Of a stretch of DNA of 64,000 nucleotides, positions 1-64,000 are shown one piece after another. Numbering within the stretch: position 1 is the stretch's first letter; each line of letters starts with the position of its first letter. The notes beneath the pieces were generated by a model. It ran no database searches and was not told the origin of the DNA. It was given only the letters and a program-made list of their open reading frames with translations. Origin of the DNA: Umbilicaria muhlenbergii (taxonomy: Eukaryota > Ascomycota > Lecanoromycetes > Umbilicariales > Umbilicariaceae); the NCBI GenBank assembly GCA_000611775.1, contig KK106982.1, positions 2,030,643 through 2,094,642 of the forward strand, read 5' to 3'. The position numbers and the translations under genes were made by a program.

Positions 1-948
1 AGAAGCAGTCGCAGCCGGAATTGAGCACGCCATCACAAAGGAGGACCAAGTCATCACTGCCTACCGATGTCACGGTTTTGCTCTAATGCGCGGCGGTACC
101 GTAAAATCAATCATTGGCGAGCTGTTAGGACGAAGGGAAGGAATTGCCTACGGAAAGGGTGGCTCGATGCACATGTTTGCAAAAGGCTTCTACGGTGGCA
201 ACGGTATAGTGGGTGCTCAAGTACCTGTCGGTGCTGGTATCGCTTTCGCGAATCAGTATACTGGTTCCAAGAACACAACCATTGCTCTCTACGGTGATGG
301 AGCTAGCAACCAAGGTCAAGTCTTCGAAGCATTCAACATGGCCAAGCTCTGGAATCTCCCTATACTATTCGGCTGCGAAAGTAAGACCTTCAATGGACAT
401 AACGTTTTCTTATTTCAAGAAATACTGACGCTCTTACAACAGACAACAAATACGGTATGGGCACAGCCGCCAACCGCGCCGCCGCTTTAACCGAGTACTA
501 CAAACGTGGACAATACATTCCCGGTCTCAAAGTCAACGGCATGGACGTCCTCGCCGTCAAAGCTGCCGTCCAATACGGCAAGAACTACACCGTCGAAGGC
601 CACGGCCCGCTCGTCCTCGAATACGTCACTTACCGCTACGGTGGACACTCGATGTCCGACCCCGGAACCACTTACCGTACGCGCGAAGAGATCCAGCGCA
701 TGCGCAGCACCAACGACCCCATTGCCGGCCTGAAGCAGAAGTTGTTGGATTGGGAGGTGACGAGCGAGGAGGAGCTGAAGGGCATTGACAAGGAGGCCAG
801 GGCATATGTGGATGCGGAGGTTGCGGAGGCGGAGAAGATGGCGGAGCCGGAACCAACTCCGAAGATTTTGTATGAGGATATCTATGTTAGGGGGAGTGAG
901 CCCGAGTTCATGAGGGGGAGGGTTCCGGAGGAGAATTACTATTATTAG
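1..948 (+). CDS. PDA1: Pyruvate dehydrogenase E1 component subunit alpha, 3' part
   Basis: The E1 alpha subunit of the mitochondrial pyruvate dehydrogenase complex binds thiamine diphosphate and decarboxylates pyruvate. The gene is cut by the window edge, so its start and mitochondrial presequence are missing; reading begins in frame at base 2. One intron, 381-442, starts GTAAGA and ends CAG. Seen in the protein: [12 protein letters not shown], the ThDP/Mg motif starting GDGASNQG (near 295) and closing with the Asn pair of GCENNKYGMG, whose first Asn codon is split by the intron. The regulatory serine loop [18 protein letters not shown] follows in exon 2 (near 630-690). The C-terminus ends in Tyr-Tyr-Tyr before TAG. 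It converges on the zinc transporter gene. Identification is very secure. Confidence 0.96.
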
Positions 949-1179
949 GTTGCCAAGGAGAAGGGCCTGTGAAGAAGCGATGGCTGAGGAGGGGATCGGG
1001 GGTCTTGCGGGCATGAAAAGGAGTAAATATCCGATATCGAGCACGGCTTCGTTGCACACTTCAAATTCGAGCATTTCCCACATCTCTTGCTTCTATTTTA
1101 AAAATGCATGGAAGTTTTAAAATGTGAAAAATCGCCGTCTATGCGAGCGTTGAGATTCGTATAAGATGTGCCGCTACTT

Positions 1180-2508
1180 TCAATGCGCATGCCCAACCTG
1201 CGTAATCAGCGGTAACAACATCCCCCCCACCGCCGCCAAAACCAAGCGCAGACTCTTTCCCTCCTTCTGTCGCGCCTCCCTCCCCATCCCGCCATCTATA
1301 TACCCATTCCCATGCATCGCGTCCCCTTGTCCCTGTTGCCCCCCCGAATCATCCTCTTGCATCGTATGCATCGCCACATACCTACCAACCCCCCTTGCGT
1401 CAGCAAACCTATACGACCACCGAAGAGAAACCACACTCACAAAAACGTCCCCCCGCTAAACAACAACACCACCCCCGTCCACCACCTCATCCCCTCCTCA
1501 CTTCCCCCTTCAACCCCTCCCCCTAATATCCTAACCAGCATCCACGTCCCCACCGCCCCCGCCGGCGCCGCAAGACTAAACACCACCAACTGCGCCCTCG
1601 CCCCCCTCTTCCCCAACCCCTGCCTCAACAACACGCTCGTGAGGCCGAACGCGGCGGGCGCTTTGTGGATCATGATTGCGAGGAAGATGATCAGGGAGAG
1701 GGAGGACGGGGTGGTAGAGGAGGCGCCGAGGGCGATGCCGTCGGCGAGGGCGTGGATGCAGAGGCCGAGGGTTGTGGAGAGGGAGCGCCCTTGGGGAGAA
1801 GGGGTGGGGGAGGTGGAGGGCGGGTGGGAGAGGTCGGAGAGGGAGTAGATCGTTTGCGGGGGGGAAGGGGGGGAGGAGAGCCGGGAGAGGGAGAGGGAGA
1901 GGGGGGGGAGCGTGTCGATTAGGTACATTAGGATGAAGCCGAGGATGAGGGAGAGCCCGATCCAGGCGTGGGGGGTGCGGTGGGGGAGTTCGGATGGGGG
2001 GGGAGGGGTGGGGGTGGAATCGTCGAGGATGCCGATTTCGCCGGGGGTGGTTGGCGTTTTGGGAGGGGAGGTCGGGCTGGTGGAGGTTAGGTCGATGCCG
2101 GCGGGGAGTACGGGGCCGGGGAGCGCGGAGAATGGATCGTTGGGTGGGGGGTTGCGGGATGAGAGCCAGGTTCTGGCTGGTGGCCATCGAATGTCAAGGG
2201 GTTGTGTGGAGAGGGCTCGGCGAGTGTGTTGTGTGTGGGGGGATTCGCTGGCGCTGTAGAGGGTTTCGATTCCTTCGGGAATGATCACGATGAGAGATGT
2301 GCCGACTAAGACGCCCATGCCAATTGTTGAGACCAGGCGTAGTTGCGAGTGCGAGAGGGTGAAGGAGAGGGGGAGCGAGCCGGCCAGGAAGGATCTGTGG
2401 TTGGAGTGTCAGGGTTTTAAAGCCTGGATATGGCTGGTGCTTGCTGTGGACTTACGCAATGGCCATCACCGTGCTCAAGGTGAGCAGCATGAAGAGGCCG
2501 TCCAACAT
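1180..2508 (-). CDS. ZIP-family zinc transporter, ZIP9 (SLC39A9)-like
   Basis: Predicted membrane zinc importer of the ZIP family, by analogy with SLC39A9 likely at Golgi or secretory membranes. Joined exons on the minus strand are 2508-2456, 2394-1441 and 1381-1180 (402 aa), with introns 2395-2455 (61 bp) and 1382-1440 (59 bp), both GT-AG. The start MLDGLFMLLTLSTVMAIA is the first transmembrane helix. Family signatures are visible: HALADGIALGAS in helix 4 and the Lys-containing HKAPAAFGLTS in helix 5, the combination typical of the ZIP9 branch rather than of plasma-membrane Zrt1/2. A Pro/Ser/Thr-rich loop separates the N- and C-terminal helices. Sense-strand composition switches from C-rich to G-rich near 1640. 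A second, unrelated-subfamily ZIP gene lies at 48.9 kb. Confidence 0.9.
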
Positions 2509-2888
2509 CTCGTGTCCCTGGGCGTTGCGCCCTTGTTCTCCGGAAGTCTGGTGTGTCTTCTATGACGGTCAAGAGATGCTCATGGCTGTGTCCATTATTG
2601 CTGATCCATTGGCACTGTCATCGATCGTACTCGTACAGACAATGGCGGTGTCTTTTCGTGGAGACGGTGCTTCTTCTCTGATCACTCCCCCTACCGTGCC
2701 CTGAAACGGGGTTCTGGGAAGTCAGCCCTACACCTCGCGCTAGTTCGGTTTCCGCCTTTGATTGGATTCGCGCCAAGCTCTGGGCTGAACAGCGGAACGC
2801 GGTCAGAGGAAGGTACGCGATGCACCTCTCAGCATCATCGCAAGCCGACCTGCTGTCCTGATAAGCTTCCCTTCAAACAAATCACATT
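2509..2888. promoter_or_regulatory. Divergent intergenic region, ZIP9-like / HAT1
   Basis: This 380 bp lies between two divergent starts and must hold both promoters. I see no TATA box or convincing named operator and no gene. Confidence 0.5.
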
Positions 2889-4579
2889 ATGGCGGACGAA
2901 GAAGAATGTGAGATTTCATTGACTTTGTAGAACAGCTGCGCATAGGTCTGACAGCCGCACAGGGTCATCTGACGCAAATCAAGCCATAAACATCTCCTTC
3001 ATACAGCCAGGCGCAGAGGGCCCAAAGGCATTGTCGACGTTTCATCCGAAATACACATTTCCCATCTTTGGCGATGAAGAGAGGATCTTCGGATACCAAG
3101 ACCTTCGCATTCACCTTCGTTTTGCCGCCCATGATCTGCAACCCAACGTCGAGATCAGCTATGATAAGAAGTTCAAGGCGGTTGGGGAGACTAAGGCGAT
3201 GGACATAGAAGAGACGCTGAGAGAATACTTGCCACCTTGTGAGCGTATTCTCAGAAAAGAAGACGGTCGCAAAACTGATTCCTTACTCTTACAGACGCCT
3301 TCGACAAGAGTGCCACCTTCAACGCCAAGGTCCAAGATGATACTTCAGCCAAAGACTTCAAGCCTCCCGGCGAGCTTGTCAACAAGTACACAAGCAGGGG
3401 CCGCAACTTTGAGATCTGGTGCGGCGAGTTGACGGATCCGGCCGTCCAGCGCCTCATTGAGTGCATACAGATCCTCATCCTGTTCTTCATCGATGGAGGC
3501 ACTATGCTCGCGCTTGACGACCAGGAATGGTCAATCAGCCGATGGAGAGTGTTCTTTCTGTACAGCTTCCGCACCACTATTCATCGACAGCCCACTGACA
3601 TCTCTGCTACAGCTACGAGAAACTCACAAATCCGCCGACGCCAACCGCCTCTCCCTATTCTATTGTCGGCTACTCGACCTCATACCGATTCCTAAGCTAC
3701 ACCCCTTCAGCAACCTCATCACCATCAAAAACCAAGCCCCCACCTCAAGACTTCGCCTTCCCCGCGCCACACCCGATTTCGCCTTCCTCCCTCCCCTCCC
3801 GCGACCGCATCTCACAATTCCTAATCCTCCCCCCCCACCAATCCCACTCCCACGGCACCCACCTCTACAACGCCATGTACAGCACCTTCCACTCCTCCCC
3901 CACCACCACCGAAATCACCGTCGAAGATCCCAACGAAGCCTTCGACGACCTGCGCGACTACTGCGACTACACCCGCCTCCTCGCCAACGGCACCTTCTCC
4001 AAAATAAAACTCAACACCGCCATCCCCCCCGCCCTAACCTCCAAACGAGTCGGCGTCCGCGTCCCCACCTCTTCCCTCCTCGACCTCCCCCTTCTTGAAA
4101 CTCTGCGCCACAAAAACAAAATCGCGCCCCGCCAGTTCGCCCGCCTCGTCGAGCTTTACCTCCTCTCTACCATCCCGCCGCATAATCGGCAAGCGGGCAC
4201 GTCAAGGCTGACGCAGCGTGCGAAGGCGTCGGATGAGGGCGATCGGGCCTATTATTACTGGCGGTTACTGATGAAACAGCGGGTGTATAAGCGGAATAAG
4301 GATCAACTGATGCAATTGGATCGGGCGGACAGAATCGACAAGGTGGAGGAGACGGTGGGGGATCTGGTGGGAGATTATGAGCGGTTGCTGAGGGGACTGG
4401 AGGCGAGGAAAACGGATAAGGGAGGCGACGGCGCTGTCAATGGGCGTGGGGAGAGGAGGGAGAGGGGGAAGAGGAAGGTTGTTGATGAGGATGAGGATGA
4501 GGACGAGGAGGAAGACCGAGATGGGGATGGGGAGGGGCGGCGGGAGGTGAAGAGGAGTAAACCTTCTAGTGTCTCATAA
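2889..4579 (+). CDS. HAT1: Histone acetyltransferase type B catalytic subunit Hat1
   Basis: Hat1 acetylates newly made histone H4 (Lys5/Lys12) before chromatin assembly, normally with the WD40 partner Hat2. Exons: 2889-2907, 2963-3238, 3295-3559, 3613-4579; introns of 55, 56 and 53 bp. The first exon codes only for six residues plus one base; the start gives MADEEEW. Seen in order: the N-terminal HAT1 domain (YTFPIFGDEERIFGYQDL), the KPPGELV and FEIW segments, the GNAT core with ILPPHQSHSHGTHLYNAMY as acetyl-CoA loop, and the highly conserved EITVEDPNEAFDDLRDYCD. The C-terminus carries an Asp/Glu run followed by the basic KRSK, plausible for histone or nuclear interaction. Composition flips from C-rich to G-rich near 4170. 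Total 508 aa, the usual length for filamentous fungi. Confidence 0.95.
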
Positions 4580-4709
4580 TACCAAGGCACGGGGAGCCTG
4601 GAGTTTGGGTCTGCCTCGTGGCATATGATATTGTCTGAGTCAACCAATTCGGTTTCGAGACTTGATCAGACGGTTCCTAACATCCACGAAACTTTATTTA
4701 TCCAAACTC

Positions 4710-6803
4710 TCACCGAAACCCAAGCACCTCGAATCCCTGCAGCACCTCATCCAGCCCTAGATCCAGATCCCCACCCCCCTCTTCTCCAGCCTCCCTCGTC
4801 AACAAAATCCTCGCCGCTTCCACGATCCGTCGTGCCTCGCCTCCATACCGCCTCCGCATCCCCGTCGGCGCTTTCACCAGTAGTTCCACACTCAACTGCC
4901 ACACCGCGATCCTCAATTCCTTTAGTCCCCCTTTCCCCAGCGCCGCACTCGAAGCCAGCTTCACGACCTCCATCCACTCCTCCCTCGACGGGCCAGAAAC
5001 GTCCGATTCAGCCACCCCGAGCAAAACTCTCACGATCTCCACCCCCCGACTGGCACCTTCCCCAGAACCTAATATATCTCGAAGATCATCCACCAGACCC
5101 TCCCACCCGTCCGCAGCGAGAAATGCCTCCACGCCCTCAGTCGTGGCGATAATCCCCTCCAGCGCGACCAGCACCGGTGAGCGGAAATCATGCGGTCCGT
5201 CTCGGGTGGCGTAGAGACCGAGTAGGACGTCTACGATGCCGGCGGCTTCGGCGCGAAGGCGCTCGTTGTCGTCTTCGCGGAGCCAGAGGGCGAGAGTGTG
5301 GAGTTGGGAGAGGGTGAGGGGGTCGTGGGGCATGCGGGTGGTGGCGGAGTCCCATGAGATGGCTAGGGGTGTGGGTGTGGGTGTGGGGTCTGCTGGGGAG
5401 GGGCGGGCGGAGGGGTGGAGGCCTGCGGCGCCGGCGACGGAAGCGTCGTAGCGGTCGCGGAGGTGTTCGATGGTTAAAGAAATTGTTTCTGCGATTTCGA
5501 CACGGAGTTGGAGGAGTAGGTCTGGGGGGAGGATGGAGGGTGGTGTTAGTTGTTGGCTGGAGTTTACAGTGCTGGCACCTTCGATGTCGTTGTCCTCATT
5601 GTCGTCGTTAAGGATGCTGACTAGGAAGCCGATGAAAGCGAAGACGATGTCGTAAGAGGCGGCCAGGCGGGCCGACACAAGTGGATACTCTGGGGAGTTG
5701 AGGATCTCTTGCAACGAAGGGATCGTTGTCCGTAGGTCAATTAGTAGAAGCTTCACGAACAGGTAGGAGGAAGGTTTCAAGTCACGCCCTGTGGTTTGGG
5801 GAGGAGATCCGTTAAAGAGAAGAGGTGGATACTGAGCTGGGTAAAGGTGAAGAAGTCCTGCGGATAGTAAAACAGCGGCTTGTCTGTTAGCGGCCGCATT
5901 TCCCTGTTGGGGTTTGATAATCGCATGATATATGAGCTTTGTTAAGGGCTTGAGCCATACAGGATCAGATACGACGACCTGGTTCGTACCATCAGCAACC
6001 ACGAGAGCGATCTATCTGAGGCATGGAACGTTACCTCAGTCGGCGCTGTAGTAAGGATCGCACGGAGGCACTCTAATAATAGACCGGAGCCAGGTGCGTC
6101 TCGGAAAGCAAGTACCAAAGCCGATATTGTGGTAGAAAGCTTTCGGCCAATACTTGAATCCTCGATTTTCTTCGAGGCCGCATTAATAAAGATATATTTT
6201 ACAATATCAAGGACCAGAGGCTCTTGGGGCGCGATCTCAACCATCGGGGACCAGTCCTCAACATGCAATAACGCAGATGCTCCTTCTTGCATGCTTGCAA
6301 AGGTGAGTAGTACCTGCAATATCTGTGTCGTGTCTGAGGAACTATGTTATCAGTCAAAAAAGTCCGCGCCCAAAACACCTGACACAGATAGATGCCTACC
6401 TCTTGGTCAAAGCAGACATGAGCCCCTCAGTACGGCCAAGTAGCCTCTCATCTTCTTGCGATGATTTGGGCAATAGTACGACAAAAGCATGTATCACCGC
6501 TACGGCCAGCTCTACCATACTTTTAGCCTCCTCTTTAATCTTCTTGCCACTTTCTCCGGCTCTTAGAAGTCGATCCAAGAACTTGGTCGGTATTGCCGCC
6601 CAGCATTCTGCGATGGTCTTTGAATCCTTCTGAAGCTCTACGTTGTTGTCGAGTATAGACTTGAGTAGGGCTAAGCCCACAAAGCGTGAGGTGTCATCCT
6701 TAGCCTTCAACAAAGCTAATGCCTGCTCAAGACCCTTTGATGGATCAAGTTGCGGCCGCGGCTGGGACTGGCCCTGTTCCTGCTCTGGGTCCTGAGCTTC
6801 CAT
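4710..6803 (-). CDS. Neurochondrin-family HEAT/armadillo protein
   Basis: Fungal neurochondrin homologues are alpha-helical proteins of poorly known function. Exons on the minus strand are 6803-6400, 6341-6035 and 5978-4710 (659 aa), with introns 6342-6399 (58 bp) and 5979-6034 (56 bp, branch site TGCTGATGG). The family signature near the N-terminus is clear: LALLKAKDDTSRFVGLALLK, then a helix repeat beginning FLDRLLRAG. The rest is helical repeats rich in Leu and Ala. I chose the Met at 6803 (MEAQDPEQEQ) because family members begin with a short polar stretch here; an in-frame Met 13 codons upstream (6842) is possible. The tail converges on HAT1 with only 130 bp between stops. Composition flips near 5165. 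Confidence 0.88.
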
Positions 6804-7127
6804 CTCTGTTGTCCGATGGATTTGGACGGGCCGTAGCCTCATTCGACTTCCAAAATCTTTTTATGACATATCTATCGATGATGTCCCACCACTGAAGACC
6901 GCCCCAAATCAGTGTTGCGTAATTTAGTAAGACCTTTTCCCGGCTGCCCAGATAGAGGTCGTTCATCATAGCAAGTAGTGGAGTGTGATAGTGATGTTGA
7001 GAGTTGCCAAGCTCGGATTGTGCCGACTTTATGAGACGCTAGTGGACCCAGGTCGACGATCTCGAGGACCTCTATGACAAGTTCAATATTGTTCAAAAGA
7101 ATTTCTTTCCCAGCACCACAGCACATC
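6804..7127. promoter_or_regulatory. Divergent intergenic region, neurochondrin-like / MRPL12
   Basis: This 324 bp holds both promoters of a divergent pair. No clear TATA box. Open frames on both strands here lack codon or family support. Confidence 0.45.
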
Positions 7128-7771
7128 ATGTCAGCTCCAATGGCAAGCACTGCGAGGTGCTGTGCTCGTGTTCTCCGCACTCCCGTTCGATCATCCTGTC
7201 TTGCACCCACGGCCATCTCGCAACGGCGAAGACCAGCACCGTCATGGCGATGGCAATCTACAGCAGCCGCCAGCAACCCGAAAGTGGCTGGAATAGTTGA
7301 CCAGATCAGTCAATTAACATTACTGGAAACGGCAGATTTGGTCTCAAGTCTTAAGGTATTTCACCCTTAGCTTTGCGCGCGGCGAACTCCCAGAGGCGCC
7401 ACAAGCAGATAATCCTAAGCTACGCAAGTGCTAACCTGAAATATTAGTCACGACTGAACATACCAGATATGCCAATGGGCGGTGGCTTTGCAGCTGCCGC
7501 ACCTGCTGCCCCAGCTCCTGTGGAGGAGGAGGAAGCTGCCCCCGCCGCCCAGGAGAAAACGTTGTTCACTCTTACACTAAAGTCATTTGACGCCGCGGCG
7601 AAACCGAAGGTCATCAAGGAAATCAAGAGCATGTTGGGGTTGAGTCTGGTGGATAGTAAGAAATTTGTGGAAAGCGCGCCGAAGCAGATGAAGGAGGGAG
7701 TGCCGAAGGAAGAGTGCGAGAAGATTGTGGAGGCAATGAAGGCCTTGGGTGCGGTGGTTGTGATGGAGTAG
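7128..7771 (+). CDS. Mitochondrial ribosomal protein bL12m (L7/L12 family)
   Basis: Component of the large mitoribosomal subunit stalk that recruits translation factors. Exons 7128-7355 and 7448-7771 (183 aa), intron 7356-7447 of 92 bp, phase 0 after LVSSLK. The start MSAPMASTARCCARVL is followed by an Arg-rich, Ser-rich stretch lacking acidic residues, as expected for a mitochondrial presequence ending before QSTAAAS. The N-terminal dimerisation helix is QISQLTLLETADLVSSLK, then an Ala/Pro/Glu hinge, then the C-terminal domain with EKTLFTLTLKSFDAAAKPKVIKEIK, GLSLVDSKKFVE and the end ALGAVVVME, a textbook L7/L12 fold. Confidence 0.95.
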
Positions 7772-8213
7772 AAGTTGGCCTTTCGGAATGATGCAGATAG
7801 TGTTGTTCACTGTGCACTTGTGGAGAAGGTGGGACGTGATGTATCATATGGATAGGCATGTGCAGCTGGAGCCCGCATGTGTCGGAGTTTTGCATCTTAC
7901 CGTCAATAAACCTCTATGGGATCACCAGTTCTGCTATAAAGAAAGATAGTGTCTCCTGCTCGAGCTACTACTGTTAATCCTCTGTTTCGGAATATTCACC
8001 CATTGTAATATGCTACTCTTAGCACTGATTGGCTTGATACCCAAATCCAAAGCTGAACTGGCTTGACATTCTTTTGACCCATAGATCCCATGCTAGTTCG
8101 TCCATTTTACCGCCGAACGCTGGAACGCCACGCCGTTTGGATGCCACCATGCCTCTGATAAATCGCCAAACTCCGGGAAATGCTAGGGTATCGCTTGCCG
8201 CAAGTCTCAAAGC
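7772..8213. other. Convergent intergenic tail region
   Basis: 442 bp between the stops of MRPL12 and CTK3. It should hold two 3' untranslated regions. No gene, repeat or RNA structure recognised. Confidence 0.5.
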
Positions 8214-9050
8214 TCAATCAACGTCAACGGCTTGCCGTCTTTCCATCGCATCTTCCTCAGCAGCTAAATAGTCATCCTCCCCTATCTCACTGACTTCATC
8301 CCACAGCCGCTCAAACTCCTGATCTTCATCCGCGCCAACCGCCCATATACTCTCTCTTAACCTTTTGTGCCGTTCTCGATCCTCTTCTATCCTTTGCTCG
8401 ATCTGCCGCTTGTCTAGCCTAATGACCCCATTCATTTTGGGGGTGGTGTTGACCATCTGTACGTCACGCTGGCCGTTGGCTTCGACGGGCGAAAGGGCAG
8501 GGTGTGCGGGCAGGGTATCCCGTTCTTTTAGACAGGCCTCGATTTCGGTGACAGTGTCGGGAACGAGGATGGACTTTTGTTGGAGACCGTTGAGGACCTA
8601 CTCAGATAGTATTAGTATTTAGGCTCCTCCGGAATCTCAGGGCGTTGAGCAACCTACCCGCCTGACTACCTTCACGTTGGCCGCTCCAGAGCCATCACTT
8701 GGCGCCACCGCATCAACTACCCTTAAGATATCTCGTTGCATCATGCGGACGAAGTCGAGGTGGTTTTCACGTTGTGCCATGTCGCAGAGATGTTCGATGA
8801 AGTACATGATGTTCGCCCGATTGTTCATGGAATTCTGAGACCTGTTAGGAAAGGTATTGCCGCACAATATATCAAAGCTAGACACACATACGCGTTCTAA
8901 TTGCTCCAGTATGCATGAGTGGAGATCCTCGTCCATGTCCCTGTACTTGAGCGCATAGTGGGCGGCCTTTTGCGAAGATGTAACAGAGGCGTTGAGATGC
9001 TGTAACTGCGAGGTAAACCGCATGCGAACCTCGAACGGATCCGCCATCAT
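8214..9050 (-). CDS. CTK3: CTD kinase I gamma subunit Ctk3
   Basis: Ctk3 is the regulatory gamma subunit of the CTDK-I complex, which phosphorylates Ser2 of the RNA polymerase II C-terminal domain. Exons on the minus strand: 9050-8892, 8834-8658, 8597-8214 (239 aa); introns 57 and 60 bp. The N-terminal CID-like domain is well kept: DPFEVRMRFTSQLQHLNAS, AAHYALKYRDMDEDLHSCI, then NSMNNRANIMYFIEHL. The C-terminal helix contains RQIEQRIEEDRERHKRLRE and an acidic end. Two adjacent Met codons (9050, 9047) are possible starts. The start faces the P5C reductase gene across 194 bp. Confidence 0.92.
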
Positions 9051-9244
9051 GCGGGTGTTTTATTGAGGAGTCCAATATACTGCGCGACCGATAGCTAAGA
9101 GTGGTAAGTTAGGGTTACCGCGGGCCAGTGATGGCAGAACGGGGGCGGTCAGGGATGGCAGAACCAAAAGTATAATTTTGTTACCCCAGATTTCGTTTCC
9201 TCAGTTGCTTATGGGCTTAACTTTCACCACCACAATCTTTCAAC

Positions 9245-10343
9245 ATGCCATTGGCGAATGCGCAAATGGACGGACTCTCAGACAATATGAATGGAACTCG
9301 GCTCGGTGACTTAGATCCAAACCGTGGCCTTACCCTCACTGTTGTCGGCTGCGGCAAGTCTGCTCTATCTATTTCCAAGCCGCCTTCGTTAACACCGTTT
9401 AGGTACTCTGGGAATAGCCATCCTCTCAGGCATCCTCTCGTCTTCCTCGGAGCCCTCAAAACCGTCCTCCACTCCACTAGTTTCGCAACCCTCATCTGGC
9501 ACCGCAACCCCCTCGGAAGACCTCCCACCACGGATCCCCACCCGCTTCATCGCCTGCGTCCGCCGGCCTGAGTCCGCCAAACGCATCAAAGCCTCGCTCT
9601 CCTCCCTCACAAACTCTCTTACTGTCCTACAAAATGATAATTTAAAAGGCGTCCAACAAGCCGACGTGGTGCTATTGGCTTGCAAACCCCAAATGGTCGG
9701 CGACATCCTCAACGTAGAAGGCATGCACGACGCTCTCAAGGGCAAACTCCTCATCAGCATCCTAGCCGGCGTGCCTGTCTCTCAAATCGAAGGTATACTC
9801 TACGGGGGCGGCACCAGTTTTGGTCTAGAAACAGAAAATCGCTGCCGCATCGTCCGCGTCATGCCGAATACGGCCTCTCTAATCCGGGAATCGATGACGG
9901 TAATAGCGACCTCCTCGCCTGCTCTCCCCTCCCACCTGAACGCCCTCGTGACGTGGATGTTCACGCGTATTGGGCGCGTTGTGCACCTCCCACCCTCCGC
10001 CATGGATGCCAGTACCGCGCTCTGCGGGTCGGGGCCGGCATTCTTCGCTTTGATCCTCGAAGCGATTGCGGACGGGGCGGTGGCGATGGGGTTACCGAGA
10101 GCGGAGGCGCAGTTCATGGCTGCGCAGACGATGAGGGGTACAGCGGGACTGGTGCTGAATGGAGAGCATCCGGCGCTAGTGAGGGAGAAAGTGAGTACGC
10201 CGGGAGGCTGCACGATTGGGGGACTGTTGGTGTTGGAGGAGGGTAGGGTGAGGGGCACGGTGGCGAGGAGTGTGAGGGAGGCAACGGTTGTGGCGAGCCA
10301 GTTGGGAAAGGGGTTACAAGGGGTAAACGGGACGAGATTTTAG
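9245..10343 (+). CDS. PRO3: Pyrroline-5-carboxylate reductase (proline biosynthesis)
   Basis: Catalyses the last step of proline synthesis, NAD(P)H-dependent reduction of 1-pyrroline-5-carboxylate. Exons 9245-9353 and 9403-10343 (349 aa). The 49-bp intron 9354-9402 must use a GC donor (G|GCAAGT): only this keeps the Rossmann motif VVGCGTLGIAILSGIL in frame, and the nearby GT breaks it. The dinucleotide motif is therefore split by the intron. Later motifs: VVLLACKPQMV, RIVRVMPNTASLIRESMT, and the dimerisation domain ALCGSGPAFFALILEAIADG plus STPGGCTIGGLLVLEEG. A Ser/Pro/Thr-rich insertion follows the Rossmann loop, common in filamentous fungi. Composition changes from C-rich to G-rich near 10,040. 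Confidence 0.95.
9354..9402 (+). other. GC-AG intron in the P5C reductase gene
   Basis: The donor reads GCAAGT, a perfect 5' splice consensus except C for T at position 2, and the acceptor is TTTAG. Excision restores the glycine-rich nucleotide-binding loop. No GT donor nearby preserves the frame. Confidence 0.85.
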
Positions 10344-10932
10344 GTAGGGTGCGAAATAAAGTTGATACCCATGGTTTATAGATTTGCATTGTGCAATGTT
10401 GGTCTATGACAGAACATACTTTCTCTGTTTTGACATCATTGACATCCCAGGTCTCCATGTGTCTATATTCTAGTTTATCTACTGGATCCTATACCCGTCA
10501 CTCTCTCAACTCCGATCGTAACCTTCCTTACTACCTCTTTGGGAATCTATTAAGTAGCGCTCCTCATTTCTTCAGGTCCTCCGAACTGCCATGTTCCTTC
10601 GTAAGATCAATCTCTAACTGACTGATCTCCAACCTTGGCAGACGTACTTGACTTTTGTCGTTGCCACAAGTAGGCACTCCCATGGGATGGGATCGCTGCA
10701 CAGCTGTATATCCAGATCGTCAAGTAAAGCTTAAGCATTTTCGAGCCGTAGACTGCTAAGCACCGACGGTTCCATGTACAGATCGCAGGTGACGATTTCG
10801 AACGATCTTAGGTTTGGCGGTCAAGTTGGGGCCAATGCAGGCACGACATGAGATCTGGATGGCGGTCAGAGTTGGTAGCAACTGCTTAGTAGCGGCTGCT
10901 TGGTGCACCTGTAAAGCCGATGGATCAAAAAT
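10344..10932. other. Convergent intergenic tail region
   Basis: 589 bp between the stops of the P5C reductase and CLC genes. No gene or repeat recognised; expected to hold two 3' untranslated regions. Confidence 0.5.
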
Positions 10933-13900
10933 TCATCTTTCATCAGTTGGGCTCAGATCATCGCGTTCTCCATCTCCCGCGAGTAGACCTCTTTCTTCGC
11001 CGCGGTCTTCTTCTCTAAGCACACCGGCACCCATCACCGGCCGATTAACCTCGGCGCTATTAAGAACATACCACAAGTCCTTCTTGGTGAGAAGACCTTG
11101 AAGAGCCCCTCGGTCGCAAAATAGCACATAGCGCAGACCCAACCTCTGAAACATATCCACAGTCAGTTGAAGACTGGCTTTGCCATTCAACGTGATGGGG
11201 GTCTGATCCATCCATGGGCGAAGATCAAGGGTTGATTGAGGGTCAGCATGGGGTTGATGAGCGAAATAAACCTTTGTTGTAGGTGGCAAATTTCTTGGCT
11301 CAGCGGCAGCAGTCTTCAAGGCGAACATAATCTCAGTCCGAGAGATATAGCCGAGAAGGATGTTGTGATCAGTATCCGAAACAACTGGAAAGCCTCGATA
11401 CGGCTGCGCAACAAGGAAGTCGTGAATGGTCTGAAAGGTATACCCACTAGCAGTAAGGACAGCAAGATCGTCTATGTTGGTCATAATTTGTGACACAGGT
11501 ACGTCAGGAACGGGAGAGTTGTCCCGATTGTCCAAAAATGGGTATTCGTTGAAATGAATCCAAGTCTCATAGATACCACGCTTGCCAAAGGCATCGCCAA
11601 CCCATTTGCTGATCATAACGGCAATCATAATCGGTAACACATATGTAAGAGCGCCCGTTAGCTCAAACATAATGACAACAATAGAAACTGTCATCCGAGT
11701 GACGCCACCAAGAGCGGACGCCGCGCCAATGATGGCATAGGTTCCTGAAGTGACACAAGGTATGTCCGGTTCACATGCAGCGAATAGCACTGCATTGGGA
11801 AAGCCCTTCTGCCACATATCCAGAACAATCCCAAGTGCTCGACCGTAAAGTGCACCAATAGCCATTGAGGGTAGAATGATGCCAGCGGGAATCTGTAGTC
11901 CAAACGTAACAGAAGCCAGAACAAAGCCCAAGGCCGCTGCAAGGAGCAGGATTGCAATGACCCCAGCGGATGCAGCACCAGTTTTGCATATACCAAACTG
12001 GTCATCGGTAACAGCTGCACATTCAGCGAACAGTGTATATACCAGCTCCGAGGACTGCGCTCGCATGAAAATGTTCGGAAAGTTGATGAGTGCCGTGACA
12101 GCTGCTACAACAATGACTTCGAAGACTGGGGTTTTTGGCACGTTGGTGGATTTGCGCCATCGTGCAATCTTCATGTTCAACTTGATGAAAGTACCACCGT
12201 AAACACCTCCAATGACACCAAGGAGAGCAAAAGGTACCATCTCGAATCCATGCCAGCCGCTCGTATACGTGACCTGGTACATGACAAGTTTACCTGTGCG
12301 GAAAGGGTTGAAAGCTTGTAAGGTGACAGCAGCGACCATGGCGCAAACGAAGCTTTGCCACATCGTCTTGTCCGGAAAATAGTACGACAGTTGCTGACTA
12401 CACTTAGCATCCAAAGGCATCGATGACAGGGTTTAACCTGGCACGACTCACTTCCAAGCTGAAGAGAACTCCTCCGATTGGGGAACCAAACGCTACCGAA
12501 ATACCAGCAGCGGCTGCCGCAGAAAGCACCTCCCGTTTCCTGGCTATGGGATCGTTAACAGGGCAAACAAAACACGTGCGTTAGAGAGTTGCATACCTTC
12601 ATTGTTATTGAGACTGGGTGACAGCTTCATCAACAGATTCGCACAACAACAAGCTACATGGACCAATGGCCCTTCTTTGCCAAGCCACAACCCTGAAGCG
12701 ACAGCGAGGCACTGAGGATCAATCAGCCATCCCATGTCCCCACGAGTTGCTCAAACGATCTTACCAAGCCCAGGGATTTTACAAGCAAAGTCCAGAATCC
12801 CATAAAGCGCCGAATTACAAAACCTCCTAATACTGTCTTGATTTCAGGTATCCCGCTATGTTTTGCGTACGGTGCATAGTCTCTGACTAGGATGCTTGCA
12901 CACATGGCAAAGAACACCTGAATGGAATGTTAAACTCTGCCTCTTCAAGGTTCCTGCCCGGGGTCCTTACCGAATATAGGACATAGAAGATATATTCCAC
13001 AACATACTTCCCACCTTTCGATCCTACGTGCAGAGCATCACTCCATGGGGTCCAGTCCTGACATTGTGCCCACTCTGCGCGGTTAGTATCATGTCTCTAC
13101 TATGAGCTTTGAACGCCATACCCTCATGGCCCCAACAACAAAACAACTTGTTGAGGTAGAATCGGCCCCCACCTGCACCAGCTTTACAGTATCCGGTCTT
13201 GAGATCTCCCAGCCAATCACTTGCAACATCAATACTGGCAGCGAGCACGCCCGAGGCCAGTCCAGTAGCAACCAACACCAGCCAGACTTGACCGGCATCT
13301 ACAAGCTGTTGCGCATACCCAAAGAGAGTTGTAGCGCGCGAGTAGAGGAGGCGCAGACGTTGACGTTCTTTCGTATACTCAAAGATCCAATCGATCGCCG
13401 TAAGATCATCGTAGCCAGCCCTCCGCCCTGGCCCCTCCGCATACCAATCTAAGGGTCCGCCATCTTTGATATCACTGAGCTGAGGGCCGCCATGATCATG
13501 ACCATTGCTTTCAGATAGTGATTGATCGGGGGTGTTCCGTGAAGTTTGCTCGCGAAGCCTGCGGGTCCGGGCATTCACAAGCTGTGGTACTGGTGTAGCT
13601 TCTCCGAGCGTGGCAATGTTTGGGGATAGAAACTTAGGTAGTGAAAGTCCAGAAGGACGTTTCTGCTTGCGCTTGAAAGAAAACCTGGTCGATATCAGCT
13701 TGCCTCTCTCTCCCTAATTCTGAGACCACTAACTTTGTGGATGATTGCTCAAGCGGATCGTCTGCTAGCAGGGCATTGTCTTGAATGTGAGCAGCTACTG
13801 GGTCGTCGGCATCACTTTCATCATCGATATTCCTGTCTGATATGACCCGATCCGACGACGAGACTCGTGGGTGGCTGGGGATACCATAAGGGTCCGTAGA

Positions 13901-13990
13901 AAAGCTGGACATTGCGTCGCATTGGAGCGATGGATTGTGACCTTGACCTTCGAGGTTGGCAATCCGGGGATAAAGAGATCGACATTGCAT
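10933..13990 (-). CDS. CLC-type chloride/proton exchanger (Gef1-like) with CBS domains
   Basis: Voltage-gated chloride channel family protein, by homology to Gef1 a Golgi or endosomal Cl-/H+ exchanger. Seven exons on the minus strand: 13990-13734, 13684-13122, 13074-12971, 12917-12765, 12711-12597, 12543-12452, 12393-10933 (914 aa if the first Met is used; Met 27 at 13912 is also possible). Introns are 47-58 bp with clear branch sites. Selectivity motifs seen: [23 protein letters not shown] (gating Glu, as in exchangers), [13 protein letters not shown], and [19 protein letters not shown]. Two CBS domains end the protein ([13 protein letters not shown] region and the [19 protein letters not shown] region). 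A polar, acidic N-terminal tail precedes the helices. It shares a very short divergent promoter with Midasin. Confidence 0.95.
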
Positions 13991-14095
13991 GCAGCCCTAC
14001 CCGCTCCGACGGCCTAACGACTTTACAAAAATTCGCGACGCCGAAAGAGTAGTCTAGTATTTTTTATAATACTATTTTCGAAAGTTCGAGCAAGT
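13991..14095. promoter_or_regulatory. 105-bp divergent promoter, CLC / Midasin
   Basis: Only 105 bp separate the outermost possible starts of two divergent genes. It contains an AT-rich stretch (near 14055-14075) with overlapping TATA-like sequence. If CLC starts at the internal Met, the gap is 183 bp. Confidence 0.5.
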
Positions 14096-17000
14096 ATGGA
14101 CTGTTCATGGGCAGATAGCCAGCTATTCTCGAACCAGCATACACTTCAGTCGCTCCCCGAGGAACTCCTCTTCACGCTTCGGCAGGGTACGAATTCACAA
14201 TACCTCGATGCGCTCGCCGTCCTAGCACTAGATGCAAGATGGACGTCCATGATATTCACCTTCTACGAGCCTCTTTTTGTTGATCTCTGTAGCAGATGGA
14301 TCTCACCTGATACCATTTCAGAACCAGTAGCTGTAGCAGCGGCGCTGGCACGGATTCTACCCTTCGCGCCACATTTGGCTAGCTATGCAGAAGAGCTCAT
14401 ATGTCGGCAGCGAGCAGGAGCTTTTCAATTCCTATGCTCGCGCAAAGCAGCACAATTGACTGAACTCTCAGAAGAAACTCTCCACGACCTTCTTCTAGCT
14501 CTCTGCCGCTTACTCTTGTTCGACAATGAGACCTTCGCGTCTGTCGTCTCCCCGGCGCAATTACAGGTCTTGCTCCAGCATCCCTGTCGATCTATCAGAT
14601 ATCTGGCCATCAGGGTGCTCTGTCTATATCTACATGCTGCAGATGCCGCGCTTGTCAGAATGGTCAGCAAATATTTGGGGAAAGAAGAGATCGAGGGCAG
14701 ATGGGAGGATACGACGATCGATTACACCTTCTTTGGTCTGTGGGAAGAAGAGCGGATCCGTGATCTTAATGGAAGGCTTTTGGAAAGTCGGAATTCTCGT
14801 CCTCTGGGAAGTTCAACACCTGCGGCAAGAAGGTTCATCAAGCCCGAAGACTATTCGCCCATGACGGCATGCATTGCGGGCGTGCTGCTGCCACGAATAG
14901 GCTGTCATACTATCCCAAAGTCATCACTCGTGATGACAGAAACAACCAATCGCAATCTGCGGTGTCTTGCAAAGGCTCTCAACAGTTCTCACGCGGTGTT
15001 AGTGACTGGCTTCGCCGGGGCTGGCAAAACAGCGCTGATACAGAGTACTGCGAATGAACTCAACAAAGCCTCCTCAATGGTAACATTGCATCTCAATGAG
15101 CAGTCGGACGCAAAGCTTCTGCTTGGCATGTATACGAGCGGCCTCAAACCCGGATCATTCAGCTGGCGTCCAGGTGTCTTAACGACTGCGGTAAAAGAAG
15201 GTCGCTGGGTCATTATCGAGGACTTGGATCGGGCGCCGATGGAGATTATCAGTGTTCTGTTACCTTTGATTGAGCGTAGACAGCTGCCTTTACCGAACCG
15301 CGGAGAAACTCTACGCCCTGCTACTGGCTTTAAGCTGATTGCTACTGTCCGGACAGCTCTCAACATGAAAGGCGAGGAAGTTATGCCAGGGAGCAACATC
15401 CTTGGCATTCGGCATTGGAAGCAGGTCTCGTTGCACATGTCTCCACACGAAGACTTACAGGAGATCGTTGAACATAAGTTCCCAGTCGTCCATGCATATC
15501 TCCCGATGATCATGAGTGTTTACAAGAGTCTTCAGGATGATTATCTCAGTGGGAGGTCAAGTGCAAAGCTTGGTAGGCTGATTGGACCACGCCATCTGCT
15601 TCGATGGTGCTCAAGACTGAAACGCCTTCTCTCGTCCGCCGGCGTTCGCTATGGGAATGAGCCAATCTCCGAAAGCACCAATGATGGCATATTCCTCGAA
15701 GCCGTTGATTCCTTCGCCGGTCAGACCCAATCCCATTCTACAAGGTCCAGCGTGGTTACACTGATTGCGCAGCATATGCACATCCCACTTGAACGAGCAG
15801 AATTTTGCTTGACACGCATTCCGAAATTTTCTACCAATGATAACGTGGTCCACGTCGGACGAGCAAGCCTTACAAAGCGTAAAGTACTTGGGCATGCTCG
15901 ACTTTCGGGCGCCGTCACTCAAGCTCGACCTTTTGCAATGGCCAGTCATGCTCTTCGTCTGTGTGAACGTGTAGGTGCTGCGATAGATATGGCAGAACCC
16001 TGTCTACTTGTAGGAGAGACCGGCACTGGTAAAACTGCTACTATCCAGCATCTTGCAGATTTGCTACATCGTCGACTAACGGTAGTCAACCTATCTCAGC
16101 AGAGTGAGGCCAGCGATCTTTTAGGCGGATACAAGCCTGTCAATATCAGGGCCCTTGCCATTCCGATGAAGGAACAGTTTGATGATTTGTTTGCCACCAC
16201 GTTCTCCCTCAAAAGGAACGAGCGGTATCTTGACATTCTTGGGAAAGCTATTGCCAAGGCGCAATGGTCTCGAGCTTTGACCTTGTGGAAGGAAGCCCTG
16301 AAGATGACCGAAGAGACGTTCGCGTCGCCAAGCTCGTCAACTCAAAGCTCTCATCAAGACAAACCCTTGAAGCGAAGAAAGATAGAGTCTCCAAAATATC
16401 AAGACCTCAAGGCCAAATGGAAAAGGTTTGAGACGGATGTGCATACTTTCGAGATGCATCTCCAAAGTGGATCAAAAGCCTTTGCCTTTTCCTTCATTGA
16501 GGGCAATATCGTCAAGGCGGCACGTAATGGAGACTGGGTACTCCTAGACGAGATCAACCTTGCCTCACCAGACACTCTCGAAAGCCTGGCTGATTTGTTT
16601 GCAAATGACAACGGAGCTGGACCATCACTGCTTCTGTCCGAAACGGGGGATGTGGAACGAATTCAGGCCCATGAAGATTTCCGCATCTTTGGCGCCATGA
16701 ATCCAGCCACAGATGTCGGCAAACGAGACCTGCCAATGAGTCTTCGTTCTAGATTCACAGAGTTCTTCGTTGAGTCTCCAGACAAAGCCCTTGATAGCCT
16801 GATACCAGTTGTCATGGCCTACTTGGGCGGCTACTGCAATGTCGATGTACGAGCGGCTCCTGATATTGCTCGACTTCACTTAGCGGTGAGGCAACTTGCG
16901 GAGGAGAACCGGCTGGTTGACGGTGCTGGCCAGAAACCACATTTCAGCCTTCGCACCCTGACAAGGACCTTAACCTATGTCACTGATATTGCACCAACGT

Positions 17001-20000
17001 ATGGACTTCGGAGAGCCCTCTTCGAGGGGTTTTCAATGAGTTATCTAACTCAGTTGAATAAAGATTCTGAACGGCTCCTTCTGCCATTGATTGACCAACA
17101 CTTGCTTAGTTCCCAGAAGAATGCTCGAGCAATCATCCAACAAATTCCACGTGCGCCTAAGACGGACAAAGAGTATGTTCAATTTAGACAGTACTGGGTT
17201 GCGCAGGGCGCATTTCCAATTCAAGAACAATCCCATTATATCATTACTCCCTTTGTCGAGCGAAATCTACTCAATCTTGTCCGAGCAATATCTACACGCC
17301 GTTTTCCTGTCCTGCTGCAAGGCCCAACCTCTGCAGGGAAGACCAGCATGATCGAGTACTTAGCAAAGATATCCGGTAATAAGTTTATCCGGATCAATAA
17401 TCACGAACACACCGACCTTCAAGAGTACCTGGGGACCTACGTCTCTGGTGCTGACGGACAACTCCGGTACGAGGAAGGCATACTCGTCCATGCGCTTCGA
17501 GAAGGGTACTGGATTGTCTTGGATGAGCTCAATCTGGCTCCTACCGATGTCCTAGAAGCCCTGAACCGACTACTAGACGATAATCGAGAGCTCCTTCTTC
17601 CCGAGACGCAGCAAATCGTGCGCCCACATGAAAATTTCATGCTATTCGCAACCCAAAACCCCCCAGGCTTATACGGTGGGCGTAAGGTACTCTCCCGTGC
17701 CTTTCGAAACCGTTTTCTCGAGCTTCATTTTGACGACATACCGGAAGACGAGCTAGAGACCATCCTCCGCGAAAGAAGTCAAATCGCTCCGTCCTTCTGC
17801 ACAAAGATTGTAGCTGTGTACAAACGTCTATCGATACTTCGCCAGTCCAGTCGACTATTTGAGCAGAGGAATAGTTTCGCCACGCTGCGAGATCTGTTCC
17901 GCTGGGCGCTGCGGGATGCGGATGACCGCACACAGCTTGCCAACAACGGTTTCATGCTATTGGCTGAGCGGGTACGAAAGCTTGAAGAGCGGCTTGCTGT
18001 AAAACAAGTCATTGAAGAAATCCTGAAAGTCAAGGTAGATGAGGATGCACTATACGACGCGGTGCAGATATCCGAGCCTGTCGTTCCCAACAGCACGTCA
18101 GCAGTTCAACACGTAGTCTGGACTCGCAGCATGCGACGGCTCTACGTCCTGGTGACTCAAGCTCTGAAGAATAACGAGCCTGTCTTGCTGGTTGGAGAGA
18201 CTGGCTGTGGAAAAACAACGATATGCCAGGTTATAGCGGAAGTCTTGCGCACTCAACTGCATATCGTCAACGCTCATCAGAACACCGAAACCGGTGACCT
18301 TATCGGCGCGCAGCGTCCCATACGCAATAGAACTACTGTGGAAGCACAGCTAACCCAAGACCTTAAGACGTTGTTCTCGAGTCACCTTGGACTTGCAATC
18401 GAACCTGGAGAAGATCTTTCAAGTCTGCTGCAGGCCTATGCTGATTTGGAGCCCGATGTGGTTGCTAGGTGCCCAACTGATCTGTGCCAACGCATTACGC
18501 AAGGGAAGACAAAATCGAAGGCCTTGTTCGAATGGTCCGATGGAAGCCTTGTCCAAGCGATGAGAGCAGGCCAACACTTTCTACTGGACGAAATATCTCT
18601 TGCTGATGACTCGGTATTGGAACGCTTGAACAGTGTCCTTGAGCCTGGGCGGGCACTGCTGCTCGCAGAGAAAGGCACTGAAGATACCCAAGTGATTGCC
18701 TCAGACGGCTTTCAGTTCCTCGCAACGATGAATCCAGGTGGAGATTATGGCAAGAAGGAGCTTTCCCCAGCGCTACGCAACCGTTTCACTGAAATTTGGG
18801 TTCCGTCTTTGTCTGATAGCGAGGAAATGCTGAAAATAGCTCAGGCAAAGCTAACGCAACCAGTTGCTGCATTTGCAGACGGCATGGTGGCTTTTGCCAC
18901 ATGGTTTGGTGGGAAGTACGATCAGTCGAACCCGTCTTCTACCTCCATTCGTGAGCTTTTGGCATGGGTCGAGTTCGTGAATACATACCATAGCGGAGAC
19001 CGCTATTTTGCGCTTCTGCACGGCGCAGCCATGGTGTATATTGATGGCTTAGGAGCGAACCCTGCAGCAAAGCTTGCCATTGCAGAGAACGCAGTCACTA
19101 GGGAGCGGGACACCTGTCTCGCGAAATTGGGCGAGTTTTTCAATTACGACATGGCAGCACTGTATCACAAGGAATTAGGCCTCCATGTCAGCGATCAGTG
19201 CTTTTCGATAGGCCCTTTCGCGTTGAAGAGGTCCCCTATTGCTGCACAAGATGCCCGCTTTAGCATGCAAGCCCCAACCACTACGGCCAACGCCATGAGA
19301 ATCATCCGTGCCTTACAGCTGAATAAACCCATCTTATTGGAGGGCAGTCCCGGGGTGGGGAAGACGACACTCGTTGCTGCACTTGCTCAGGCGGTTGGGA
19401 TCCCCCTCACACGCATGAATCTATCAGAGCAGACAGATCTCATGGATCTTTTCGGCTCTGATGTTCCCGTAGAGGGAACAGACGCGGGTATTTTCGCCTG
19501 GCGGGATGCTCCCTTCCTTCAAGCAATGCAAAAGGGAGAATGGGTCTTACTTGACGAGATGAACTTGGCTTCGCAATCGGTCCTCGAGGGACTAAACGCA
19601 TGTCTAGATCACCGTGGCCAGGTATATGTGTCTGAGCTTGACCAGACATTCAAACGGCACCCTGATTTCAGGTTGTTTGCTGCGCAAAACCCCCATCACC
19701 AAGGTGGAGGCCGGAAAGGCTTGCCCGCTTCGTTCGTAAATCGATTTACCGTTGTTTATGCTGATACTTTTGCATCTAGTGATCTGCTTACCATCTGCAA
19801 ACAGAACTTTCCAGACTATCCTACTGACGAGATACGATTACTAACAGGCTGTGTATCAGCAGTGCATCTGGCGCTCCAGCAGGACCGCCGAATTGGGGCG
19901 CGCGGCAGTCCTTGGGAATTTAACTTGCGTGATATCCTTCGATGGCTTCACTTGCTGACCTCTCGCCAATCAGTACTACCGGCATTTTGTGCAGCTGATT

Positions 20001-23000
20001 ATCAGGATCTTCTTTTCTTACAACGATTCAGGACTGCTGAAGACAAGCATGCTGTATCTGCTATACTCGAGCAATATTTAATCCAGATAGCTCGTCACGA
20101 TAGGTATTTCAGAAACATCAGCCGTGAAACCCTTCAGGTAGGTCTCGCTGTGCTACGAAGGAATAGTTTGACGCAACCAAACCACACAACGGACCTCTAT
20201 GGCTCACACAAGAATATACCGATTATGGAATCGGTCATGCTATGTTTACAGCATAACTGGCCATGTTTACTTGTTGGTCAGTCTGGTTCAGGGAAGACAA
20301 ACATCATCAGACAGCTGGCAGTCGCCGTTGGCGCTGAGCTTGTCGAGTTTTCTCTGAACCCCGACATGGATACTATGGATCTGGTCGGCGGCTACGAGCA
20401 ACTTGATCCTTTACGGCGAGTTTCGAACTTTGTTGACAAATTACAGTCTGTTGTTTCTGATATGACAGTCATGCTGTCCGCGTCTTCAACCGTACCAGGT
20501 GAGGCCGTACACATCCTCGAGGAAATCAGTCACCCGGGATCGACAGATTTTGATGTGTTGCGCGAGCTATTGACCGCACTAATGCAGACTCATTCATCAG
20601 CAGATCTTGCTAGTCTAACAGAAGAGTGCGAGAGCATCCTGAAAAGCCCTCTTGCTGACACTGGGGCTCGATTTGGATGGATTGATGGCATCCTTGTTAA
20701 AGCTATGGAGCAGGGAAAGTGGCTTGTCCTCGATAATGCAAACTTATGTAGCTCCTCAGTACTTGACAGGCTAAACCCCCTATTGGAGCCCAACGGCTTT
20801 CTCAGTATCAACGAGCATCGCTCAGCTGATGGCACTGCCAAAATTGTGAAACCACATCCGCATTTCAGGCTCTTTCTAACGATGGACCCTCGCCACGGGG
20901 AGCTCTCACGAGCGATGAGAAACAGGTCAATCGAAATCTTCATCCCGCCACCCGAGCCATCAGAGGTGCGCAAGGTGTCGCCGTTCTCCTTCGAATCCTC
21001 TATTTCCCGTTTCATATCATTCCAAGACATTGAGTGGCCCAACTCCGACGATACCTCTTTGTTCCAGCTAGCCTCGACGTGCTTTGATCATCTCTCTTTC
21101 TGTGATATCGAACTGGGTCAACGCTGGTACGCGCAGGTGAACAAGGGTTTGCTTCAAACCACTTCGCCTGGGCAAAGCATACTTTTCTCAGTATCTAATA
21201 TATATTTTCGACTATCCAAAATTCATGAATGGCTCGTAAATAATATAAGGAAGCTGTCTGAGAAAGGCGCTATGGCAGCGGTCCTAGGATCGGATTTTGT
21301 TGATGCGCAGGTCAGTCGATATGCTAAGGCAAAGCGTGGAGGTCTCTTTGCTGATAGATGTATATACTCTATAGACAGTTCATCCACTCAATAATCCTGC
21401 CATCCTCAGACTCATTCCTGAACCCAATGTCCAAGCCGAATCTTATGGGCTCGCTGCACTTCTAGAGTTGTCAATAGACCTCTGCTTCCTCGAACAGCGC
21501 CTTGGAGCTGTCTACAACGGCACCAGTGGCAAAATGCCTTCGCAAAAGTCCCGATTGGAGAGGTCCATCGCCTCTGACCGCGTGCTCAGCTTCTCAAAGG
21601 ACTCGACGCAACAATTAGCAAAATTTCTGGAATCTATGCTTCGACTTACAGGTCAAGTAATAGACAAGCTGGCCATCAAGAAGCCCGTCGGACCGGTAAG
21701 CTGATTACCAGCCCGCTTAGTAGCTTTTTGCTGATGTGGTCTCAGATTGCTGTCAATTTCACAAAAGAAATGATATCTTACCAACGCGATATGTTTGACC
21801 TTGGAGACTCATCGGACTTTGACGATGGTGTCTTCCAAGTCTACCTGAGCGTTGGGAGGTCCATGATTGAAAATATCGGAGGAGAAGCAGCGCTGCAACC
21901 TTTTGTGGCGGCCATAGCTGAGGGCCTGAATTATTTCAATGCATCTTGGCGGTTATCTACCGGTCTCCGAATGGAGGCCTTATGGGCTGTCTTTCGACCT
22001 CCTACAGCGGCCGACCTACAGCAGCTGAAGGCAATATTACAGATTGAAGGGCTTGCAGACCGGTTCGATGCCCTGGGTTGGAAATCAGGAAAGTCGATTG
22101 AGCAGCTTTACTCAATGCAGAAATCTATAATACGGACCTTGCCCGCGATTCGATCATCTGCTTCGGACTTTGTTACGAATTTTTCTGTAAGAGTAAAGTA
22201 CAACGCTATATAGACAGTGCTGACAGGTGCACAGGAGGTTGACAGAGCGCTCCATGATCTCGAGAGTAGCTTCAACTCAATGACAATCGCCAGATATCCC
22301 TATTTTCAGGAAGCATTCGAGGCATTGTGCCAGTACCAAGCGTTAAATCAGCTCAATGGGTCGTTCGATGAAGTTTCTCTGTTGAACTTGCTTGCAAACC
22401 GTCCAACAAGGTCGATGTTTGCCCTTGAAGGGTGCAGTACTGGAGCGGGCCTCATCGCCCGCATTCAGAGACTCACTGGTACCAAAGTCACTAACTCGAC
22501 ATTGGTGCCAATGCAGAACACCTTACCCGTCTTACTAATTCAGAAGCTGTAAATCTCTAATTTTTCGCGCCTCTGAAACTGCAATATCTGCTTACATTTC
22601 ATGTAGATCGAATGTTGGCCACGTCTCGTTAGGACAGCTGGATCTCCTCCGTGACGAGATCGATGTTCTTGCGCCACATGTTGTCAGTACATGTGCTAGG
22701 ATTTCCGAAAATCAATTGCACGTGCTTAACACAGTTCTATATGGGCTGCATGCGGAGGTCAGTCAAGCACTAAAAGATATCAAGATGACCCCCGCTTAGT
22801 CCTTACAGATTTACGAGGCTCATGAGCACTATCTTCAACCACAATCAATGATCTCATGGAGAGAAACTCATATAAGATTTCCACAATCATTAAAGGACGT
22901 CAAAGCCGCCCAGAGACTGCCAGACATGAATCTAAAGCCAGGGGTGCCCGGTATCGACCCATTCCGCAGCGTACTTGAGGACTATCTTACTCCTTCCCTC

Positions 23001-26000
23001 TTACATATAAGCAGAATCCCTTACGAGGAAGACGCTGAACTCTGCCACACAGCTGCAGCTTGGGTACACTTCTTCACTGGTTGCTTGTATCTTTATGTTC
23101 CTGATCGGGCGTTTGATCCTGCACTTAAGCCACTTGTCGAGAGACAACGTCATCAAAAAAGGAGAACGGAGTTGAACACCAAGCTCAAGGCTCTTCGGCA
23201 GGTCGAGAGGTCCTCAAGCGGTCAAGCCACCAACCTGCGATGCTATCTCTTAGAACAGGATTTACTGACTTTAGGGGATGAGCCACGAGCACACTCGATC
23301 GCTCGACCTGATGTATCGGAGCTAGGGCAATTGCAGGGCGAATTCATAAGTATTCTGAGTTCAATAGTTAGAAGATCTCCCAATGCTTCAACGCTGCGTT
23401 CTATCTTCCAGGGCGACCAAGCTGCCTGCCAAGACATCGCGCTCCTCAGCCTAAATATCTCCCAGGCCATCTCTCGGCTCTCTGGCGGATTTCGGGCTTA
23501 TAGCGACCTCACTCAACCGGCTATAGGTTTACTGCAAGGCCTAGATGTTGGGCTTCGTCTGGCTACTATGGGAAGCACGGAAGCGCGCGTCTCAGCCAGT
23601 ACGCTTCGTCATGTGCATGACTTGATCCCGTTTCTCGGTGGGCGGCCTACTCGGCTGGAGCGGACTACCATAGAAGATATCAACGCTGAAGGTGCTCGTG
23701 GCTTCGATCACCGTTCAACGTACCTCAAGGCTGTAGCGCTGGCTTATAGTGTCGATCCAAGTTCAGTCTCCACTGATAGCCCTCGGAGGGTCATTTTGGA
23801 AGTCTTTCATGGCTTTTACGAAAACTGGAAGAAGCAGCTCGAGAATGATCAGGAACAGGCCGCCACCAAGTCCTCGTTGTATCGGTACCGTGGAAGTGAG
23901 GGAGATAATCTCGAAGCAGACGAACAAGACTTCCTAGAGCTGTTCCCAGACTATGATACGGCCGCAGTTGAGAAGACGAAAAGCCCCAGGAAGCCTAGTG
24001 AAGATCCCCAGGCATTGGCTCGTGAGCTCGCAACCTATCAAAGAGACATCTTCGATGGCGAGCAGACATCCTCGGACTTGCTTCTTGATATGATTCAAAA
24101 ATCGTCAAGTAAAGTTTCAGCTGCCTGGAAGACCACAGCCGGAACATCTAGATTCCAAATCCCAACAGAGAACTTGTTGCCTGGTGTCATCCTAGTTTTA
24201 GGATCGACGGTGGATTCACTGCAGGGAGGAATGGGCCTCCAAGAATCGTACAATTTCTACACGAGCCCAAACATGGCCGAAGCTAAGAATGTAATCGCAT
24301 TGGTACGAAAGATACAAAGTAGGTTCCTCGAACTCAAGAACGCTTGGCCAGAGCATGCCACCTTGGATGACGTTATCCGGACCTGCGACGAGCTGTTAAC
24401 ATTCCAGCACACCGAGCCAGTTGCCAAGATGTTGACGAAAGCGGAAAAATTGCACAGCTATGTACATGAGTGGCAAGTAGTGGCAAGTCGAGAATACTCT
24501 GCACTCACAATATATGACGAGCTCACGTCTTTGCTTGTGTCATGGCGCCGTCTAGAGCTTTCCACGTGGGCCAGACTTCTGGATATGGAGGACCGAAAGT
24601 GTATTGAGGATGCTCGGTCTTGGTGGTTCGTGGCCTATGAAGTTATCTTAGCAGCGCCTTTGTCAATGGCCAATCTACACGAAGACCTCAACAAGCATGC
24701 TGAGCACCTCCTGACGACGCTGGGAGACTTCCTTGGAATGACGCTCATGGGCCAGTATTCAGAACGTCTGCGCTTGATCGGACAGTTTAAAGACCACCTG
24801 GGCCTAATGATACAGGAGGTGCCGTCACTGGAAGTAGTGCATCGTGCACTGGTCAACTTCTTGGGCTTCTATACTCGTTTCGAGAAAACCATACATGAAC
24901 TGTTGCGGACCGGTAGACAAAAGCTTGAGAAAGACATGAAGGAATTATTGCTGTTAGCTAGCTGGAAGGACACGAACATCAACGCCTTACGGGATAGTGC
25001 GAAACGATCACATCACAAGCTCTTCAAAGTCATTCGTAAATATCGTTCCTTGTTGGCGCAGCCTGCGGAGAATGTGATCAGACAGGGATTGCCGGATTCA
25101 GCAGATGCCCCAACTCTGCTTTCGAGAACAAGAGACAGCCTTCTCATTCCTACTATGGACCAGTCTGCAAACCAGACATGTCAGCAGTTCGTCGAGGATT
25201 GGTCATCAAAACCCACTAGGTTCACCAACCCTCTGATCACGGCTTCGAGCATGGTTCGTATGAGTGAAATGCCAGATTCCGCAATTGATGGCGCAATGTA
25301 CTTGGAGTCATTCACCTCCAATCTCGTAGAGACCACCAAGGCACTGCAGAAGTTGACGCCTTCGGTGCTGACAAAGGAAAACACTGACGAGGTCAAGCAT
25401 CTCAAAAGTCGAAAGCGAAAAGTATTTGCCGACACTCTTAAAGAGATGCGGCAGATGGGATTCAGATCCAATATCGGCTCAGATCTATTGGCTAAGCAAG
25501 CATCGTTACCCATTGTACTTACAAACACAACAACAATCGATAACAAAAAATATGCCTGCGACTCGCCCGCCGTGGAATACTACTTTCACAAGGTGTTGGA
25601 TCTCATGCCACACATACGAGAGGCTTCTAGGAAGCACTCGGAAGAATTGACGAGCGTAGAGGTAGCTCGAAGTGTCGGCTACTTAGAAGGGATGCTTGTC
25701 CTTGCTTTGAAACAGAGGTCTGTTCTATTGTCGGCTCAAGAAAACTTGCATTCTTTGAGTCTAACAACGGTGGGAATCCAAAATCTATGGAGGCATGACA
25801 GATACAGTTTGCTGAAAAGCCATGTATCGACGCAAGTGGCTTACAAGGAACTCGAGACCACGATCAGATGGCTCATGTGTATGATTAATGTCGGTAATAC
25901 CATAATTCGGACGCACAACAAGCTCGGAAAGACTGATACATCAGCTGTGGTTGATAATCTTACGTTATGGGAGGCAAAATTCGCCGCTTTACTCAAAGCT

Positions 26001-29000
26001 TTCAGCGCGCTGCCCGGACTCCCCCTTGGTATATCTACGTCTCAACACGAGCAGACACACCAGGAAGCTGAGCAATCCTTGGAGCGTTTTAGGAACGATC
26101 TACAGGGATGGGCCAGCGATTATCCTAACGTCGGTTTTGTCTTAAGGCACATCTACTCGTGGACCAAACCCGCCTCAAATCCCATGAATGGACACATGAA
26201 TGGAGAGCAAGCCGTTGGGCTGAACCACTTGGACGACCGCCTTTCGACAATCGTAAACAGCGTGTTGGTTGCCGTACAACGTCTACATGATTGTCTCTCT
26301 AGCCTACCGTCGTCCGACGAAGACTCTGGCTGGTTGGTACGTGAAGATACAGTGCTCTCCGAGTCTTTCAGGGTCCTGCACCTAAGCGACATCGACAAGC
26401 TGCTTCGGGAAGCACTCTTGCAGATTCAGCATTTAGACACGACGAATGGTGATTCTCTTACGGTTGCAGGGGCCCTATTCACGATGGCATTGCCAATACT
26501 TCAGCAATACCAGAACATCTACTCGGTGGCGGTCAACCGTTACGAACGGCTTCATCTAGCTTCTTTGAAGATGGTACATGTTCTTGCTAAATCTTTCATT
26601 CAGATCGCTTCGCAAGGATTTTGTAGTCCGCAGGAGAAGTCTGCCGCTGAAGAAGGAAAGACCGAGAAGCTAGAAGGAGGAACAGGTCTGGGAGAAGGCG
26701 AAGGAGCCGAAGACATTAGCAAAGATATACAAGATGACGAAGATTTGTCCGAACTTGCTCAAGAGCCGATCAAGGATAAACAGAAGGAAGACACGCAGGC
26801 AGAGAAAGATGCTGTCGATATGCAGCATGAGGATATGGAAGGTGATTTGCAAGACGGGTCGGACAAAGGAGATGATGAAGAAGGTGGTTCCACAAGTGCA
26901 GAAGACGAAAATGAGCTGGATGAGGAGGCGGGAGGTGTTGATGATCTTGATCCTTCAGCTATAGATGAAAAGCTCTGGGATGGTGATGGAACAGAAGCTG
27001 AAAATGATAAAGAAGGTGATCAGTCGAAGGGCAAGGTACAGCCGGACGATCAGCTGGGTGCTTCAAAGGAGGACGAAAAGAATGAAGTTAATGGTGATGA
27101 GAAAGAGGAAGAGAGTGAAGGAGGTGAAGAAGATGCTCCCAAAGAGAGCGAGGAAGTTGCACGTGAAGAGCCTGAGCTGACTGATGCCCATATCAAAGAA
27201 GCACAAGCGTTGGATCTTCCAGAAGAGATGGACTTAGACGGTGACAAGAATTCTGAAGCAGGATCTAATTCAGATGATGACGGGCTAGACGAAATGTCGG
27301 ATATTCCACCGGATGATGCAGGTACTGAACAGGCAGAGACAGCGGATCAAGACATTGACGAAGGCGAGCTTGCCGAGCTTGACAAGCCTAGTAGCGAGAA
27401 TGGCGAGAATATTGAACAAGGGAACAAGACCGAGGATGCAGCTTCTCCGGTTGACACGGAACCAGACGACGACATAGCGAGTGAAGACCAAGGATTGCTG
27501 CGTGATCGCACTGATGAGGCCGCTATCGACGCCGACAATGCTGCTCCAAGTGACGTGCAAGGTATTGGCGAGTCTGCAGATCAGCAGGATAACGAGCATG
27601 AAGCATCTAGAAGTGCAGCCCAACAACGTGAGGGTAAGAAGGGCGGGCAGTCATACACAGAGAATCACGAAGCTGCGGCAGAGGATGGTTCACTTGGTGC
27701 GGTGCCTAGCAATTCCGAAGCCAGCCAAGCGCAAGACGAAGAAGCAATGGACGACAACGCGAACCAAGCTTTCAAGAAGTTAGGTGATGCGCTCGAAAAA
27801 TGGCACCGACAACGGCAACACATACACGATGCGGCTGAAGCGAATGAGTCAAAAGACAAGTCCCAGCCAATGGACGTTGACACAGCACAACCTGAGTTTG
27901 AGCATTTGGCCGATGAGGACGCTGAAGCAGATACACAAGCGCTTGGTAATGCGACTGAAGAACAAGCACATGCTTTGGACCAACGAGCTTTGGACTCCGA
28001 GATGCAAGACCAGCATCAAGAGTTCTTGCCTGACGATGGAAATCCCGAAGACCCGCCTGTGGAAGAGGATGTAGTGATGGCGGATTTTGAAACTTCTAGA
28101 AAGCCTCAAGAAGATCCCGAAGAACAGCTCCATACTGGCGCTCTGGTTGTAGAGAACAAGCATCAAGACCAAAAGGAGCGTACTCCTGGTGGAGCAAATA
28201 TGCGGGAGGAGGAAGACCTTGTGGAAATTGATAACGATCTTTCGACCATCCACCTCGAAACAGCTGACGACAATCCACCTCGGCCACTAGAAGAGTCTCG
28301 CCGTCTCTGGTCCTATTATGAGAGCATAACTCGAGATCTTGCTCTTTCACTAACGGAGCAGCTGCGTCTAATACTTGCGCCAACCCTGGCCACGAAGATG
28401 CGAGGTGACTTCCGTACAGGGAAGCGCCTCAACATCAAGCGCATTATCCCCTATATTGCTTCTCAGTACAAGCGGGACAAAATCTGGATGAGGCGTTCCG
28501 TGCCATCGAAACGAAACTACCAAATCATGCTTGCCGTCGACGACAGCAAATCCATGGGCGAGAGCGGAAGTGGCCAACTTGCCTTTGAGACACTTGCACT
28601 CATCAGCAAGAGTCTCAGTATGCTCGAAGCAGGCGAGATATGTGTCGTAGGCTTCGGGGACAAAGTCAGAGTCACCCACGAGTTTGACAAGACGTTCTCG
28701 TCCGAGGCCGGCGTGCAGATATTCCAACAGTTCGGATTCCAGCAGACAAAGACGGATGTTAGAAAGCTCGTTGCGGAATCCATCAATTTATTCCGTGAGG
28801 CACGCAGCAAGACTTTCAATGCCGGTGCCGAACTGTGGCAGCTGGAACTCATTATCAGTGACGGGGTATGCGAAGATCATGAGACTATTCGACGTCTTGT
28901 GCGGCAAGCCCAGGAGGAACGAATAATCATCGTCTTTGTGGTTGTTGATGCTCAAAAAGGAGAATCAATTATAGACATGAAGCATGCTACTTTCGAACCT

Positions 29001-29153
29001 GATGCTACTGGGGAGACGAAGCTCAAGGTCAGCCGGTATCTGGACGGCTTTCCTTTTGGATACTACCTTGTCGTGGGTGATGTGAAGGAGCTACCCAACG
29101 TGCTTGCAATTGCTTTGCGGCAGTGGTTTGCAGAGGTGGTGGACTCGAGCTGA
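14096..29153 (+). CDS. MDN1: Midasin, giant AAA+ ATPase of 60S ribosome maturation
   Basis: Mdn1/Rea1 strips assembly factors (Rsa4, Ytm1) from pre-60S particles in nucleolus and nucleoplasm. Six exons: 14096-21310, 21375-21695, 21746-22186, 22235-22548, 22607-22757, 22809-29153, totalling 4928 aa, the usual family size. Six Walker A motifs mark the AAA ring: FAGAGKT (Lys 311), GETGTGKT (646), GPTSAGKT (1082), GETGCGKT (1373), GSPGVGKT (1756), GQSGSGKT (2067), each with DE-type Walker B segments such as LLDEINLA and VLDELNLAP. A long helical linker follows, then an Asp/Glu-rich tail (about 26,640-28,250), then the C-terminal MIDAS domain with DDSKSMGESGSG (near 28,535), the D-x-S-x-S metal site that binds UBL domains. 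All five introns (48-64 bp) fall within 21.3-22.8 kb, just after the ring. Confidence 0.98.
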
Positions 29154-29850
29154 ACGTCACTGGTTCCTTGGCCTGTACTATTCAAAACTTACATTTTCCA
29201 ATATCTGTACCGCTAGGGCCTGGCTTCGCGCAGGATTAAATCATGTTTTCCTTATGCTCGTGGCCCAGTCCTTTGTATCTACCACCTTGGTCTATCACAA
29301 TGAAACACCCTTTGAAGATAAAGCCCATTTACGTGTTGACACATCTCGTGTACATTCTAGACTTTCGCCCTTATTGAAGATCCCCTAGGGAGAAATGGTT
29401 ATACGAAGAGAAAGGAGGCTATTCACTCATTTGCTAAGGGATACTGGAAGCCGGCCTCGGGATGCCGGCTCTTGGGCCTAGGAGGTGGATCACCCTTATG
29501 TGTCCCCCCTGTTGCAGCCAAAGCTGATTATTATCAAATTATTTTCGCGCTCTCATATCAAAGCTATGCTTCCAAATGGCAGTGCCTAAAATTTGTGTGA
29601 TTAAGGTATAGATACTGATCATCCCATCTGCCAGATTATGCTACCATTTGACCGTAGTCTGTCCATCTGAGGAAGGCTTCATATTGCTGTGAGGCCCGCC
29701 AGTTTGAGCAAATGAGTCACAACTGAAAGGATGAGCAGTGCAGACACGCAAGTAGATTCATTCCGTCCATGTACTTGCTGTACTGCCGAAGGCCACGGCT
29801 GCGTCTAACAATGCTCTGTTTACATGCACCAGTGCGCCAAGCCAATCCCC
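29154..29850. other. Convergent intergenic tail region
   Basis: 697 bp between the Midasin and PRCC-like stops. No gene seen. A GC-rich inverted stretch around 29,450-29,480 (GCCGG repeated as GCCGGC ... GCCGGC) could form a small hairpin. Confidence 0.45.
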
Positions 29851-31056
29851 TTACCAGCCATACTTACTACCAGCCTCCTTCTTATTCCTCCTCCCGGTTG
29901 CGAATTGCTCCTCCAGCGCATCTTTCTGATTGCTAGCCGCACTAACCAATTGCTTGAGACTATGCTTGCCAGGAGCAATGGCTCTGACGGGGTTATGCTG
30001 TACTTGCTCGCCGGCTTGGCGTAGTATTTCATTCGCGGCATATTCTTGGTCAGTATTGAAGTTCACTATGTTGATTGCAGATGGGTTGCTTTTGCTGTTG
30101 CGTTGGCGCCCAAGTAGCTGCCGCTTGGCAGAGGCGGAGAGGTTGAGGTCGGCGGCTATGGATGAGAGGGATTGAGGGCTGGGATCTGAGTTGGAGTGCG
30201 GGGGTGGGGCTATGTTTATGGCCGTGGTGTCATGTTCCGGGTTTTGAGATTCTGCTTGGAAAGGCGGTGATTGAGGACCGGTTTGCTGAGCTGGTGCTTC
30301 GTAGACCAGTGGGCGATATTCGCCGTGGTGCACCTCGTTGATATCCCTGGTGTCCTCTGGCTCTCCCATTGAGAACAAAGATCTCTTCGACAGTGCTTTC
30401 GACTGTGAGGTTACCCCATTACTCTGGGAAGCTGCGGTAGTCGTAGCCGGCGCCAGAGGAGGCTTCTTCTTCTGCGGCTTACGAGCAACAGAGAGTGGCT
30501 TGAACATCATAGGATTGCCCATTTTTTTTACTTCTCCCTCCGGCTTTATGAGGGTATCTACTCTTTCAATGTTCCGGCCTGTAGGCGCAATCTCAGGCGG
30601 CGCTTGCACTGTTTTGTAGGGTTCTGCCTCCTCTTCTGGCTGTTCGTCATCCTCCGGCGCCACGCTCGGCACTGGTTCTCTACTAAAGCCCGGAGCTGAC
30701 CCAGTCTTTAAACTGATCCCACTGCCGAGGCCACCCTTCCGCACTCCATTTGCTGCTGGTCCTTTGATGTCTGTGGAGGGCATCTTAGGCGCGGGAAGGA
30801 ATGAGTTGAACCCGCTGAATACGCCCGCTCCTGTCTTCACTCTTTTGGCTGCAGGCTCATCGCCATTTGTCTCATGATCTTTGCTGGCGCCTGAAGTCTC
30901 TGGTAGGCTGACTCGGATCTTGTGAGGATTGGAGCGGTCCACAACTTTTTGGAAGGTCGGCTTTGCTGGATTCACGCTGGATTTGGGTATTGTATTGGCC
31001 ACGGACTTCTCCTCGACATCAGAGGCTTCCGAATCGGAGTAGTCGACGAGAACCAT
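29851..31056 (-). CDS. PRCC-domain protein (mitotic checkpoint regulator/MAD2B-interacting family)
   Basis: Single-exon 401-aa protein. The N-terminus MVLVDYSDSEASD and the C-terminal segment (NFNTDQEYAANEILRQAGEQ, then HSLKQLVSAASNQKDALEEQ and a basic end) match the PRCC family, whose human member binds MAD2B and associates with spliceosomes. The middle is low-complexity and Pro/Ser-rich with FSGFNSFLPAPK and PMMFKPLSVARK, short motifs shared within the family. I start at 31056: the frame is open further upstream (Met at 31221) but MVLVDYS is the conserved beginning. The start faces SIN1 across 248 bp. Confidence 0.85.
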   Translation of the reverse strand: MVLVDYSDSEASDVEEKSVANTIPKSSVNPAKPTFQKVVDRSNPHKIRVSLPETSGASKDHETNGDEPAAKRVKTGAGVFSGFNSFLPAPKMPSTDIKGPAANGVRKGGLGSGISLKTGSAPGFSREPVPSVAPEDDEQPEEEAEPYKTVQAPPEIAPTGRNIERVDTLIKPEGEVKKMGNPMMFKPLSVARKPQKKKPPLAPATTTAASQSNGVTSQSKALSKRSLFSMGEPEDTRDINEVHHGEYRPLVYEAPAQQTGPQSPPFQAESQNPEHDTTAINIAPPPHSNSDPSPQSLSSIAADLNLSASAKRQLLGRQRNSKSNPSAINIVNFNTDQEYAANEILRQAGEQVQHNPVRAIAPGKHSLKQLVSAASNQKDALEEQFATGRRNKKEAGSKYGW

Positions 31057-31304
31057 CCTGAGTGCGACAGCTATCGAATTATATCGTCTTGGTCCTTGAG
31101 GTCGACAGGTGGTGTTGAGTGTTTCCTGGAGACAGAGTCTTGAAGTCCCTACCAGCCCTGCGCTAGGGCTGGTTAGATGTTCCGTTAGAAGTTGCAACTC
31201 CCTCCAATCCATCACAATCACTTACTAGGCCACAGCGCAGCTACTCAAACTGTTGATTTCTCATAAGGACACATAAGACGTAGTCTCCAAATTGACAGAG
31301 TGAA

Positions 31305-33997
31305 ATGTCTTTGCTTCAGAATGAAGAGTAAGATCCACCGATACACTAGATCCTCTTTGCTACTTCCGGTTTCTCGCACTTAAACCTTCGTATCATTGTT
31401 CGGAGTGGTTGACGTGTTAATCCTGATATTTGAATTCGCATAGTTTTCTCATTTGGCAGCTGCGAACTTCCTATTTGACTCACATCAAAGATGGAGTTGG
31501 CGAGCGTCTTATCAACGTCGACTCGAGTATCCTCAATAATCCGGGGTTTCGTGCTGCTGGTTGGACTACTAACGGAGCAGACATAAAGAGAACCTATTCC
31601 CCGCCAATTCCAACGGCGATCACGTCTGATTATTTTCAAGCACCGCCAAGGTCAGCTGGCTTTGGACCGGCAAGCTTTGGTGATGATGAGGAGGAGGAAG
31701 GTGGCATGGTGACCGGCGGTGGTACTACGGACACTGTGGGTCCACCGTCTGTCGTGAAGAGGAGAAGGCGTCGAGAGCAGCAAGAAGAAGACGACAGTAG
31801 CGATTTGAGCGATGAGAGCGACGAGGATACTGAAGGCGCCCAAAGGCACGTAGTCAGCCCCGCAGATTTATAGCAATGCCATGCTCAACGGTTCTAGGGC
31901 CGCTCAGCAGATCAGGTTTGCCAAGATGCCAGTCAGGACTCGTTCTGGTTCTTCACCTATCCGTAGCTCGAATTTGAAAGATGGACCAGAGCTTTTGATT
32001 ACCTCGCCATCAAGACGTTCTCCAGAAGGGCGGCTACGGAGAGGCTCTCTCGGGGCTGTTGAAGCCGTAAAGCAACGGGCGAGAAGAGACACCACTACAA
32101 GTAGTGACTTATCTTCCGAGAACGAGCTTGACCCCTCGGTCTTCAAGCGCAGACAGATCAACCCTACCAGGGCGGCAAAAGCAAGCAACCTCCTCAGTGA
32201 GAAACACAAAGAAGATGAGCGACAGATGCGGGAACTAGCAGACACTATTGAAGAGGATTCTGGAGAAGAATCGGACGGGACAACTTTATCTTCGGAATTC
32301 GCAGAGACGGGTGATTCAGGATCTTTGCTGAGTGACATCCGCAACCCTCTTGCTTCCTCCTCGCCCACAAACAACCCCCGCCCTATGGCGCTCCGTGATA
32401 CATCTCCAAGGAAAACCAAACAATCGCCGCAGACGCTGCTTCAAGAGCTACCTCCACCACGCCCAATCAGTATGGTGCAGCCTATCAGTGCGCTAGGCCA
32501 GGCGATAAGAGCAAGAAAGGCCAAGCCTAGAAATCCTGTCGAGGGCTTTGCGAGGCTCTCCGGAAAGGGGGTGCTCGACCCACTCAATATCAGGATCTAT
32601 GCACCTTTCTCGGAAACTCCTAGCAAGCCTTTTGACATGCCTTCGCAGCGAACGGTCAATGAAGGTGATGGAGGCGATAAGGCGTTGGTCACTGTGGCTG
32701 ATGCCATCGGGCTGAGCTTGTGGCGATACCACGAGGAAGGCCTAAAACCTCCTATCGAGGGCGAGAGGCTAAACGTCAATCGCTGGACGCTACGTATGGT
32801 TGAAGACGGTGAAGTTGACTTCGACTTTCCAGCGCTAAGTCGCACCCGACCGATTGTTGACTTCACCTCCAACAACAATCGCGGTGCCCGCGGTAGATCA
32901 CGGGAAAAGCCCTATGATGAATTTGCCTTGGTTGAAGCAACAAACCCCCAGTTCATCGAGAATCAACAGTTGACGCCAAAGTACGGCCAAAATATGGAAT
33001 CTGTAGAGGAGGAGGCAGGCGACGACAACCTACTTAGTCAAGTCCATGTCGAACAGCCAGATTTGTTGTCTAACCCGGTTCCACGTTCGTATGCTATTCT
33101 AGATCAACCTTTCAATGCAGCACCGCGGAACAATAGTATTATGCCAGCCGACAAGCCTAGTATCCCGGTACAGCACTCAACGCCTCGTATGGGGGCGTCC
33201 AAGATGCTCAAGATTCACTTCATAAGCCTGGAGGCTTATGCTCAAACCAACACAATCGAAGTCACGACTGACACTTACATTGCGGAGGTGCTAGATACCG
33301 TGTGCAAAAGATGGAATCTGGATAAAGCACTCCACCTCCTGAAAGTGACAGGCACTAACACAGTGGCTCCTCTTGACAGAACTGTTGAATCCATTGGCGC
33401 TCGTACAGACCTCGACCTTGTGCGCAGGCGATTTGCACATGATGGAACGCTTGGCTTGAGCGGATCTCCTGGAAGCAGTTCGCCCAATGCTCCTCTGTTG
33501 TTAACCCCAGATAGCCCTAAGAAAGGCAAGAGGGCCCTTGGCTTCTCGCACCCCCTGGCACAGAAACAGGATCTCCTCGGCAGTACCACCAATTACAAGA
33601 AGTACAACGTTGTCCGCAAACAACCAATGTCATTTACGCCATCGCATCAACGCATATTGCTCATGGACGGCGACTATATACATATCTTGCCTGGCGAGGC
33701 CGGGAAGACACTGTTCGATACAGGGTCGAAGACTACGACAGTGCCATTCAGTATGATTGTGGGATGTAAGATTAGTCGACGGCATCCAAAAACGTTTCGG
33801 GTATGTCACGCCTTCTCAACTAACAAGAAATTGGAAGAACTCATGATTGTGGCTAACGCACTATTTGGCAGGTGGTTGTTTTCAGAGAGCGGGAGACCAA
33901 GAGGTACGATTTCGAGGCGCAGAATATTGGAGAGGCAGCAGAAATAGTGGAGGAGATCCGGAAAGGCATGGAACCGTACCAAGGCTTGTTTAATTGA
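31305..33997 (+). CDS. TORC2 subunit Sin1/Avo1
   Basis: Sin1/Avo1 is an essential TORC2 subunit that recruits AGC kinases to the complex at the plasma membrane. Four exons: 31305-31327, 31444-31849, 31908-33800, 33872-33997 (815 aa). The first exon holds just 23 coding bases (MSLLQNED) and is needed to supply the conserved start before FLIWQLRTSYLTHIKDGVG. Domains: N-terminal Sin1 segment, acidic/Ser-rich linker, the QIRFAKMPVRTR motif, CRIM domain (about 32,535-32,870, VLDPLNIRIYAPFSE), Ras-binding-like domain (33,205-33,440), and a C-terminal PH domain (33,590-33,990, RILLMDGDYIHILP) that is split by the last intron and ends MEPYQGLFN. The acceptor of intron 2 (31907) was chosen by frame; CAG three bases on is equally possible. 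Confidence 0.92.
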
Positions 33998-34816
33998 GTC
34001 GCCAGTGGGCTACTGCGATTATGATGGAAAATGTCAACGTGCAAACTGGGCGACATTATGTTTGAAATGGCGTTAAGTGTTCCATGTTTAAGGTGGATAT
34101 GATTAGGCGGACCATATGGATGAGTACCTCGATTATCGATTGTGGGGAACCGGCTTTCTATGGAAGACGTCTGGAACGATATTTCGACACCAATCAATCG
34201 ATGTAAGGGCCTGGATCTCAGATATGCTGCGAGTGTCGACTAACGGAGTACTCGGGGTACTTTATCTGCATCAGGATGCTCGTGCAGACGATCGGGCACG
34301 TGGCAATTCCAAATATGGTCCTCGCTCGCATCGGTTCCGAATACGAATACCGTCGCTTGCAGTTGACAAGTGGCGAATATTTACAGCGCCTGCCAGCATA
34401 AATTTTGCCATTTGCCATTTGGGCACGCGACACCTTACCCTGATCCCCTCCGGAGAGTTGCGTGTTTAATAGGCTTTATGTCCCGTAAATGGGTTAGGGC
34501 ACATCCATGGAGGGATTGGGTTGCATTGTCGCATCGACTGCTCCTACAGGTCGCTAGGTGAAACCAGCAGGCTGACTGCGTATTCCTGGGATGAGAGCAT
34601 TTCGCACAGAGCACCACCGGGGCATTCAACAAGGCTCCTCAGGCCGACCGAGGTTCAATATTGCCACGATCAAGCGAGTGTGGGGTGAGACAATGATGGG
34701 CAACCGAGAAGAGAGCGCTTGTTCACAACAGACATGCTATTTACAGAAGGATGCAGTCGTTGTTTGCGACTTGATTGGCATGCGGGCCATGCCTGAAGCC
34801 TTTGCCGCTTTTATTG

Positions 34817-34843
34817 GCGCAACGGGCGCAACGGGCGCAACGG
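34817..34843. repeat. Short tandem repeat, 3 x 9 bp
   Basis: The unit GGCGCAACG occurs three times in a row without mismatch, in the intergenic space. Confidence 0.85.
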
Positions 34844-35075
34844 GTGGTGGCGATGGATTTGCGGGGTGATGTCGAATCGTCACAGCCTTTCCATGTTTCG
34901 TTCCTTGCAGGGGTCCTCTTTCTGGTACCTGCGCCGTGCCGTCTGCATTCTGCATGCGACCACGGCGAACGACACCCTACAGCTCGGGCAGCGCCTCTGA
35001 TCGAGGCACAGGACCGCTGTGAATGGTCACGGTGATGGCTTCCCTCCTTACGGACGATATGATATCGTACCTAGG

Positions 35076-35084
35076 TATATATAA
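35076..35084 (+). promoter_or_regulatory. Probable TATA box of the carboxylesterase gene
   Basis: TATATATAA lies 93 bp upstream of the esterase start codon, a suitable distance for a core promoter with a short 5' leader. A TATA box fits a regulated secreted-enzyme gene. No experimental start is known from the sequence. Confidence 0.6.
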
Positions 35085-35176
35085 TGTACCGACACCGAAT
35101 ACCATGGTTCTCTCCAGCCCATCCGGTCCCTGCTTAACACCTACACGAGAAGTAGTCGAGGTTCGCAATATACACA

Positions 35177-37226
35177 ATGGTGCTCCTTCTCACTCTCGGT
35201 CTCAGTGCCATTGCAGGCTTCGCAGCTGCTGCGCCGACAAACCTCGGACTGAAGTTCGATAAGCGGTCTGGATCTCTGCCAACCTTAACGCTGCCTTATG
35301 GTACTTGGCAAGCCAGCAGCTACAATGCCAATAGCGATGTATGTGCCTTCACCGTACTATCAGCAGTCAAACTCATATGAAGCATTATAGATCTACACCT
35401 TCAGGAACATTCGATTTGCTGCTCCGCCAGTTGGAGACTTGCGGTGGGCCAAACCAGCGGCTCCTGAGAACAATGCCACGCTCCAAGACGGCTCCTATGG
35501 TCCATCGTGTATACAAGCCCCCCTCAAGGGTCTCGATCTGTTAGGTCCTGGCAATGAATCACCCATTGGTGCCGCCGCCAATCAGTTTCTTGGAGGCATC
35601 CCTGTACCTTCGTTTTCACACCCCTCGACGTCAGAAGGTAGATTCGTCTCTTGAGGCCGCTTTCGTGCAGTCCGCTAACGAACGTTAAGACTGTCTCTTT
35701 CTGGATGTCTATGTTCCTGCGAAAGCAGTGGAGGATCCATCGTTGAAGCTCCCAGTGATTCATTGGTTTTACGGCGGTGCTTACACCTTCGGATCGAAAG
35801 ATACGTCGAATCCCTTAACCCCGTTCTATCAGGGCACGGGGCTACTTCAACAATCTGGCGGGGAAGTGATTTTCATTGCCAGTAATTACAGGGTAATTTT
35901 CTCCTGCCCGACTTGTTTGTGGGACCTATATTCACATGTAATAGGTAGGAGCATATGGCTTTCTTGCTGGAACGACCATGGAAGAGCAAGGTCTCCCTAA
36001 TGCAGGCTTTTACGATCAGCGAGCAGCATTGCAGTGGACTCAGGATTTTGTGAGTCTTCTTGGTGGCGATCCCACGCAAGTCAGCGCTTGGGGCGAATCA
36101 GCTGGTGCAGGATCGATACTGCACCAGCTCGTTGCTTTTGGAGGGACTCAAGATCCACTCTTTTCGAAGGCTGTACTTCAGAGCCCTGCTTTCGCGTTCA
36201 TGTGGGATCGCAAGGGTCTCCTCGAAGACGTGTTCCAGAATTTCACTGCACTGGCTGGATGTACCGGCCAGGGTGTTGCATGTCTCAGGGCAGCTAGCGC
36301 TGAGACTTTGAATGCTGCGAACACTGCGTTAACTCTTGCGGCTCCTGTAGGAACATTTGCTGTCGGCCCATCTGCAGATGGCAGCCTTGTGCGCCAACTC
36401 GCTGTTCTAGAATATGCTTCAGGTGACATGGTTCTTTCCTCCCTTACTTCCTTAAAGCTAATATATTTCAGGCAATTACTGGAAGGATATAGATTCAGTC
36501 ATTCTCAGCCACGTCGCCGATGAAGCTGAACTTTTCGTCGACGGTCACATCCAAACAGATGCCGAATTCGACACCTTCATTGATGGAGTTTTTCCTGCGT
36601 ACGCCCAAAAGGGTGGCGTGACCGCCGCTATCGATGCCCAATACCCACCAGTTCAGTCCGGAAACAATCACACCTACTCTACTGAAACAGATCGTGTCAA
36701 AGCATTCGTCTCCGAGTCTTCTTTTGTCTGCAACGTCCGGTATCTCTCTGACGCTTACGCTGGCAAGAACTACAATCTCAAGTACTCAGTGACTCCCGGA
36801 TGGCACGCCACGGACCTTCTTCCAACATTTTATGATGCCAACCTCGAACTTTCTGCTTTTGGAGACAGCGTCGCGTTTCCCCTGATCCCTGGCTTCGGTT
36901 CTTTCGCCAACGCTTATCAGTCCTATCTAACCTCACACGCGCGCAGCGGTAACCCAAATACTCACAGCGCGAAGATCAATCTTCCACCCGCAATCAATTG
37001 GCCGATCGCCGGCAATACCGGAGACGACTTGACGAATGTACTAAATGCGGGTGATCTGGGCTTTTCCCTCATCACAGATCATCAGGATACGAAGAGTATT
37101 TGTGGGTTTTGGGAACAGATTGCGAGTGCGGTGACAAATCTAGGGGGCTATGCGCCGCCGGCGGGTGTGGTTGAGACAACAATTGTGCCGGTGACGAATG
37201 ACCCGAGCGCCAATTATTCGAACTAG
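35177..37226 (+). CDS. Secreted type-B carboxylesterase/lipase
   Basis: Predicted extracellular alpha/beta-hydrolase of the carboxylesterase type B family; substrate unknown. Five exons: 35177-35338, 35391-35637, 35690-35892, 35945-36422, 36472-37226 (614 aa), introns 49-52 bp. The N-terminus MVLLLTLGLSAIAGFAAAAP is a signal peptide, followed about 13 residues later by a Lys-Arg pair (FDKRSG) suited to Kex2 cleavage of a propeptide. Seen: RNIRFAAPPVGDLRW and SEDCLFLDVYVPA family motifs, oxyanion region HWFYGGAYTFG, nucleophile serine in SAWGESAGAGS (near 36,095), acid region HVADEAELFVDG, and catalytic-His candidate in GWHATDLLP (near 36,803). All parts of the triad look present. It has its own TATA box, unlike most neighbours. 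Confidence 0.92.
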
Positions 37227-38395
37227 GTGGATTTATTCTCCTGGACGGATAATGCCAGGACTTGTTTTCTTCTATGTCGATTCTGTTTCTCTATGATCTA
37301 ACTTGGGAGTATGGTATGGGTACAGGACCGGAATGACGGGAGTTCATGGAGGACAGGCATAACTAGCATTAATGGGATTTACAGTTGACATAGGCCGAAC
37401 ATGGCGGAATTTCCAGATGAATAAAGTACAATACAGCAGCCCCATTTCATGGTAATAAATCATTCCACCAAAACATGTCCGAGGATAAAACATGCGTTGA
37501 GAGCATCAACTGGATGGTGAGGCTAAGCTGTCCGATTCACGGATCCAATGGCAAATTGCAAATAACATTGCATTGAATGGAAAGCCCGAAGCCTCAACAG
37601 GCAAATTATATACACTCAAGCATAATTGATAATCCATGGCAGCTCGTAAAGAGCAGTCTTCGGCATTTGATAGATGTAAATCGAAGCATGATTACAATCC
37701 GAACCCACTTGCATCATATCAAACAATATAAGGGTAAGTTTATCTGTTCATCTCCATGTACTCAGTATGTGACCTTCGCAGCTTTTCTTTTCCTTTGCTC
37801 TTTCTCCACTCTTGACGTGGGGTTCGCCCGAAAAGGGACTAGCGCAATCGCCGAGCAGACATGCTAAGGCACTGGAACCGCATCTCTCGAGCTCCATCGC
37901 ATCCTGGCGACCCCTTCGACATCCGCCCACCTTGCCGACATCCTCCCCGCCCTCTGCTTCAAGGAGCAGTCACAGTCATCAAAGCTTCTTCAATTGCTTT
38001 TCGTGCTCTTCATCCAGAATTCATCCGTCGCAGGCGCCTCATTCACTCTTTGTGTCTTTGACTGGCAGGCTGCATTTTGCGGAGGTCGGATCCTCACCCG
38101 GATGAAGCTCCAGCTTCGGCAGCAAGCTTGAACAACCACGATAACATCGAAAGACTGGTCGCTACCGAGGACCGTCCACCCACTGTATAGTCACTTCCCT
38201 ATGCCGGTCGCCAGCGTCTCCGAGAGCTTGACCCTCAATCGCAGTTTGTGACCTCCTGGAGATACGTTGTCCTAAATACGAGGGAATACTGCACACGGCT
38301 CATCCTGGGGAACAGAGTGAAGCGTCGCTCCTACTGTTTTCGGATCGAAGCGGCCTTTATTTAACTTAATATTCATACGAGCGGCCGAACTTCTC
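37227..38395. other. Intergenic region upstream of the PKA gene
   Basis: 1169 bp between tandem genes. AT-rich first half, then a pyrimidine-rich stretch (37,790-38,050) typical of a long fungal promoter and 5' leader. No gene recognised. Confidence 0.5.
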
Positions 38396-39922
<1,527 letters not shown>

Positions 39923-40603
39923 AGCCTAGCTCACGCAAGCGTGGCGGGCTTCCGGTGTCTTGTTGTCCTGGCTCAGACACGAGCCCATACGAACGTTTAC
40001 GAAAGGGCGATAATGAGGCTATCAAAGCCCAGGCTCCATGTCGCGCAGACCTTCTCGCGGTGATGTATAGCTTTTCTGGAAGAGAAGGATAGTGATAAAA
40101 GCCTTGGGTCACGTTTTTGATTCCTTGACGAGCATTGCTGTTCTCAATACCTGTATTCTTGTTTGTTCGCAGGACCGACCGAGGGGTCATTCGAAGCGCA
40201 CATTCTCTGCTTCGAGTCTTGTGGTTACTGGGAGATGATCGGAATATGACATGGGAAATGGGGCTCTTGAACTGCTTTGGTCTTCACCTAAGGGTTACCT
40301 GATTACTGAGGATGGTCTGAAATTTGGCTCTGAGTACTTGGCTCCTCGAACTGCTTTTTCTCTCTCACAAGCTTACCTGAACAACTATCAATACCCATAG
40401 CTTTAACATTTTCGAATTCCAAATACATGTGGTAGTCGGGCACACTTGGGAATTTCGCAGTCAACGCTTTGGCTAATCGTTTAACCAGGTTTCCATTTCT
40501 TAGTACGAGTTGTTTTACCGCAGAATGGGTATCATCTAAGCAACAAACAGCTCAGTAGCTCCTCGAGCCCCGCCTTTGCCCCGTTTCTCTCTTGGACGTG
40601 GAA
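39923..40603. other. Convergent intergenic tail region
   Basis: 681 bp between the stops of the PKA and NFKBIL1-like genes. No gene or repeat recognised. Confidence 0.5.
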
Positions 40604-41602
40604 TCATGAACCCGGCTGCTGATCCCTCTCCTTCTCACGGGCATCAGACCACATCCTATCAATAACCTGAAATACCGCCGTAACCGCTTTCACAGTTCCC
40701 TCGTCAAGCCCTAAGCCTCCAAATCGTTGCTGGATTTTATCCGGATGCCACCTGATCCTTTCCGTCTTGAGGACGGCCAATAAATCCACCTCTTTATCCG
40801 CTGGGCCTGCCTGAGGCGCGTTTCTGAAGAATGTCTCCACCGCCTCCTTCCCAACATCTTTGTACCGTCCCGATTCCACCGGCCATTCAATCCTGTCGCG
40901 GATCGGCTTGGGCCTCCTCTCCCCGTCGCCGCTCTCCGCCTCATTCCGCAGAGCATCCCAACCCCTCAAATACCCCTCCCACACCCCCCTCCACCTCCTC
41001 ACCTTCTTCCTCTCCTCCCCCCTCCTCAACCCCTCCTCCACCCTCTCACTCCACACCGCCCGATCCCTTCTCAACCGCTCCTCATCCCTCTTCCACTCCC
41101 CCCGCCTCTTCTTCTCCTCCTCCCGCCCCGCCCGCTCTTCGAGAATATACCCGTGCGACTTCTCCCACATTTTCGCCCGCACGAAACTCACGTATTCTTC
41201 TTCTGTCATTTGCTCGAGTTCGCCGGTGGGGCCGGAAGCGTGCTGGGATGGGTAGGTGTGGATGGGTTGGCCGTAGACGCTTTCCCAGAAGGCGGCGCCT
41301 TCGTCGTCGGCGAGGGCGTCGAAGAGGGATTCGCGGAAGGCGGTGGAGGGGGAGAGGGAAGTGGGGGAGGAGGGGTTGGGGATGGTGGGGTCGTCAGGGG
41401 CGGTGGGTTTGGGGCGGTGGTGATGCCGCCGGTGGTGGTGGTGGTGGCGGCGCTTGCTTTCGTGTGGTTTGTCGTGGTCGAGAGAGCGCGAGGATGAGTC
41501 TCGGCGCCGCTTGGTCTTGAAGCGGAATGCTGTGGGTTTTGGGGGTGGATTGTCGACGGCGGAGGGACTGGGTGGTTCGGTGGATGGGTGTGGCTTGCTC
41601 AT
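40604..41602 (-). CDS. NFKBIL1-like (NF-kappa-B inhibitor-like) protein
   Basis: Single-exon 332-aa protein. Family features: an N-terminal polar region with a His/Arg-rich tract (HHHHHRRHHHRPKP, roughly residues 53-67), a long Glu/Arg/Lys coiled coil (about residues 140-215), and the C-terminal J-like conserved part with TERIRWHPDKIQQRFGG and VTAVFQVIDRMW. Human NFKBIL1 is a nuclear protein linked to splicing and immune regulation; the fungal role is unknown. The WHPDK element recalls the HPD loop of J-domains, but the rest of the J fold is not clear. Composition flips from C-rich to G-rich on the sense strand near 41,215. The start faces the NSRP1-like gene across 235 bp. Confidence 0.82.
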   Translation of the reverse strand: MSKPHPSTEPPSPSAVDNPPPKPTAFRFKTKRRRDSSSRSLDHDKPHESKRRHHHHHRRHHHRPKPTAPDDPTIPNPSSPTSLSPSTAFRESLFDALADDEGAAFWESVYGQPIHTYPSQHASGPTGELEQMTEEEYVSFVRAKMWEKSHGYILEERAGREEEKKRRGEWKRDEERLRRDRAVWSERVEEGLRRGEERKKVRRWRGVWEGYLRGWDALRNEAESGDGERRPKPIRDRIEWPVESGRYKDVGKEAVETFFRNAPQAGPADKEVDLLAVLKTERIRWHPDKIQQRFGGLGLDEGTVKAVTAVFQVIDRMWSDAREKERDQQPGS

Positions 41603-41837
41603 GGTTGATATTTTTTAATTTATGGATTTCCCGCCCTCATCTTAGAGTATGTGTGGACTCAAAGGATCCGCTACTCTGTGCAGAGTTGATAAGATGGAGT
41701 TTGGAAGTGCTGCAGCGTGGAAGGGCTGAATTTCGCTTGAGTTGATCCATCCGCCATCTTCGACCGCCTCCTTCCACTCTACAACTTCCTATCGCATACA
41801 TTTCACCATCACATGGATCGATAACACCATTAGCAAG

Positions 41838-43037
41838 ATGTCGGCGCTTTCCTATGGTCTCAACATAAGTAAGAAATCTCCTTTATTAGCGAATCGGCCG
41901 GCACCTGCAAAGCGGAAGACCATCTTCGACGATGACTCTGGCCCTGAAGATGGACCTGACGACAACGGGAATGCGACAGAGTCGATCTCTACTATCGGCG
42001 GACTACGGCCCCCTAGTAATGCCAAATCAAGCGGTAGTACTGCGAGAAATGGCCCTGCTTCTACGACGTCGTCCAAACCCCCACCACAGATCTCACAGTA
42101 CGGCGATCTCTCTGCAACCCACAGCAGCACAAAACACGCAGCTACAGCTCAGAGCCTCGACCCCAGCATCTATGACTACGATGCCGTCTACGATTCTCTC
42201 CATTCGAGACCAGCTTCTTCCTCCGACAGCATAGACAAACGGCCCAAGTACATGGCCAATCTTCTTGCCGCAGCCGAAACCCGAAAACGGGACCAATTGC
42301 GCGCGAAAGACAAGATGCTAGCCAAGGAGCGCGAAGCGGAAGGCGAAGAGTTTGCGGACAAGGAGAAGTTCGTGACGGAGGCGTACCGGCAACAGCAGGA
42401 AGAGGTACGGAAGATGGAAGAGGAGGAGCAAAAGCGTGAGGCAGAAGAAGCCGAGAGGCGGAGGAGAATGGGCGGTGGAATGACAGGCTTGTATAAGGGT
42501 ATTTTGGAACGGGATGAGCAAAAACATGCCGAGGTCATCAAAGCTGCGGAGGAGCTAAAGGCTAGTAAGGGTGACGCGGGCCCGGATGTCGAGGAGGACT
42601 GGAGTGGGAAAGAGAAAAGCGAAGCGGAATTGGCCAAGGGGCGAGGCGCTGTTATCAACGATGAAGGGCAGGTGATCGACAAACGGCAGCTTCTCAGTGC
42701 AGGCCTCAACGTCGCACCGAAGCCCAGAAGCACTGCTTCATCCAAGTCCTCAACGGATGCTTCAACTGCGGCTTCGAAAGCGGGTACGCCGACGGGTCTG
42801 CAGGGGCGCGGGGGATCCAAGCAAGCCATGCGTGAAAGACAGTCGCGGATGCTCGAAGCGCAATTGGAGCAGGCATCGAAGCGGGCGGCTGATGATGAGA
42901 TTGTGCAGCAGAAGGAGTTGGAGAGAGCTGCGAAGAGCCGAAAGACTGACGGAGAAATCAGTTCTGCTAGGGAGAGATATCTACAGCGGAAAAGGGAAGC
43001 TGCTGCGGCGGCCGTTGCGGCGGGTAATGGCTCATGA
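41838..43037 (+). CDS. NSRP1-like nuclear speckle splicing regulator (DUF2040)
   Basis: Intronless, 399 aa. Starts MSALSYGLNISKK, the conserved NSRP1/CCDC55 beginning (x-YGL in a short basic context), followed by KRKTIFDDDSG. The DUF2040 core is the charged coiled coil starting YDYDAVYDSLHS and KRPKYMANLLAAAETRKRD and running through the long Glu/Lys/Arg helix (near 42,240-42,560), with MGGGMTGLYKGILE. The C-terminus is Ser/Lys-rich and ends with another coiled segment. Human NSRP1 regulates alternative splice-site choice in nuclear speckles; a splicing role here is inferred. The open frame continues upstream without an ATG, so the start at 41838 is secure. Confidence 0.85.
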   Translation: MSALSYGLNISKKSPLLANRPAPAKRKTIFDDDSGPEDGPDDNGNATESISTIGGLRPPSNAKSSGSTARNGPASTTSSKPPPQISQYGDLSATHSSTKHAATAQSLDPSIYDYDAVYDSLHSRPASSSDSIDKRPKYMANLLAAAETRKRDQLRAKDKMLAKEREAEGEEFADKEKFVTEAYRQQQEEVRKMEEEEQKREAEEAERRRRMGGGMTGLYKGILERDEQKHAEVIKAAEELKASKGDAGPDVEEDWSGKEKSEAELAKGRGAVINDEGQVIDKRQLLSAGLNVAPKPRSTASSKSSTDASTAASKAGTPTGLQGRGGSKQAMRERQSRMLEAQLEQASKRAADDEIVQQKELERAAKSRKTDGEISSARERYLQRKREAAAAAVAAGNGS

Positions 43038-43935
43038 TCTTTGCTTTTTGAGCAGGATTCTGAATTTTCAAGGCGGATTTGACGTGCGATTTAGCGCTGC
43101 ATGGGTAAGGAGTGTACTGTTTTTGTCAATGACCTGGGTGGCCCCGTCTTAGAACTGCATACGGAAGGATTGAATCCTAAGGTAGCTACCGACCACGATA
43201 TCCAACCCACTCTATGATTATCGCTCTCAGGTGTCTTTCATATTCTATGCGGAACCTTTAACAACTCTGAACCACTCTTTGGGGCCTTGGATCAGGGATG
43301 GCGCTGCGCTTCACTCTTCCTTGACGCAACCGTATCAAATCCTGCCCTAGAAATAGTGGAGTTGCCACAGCGCGCTCCGTAGCTTGTCAACCGTGACTTC
43401 AATGCTCGAACGAGTCTATTTATCTACTCTCGGGCTACAGTGTCCAGCTGAAATGAGTCGCTGCTATGGTGGCAACGGTTACCTTTGTAGTTACATAGTG
43501 TACTAGTATTCTTCATACAAATACAAACGATTCCACTAATTCTTGGTCGCATGGTTTTCAGAAGAACAACTTTGAGATTGAAAGCACTGTCAATAGATCA
43601 ATATCTAGAAATAAAATAATTAGAAAGGCTGACCAGCCCCAAGTATCTCACCAATATAAATGCCCTAAGCGCCAAGGGAAGTACAAGAACTTCGGTGCCG
43701 GATAAACTATGTTGCTCTAAGCCCCTGTTGCTCGGAAAGTAGCATGTAACGTTGCAGTGCTGATTACTCGTACGCGGACCAGTAAGACGAAAGGACAGCT
43801 TGACCACGAGAGCAATCGCTTTAATCGTGGGCGCCTCACCTTTGCCTTTGAAGCCTTGTCCTTTTCAGGTCGCACTTCTACGGCTTTACTTCTCTTCACG
43901 ACTTGAGAAACGCTTGAAGAAGCCAACGTATAGTA
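43038..43935. other. Intergenic region upstream of the lectin gene
   Basis: 898 bp between tandem genes. AT-rich (43,490-43,640). No gene recognised on either strand. Confidence 0.5.
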
Positions 43936-45268
43936 ATGCTCCCGTCACGGCCTGCGTTGTCGTTATGGCTGCTCGCAGGATGGATGGGAGCATGTGCCCG
44001 CGCAGAATCGTCGTCGGAGAGCAACCCTAATATTAAGGCTATACCAGTAAGTAGCTCTACAGATACTCAACGAATTTGCAAGCTAACTCAAAGTCATCAT
44101 TAGCTACGAACCCATAGTTTAGCATCGGTCAGTCCGTATCCGCCGTCCCCTTTCCCATGGGAAGTCCGACGCCAGAGCAGTTAGCGGAATCAGCAATTGG
44201 AGAATCGGACTGAGGCTCATAATTTTCGGTACAGCCATATTTAGACTCTGACATGCAAAGCCGATGGTTCGATTTTGGAGGCGACACTATAATAAGAGCA
44301 GACCAGTATGGCCCCATGAATTCCGCTTCCTCAGGGCAACTCTCACATTCGATTGCTATTTAGATACATACGTCTTACATCCGACCGGCAAGGGCAAGAA
44401 GGCTGGATCTTCTCGAGGGTACCTTTGACAGCCACAAATTGGGAGGTCTATAACCCCTTGGACCCCTGACTGTTACACGGACATCTTAGCTGACCTGCGA
44501 ATCACAGATCGAGGTTGAATTCAAAATCCATGGACAAGGCAATCTCCACGCAGATGGCATGGCCATGTGGCTCACCAAGCAACGTGCCACACCCGGGCCA
44601 GTGTTCGGCTCTACAGACCGCTTCGAGGGGTTAGGTATCTTCTTCGACACCTACAAGAACAGCCGGCCGGGGGTAGTATTCCCTTACGTCATGGCCATGG
44701 TGGGTGATGGCCAAACGACTTACGACAAAGCTCACGACGGCAAGGAGAACGAATTAGCTGGGTGCTCGGTATGTGCCCATAGCCAGGAGTCAGGCCCAGC
44801 AGACCACTAGACGGAGACTGACCGGCCGACGTCTAGGCACGCGGAATTCGAGGCGCCAACATCCCCACCAAATTCCGCCTAACCTACGTCCAAGACAAAT
44901 CTCTCAAACTCGAACTTCAATACAAAACCCAAGACGAGTGGACTCTGTGCTTTGACATCGAGGGCGTCAAAATCCCCACGGTTGCCTACCTGGGCTTCAG
45001 CGCCGAAACGGGCGAACTCAGCGACAACCACGACATCATTTCGGTCGAGTCGAGGAATCTGTATAACAGTCAGCAGTGGACAGAGAGTCTGAAAAAGGAC
45101 GGGAAGTCGGGTGGGAAGCAGAAGGGCAAGGGATATGACCCGAATAGGGAGCGAAGTGGAGGCTGGGGCTGGTTCTTGATCAAAATGGTACTGTTTCTCG
45201 TGGTGTTGGGGGGTGCGTATGTGGGATATACTGTGTACAGGACTTCGAAGCGGTCGTCTAGGTTTTGA
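43936..45268 (+). CDS. L-type lectin cargo receptor (VIP36/Emp46-47-like)
   Basis: Type I membrane lectin of the early secretory pathway, expected to bind high-mannose glycoproteins during ER-Golgi traffic. Six exons: 43936-44046, 44104-44127, 44235-44305, 44364-44445, 44508-44768, 44837-45268 (326 aa). The second exon is only 24 bp (eight codons, LRTHSLAS), bounded by CAG-like acceptor TAG and donor GTCAGT. The start MLPSRPALSLWLLAGWMGAC is a signal peptide. The lectin fold shows WFDFGGDTI, EGWIFSRVPL, NWEIEVEFKIHGQG, the Asp/Asn Ca-site region HADGMAMWLT and GIFFDTYKNS, and a C-terminal transmembrane helix (FLIKMVLFLVVLGGAYVGY). The tail YRTSKRSSRF is basic but lacks a KKxx retrieval motif. 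Confidence 0.92.
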
Positions 45269-45612
45269 ATGCAAAAGTGATGGATCTTTGGCGCAATGGA
45301 CCCCTATTCCACGGGTTTGTGAGTTGAAAATATTGACCAGAATAAAAATGGGACTTTCTTGGTTTCGTGACGCGCAATGTGAGCTTGGAAAGTAAGAGAT
45401 ATAAAAAGCGATACAAGACGATCACGACATTGTGAATATTCTGAAGCCGGCGTGAGGTAGGTAGTATGCTCAGCGAGGCTCCATAGCAAAGTGCGTAGCA
45501 CCAACTAGGCAACTCAAGTATCGTATCCTACATTACCGCTCCCAGTTCCGCTACGCAAACTCCCGCCTGACCACCAACCATTCCCCCCACCTCCATCGTC
45601 CATCAAACCCCC
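45269..45612. other. Convergent intergenic tail region
   Basis: 344 bp between the stops of the lectin and MGST3 genes; no gene recognised. Confidence 0.5.
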
Positions 45613-46155
45613 TCACATCCCCAACATGCTCCACCCAACCAACCCACTCATCACCCCCAACGCCATCTGCGGCAACAGATACCACGCCCCATACAACCGC
45701 CCCTTCCCCTGCTCCTTGGCCTCACTCACATACCCCAACGCATACACAACCCTTCCGGCACACCACACCGCCCCCATACTCGCGCTCAGCACCGGGTACT
45801 TGAGTCCGCCGATCAACAGCCCCGTGATCAGGGAGGGGTAGTTCTCGAGGAAGTTGGCGTGGGCGCGCTGCGCGCAGTTGAAGAGGTATTTTTCGCGCGA
45901 GGTGAGCGCGTCGGACGCGGTGGCGTAGGGGTTGGGGTAGGGGACTGAAGCGGCTTTGCGGTAGCGGCCGGCGTTTATGCCGTGCCATTGGCTGAGGAAG
46001 GTGGTGGCGGCCGCGGTGAGGAGGACGTAGCTGGCGGAGGGAGAGGTTAGTGGGATGGAAAGTTTGTGGAGTTGAGGGGGTGGGGNNNNNNNNNNGGGGG
46101 GGGTTCGGTGAAGTGCTTACCCATACTCGTTGGGGAGGGTGAAAGCGAAAGGCAT
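45613..46155 (-). CDS. Microsomal glutathione S-transferase 3-like (MAPEG)
   Basis: Small integral-membrane MAPEG protein with predicted glutathione transferase/peroxidase activity in the ER or outer mitochondrial membrane. Exons on the minus strand 46155-46121 and 46030-45613 (150 aa). The first exon gives MPFAFTLPNEYG. Family motifs: NEYGYVLLTAAATTFL, NCAQRAHANFLENYPS (the Arg/Asn/Glu of the glutathione site) and GRVVYALGYV. Three to four membrane helices are apparent. The single intron (46031-46120) contains a run of ten undetermined bases (46086-46095) inside a poly-G tract, so its true length is unknown; coding sequence is not affected. Composition switch near 45,830. Confidence 0.92.
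46086..46095. other. Assembly gap (10 N) in a poly-G tract
   Basis: Ten undetermined bases are flanked on both sides by G-only or G-rich sequence, a likely sequencing stall in a homopolymer or G-quadruplex-prone tract within the MGST3 intron. Confidence 0.95.
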
Positions 46156-46489
46156 TTTGGATGGGATGACTTGGTGTTGGTGGGAAGTTGAGATTTTTGG
46201 GAGCGTGGTTTTGGATGGAATCGGTGGAGGGGGCAGGGGAGTATAAATACCTTAAGATGAGAACGGGGAGACCCTCAGCCTTATCGGCTCAATAGTCCAG
46301 CCGATTAGCCGCTTTTCTGCAGCGGGAGTTGAGAGCTTCCGGCGGCCAACCAAAGCGTCGGCACCTTATTGCAGATGCTTCATTCGACCAGCTGCGAGCT
46401 TAAGGAGAAGAATTGATACTACCGTTTCGACAGCCACGCAAGTATCTGCAACATAAGCAGTACGCACGCGACAACTACACCAATCCACC
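46156..46489. promoter_or_regulatory. Divergent region, MGST3 / TIM13, with a TATA-like element
   Basis: 334 bp between divergent starts. TATAAATA at 46,242-46,249 on the plus strand could serve TIM13 with a leader of about 200 bp. No other motif is certain; the CTTAAG just beyond it is not a full zinc-response element. Confidence 0.45.
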
Positions 46490-46890
46490 ATGGACACCAG
46501 CATCAGCAACCCGTTCTCAACCTCATCCTCCTCCGACCCCAAAACCGCCGTCATGAACCAAATCCGACAAGAAGCCGCCGTGACCAACGCCCGCCAATTA
46601 ATAGAAGTGTGTTCTTCCTTTCCCCCGACCTTCCTCTCCCACCCCAACCATGACTGAGTACCGCCCCGTCATACCACTAACACGAATGACAGAAACTCAA
46701 CGAACACTGCTTCGACAAATGCGTCCCCACACCGGGTCTCTCGCTCAGCAGGAAAGAGGAAACGTGCTTTACTATGTGCATGGAGAAGTATATGGCGGCG
46801 TGGAATACGGTGTCGCGGCAGTATGTGGCCCGCATACAGAAGGAGAGTGGAGCGGCGGGGGGAATGGGGGATCAGGGGAGCTTTTTGTGA
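46490..46890 (+). CDS. TIM13: Mitochondrial intermembrane-space chaperone Tim13
   Basis: Small Tim protein that, with Tim8, escorts hydrophobic precursors across the intermembrane space to TIM22 or SAM. Exons 46490-46606 and 46693-46890 (104 aa); intron of 86 bp, phase 0 after ARQLIE. The twin CX3C motifs CFDKC and CFTMC are both intact and spaced as in the family, with the substrate-binding helices around them (RQEAAVTNARQLIEKLNEHC; MEKYMAAWNTVSRQYV). No presequence, as expected for MIA-imported proteins. C-terminus is Gly-rich. Confidence 0.95.
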
Positions 46891-47237
46891 GGGAGTTGTT
46901 GGATTGGAGAGGATGATTTGGGGGCGGTGTGTGTACGATATCGGGATGGAAATATTTCGGGCATTGCATGGTGCGAATGTGATATAACGGAATACCGGCG
47001 GGACACGTGTGAGTTGAAAGGGGTAAAACGTGGGAATTGGCCATGCGTCGTTCGGCAAGGCGGCGTCTTGTTCCTTGCATGGAAATGCCGCACTGCATGT
47101 TGGTAACCTAGAGGACTTCTCGGCTTATAAAACAACTCTTCAATGATGACTGGCAAAGATATATATCAATTTTTCGGTACGCCGCTATATACTACTACGC
47201 CAACAATGCAACTCTACCCAATAACCATACATGCCAT
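46891..47237. other. Convergent intergenic tail region
   Basis: 347 bp between the TIM13 and NUC1 stops. No gene recognised. Confidence 0.5.
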
Positions 47238-48266
47238 CTATCTCGGCCCTGGCAGCGACTGGGGTGGCTGGCCTCGGAGATTCTTCTGCCTCTCATTGTA
47301 CTCCCTCACCATAATCGAGCAGCTGACCTCGGCACACAATCTCTTTCTCCTCTGCGGCGGTAGCTTGGTCGCAAACTCCAACCCGCTCGCTCTCTCCAAA
47401 TCCTCAATCCGCACCTCGAAAGCCGTCAACGGCTTATCGTTCGCAATCGGCGCATTCGGCAGCACGAACGCCCCCAAACTGACATTCCCGCCCGTCTTCC
47501 CGTCCTCGGCGAAGATGACCTTGTAGAAGTGGGTGGGCACGGCGACGTTGGGCGGGTTGCCGATGACTTCGTACGAGACGCGCCATTTGGCGTCGGTCGG
47601 ATCCTGCCGCGGGAGGTACAGCGGCCCCGTGACGATGCGAACGGAGGGGAAATTATTGGTCAGACGACGGCAAAAGTCTTCGAGATGCGCCCAGTAGTCC
47701 CGGTTAAAGCCGTCCCCCACCTGCGGGCACATGTTGCTCAGCAAAAACGTCTGGTCCATGGCCTCCTGGCTCCATTTGGCGTCCGCGGCGGGCACCTGGT
47801 GGCCGCGGTCGTAGCCGGAGCGGAAGTAGTCGTGCAGTTTGGCGCGGAAGGGGGCGGGGATGGCGGCGTCTTCGACGAAGGTCGAGTGCCGGCGGTCGCC
47901 GTTGCTGAGGGCGAGGGAGGCCGGGGTGATGTGCTCGGCTACCCAGTGGGGGTTGCGGGTGCGGCGGTCGAAGGCGGAGACGGTGGAGAGGTTGGGGCGC
48001 AGGTCGGCGATGGGGCCGGGGAAACCGTATTGGAAGAGGCCGGAGGGGTCGACGGGGGCGGTGACTTTGTTGGCGCGGAGAGGGCTGGCGGATGGAGATG
48101 CGGGGTAGGGCGACACGGGTGTTGGAGTGCTTGTGGGGGGTGGGAGCGTTGTTGTGGGCGTTGGAGGGAGTTTTCGCTCGGGACGGGAGGAGAATATGGC
48201 TGCTGTGACGGCGGCGGCCGATGCGGCGGAGCAGGCGGCGATGATGGCTAATGTTGTTTTCGACAT
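47238..48266 (-). CDS. NUC1: Mitochondrial endonuclease G homologue Nuc1
   Basis: DNA/RNA non-specific beta-beta-alpha metal nuclease of the mitochondrial inner membrane, involved in recombination, mtDNA turnover and programmed death. Single exon, 342 aa. The N-terminus MSKTTLAIIAACSAASAAAV is a short hydrophobic targeting/anchor segment followed by a Pro/Thr-rich linker. The catalytic motif SGYDRGHQVPAADAK carries the general-base His, and the metal-ligand Asn lies in FLLSNMCPQ with the following FNRDYWAHLEDFCR. The C-terminus FATKLPPQRRKRLCAEVSC is standard. Composition switch near 47,530. A long open frame on the opposite strand is a by-product of the GC-rich codons. Confidence 0.95.
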   Translation of the reverse strand: MSKTTLAIIAACSAASAAAVTAAIFSSRPERKLPPTPTTTLPPPTSTPTPVSPYPASPSASPLRANKVTAPVDPSGLFQYGFPGPIADLRPNLSTVSAFDRRTRNPHWVAEHITPASLALSNGDRRHSTFVEDAAIPAPFRAKLHDYFRSGYDRGHQVPAADAKWSQEAMDQTFLLSNMCPQVGDGFNRDYWAHLEDFCRRLTNNFPSVRIVTGPLYLPRQDPTDAKWRVSYEVIGNPPNVAVPTHFYKVIFAEDGKTGGNVSLGAFVLPNAPIANDKPLTAFEVRIEDLERASGLEFATKLPPQRRKRLCAEVSCSIMVREYNERQKNLRGQPPQSLPGPR

Positions 48267-48864
48267 GGTGGCGAGAAGAGGTTTATCAACAGCTGGATCA
48301 ACCGCTGGTGGTGAGGGACCTCGAGATCCTTATAGTTGTTGTCGCTCGCAGTTAGTCGTGCTCAGGTGCGTGTATCAGCAGGTTCGAAAGGCATGCAGGT
48401 GATTGGCCCACACATCTCGAGGCCCCAAGTCGTGCGCAGCAAGGTACTCGCACTCGCACCACGCGCGCGTCTCCTCTCTCCTCTCTCCTCTGCATGACGC
48501 GGCTCGGACTAGGTCGGCCCGGCCTGATGAGCGTGAGCACCTTGGTGGTCACCGTCCCTGACCCTGCCGTCGCTGCCAAGGCTCGTTCTGGAAGCTACGC
48601 CCCGCAAGGCTTAGGTGCTCTTTGTTCATGATGTCGAGACAGGCATTGCACGCTGCTCTCTCTCCGTCTTTCTCCTCTCTTCCTTTCGACCACTCCTACT
48701 ACCATTTCTTCACTCGTCACCCTAATTATTGTTCATCTCTCGCGCACTGCTCCAGGATCGTCGTCGCCCACGATGCTCTTTGGTGGAGGTTAGCTGCATG
48801 CACGCATAGGACCCGAGGAACCGTACCTTACAGATTGCGGTGTATCCGCATCGCTGCGGCCGAG
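48267..48864. promoter_or_regulatory. Divergent region, NUC1 / ZRT3-like
   Basis: 598 bp between divergent starts. It includes a CTCCTCTCT microsatellite-like stretch near 48,470-48,492 and a pyrimidine-rich tract (48,650-48,700), typical of fungal core promoters. I searched by eye for a full ACCTTNAAGGT zinc-response element and found none. Confidence 0.5.
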
Positions 48865-50589
48865 ATGCCTCTCGATAATGATACACGCGGATGGATCATG
48901 ACCTGCATAAGTGGCATCGGTAGGGCAATAAGAGCACGTCTTGACGAAAGACATTGATGCTGATGAGGAACAGCATGTGTCCTTGGGTCAAGCATCATCT
49001 GTGTCGATCTGATCATCCAGTGCATCCCTGGGAAGCGCAACTTCAGGATACAGGACAGCAATGCCTTTCTCTCATCATCTCTCAGCCTGAGTTTCGGCGT
49101 CATGGTTAGTGTACTTTCCTCCCTCGGGGGAGCTTCTCTTGCTGATTAGTTTCTGGTAGCTCTTCTCCTCCCTCTACAGCATGCTCCCCTCTTCTAAGAA
49201 AAACCTAATCCTGGGGGGCTTTTCACCGCGGGCGGCAGCTTATACCCTTATTGGATGTTTTCTGGGAGGTGTTATAGGCATTCAGATCCTCTCACGGCTT
49301 CTGCATCATTATATCCCCTCTCATGTCGGTGAGGACTGCCCTTACTCGTCTTCGTACAGATGCTCGCTGACGCTAAGTAAGTCGATTGCGACCACACCCA
49401 TGGAGACCAGGAATCCGACGAGGATGAGGAATCCCACGCTGGACATTCGCATTCCAATGGTCATCCTCACAAGCATCATTCACATGACTCCGAGGATACT
49501 CCTTTGCTCTCCAGAGATGATTATGACTTGAAGCGGGACAATGGTCCAAGGTCACAATCTGCTAATGTGGAAACGACACAGCGTCCTGACGCTCCCTACC
49601 TTACAGTCCCTAACCCGCGGAGACCTTCGCTACAGACTCGCCTGACGAGTCGAGTCTCGACCTTCGTCTCCCGTGCTAAAGCGTCATGTGATGAATCCGG
49701 ACCTTGTTATGGTTATAGTGATCCCTGTGGGCAAGAGTGTTTCAAAGCGATCACCAGGAATCCCACGGGGGCCTTTACGAGGGTGCCTAGTTCTGGCGCT
49801 GTACGACACCCGACTTTGCGTCGAAGCGCAACAGCTCCCTATTCTCAAGCCATGCAAGTGCCTCTTGAAGGCCTTCGTGAGGAGCCTGATTCGAATACCT
49901 CCAACTCAATGGACCGAGGAGGATCGAACAGCTCGCACAAAGCAGTCTCTCGCGGCCGTAGCGATCATCAACCTAGCTCTCCCTTTCCCAACGGCACCAG
50001 TAGGCTGTCCACCGCCGATGTTGATCTCGAGGGAGGCGGTCAAAAGCGTGGGCTATCCTCCTCCGCGGACCCTACCGACCCCTCCCAAGCTCATCATCAC
50101 CATGTCCCAACTAACGCCTTCCTTTCCATCGGACTCCAAACCTCCATCGCCATTGCCCTTCACAAGCTCCCTGAGGGCTTCATCACCTACGCGACCAACC
50201 ACGCAAACCCAAAGCTGGGTTTTGCAGTATTCATGGCCTTGTTCATCCATAACATTACTGAGGGCTTTGCCATGGCCTTACCCCTCTATCTAGCTCTGGG
50301 TAGTAGATGGAAAGCTATGTTTTGGAGCTCACTGCTGGGAGGCATAAGCCAACCGCTAGGTGCTGGCATTGCGGCATTGTGGTTTCATGTCGCAGGTAGA
50401 GGCGACATGGCTCCCGGTGAAAAAGTGTACGGATGCATGTTTGCAGTCACGGCAGGAGTTATGACGAGTGTTGCATTGCAGCTATTCTCGGAGAGTCTGT
50501 CTTTGACGCACAACCGGAACCTCTGCGTTGCCTTTGCTTTTATTGGTATGGGGATTCTGGGGATTAGTTTCGCGTTGACGGCAGGTTGA
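48865..50589 (+). CDS. Zrt3-like vacuolar ZIP zinc transporter
   Basis: ZIP transporter of the Zrt3 branch, which in yeast exports stored zinc from the vacuole. Exons 48865-48919, 48974-49104, 49160-49328, 49382-50589 (520 aa); introns 53-55 bp. Start MPLDNDTRGWIMTCISGIAC leads into the first helix; next NAFLSSSLSLSFGVMLFSSLYS. The cytosolic loop begins with VDCDHTHGD and is His-rich (GHSHSNGHPHKHHSHD near 49,440-49,490), followed by a Cys pair segment (PCYGYSDPCGQEC). The transport core has HKLPEGFITYATNH in helix 4 and HNITEGFAMALPL in helix 5, both with zinc-ligand His/Glu, then three more helices. An HHHH run sits just before helix 4. Confidence 0.93.
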
Positions 50590-50945
50590 GCCACCAGGTC
50601 CACAGATGGGATTCTGGTGTTTGGAAGTTGGATTGGCGCAAATTCGATTCGCTCAACTGATGTGGCTCGGGTATTGGGCGGGTATGAACAAACCCCGGGA
50701 TCCGGCACGGGAGCTGAGGCACTTCGCGGTCCTGAGGGCTAGGACTTGGCCAGGTCTGGATTATGACTGTATGGATACATGAATAGAATGGAATACATTG
50801 GATTAAGGCAAATAAGCCAGCTAATTGGCAATACGATTGGGGTATACCTCGTGAAATCAACGCAGGACTCCGTGTTCCTCCGCCATCGGTTGGAATAGGT
50901 CTCGGGACTTATGCCCAGCAAGCAGCAAGCAGATACCAAACAGAT
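50590..50945. other. Convergent intergenic tail region
   Basis: 356 bp between the ZRT3-like and ICMT stops. No gene recognised. Confidence 0.5.
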
Positions 50946-51962
50946 TTACCGTATGAAGGGTATGCCAACCCAAGTCCTTTGGCGGTATTCAACGTACCGG
51001 TCGCCGAAAAATTTGATCAAAAGTTCCTCTTCGCCTACACCCCCACGACACCGTCAGCATCATCCGTTTTCCACCACTTCCACCATCACCTCCACATTGA
51101 GCGAAGCACACTCACGTTCAATCCTGCCGCTGAAGAACCTCCACAGCACCACCGCATAGCCCACGAAACAAATCGGATTCCCCAACACCACCTGCGTCCC
51201 CAGCCCCCACCACCAGAAGCCAAAATAACTCGGATGGCGTAACCAGGCGTAGACGCCATCCGTCACCAACTCATGCCCCTCCTTCCGCTTCATCTGCACC
51301 GTGTGATTGAAATTCGACCCCGCCTGCGCCATCGCCAGGGTCCGTGTGGTCTGCCCCACCACCATCATCGCCAATCCAATCCCCACGAGCCACGCCCGGC
51401 TGCAGGAGGGACGGACGGATTCGGGGAGTACCGACAGCGACGACGGCAGAACGCATTCGAGGAGCGCGAGCGTGTGCGCGATGTTGTACGCGGAGCCGTT
51501 CTGCGAGAGCAGGAAGGCGGAGACGGTGGCGGCCGAGGGGTTGTAGCGGGCGGTGGTGTAGTATTCGAGGAAGTGGAAGAGGGAGAGGGTGGCGAGGAAG
51601 AAGGGGGCGCGCCAGAGGGGGTGCGGGGGGGAGGAGAGGAGGAGGAGGAGGGTTAGGGAGGCGGTGAGGCCGAGGGTGCAGCCGAGGAGGAAGGAGCGCA
51701 GGGAGGTGCCGGCGAGGGAGCGGGGGCCGGAGGGGAGGAGGGCGGGGTCGATGGGGGGGCCGGTGGGGGAAGTGGGGTGTCCGTTGCTGGGGTTGGCGAG
51801 GAGGCCGGTGGGGTGCCCGTTGCTGATTGTGTGGCCGTTGGCGATTTGTTGGCTGGCGGCGTGGGAGGGGGAGGGCGTCCAAGGGGAGCGGTGGGAGGGG
51901 CGGTTGAGCGGCCAGGAGATGGGGGGAGAGTCGGCGAGGTCGGGGGAGGAGGTCGTGGCCAT
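50946..51962 (-). CDS. STE14: Protein-S-isoprenylcysteine O-methyltransferase (Ste14/ICMT)
   Basis: ER membrane methyltransferase that caps prenylated C-terminal cysteines of Ras-like proteins and mating pheromones. Exons on the minus strand 51962-51116 and 51034-50946 (311 aa), intron of 81 bp. Motifs: FFLATLSLFHFLEYYTTARY (family helix), AYNIAHTLALLE, then the C-terminal catalytic half GHELVTDGVYAWLRHPSYFGFWWWGLGTQ, NPICFVGYAVVLWRFF, and EEELLIKFFGDRYVEYRQRT. The second exon supplies the last 30 residues with the conserved E-E-x-x-L and Y-x-x-Y parts. The N-terminal 85 residues are Pro/Ser-rich and specific to filamentous fungi. Composition switches from C-rich to G-rich near 51,420. Confidence 0.93.
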
Positions 51963-52302
51963 GATGGTCAGCGGGTGGAAGGTACGCTGGGGGATGAGGG
52001 GGAGAGATGCTAGCGGAGGTTCATAGCTTGATCGCGCTTATGCTTTTGACGAGAGGCGGATTGTGAGTGCTTTCGTGGTGGGAGGTCACCGTAGGCGCGG
52101 GATTCGGGCACGGGCGCAAGCAGCCTTCGTATTGTTCCCCCTTCGCGGCGCTCCCCTGCCCTCAGCCTCACTGTGGGTGATCACCGATGCATGTCATCCG
52201 ACAGGAGCGCGGCAGGGATCATCAGCGCCACTTCCGTTCCGGGTAATGATCGTCAGCACACCAGAAACATTTGCACCGAATCAGTTTCTGCTGTATGCAG
52301 GC
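51963..52302. promoter_or_regulatory. Divergent region, ICMT / acetyltransferase
   Basis: 340 bp between divergent starts; no distinct element recognised. The plus-strand gene's frame stays open upstream, with a Met at 52,245. Confidence 0.4.
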
Positions 52303-53220
52303 ATGACGCTATCCACCGAGAAGAAGAAAGCCCTTCGCGGCGACCTGTATCTTGCCTTTGTGCCGGAGCTCATTGCGGAACGGCGTCGATGTTCAAACGC
52401 CTGCCAACGTCTGAACACCGCCGGTGAGGTGTCGCGGCGGAGGCTGGTGGAGCTGTGGAGAGCGTAAGTCTCTCCATCTGCTCGAGATCAGCCCGCACGC
52501 TTTGGTGTGTGGACCATCAGCATCAGTGTTGCAAATGCTGACCGGTGTGTTCTGCTGGCAGGATCAATGGCGACGACAGACCATTACCACCGCAATTACC
52601 GGATGCCGAGCAGGACGCTGCGCAATTCGATGACGAACCCTGGATCGAATCTCCCATCCGGGTGGACTACGGCACCAATGTTCGTCTCGGCACCAACGTC
52701 TTCATCAACTTCAATTGCACAATCCTAGATACATGTCTGGTCACCATCGGCTCCCGTACGCTCATCGGTCCGAATGTATCCTTCTTCAGTGGCACGCACC
52801 CGTTGGATCCAGAACTCAGAAACGGCACCAAGGGCCCTGAGCTTGGAAAGGAGATTCACGTCGGGGAGGATTGCTGGATAGGTGGGAATGTCATTGTGCT
52901 GCCGGGGGTGAGGATCGGTAGGGGCGCCACTGTCGGTGCTGGAAGTGTGGTCACAAAGGTATGATGATTACGTCGAGACCTTGCTATACCATGGACTTCT
53001 TGAACATTCACTTGATGATGCTGCATGATAGGACGTCCCTCCGTTCCACGTGGTCGCGGGAAATCCGGCACGTATCATCAAAAGAATCGAAACTAATATG
53101 GATCCTGCACAACATCGCATTACGAACGGAAAGACTACGGTTGAGGTGGCAGGAGCCGAGAAGCCAATGCGTGACATGGCTGAGCGTCTTGATGGACTGA
53201 AGAACGGTACAAGCATTTGA
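52303..53220 (+). CDS. LacA/NodL/Maa-type hexapeptide O-acetyltransferase
   Basis: Trimeric left-handed beta-helix enzyme that uses acetyl-CoA to acetylate a sugar hydroxyl; exact substrate unknown. Exons 52303-52463, 52562-52958, 53032-53220 (248 aa); introns 98 and 73 bp. The Mac domain is at the N-terminus (MTLSTEKKKALRGDLYLAF, ELIAERRRC). Hexapeptide repeats follow, with the catalytic His in FFSGTHPLDPELR and the signature GGNVIVLPGVRIGRGATVGAGS. The third exon supplies DVPPFHVVAGNPARIIKRI, the typical acetyl-CoA-contacting end, plus a short fungal tail. I chose the Met at 52303, since the Mac domain starts there; an in-frame Met at 52,245 would add 19 residues. Confidence 0.92.
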
Positions 53221-53565
53221 TTCGAGCGAACACATCTGCATGATACCCTGGTTGCAAATCCTGCTTTTCGACCTTTGAGAGCTGACTTCAACCTAAGTTC
53301 GAGTGAAGAACGGAAGTGCTGCTAGATGTACATACTCATACAACATCACTAGTGTTGACTCACCACTACTGTTCCGTGAAGGATGAGCTATAGAGTCATG
53401 AGCAATTCATCTACCTGTCTTCATCCCCCATCAACTACAAATCCAAGCAGTTAACCTCCTCTCCTTCCTTCCACCTGCAACCACAATCGAACATCTCCGA
53501 CACCTTCCCAACCACCCATCCTCCCAAACAACTCTTCTCAAACTCAGCCAAACACTACCCCAGCC
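53221..53565. other. Intergenic region upstream of SprT-like copy A
   Basis: 345 bp between tandem plus-strand genes. The last 150 bp are strongly C/T/A-rich, a probable 5' leader. No gene recognised. Confidence 0.5.
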
Positions 53566-54367
53566 ATGGCCTACACCGTGCCCGCCGACGACCGCGACCG
53601 CCAAGACCGCTACGAAGAGAGCTTCTCCGCCCGCATCTCCACCCGCACCGGCGAAGCATACCCCTGTTCCCAATCCCTCCTCGACGACCTAACCGACGAC
53701 ACCCGCCCCCTCCAAAACAACCGCTACGTCCCCATGGAGGACGCCGTGCTCGACCTCGTCGACTACCTCGGCCCCTCCTTCCCCGGCGCCCGCAGCGCGC
53801 CGCGCGCCCAAGCGCTCGACCGCCTCCGCGCCTCCGCCACCACGCGCTTCTGGCACGCCGATTTGGTGTTCAAGGCCTTCGGCGACTTGGACACGTTGTT
53901 CTTCCGCCGGCGACTGAGGGGCAATGTGCTGCTGCGCTGGATCACGCCGGACGGGGTGGCGGCATTGGCGGCGGAGGGGTATGCGCCGGCGATGGGGTGG
54001 GTGAGGAATTATCGGCCGGGGCCGGGGGAGAGGACGGTGAGGGAGAAGATTGGGGTTTTTTTGAACGCGGAGGAGTTGCTGTTGGGGGGCACGTTGATGG
54101 ATGTGTGGAAGACGCTGTTGCATTATATGGTGGTGAGTTACATTGATGATCTCTTTTGGGCGGGTGTGGGCTGGTGAGCAACTGATATGGACTGTGCAGC
54201 ACGCGTATCTTGTGGTTATGACGGGCCGGTTTGGGGATCCGGGCGATTTGGACGGGCCGTCTTTCGGGCGGTGTTGGAGGGCTGTTGAGCATCAGTTCCC
54301 GTGGGATTTACCTTCTGCGGGCGACGTTCATCCGCTCCGTACTTACAGGAGGGGTGGTGCGGGATAA
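53566..54367 (+). CDS. SprT-like protein, copy A (substituted active site)
   Basis: Member of a local family of SprT/SPRTN-like proteins. Exons 53566-54132 and 54200-54367 (244 aa), 67-bp GT-AG intron. Seen in order: GEAYPCSQ near the N-terminus (the family's YPC motif), the SprT helix ADLVFKAFGDLDTLFF, the strand RGNVLLRW, then the zinc motif, which reads HYMV at the exon end and HAYLVVMTG after the intron. SPRTN-type proteins have HExxHAYL here, so the catalytic Glu is Tyr. The usual third ligand in a G-H-G-P-x-F context is LDGPSF here, with Asp in place of His. I infer loss of protease activity; a binding role is possible. Copies B, C, D and relic E lie next to it on the other strand. Confidence 0.78.
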
Positions 54368-54794
54368 CCGAGTCGGACTGTGGCCGTCTTGGAGGAGCAG
54401 CTTGTACGAGAGGTGGGGAAATGGTGAGATTTGGTATGCTTTGTTGCAAATCGCAACCACACCTTTGTATGCAGCATGCTTGCCTGGAGTTTGCGTTTTA
54501 GGAATACTGTCTAGTCAAGTAGTTAGGTGACTGCCTTGGTGCTTAATGAAGTTGCATGCCTGGTTTATGAACTGAAGTCAACAACATTACTCAAAGCTAC
54601 CTTCTTGAAATCGTGCATCCAACCACGTCCTGAATGCTCAAACTCTGGAACAGACCTCGCTACAAGCAATACCCCTATCCTAACATATCCGCACCATCTC
54701 TGCCATAAGGACACAGTAACTCATCGAGAAGTAGCATTTTGTTCTCGACTGCATGCAAGTAACCCTCCGAAACATCTCGGGAGACCTTCCATCC
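54368..54794. other. Convergent gap between copies A and B
   Basis: 427 bp between the stop of copy A and that of copy B. No gene recognised. Confidence 0.45.
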
Positions 54795-55839
54795 CTACCA
54801 CGGAGGGTGATGTAGCCGGCCCGGGAAGCGTGAGCGAACAGCTCGGCGGCATCTCTGGAAATACGGGCCATGAAACGGATCCATTTTCCCGCTCCGATCA
54901 AGATGCCCCGACTCAGAGGCCTTATGATCGGTACGAAGGACAAGGTAGACATGCTAAAGGCCCATTCGTCAGCACCGACCGACACAACAACGAAAACGCA
55001 AGCACGATGAGCCCGATCAACCAACCCACTCCCAATCATCTCATGCAACACCACATCCCAAACATGCCGCAGCTCGACCCCCTTCCGCAGCAGCAACCGC
55101 TCGGCGTTCAAAAAAACCCGCGCTCTCCCCGCTTCCCCATACATGTCCCCGCAGTCCGACACCCCCAACGCCGACTCCGGCCCCTGCCGCTTCTGGAAAA
55201 ACTTCTCCCCCTCCCACCTCAGCAGCACCCGCCCCTGCAGCTGCCCCGCAAAGAACGCCCGATCCAAATCCGCCCAGGCCTTGAACATCAGGTCCGGCCC
55301 CCACTGCCGCGGATTCTTGCCTTGGTCGCGGAAGCGGCGCAGCGCGGCGACGGCGTCGGGCGAGGTGGTGAAGTAGGGGCCCAGGGCGTCTTCCAAGTCG
55401 GAGCCTGCTTTTTCGGCCGTGAGGACTGGGAACGTGGCGGGGGGGAGGAGGCTTTTGTCGGTGAGCAGGGCGAGCTCGCGGCTGGTGTGTGGGTAGGCGG
55501 TGCCGGTGTTGACGGTGGTGGGGGGGGTGGGAAACTGGCGTCGTAGCGGGCTTGGCGGGCTCGACGGTCGCGCTCGGGGAGGGTGAAGGACAGGGAGGCT
55601 TCGCGGATCTGTTGCTCGCGGTCGGGGAGAGTGAAGGCCCGGGAGCCTATGGCGAGGTTGGTTGCTTGGCTTTTGGAGTGGGTGGTATAAGGGCGAGACA
55701 GGGTGAAGGGACTTTGGCTATGACTAGGATCAAGGCGAGAGGGTATGTTGCTCGTGGATGGATCGAAAAGGAGGACGCCATTGAAATGACTTGTATTTGT
55801 AGTGATGGATGGCGAAAAGACTAGCAGTGAACTGGACAT
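54795..55839 (-). pseudogene. SprT-like copy B, probably decaying
   Basis: Paralogue of copy A on the opposite strand. Coding-like pieces: an N-terminal part from 55839, then NTGTAYPHTSREL, GPDLMFKAWADLDRAFFAGQ, RVLLRWEGE, FLNAERLLL and LHEMI; the second exon from 54953 gives HVYLVLRTDHKASESGHLD and FHGPYFQRC before the stop. Two defects are seen. The N-terminal part and the rest are in different frames, meeting at a run of eight C (plus-strand G 55520-55527). The intron (54954-55033) starts GGGAGT where copies A and D have GTGAGT and GTAAGT, so the 5' splice site is lost while the acceptor TTTAG is kept. The zinc ligands (HEMI-H, HGPYF) remain intact. A homopolymer sequencing error could explain the first defect but not the second. 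Confidence 0.7.
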
Positions 55840-56493
55840 AACACCACAGGCTTGACTTTATCCGAACTTGGTGTTGAGTAAGGACCGGTGGTGTTGTATC
55901 AGCGCACAGCAACACCACGGTCTCAAATTCAAAGAGTCCTTGAATTAGGCCAAGTGGCTTCGAAAGGATGAATCAGTAACCACAGTAGCATATTAGGGAA
56001 GACATTGCGTAAAGAGGTCTGCATCACTCTATAGGGAACAATCTGCACAATCAAAAAGAATACAACCTATAAAAGGAACTGGTGGAGCAAGGGATATATA
56101 ACTGGTAGCAAGCTTATTCGACAAAACCAGTTTCTATCGAGTGGGTCTTCCTTTACGCAGAGTTTAAAGTAGAATGACTGTACTACTCTCCGTCTTCTGC
56201 TTCATAAAAATATAAGAACAATAGGAAACCAACACGGGATACATGAAGCACGATTGGAATTGAAACATGAGTACGGACTTCCAGGTCCAAGGCCTAATAC
56301 AATTGCATGATACTAGTAGAAGTGTTTTGGTTAGCCTTCCGCTTGCTTTTCGAGCTGATAGCCTGAGGATTACAAGGCATAATGGTTTCTTCCGCATGCG
56401 TACCTCATGTTGGCAACAGATATCGTGCATCACTAATAACAACTCGCCAGAACTCACAAGGCTCAAGTATCATCACTACCCACCACAAAGCCA
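55840..56493. other. AT-rich gap between copies B and C
   Basis: 654 bp, AT-richer than its surroundings. It carries a strong plus-strand TATA sequence (TATAAAAG, 56,068-56,075) with no supported gene downstream. It should also hold the promoter of copy B and the 3' end of copy C. Confidence 0.45.
56068..56075 (+). promoter_or_regulatory. TATA-like element without a supported gene
   Basis: TATAAAAG in CCTATAAAAGG context. The next plus-strand open frame (from 56,267) runs antisense through the 3' third of copy C and shows no family likeness. Confidence 0.4.
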
Positions 56494-57246
56494 TTACCAA
56501 TCCAGCCAACCCCTTCGTCGACCATGGCGCCGTTCGTCCTTCTTCCCATCAAATTTAAAACCCGATCTCCACCGCGAATCCCACTCCTGCCTGTTCCATA
56601 CGTCCTCGCAACCTATGATATCCTTGAACCCGCCACCCAACCTCTTCAACACCGCTTTGGCACACTTATTGAAACAATTGCCATGCCCACCAGTAATCGC
56701 ATCGCTGTCCCCTCTATCTCCATTAGTCACGACCAGTAGATACGCATGCACCATCTCGTGTACCAGTGTGGAAAGCACATCTCGCAGCCCAACGGTGGCA
56801 AGCGTAGCGTGAGTCATGCTCATTTCGAGCTGGCAGCGAGAGCTGGTGACGAGATTGTACCTGGTTACGCCGAGGGTTCTGCTGACGGGCCCATTCAATA
56901 AATCGCTGCGGTCGTCCCAGCGGAGGTACACATTTCCCTTTAATTTCCCGCGAAACAAGAGCAGATCTAGATCGTTGAAGATTTTGAAGATGATATCCGG
57001 TCCCCAACGCTGAGCTTCTTGCAAGTCATTAAGTCGTTTAACGGCAGCCTTTTGGGCGTCTGATAAAGGGCCGTTGTGGGCTTGCTGAAGAAGCGATGTC
57101 GCTTCAATCCGGTCGATATAGTGGCGATGCCGGACGCGTTTTGCATGCGGGTCTTGCAGAACGTCGATTTCCTCTTGCGTGCATGGGTAGGGAGTGCCCC
57201 GGTCGGCGTAGACTTTGGTGTCTCGAGGGTCCTTGCGGAAGAACAT
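56494..57246 (-). CDS. SprT-like zinc-metalloprotease-like protein, copy C
   Basis: Intronless, 250 aa, the best-preserved copy. Starts MFFRKDPRDTK, then the family motif YADRGTPYPCTQEEIDVL (residues 13-30). A helical spacer leads to the SprT-like core: RWGPDIIFKIFNDLDLLLF and KGNVYLRWDD, then LSTLVHEMVHAYLLVV, a complete HExxH, followed by GGHGNCFNKCAKAV, matching the third zinc ligand of SPRTN-type proteases (GHGPxF). The C-terminus is Lys/Arg-rich (DGKKDERRHGRRRG), perhaps for nuclear targeting or nucleic-acid contact. SPRTN/Wss1-type enzymes cleave DNA-protein crosslinks, but this family's substrate is unknown. No intron interrupts the zinc motif, unlike A, B and D. Confidence 0.82.
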   Translation of the reverse strand: MFFRKDPRDTKVYADRGTPYPCTQEEIDVLQDPHAKRVRHRHYIDRIEATSLLQQAHNGPLSDAQKAAVKRLNDLQEAQRWGPDIIFKIFNDLDLLLFRGKLKGNVYLRWDDRSDLLNGPVSRTLGVTRYNLVTSSRCQLEMSMTHATLATVGLRDVLSTLVHEMVHAYLLVVTNGDRGDSDAITGGHGNCFNKCAKAVLKRLGGGFKDIIGCEDVWNRQEWDSRWRSGFKFDGKKDERRHGRRRGWLDW

Positions 57247-57954
57247 GGGAGAGATCTTGCACGGCTTGCGTTTCTTGCTTAAGGGATAGAGGGCTAAAGA
57301 TTAGGAGGTAGCAAAGATTGCGGGGCAGAGAATGAGAAAGTACGAACATGGTACACGAAGATGGAGATGCTGGTTATGACTGGCAGTAATACTGATTCAC
57401 GGACATGTAACAGTCACAAAATGACTCTTCCAGCAGGTTCAAGTGAACAAGAAAAGGCACAGTCCCTGGTGCCAGCAGAGGACAGTCGGACGGAGAAGAT
57501 CATGACCAGTGAGCCGTAGAGGTCTGGCAGCAGTGAAGCAGCCGCTCAAACAAGAAACATACCATACTCCAAACAAGAAACACAGCACATGTCCAAGAGA
57601 CCGCCTTCATTTCTCTGACTGTTTGACCTTATGTCATTGTCCATGGCGGTTTTTACAGGCCCGAGTACAATAGTACGCACAACGCAACTCCGTTAGCATG
57701 TTCTACTCAAGAGCTTCGACACCACTGGCTCATGATGCGAGATCTCTCTTAAGTGCGCACACTCCATTTTAAGGAAATTAGATATTATCAGTGAGAAGTA
57801 GAGGGAATGTAGTTGGGATAGTGAGAAAATATGCTGCTTGCAGGCTTGATATGCGAAGTGGAGGCTAATCCACTTACGGCGTAGTCACATGCGCCGCGGC
57901 AGCGGCCCCTACTCTCTGCTTTCCTAGATCTCCCATTCGGTGGCTGGTTTGTTG
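57247..57954. other. Gap upstream of copy C
   Basis: 708 bp between the start of copy C and relic exon E, presumably holding the promoter of copy C. No gene or repeat recognised. Confidence 0.45.
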
Positions 57955-58133
57955 GGCCTCTATTATGGATACTATGGTGAATGTGCAGTATAACACAATC
58001 GGCGCCTCCCAATCGAGTACCTAGTGAGAGCGTCCACGCATCTCCGCATCTCAGGAAACCTGTGCCGTGCCCCGGGCCATGAGGCTCATCATGATCATGG
58101 CAGTTCTCGGTTGAGAATCCAAAGGTAGGCATG
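57955..58133 (-). pseudogene. Relic SprT-like second exon (E)
   Basis: A stretch matching the second exon of copy D: a splice acceptor (CACTAG) at the same place, then HAYLWIL, and after a one-base frame change ENCHDHDEPHGPGHGTGF, LRCGDAWTLSLGTRLGGADC and ILHIHHS. Copy D reads HAYLEVI, GNCFDLDE, PSHGRHFKRCLQAVSARLGG and LGLHHEF at corresponding points. The third zinc-ligand context GPGHGTGF is kept. No first exon is found in the 388 bp before it, so this is a partial duplicate. It lies downstream of copy D on the same strand, so it could in principle act as an alternative last exon; read in D's frame it stops after HAYL plus eight residues. Confidence 0.6.
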
Positions 58134-58521
58134 CTAGTGCAAACACTGATTTCGGTTCGATTCTGCAGAACATGGTGCTGAGCGTATTTCGTGTACTCAA
58201 GGTTCCTTCTCCGGTAAACTTATAACACACTCGAAGAGAGTAGAGAGCACGTCCTGGGGCAGGGTTATCAACGAGGAGGTCTGTGAATCAGAAAGCGATC
58301 TAATCTGTCAATGTTGGAAGACGGCATATCATGTGCATGCTCTTGTTGCTCGCAAGGCTTTGACTCCCAACATGGTGTGAGATTCACGTGTTCGATCTTC
58401 TTGTTGATGCATGTGAAGTAGCAGAAACACGAACCAAGCTGTGGCACTGCAAGCTTGGTGTATCGATAAGGAGGGAAATTGCAAGTCACAATGTGGCAGG
58501 GACAAAGAGACCGATCACCAC
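58134..58521. other. Gap between copy D and relic exon E
   Basis: 388 bp holding the 3' untranslated region of copy D. No SprT-like first exon or other gene found. Confidence 0.45.
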
Positions 58522-59502
58522 CTAGTATCGCCATATTACACCAGGAACGTAATTACCCCAGGCCACAGGTCCCGTAAGTTCCCTTCTGCCCCTCTCATGG
58601 TGTCTTCTTCGTCCTCGCTCGTTCTCGGCCAATTCAACTTTACTGAAGCCGCTTTTCCACCTTGGAGCCCTAGGCATCCTGTCAAGGAATTCATGGTGTA
58701 AACCCAGCGGCACGTATTCGGACCCACCAAGCCTGGCACTCACAGCTTGCAAACATCTCTTGAAGTGTCTACCGTGTGATGGGTCTTCTACCTCGTCGAG
58801 GTCAAAACAATTACCGCAAATGACCTCGAGATACGCATGCTAGATATGTATCAGCTCCTATCCTCTCATTGCGGTCGAAGACCATTCTAGCCAATTTATA
58901 CACGATGTAGGCCATGGATGACTTACGATACACTCATGCACGAGTGTGGATATCGCATCCCTCAACCGTGTCGTCGAAAGCTGCAGTATATCTTCGTTTA
59001 GCACCATTGTGACCCTTTTGGCCTTTTTCCCGGCTTTTATCACCACGCCTGCACACCCACCGTCCTCCTCAGTTTCCAGTACATCGTCAGAAATCCAAGA
59101 TAGATAGACATTGCCGTTGCAGACGCCTTGGAAAAGAAGAGTATCAATATCGTTAAATATCTTGAACACGATGTCCGGACCGTATCTTCCAACCTTTTCT
59201 AAATCCTGTAATCGCTGAAGCGCAGCCTCTTGACCGGCATTGAGAAGTTTGCCAGGTCGGTGCGCATTCTCGAGACGACGAGTTGCTCCACCTATAGACA
59301 TGTGTTTGTCAGGATAAGTACGGGGCGGTAGATTCCTATCTTGAAGCTCATCGATCGTGGCCTGAGTGCAAGGGTAAGGAGTCCCACGATCGGCGTAGAT
59401 CTTGTACTCCCGGTGGCGATGGTGATAGTGATGGGGATGTGCATGTTGACGGTCATAGTGGTGACCCCGACGCTGCCGAAGCTCTGAAAAGGCGGAAGAC
59501 AT
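58522..59502 (-). CDS. SprT-like zinc-metalloprotease-like protein, copy D
   Basis: Exons on the minus strand 59502-58927 and 58839-58522 (297 aa), 87-bp GTAAGT-TAG intron. Start MSSAFSELRQRRGHHYD; the frame is open further upstream (Met at 59,646) but that part has no counterpart in the other copies. A His-rich tract (HAHPHHYHHRHRE) precedes the family motif YADRGTPYPCTQATIDEL. The core is YGPDIVFKIFNDIDTLLF, NGNVYLSW and VTMVLNEDILQL. The zinc motif HECI-HAYLEV is complete only after splicing, because the intron falls between the third x and the second His. The third-ligand context is DPSHGRHFKRC. The C-terminus is basic (ERGRRRHHERGRRE). Closest to copy C within the cluster. Predicted zinc protease; substrate unknown. 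Confidence 0.8.
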
Positions 59503-59709
59503 TACGAGTGGAAGTAAGAGTGTGGAGAGCTGAAAGTGTGTGTTGTCTATAAATGCCAGAAGCAGTCCTGATACCTCCACCAAAGTTTGATAATTCGGTT
59601 CTAGACGCAAGGTATGACTCATAGCGCTAAGTGAATACATTATCATGTATTATTCATTGCTCCCAGGTGTAGATGGGCATGACAAAAATGGGATGTCGAA
59701 TTCTCCTTT

Positions 59710-61448
59710 TCAGGACTGGGATTTGCTCACGCTACCGTACTTGGCTTGCCATGCGAAGAAGTACAGAAGTGCGGCAAGCGGTTGACCAACAAGACAAAAG
59801 CTGACCCAAAAGATACAATTTCCAACGATCTTACCGTTGATGCCCTGCATCTTTTCGAGGGGTAAGGTTGCAGCAACGAGGGGTATCTGGACAACCATGC
59901 CCACGAATGCAACACCTAAATCCCAGCAGGCCTCAGTATATGTTAAAAGAGATCCACAGATCCGGAGACTACTTACCTATGATGTTGTGTGTTGGTACAC
60001 CCACCAACAACTCGTGGAGGATACCAGAGAACACAAAAACCATTGTACTGGCCGCTTGCGACGTCCATCCACGCCCCACCAGTGGGGAATAAATGTGTCG
60101 CTTCATGAAGTGGTACACTGGTTTGTTCCACGTCCTCCAGTACGTGCCGACACTTGGACTATTCCACCACTCGGTATAGAACTCTCGGTCTCCGAATCTC
60201 ATAATCTCCGCCAGTGCGTTCAGAAAAGATTCAAACAGTGCAAAGAAACCTGCCAACCAGATAATGAGAGACACCGTCGAAAGCTTCATCAATCGCTCGA
60301 TGATTGATGCAATATCAAGAGAAGCCATCTTGTTGAGAGAGTTGCGTAGAAGTGGCGCCGCGTACTGGGCAGAAGCCAGCCATATGAATATGCTAAGCCC
60401 AACCACTTCCGCCATACGTTTCGCAACGAAAGTCCAGCGAATGTTCGATGATCGAGGATACACCGGCTGATAAACAAGTGTCGGAGCCCACCAGAAGTAC
60501 GAGAGGTTGCTAAGCGTTACGTTTTGGGGATACGGACACGCTGAATATATTTCTGGTAACGAGGCGGCTGTACCCGGATGGAGAAGTGCGTGGCGAAGGT
60601 CGCGGTTCGTGAAGGCATAGGATGAGTTCTTCAGCCAGACGATAATCGCATGAAGCTCGCACATGGTGCCGATGAGGGGATGATGGATGGCAAAGAACAC
60701 GGTCAAAGTAGTAACCAACAAACAGAGGGTAGCGTTAACTGTATGAGCCAAGGCAATGTAGCGCCAAATTGATTGGAACTCTTTCTTCTCGCGGTCGTTG
60801 TCCTGGAGATCATCGCCGGTTTCATCGCGCTTCCTGCGTCCTATTGCTCCTTTGGCTTGTTGTACTGCAGCCAGTTCAATGACATAGGCGGCAAATAAAT
60901 GACACGGGACAAGCGCATAAAGGATGGCGCCGAGGATCACATCTTGACGCCGGTAGTCATGACATCGGATACAAATCAATACTCCGTACTATAGCTGAAG
61001 TTAGTCTCGAATCAACACGAGGGAGGCTTGCCATGCCTTCAAAAAGTTCTCCACCACAAGCCGCAGATTCATGACAACTAGATAGAATCCCTTTGTCAGC
61101 TTCGGCTCAATATCGGACGCATAACATGGGCACTTAAGCTCTCGAGTTGGGAGGGAACCCACTTAGTACAAGGACCATCAAGTTCCGAAAACCAAGAAAG
61201 CTGGGGCTGGCTTCTGAGTCGTGACTCAAGCATGACATCCGAGGTTCCCGATGCACAGCTGCAACATGCCTATACTTTCCCGGAGCTCTCCTAGCAGTTG
61301 CCGGAAGGGGGGTATTATGGCTAGTACCCCAGTTGGCTTGTACGGTGCCATTGGGACTTCTAGATGCTTTGGGACCATCTTCAGTGTCCGGAACGCGTGT
61401 CACACTCGCCATCATCGCCAGTGCAGGTTGAGGTGGTATTGAACTCAT
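59710..61448 (-). CDS. Diacylglycerol/sterol O-acyltransferase, DGAT1/ACAT (MBOAT) family
   Basis: ER multi-pass acyltransferase making triacylglycerol or sterol esters for lipid droplets. Exons on the minus strand: 61448-61163, 61077-61037, 60988-59977, 59915-59710 (514 aa). Exon 2 is only 41 bp; the intron after it (60989-61036) must use a GC donor (AAG|GCATGG) with a perfect GACTAAC branch site, giving NLRLVVENFLKYGVLI, the DGAT1 hallmark. Later motifs: FYTEWWNSPSVGTYWRTWN (FYxDWWN type, with Glu for Asp), PVYHFMKRHIYSPL and the catalytic-His segment SGILHELLVGVPTHNI. DGAT1 seems likelier than sterol acyltransferase from NLRLxxEN and the W-N-x-P-V signature. N-terminal 95 residues are polar and cytosolic. 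Confidence 0.88.
60989..61036 (-). other. GC-AG intron in the DGAT1-like gene
   Basis: 48-bp intron with donor GCATGG, branch site GACTAAC and acceptor CTATAG. The only GT nearby would leave a 30-bp intron, too short to splice. Removal restores the conserved ENFLKYGVLI segment. Confidence 0.75.
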
Positions 61449-61952
61449 AGTGACTGCGTGAGAGAAGAAAGGAAATGGGAATAGAAGTTCAAACAGTGTG
61501 ATGTAAGAAAGATTGGGGAATGGTTAACGCGGTATCCTTGGTTGCAGAAGCGGAGTCCAGAAACGCCATTGTGGAAGATATAAGAGGAGATGGGCTGCTC
61601 TTGTTTCAGAGGTTTGCGTATGTAGTGGTGTTTGGGGGAGACTAAGGTACTGTGCTCTATCAGGTTTGTCGGGACCGGAACCAAGGGACCGTTGCCAAGC
61701 ACAGGGAGCAAGGCTGTTCGTAGCTTATGCACGTGCGCACGTGTGCACTTCCGCAATTATACGTCTACAGGTACCTACCTTACCTTTACTGCGGTACTCG
61801 TACGGTAGTTTGACTTGACATGGTCAGCCAAGGACCGAAGCAATTCTTCATACTACCCATCGGGGCCCCCGTTGACCGTTAGTATACCCTCTGGGAATCA
61901 ACCAGCTTGATCGAGAACGTGACTTCTTACTGTTGATGGCTTGAGAAGCGTA
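61449..61952. promoter_or_regulatory. Divergent region, DGAT1-like / PFS2
   Basis: 504 bp between divergent starts. No TATA box or gene recognised; a palindromic GCACGTGCGCACGTGTGCAC stretch lies at about 61,730-61,748 and contains two E-box-like CACGTG/CACGTGC elements. Confidence 0.5.
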
Positions 61953-64000
61953 ATGGACCGCGACTACCAAGGCGCATACGGAGGCGGAGGCGGAGGGGGC
62001 TACGACGGAGGCTATCGAAGAACCATGGGGCGGAGTGAGTGACAGGTCCTGAAGCTGTTGTGGACAAACGACACGCAGCTGTACTCTGTTTTCTAGCTGC
62101 AAGCTAACATCAAATTCGCTGTCAAGGGCCTATCACGGACTATGGCTCTTCGATGGTACAATGGATGCGGAATCGACGACCGCGACACAAAGGAGGCATG
62201 CTTCTGGAGATGGAGAGGCCGAGTCCAAGCTATATAGTCGATGTATGTAGCTCGAGCAAGCATATGTACATACTTCCATCGCGTTTCGTCCCTCTCTGAT
62301 GCGCCAATTGCATGAAATAGATGCTCCCTCCGGCTGCGAAGCCCCAAAGTGCAGCCGATACTATACCTTCCAAGCACCTCCACTCCTCCTTGAATAAAAT
62401 CAAACATCCTGTTAACATAGTACGATGGACGCCGGAGGGTCGCCGGCTTCTTACGGGCTCCAGCAGTGGGGAATTTACCTTATGGAACGGAATGGGCTTC
62501 AACTTTGAGACGATAATGCAGGTTAGTGCAGGCCTTCATTGCATCGGTGTGCTTACCTCGGTGTCTGTATTCAAGGCTAACGCTATGCTGTAGGCACATG
62601 ACTCCGCTGTTCGAGCAGCAACGTACTCACACAGCGACGACTGGCTAGTTTCAGCAGACCAAGACGGAGTGGTCAAGTACTGGCAACCCAATTTCAACAA
62701 TGTCAAAGCAATACAAGCTCACAACGACCCTATCCGAGACCTAGCATTCTCTCCCAATGATTCAAAGTTCGTGACTGCTTGCGATGATTCTACCCTAAAG
62801 ATCTTTGATTTTTCAGGTGGAATAGAAGAGTCGACACTGTCTGGTCACAATTGGGATGCCAAGTCTGTTGACTGGCATCCTACGAAGGGCCTAATTGTCT
62901 CGGGGTCTAAGGACCATCAAGTCAAACTATGGGATCCTCGAACTGGTCGTTGTCTGACGACTCTGCATGGCCACAAGAACACCATATCGAAGACCGCATT
63001 TGAGCCTACAAGAGGCCAGCTATTAGCAACATGTGCTCGAGACCAAACCGCTCGGGTCTTCGACCTCCGCATGATGCGCGATATCTGCCTTCTCCGTGGT
63101 CACGAAAAGGACATCTCTACCTTAACCTGGCATCCCTTCCACGTGTCATTACTTACAACCGGTGGATCCGATGGCAGTATCTTCCACTATCTCCTAGACG
63201 AACCGAACAGCCCACCCGGCACAGTAACCTCAATACCTCCATACGACACTTCCGACCCGAGCAACGCCCCCGCACAGACCATCCATCCCGCCCACCGCCT
63301 CCAATACGCCCACGACTTCGCCGTCTGGTCCCTAGACTGGCACCCACTCGGCCATATCCTCGCCTCCGGCTCCAACGACCGCGTAACCCGCTTCTGGACC
63401 CGCGCCCGACCCGGCGAGACCGAATGCTTCAACGACCGCTACCACATCGGCGAAGCTGCCGCCGAAGCACAAGGCACCTGGGACCGGCGCGGCGGCCGCA
63501 GAATGATGCGCGAGGAAGAAGAACAGGAAATGGAAGACGAAGCAGAGGGACTCGTAGACCAGAAGATGCCCGCTAAACAACCCATTCTCCCCGGCATCCC
63601 GGGCCTGACGGCCCCACTTCAGAAAGACGGCACCAGCGTCGGTGGCGCACAGATGCGACTTCCAGGCATGGGTGCTGGCGCGCCTATACCGCCGCCCTTC
63701 CTCGGAGGCATGCCTGGGCTCGAAAACATCGCTACTATGGCGCCGGCCGAGTTCAAAGCCATGCTCGCGAGCGGGAACTTGCCGCCTCCGCCTCCTCTTG
63801 GCGCTCCCGGCGTACCCGGACAAGGTCTACCACCGCCACCGCCGCCATTGCCGCCGAATTTTGACTTTTCAAAAATCCCGCCGAATTTCTTCCCGCCGGG
63901 ATTCCAGTTGCCGCCGGGGTTTCCGCCGCCGCCTCCTGTGACTAACGCCAATGCTAATGGGGGAGGGCTGCCGGGACTGGGTGCTGATGGTGGAGGTGGA
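61953..64000 (+). CDS. PFS2: Polyadenylation factor subunit Pfs2/WDR33, 5' part
   Basis: WD40 scaffold of the cleavage and polyadenylation factor that helps recognise the AAUAAA-type signal of pre-mRNA. Exons 61953-62034, 62127-62242, 62321-62521 and 62594 to beyond the window edge; introns 92, 78 and 72 bp. The N-terminus is Gly/Tyr-rich ([13 protein letters not shown]) and leads to [21 protein letters not shown], the Pfs2 signature, then [12 protein letters not shown]. Seven WD-type repeats follow, with [61 protein letters not shown] and [15 protein letters not shown]. After the propeller come an acidic helix ([14 protein letters not shown]) and a Pro/Gly-rich tail with PPPPP runs that is still open at 64,000, so the C-terminus is missing. 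Confidence 0.95.

Follow-up and report, generated by a model that had tools for sequence, protein, structure and literature searches.

A partly decayed tandem array of SprT-like genes in Umbilicaria muhlenbergii

Between 53.6 and 59.5 kb of a 64,000-nt stretch of Umbilicaria muhlenbergii DNA (GCA_000611775.1, contig KK106982.1, positions 2,030,643 to 2,094,642, forward; hereafter the window, meaning the whole stretch analysed), one SprT-like family is represented by three intact frames (A, C and D) and two dead copies (B and E) (Table 1). The array is best read, with a probability of about 0.62, as an old tandem, protease-only family of the SPRTN branch that has partly decayed, in which C and D would most likely cut DNA-bound or crosslinked proteins. 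SPRTN removes proteins that have become stuck on DNA, and work on crosslink proteases has concentrated on multidomain genes (SPRTN, GCNA and Wss1). If the reading is true, a core-only tandem set with naturally dead siblings would be a small system for protease restraint, and would let one ask whether dead copies regulate live ones.

Table 1. Features of the SprT-like array, in window positions
Feature	Position	Strand	Description
A exon 1	53566..54132	+	189 codons; YPC, FKAFGDLD, GNVLLRW
A intron, predicted	54133..54199	+	67 nt, GTGAGT...CAG, phase 0, between HYMV and HAYL
A exon 2	54200..54367	+	HAYLVVMTG..., third zinc His absent, stop included
B exon-2-like frame	54795..54953	-	HVYLVLRTD...HGPYF, stop included
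B intron-equivalent	54954..55033	-	80 nt; starts GGGAGT not GT, ends TTTAG
B exon-1-like frame	55034..55525	-	YPH, FKAWADLD, GRVLLRW, VVLHEMI
C	56494..57246	-	single exon, 250 aa; YPC, FKIFNDLD, GNVYLRW, HEMVHAYL...GGHGNCF
Relic E, decayed exon 2	57953..58105	-	43% identity to D over 51 columns
Possible remainder of relic E	58106..58256	-	QDVLSTLFECV remnant, from 58256 down
D exon 2	58522..58839	-	HAYLEVICGN...SHGRHF..., basic tail, stop included
D intron, predicted	58840..58926	-	87 nt, GTAAGT...CTAG, phase 0, between HECI and HAYL
D exon 1	58927..59502	-	192 codons; YPC, FKIFNDID, GNVYLSW, STLVHECI

The first-pass annotation had described A on the plus strand, B, C and D on the minus strand and a relic exon E; all five were found at these places and are mutually homologous by tblastn within the window, and its tally of four copies plus a relic exon becomes three intact frames, one broken gene (B) and a relic. 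At word size 2, copy-versus-copy E values were 4.6e-39 for C and D, 2e-20 for A and C, 8.7e-19 for A and B, and 4.6e-6 for D and relic E. Control searches at default word size gave a best E of 0.056 (25 rows at E <= 10) when the five pieces used as queries were run against the two parts of the window outside the cluster (1-52500 and 60501-64000), and of 3.5 (4 rows) for reversed queries against 53000-60000. The proposed F-K-x-F/W-x-D-[LI]-D helix and N/R-V-x-L-x-W strand are both present in all four of A-D, and the YPC motif in three, B reading YPH. The zinc site HExxH...H, claimed for the whole family, is complete in only two of the four (C and D); A has HYMVH without the third His, and the parts of the site in B lie in two pieces. 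In A-D, the HExx part is followed by HAYL or HVYL, and in A and D the predicted phase-0 intron divides the zinc motif between HExx and H, a boundary that is kept in the B remnant and possible in E, C being without an intron there. The pairing of A with B and of C with D was also recovered, with exon-1 identities of 42% and 43%, respectively, against 29-30% in the remaining four pairs. In a five-row tree, A+B received moderate support (87/86), neither of the two inner branches was starred (0/2), and a dispersed copy formed a very long branch.

The synonymous sites have become saturated or almost so, with codon-model distances over all columns of at least 9 in five of six pairs and 1.9 for A/B, and the duplications are therefore old. 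Birth and death, as suggested earlier, is supported on the side of loss by broken B and relic E, and its births are old by the same distances. Omega is below 1 in all six pairs under a codon model with composition correction, the comparison being among copies of one genome; for C/D, dS is 9.1 over all columns and 3.3 over strict ones, with omega 0.07 and 0.15. That the frames stay open despite large synonymous divergence suggests selection on C and D. The idea that A and B diverged under rapid or positive selection was rejected: the NG86 values for exon 1 (dN 0.65, dS 0.57), with dN/dS near 1, are a base-composition artefact, and once GC-rich third positions are corrected the codon model gives omega 0.31 at dS 1.9, with omega = 1 rejected (2dlnL 15.4); over strict columns omega goes to 0 and dS off scale. 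An array common across Pezizomycotina as ordinary conserved orthologues, with nothing lineage-specific about it, is quite conceivable, if not the reading we would choose: the old divergence between copies fits ancient duplications, and the neighbours include housekeeping genes such as midasin, PRCC and an AVO1/Sin1 homologue. The array is flanked by a hexapeptide transferase gene and, at its other end, an MBOAT gene. The gain would then be one of routine annotation. A RIP-mutated island was rejected on the dinucleotide indices (TpA/ApT <= 0.85 and (CpA+TpG)/(ApC+GpT) >= 1.03 in 32 steps of 2 kb, judged by the usual thresholds) and because 13 of 17 scanned neighbouring frames match ordinary Pfam families.

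The SprT/SPRTN-like identity put forward in the first-pass annotation is supported for C and D, by Pfam and by PDB profile. Against Pfam SprT-like (PF10263, curated cut-off 25.6 bits), C scores 35.6 bits and D 32 bits, so that two of the five copies pass; A stays under the cut-off at 14.1 bits, and neither the B pieces nor relic E gives a match. With its own score weak, A is assigned to the family via C and D. When A, C and D were combined with the dispersed copy in one profile, it matched SPRTN in the PDB (6mdw, E 9.8e-7; 6mdx, E 2.2e-6); the third and final row at E <= 10 was unrelated (E 0.37), leaving SPRTN as the sole PDB match with E < 0.1. With a low-confidence model of the C core as query, Foldseek gave 95 matches headed by 6mdw (E 0.023, probability 0.99), none of them reaching E <= 0.001; the structure models had mean pLDDT of 37.5 and 42.1. 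NCBIfam returned a single, unrelated row for six proteins (E 0.14), and pattern matches numbered 47 in bacterial/archaeal contigs and 33 in viral ones, none of which was confirmed as a relative. The cluster proteins have in common with SPRTN (6mdw, 6mdx) the HExxHAYL active-site helix and a downstream His, and differ from it in a longer N-terminal region with YPC and in being tandem copies, some of which lack catalytic residues.

The notion that such proteases are usually single genes fits this genome in part, as a search of it returned one dispersed HQMIH relative, one GCNA-type SprT gene and three WLM (Wss1-type) places, and no full SPRTN. The dispersed relative (C2:6877743-6878621) scores 39.6 bits for SprT-like, has HAYL and an FRGTLKGNVHL core, and matches C (E 2.9e-5) and D (E 0.016); it was not recovered with A as query, and B exon 2 matched only itself. 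Unlike the cluster, it has no intron within the motif and no YPC, and its HQMIH replaces Glu by Gln, the same change as in laboratory-dead SPRTN E112Q. GCNA and fungal SprT-HMG proteins, such as Podospora PaHMG7 and Neurospora NCU06874 (PMC3730723), share the SprT-like protease domain with the cluster. The GCNA-type gene, on C6, carries a SprT zinc ribbon at 37.4 bits, the only one of five Zn_ribbon_SprT rows genome-wide over the cut-off, with none in the cluster; it has a sub-threshold HMG-box match (E 0.12) and reads HEYCHLAN where the cluster has the HExxHAYL context. In Pfam, A, C and D show no zinc ribbon or HMG box, both GCNA features, and they are only 244-297 aa long, whereas GCNA has a large disordered region. 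The WLM places lie on C1, C3 and C5, one gene reading HELAHN, and Wss1/WLM proteins belong to the same wider protease group as the cluster family (PMC5098910). For A, C, D and the B pieces, neither WLM nor Zn_ribbon_SprT gave a row at E <= 10, in a Pfam search whose HMMER filters remove most rows above about 0.1, and the SPRTN zinc-binding subdomain was thus not found; a CxxC occurs once in D, within the core, and is absent from A and C.

For the cluster proteins we infer activity, location and substrate alike: within the SprT-like (minigluzincin) family they would belong to the SPRTN branch, as short zinc metalloproteases that probably work inside the cell. The zinc site is complete in C (HEMVH...GGHG) and D (HECIH...SHGR), and both are predicted to be catalytically active; by homology, the two HExxH histidines and the third, downstream His would hold zinc, while the Glu would activate water for peptide bond cleavage, as is usual in the family. 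SPRTN is known to cleave DNA-bound proteins in a DNA-dependent manner (PMC9240642). The substrate of C and D would most likely be proteins bound or crosslinked to DNA, a suggestion drawn from the SPRTN-type active-site helix together with the Arg-rich C-terminal tails (among the last 40 residues, K/R number 11 in C, 9 in D and 5 in A), a basic tail by itself being weak evidence for DNA binding. Simple pattern scans found no SHP-like or PIP motif in A, C and D, the general Pfam scan gave no UBZ row for the cluster proteins, and no DNA-binding domain was found in them. Since these scans recovered no SPRTN zinc ribbon and no p97- or PCNA-binding motif, recruitment would presumably differ from that of SPRTN, and the N-terminal YPC region peculiar to this family may serve for it. 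That these scans found neither the zinc ribbon, which aids DNA binding in SPRTN, nor SHP-like or PIP patterns would also suit SprT-type proteases with intracellular substrates other than DNA-bound proteins, for example during development or when a rival or virus is fought, and crosslink repair might already be handled by the three WLM places and the GCNA-type gene. Such substrates are nevertheless rather unlikely, as SPRTN is the closest relative whose function is known, the tails of C and D are basic, and nothing points to any specific alternative target.

Within the old SPRTN-branch family that we favour, the copies have fared differently. The two-exon frame of A is intact (predicted protein, 244 aa; that of D, 297 aa), and its zinc motif starts with HYMV, with Tyr where the catalytic Glu is expected; with this site and the third His lost, A is an intact paralogue that has probably become a pseudoprotease. 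B is a pseudogene, broken in at least two ways in the assembly: N-terminal homology at 55593-55531 sits upstream in a different frame, beyond a C run, and no normal GT donor unites its two HExxH...H pieces in frame. Homopolymer errors are common in long reads, the frame change falls at such a run, and in-phase GT sites are present farther down, so B might be intact, its apparent breakage reflecting an assembly error and an unusual splice donor; this is improbable, however, given that the donor position is GG, that the in-phase GT sites (e.g. GTTGAT) would insert extra residues within HExxH, and that B also has YPH instead of YPC and Leu at the position of A's start Met. E is a real relic, as its alignment score of 98 compares with a best of 45 among 300 shuffles. 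That it is merely D's exon 2 was ruled out, D owning its exon 2 at 58839-58522 and E being a further copy at 58105-57953. Its possible remainder has ATAAGT at the expected splice-donor place and TAG|HAYLW at 58133 in another frame, and is suggestive only, scoring no better than shuffles.

It is a more speculative proposal, and one we doubt, that the SPRTN branch persists here only as protease-only miniature tandem genes, with the Glu-less A and the dispersed copy kept as regulators or decoys of C and D. Terminal decay of an array without a present role, C and D being survivors on their way out, appears improbable: two of the five copies are broken, one is without catalytic residues and the dispersed copy likewise lost its Glu (HQMIH), but C and D retain full frames and all catalytic residues despite their large synonymous divergence.

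The first-pass annotation had correctly recognised a real SprT-like cluster, arranged as A> <B <C <E <D (four gene copies and the relic exon E), while the full zinc site that it claimed for all four copies is complete in C and D only. The site reads HEMVHAYL with GGHG downstream in C and HECI|HAYL with SHGR downstream in D. In A it is HYMV|HAYL with a deletion at the third-histidine position, and the catalytic glutamate and one zinc ligand are gone; the frame of A is open over 244 codons, and both splice sites look normal. Copy B retains HEMI and HVYL...FHGPYF, but in separate pieces; its N-terminal homology lies in another frame across a run of C bases, its splice donor is GG, and it has YPH instead of the family motif YPC and leucine at the position of A's start methionine. 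The frame change in B could be an assembly error, to which the GG donor is less easily attributed. Judged from these motifs, the catalytic status of the cluster is mixed.

Features of the cluster and its relatives (C2 and C6, contigs of the same assembly; gene coordinates within the window unless a contig is named)
Feature	Location	Strand	Description
Window	C2:2030643-2094642		genome 34.8 Mb, 7 contigs
Gene A	exons 53566-54132, 54200-54367	+	244 aa
Gene C	single exon 57246-56494	-	250 aa
Gene D	exons 59502-58927, 58839-58522	-	297 aa
Dispersed SprT-like gene	C2:6877743-6878621		HQMIHAYL, Glu -> Gln
GCNA-type gene	C6:1233102-1233736		SprT-like domain with HEYCH, SprT zinc ribbon above cut-off, sub-threshold HMG-box match

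The Pfam SprT-like profile (cut-off 25.6 bits) matched C at 35.6 and D at 32 bits, with A below the cut-off at 14.1 bits and no match in the pieces of B or in relic E. The N-terminal YPC region common to A, C and D has no Pfam match of its own above cut-off. Against the PDB, the crosslink protease SPRTN ranked first with C alone (3 matches, E 0.0027), D alone (11 matches, E 0.0013) and a four-row family profile (3 matches, E 9.8e-7). SPRTN 6mdw was also the top of 95 Foldseek matches at E 0.023, with a probability of 0.99 and a query TM of 0.47 (none at E 0.001); this lends weak support to SPRTN kinship since the structure models, built from four-row alignments, were of poor quality. Genes of this kind may already be labelled 'SprT-like' in annotated fungal proteomes.

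Between copies in the window, tblastn E-values ranged from 4.6e-39 (C against D) to 4.6e-6 (D against relic E), compared with best control values of 3.5 for reversed queries against the cluster and 0.056 for forward queries against the remainder of the window. Relic E scored 98 against exon 2 of D, and none of 300 dinucleotide-preserving shuffles scored as high (top shuffle 45). Its candidate exon-1 tail is suggestive only, since its score on its own does not rise above shuffles (189/300 at or above the observed score against D exon 1, 38/300 against whole C). In both A and D a predicted phase 0 intron interrupts the zinc motif at one shared position, after HExx and before the second histidine; the B remnant has the same boundary, and relic E may share it. 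This intron is absent from C and from the dispersed copy, and HEYCH of the C6 gene lies wholly within one exon. The common HExx|H intron is a hallmark of this cluster.

A genome search with PF10263 found four places: two are exons of a single C6 gene, one is the C2 locus at 6.878 Mb and the last is C. This count is a lower bound because D, A and B were missed, presumably as the search runs exon by exon and these copies are split or weak. Protein searches of the genome returned 8 matches with D, 5 with A, 6 with C, 3 with the dispersed copy and 1 with B exon 2, which matched only itself; all but one (on C1, E 0.84) fell in the cluster or the dispersed copy, and A did not find the latter. The dispersed copy carries the same change as the catalytically dead laboratory SPRTN E112Q, reported to abolish autocleavage and rescue (PMC9240642). 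With its zinc ribbon and sub-threshold HMG match, the C6 gene has the architecture described for GCNA (PMC5098910) and for Podospora PaHMG7 (PMC3730723). In addition, the Wss1-type WLM search gave four matches at three places, on C1, C3 and C5. No full SPRTN was found by the SprT zinc ribbon search, since of its five matches only that on C6 exceeded the cut-off and none lay in the cluster.

The cluster copies are old. Exon-1 identity is 42% for A/B, 43% for C/D, 29-30% for the remaining cluster pairs and 25-27% against the dispersed copy. Under a GY94-type codon model, omega was 0.31 (dS 1.9) for A/B and 0.07 (dS 9.1) for C/D with all columns, and 0.15 (dS 3.3) for C/D in gap-free surroundings; dS was beyond measure for the remaining four pairs and for A/B with strict columns. 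These values show protein sequence constrained for most of its history, while saturated pairwise estimates are silent on today. By NG86, A/B gave dN 0.65 and dS 0.57, values that would point to relaxed or positive selection, but A and the B exon-1 piece are rich in GC at third positions (0.82 and 0.86), and the signal disappeared under the composition-corrected codon model. The third-position figure drops to 0.57 for the B exon-2 piece, 0.60 for C and 0.50 for D; the cluster (window 53566-59502) straddles a composition change.

By homology, their HExxH...H sites should make C and D zinc proteases; relatedness to SPRTN and the basic tails make a DNA-bound protein the most likely substrate. Unlike SPRTN, they are without the zinc-binding subdomain, described as assisting cleavage with a secondary DNA-binding function (PMC9240642). 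Gene A may act as a regulator, or it may be on the way to losing its role. C and D are taken to be intracellular, as no N-terminus resembles a signal peptide by eye, and the cluster may have a role in DNA repair or conflict. Among titles and abstracts listed on fungal SprT-like genes and SPRTN-family evolution (preprints and most subscription papers being outside this scope), no tandem SprT-like array in a fungus was found; for Aspergillus oryzae, a table row names one SPRT-like metalloprotease gene (PMC6171174).

Gene content and short introns point to a filamentous fungus. The gene neighbourhood looks ordinary, with no sign of repeat-induced mutation around the cluster. Of 17 frames run against Pfam, 4 had no match at E 0.001; the neighbours are midasin, PRCC, an AVO1/Sin1 homologue, NSRP1, a DNA/RNA nuclease, a ZIP transporter, an ICMT-type methyltransferase and a hexapeptide transferase, after which come the cluster and an MBOAT acyltransferase. 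Window 14018-29153 holds two giant open frames (2458 and 2117 aa), the first midasin-like by Pfam; the second, without a Pfam match at E 0.001, may be the remainder of the midasin-like gene. An inverted match of 18/20 bases between window 53561-53580 (start of A) and 58901-58920 (intron of D) may be chance.
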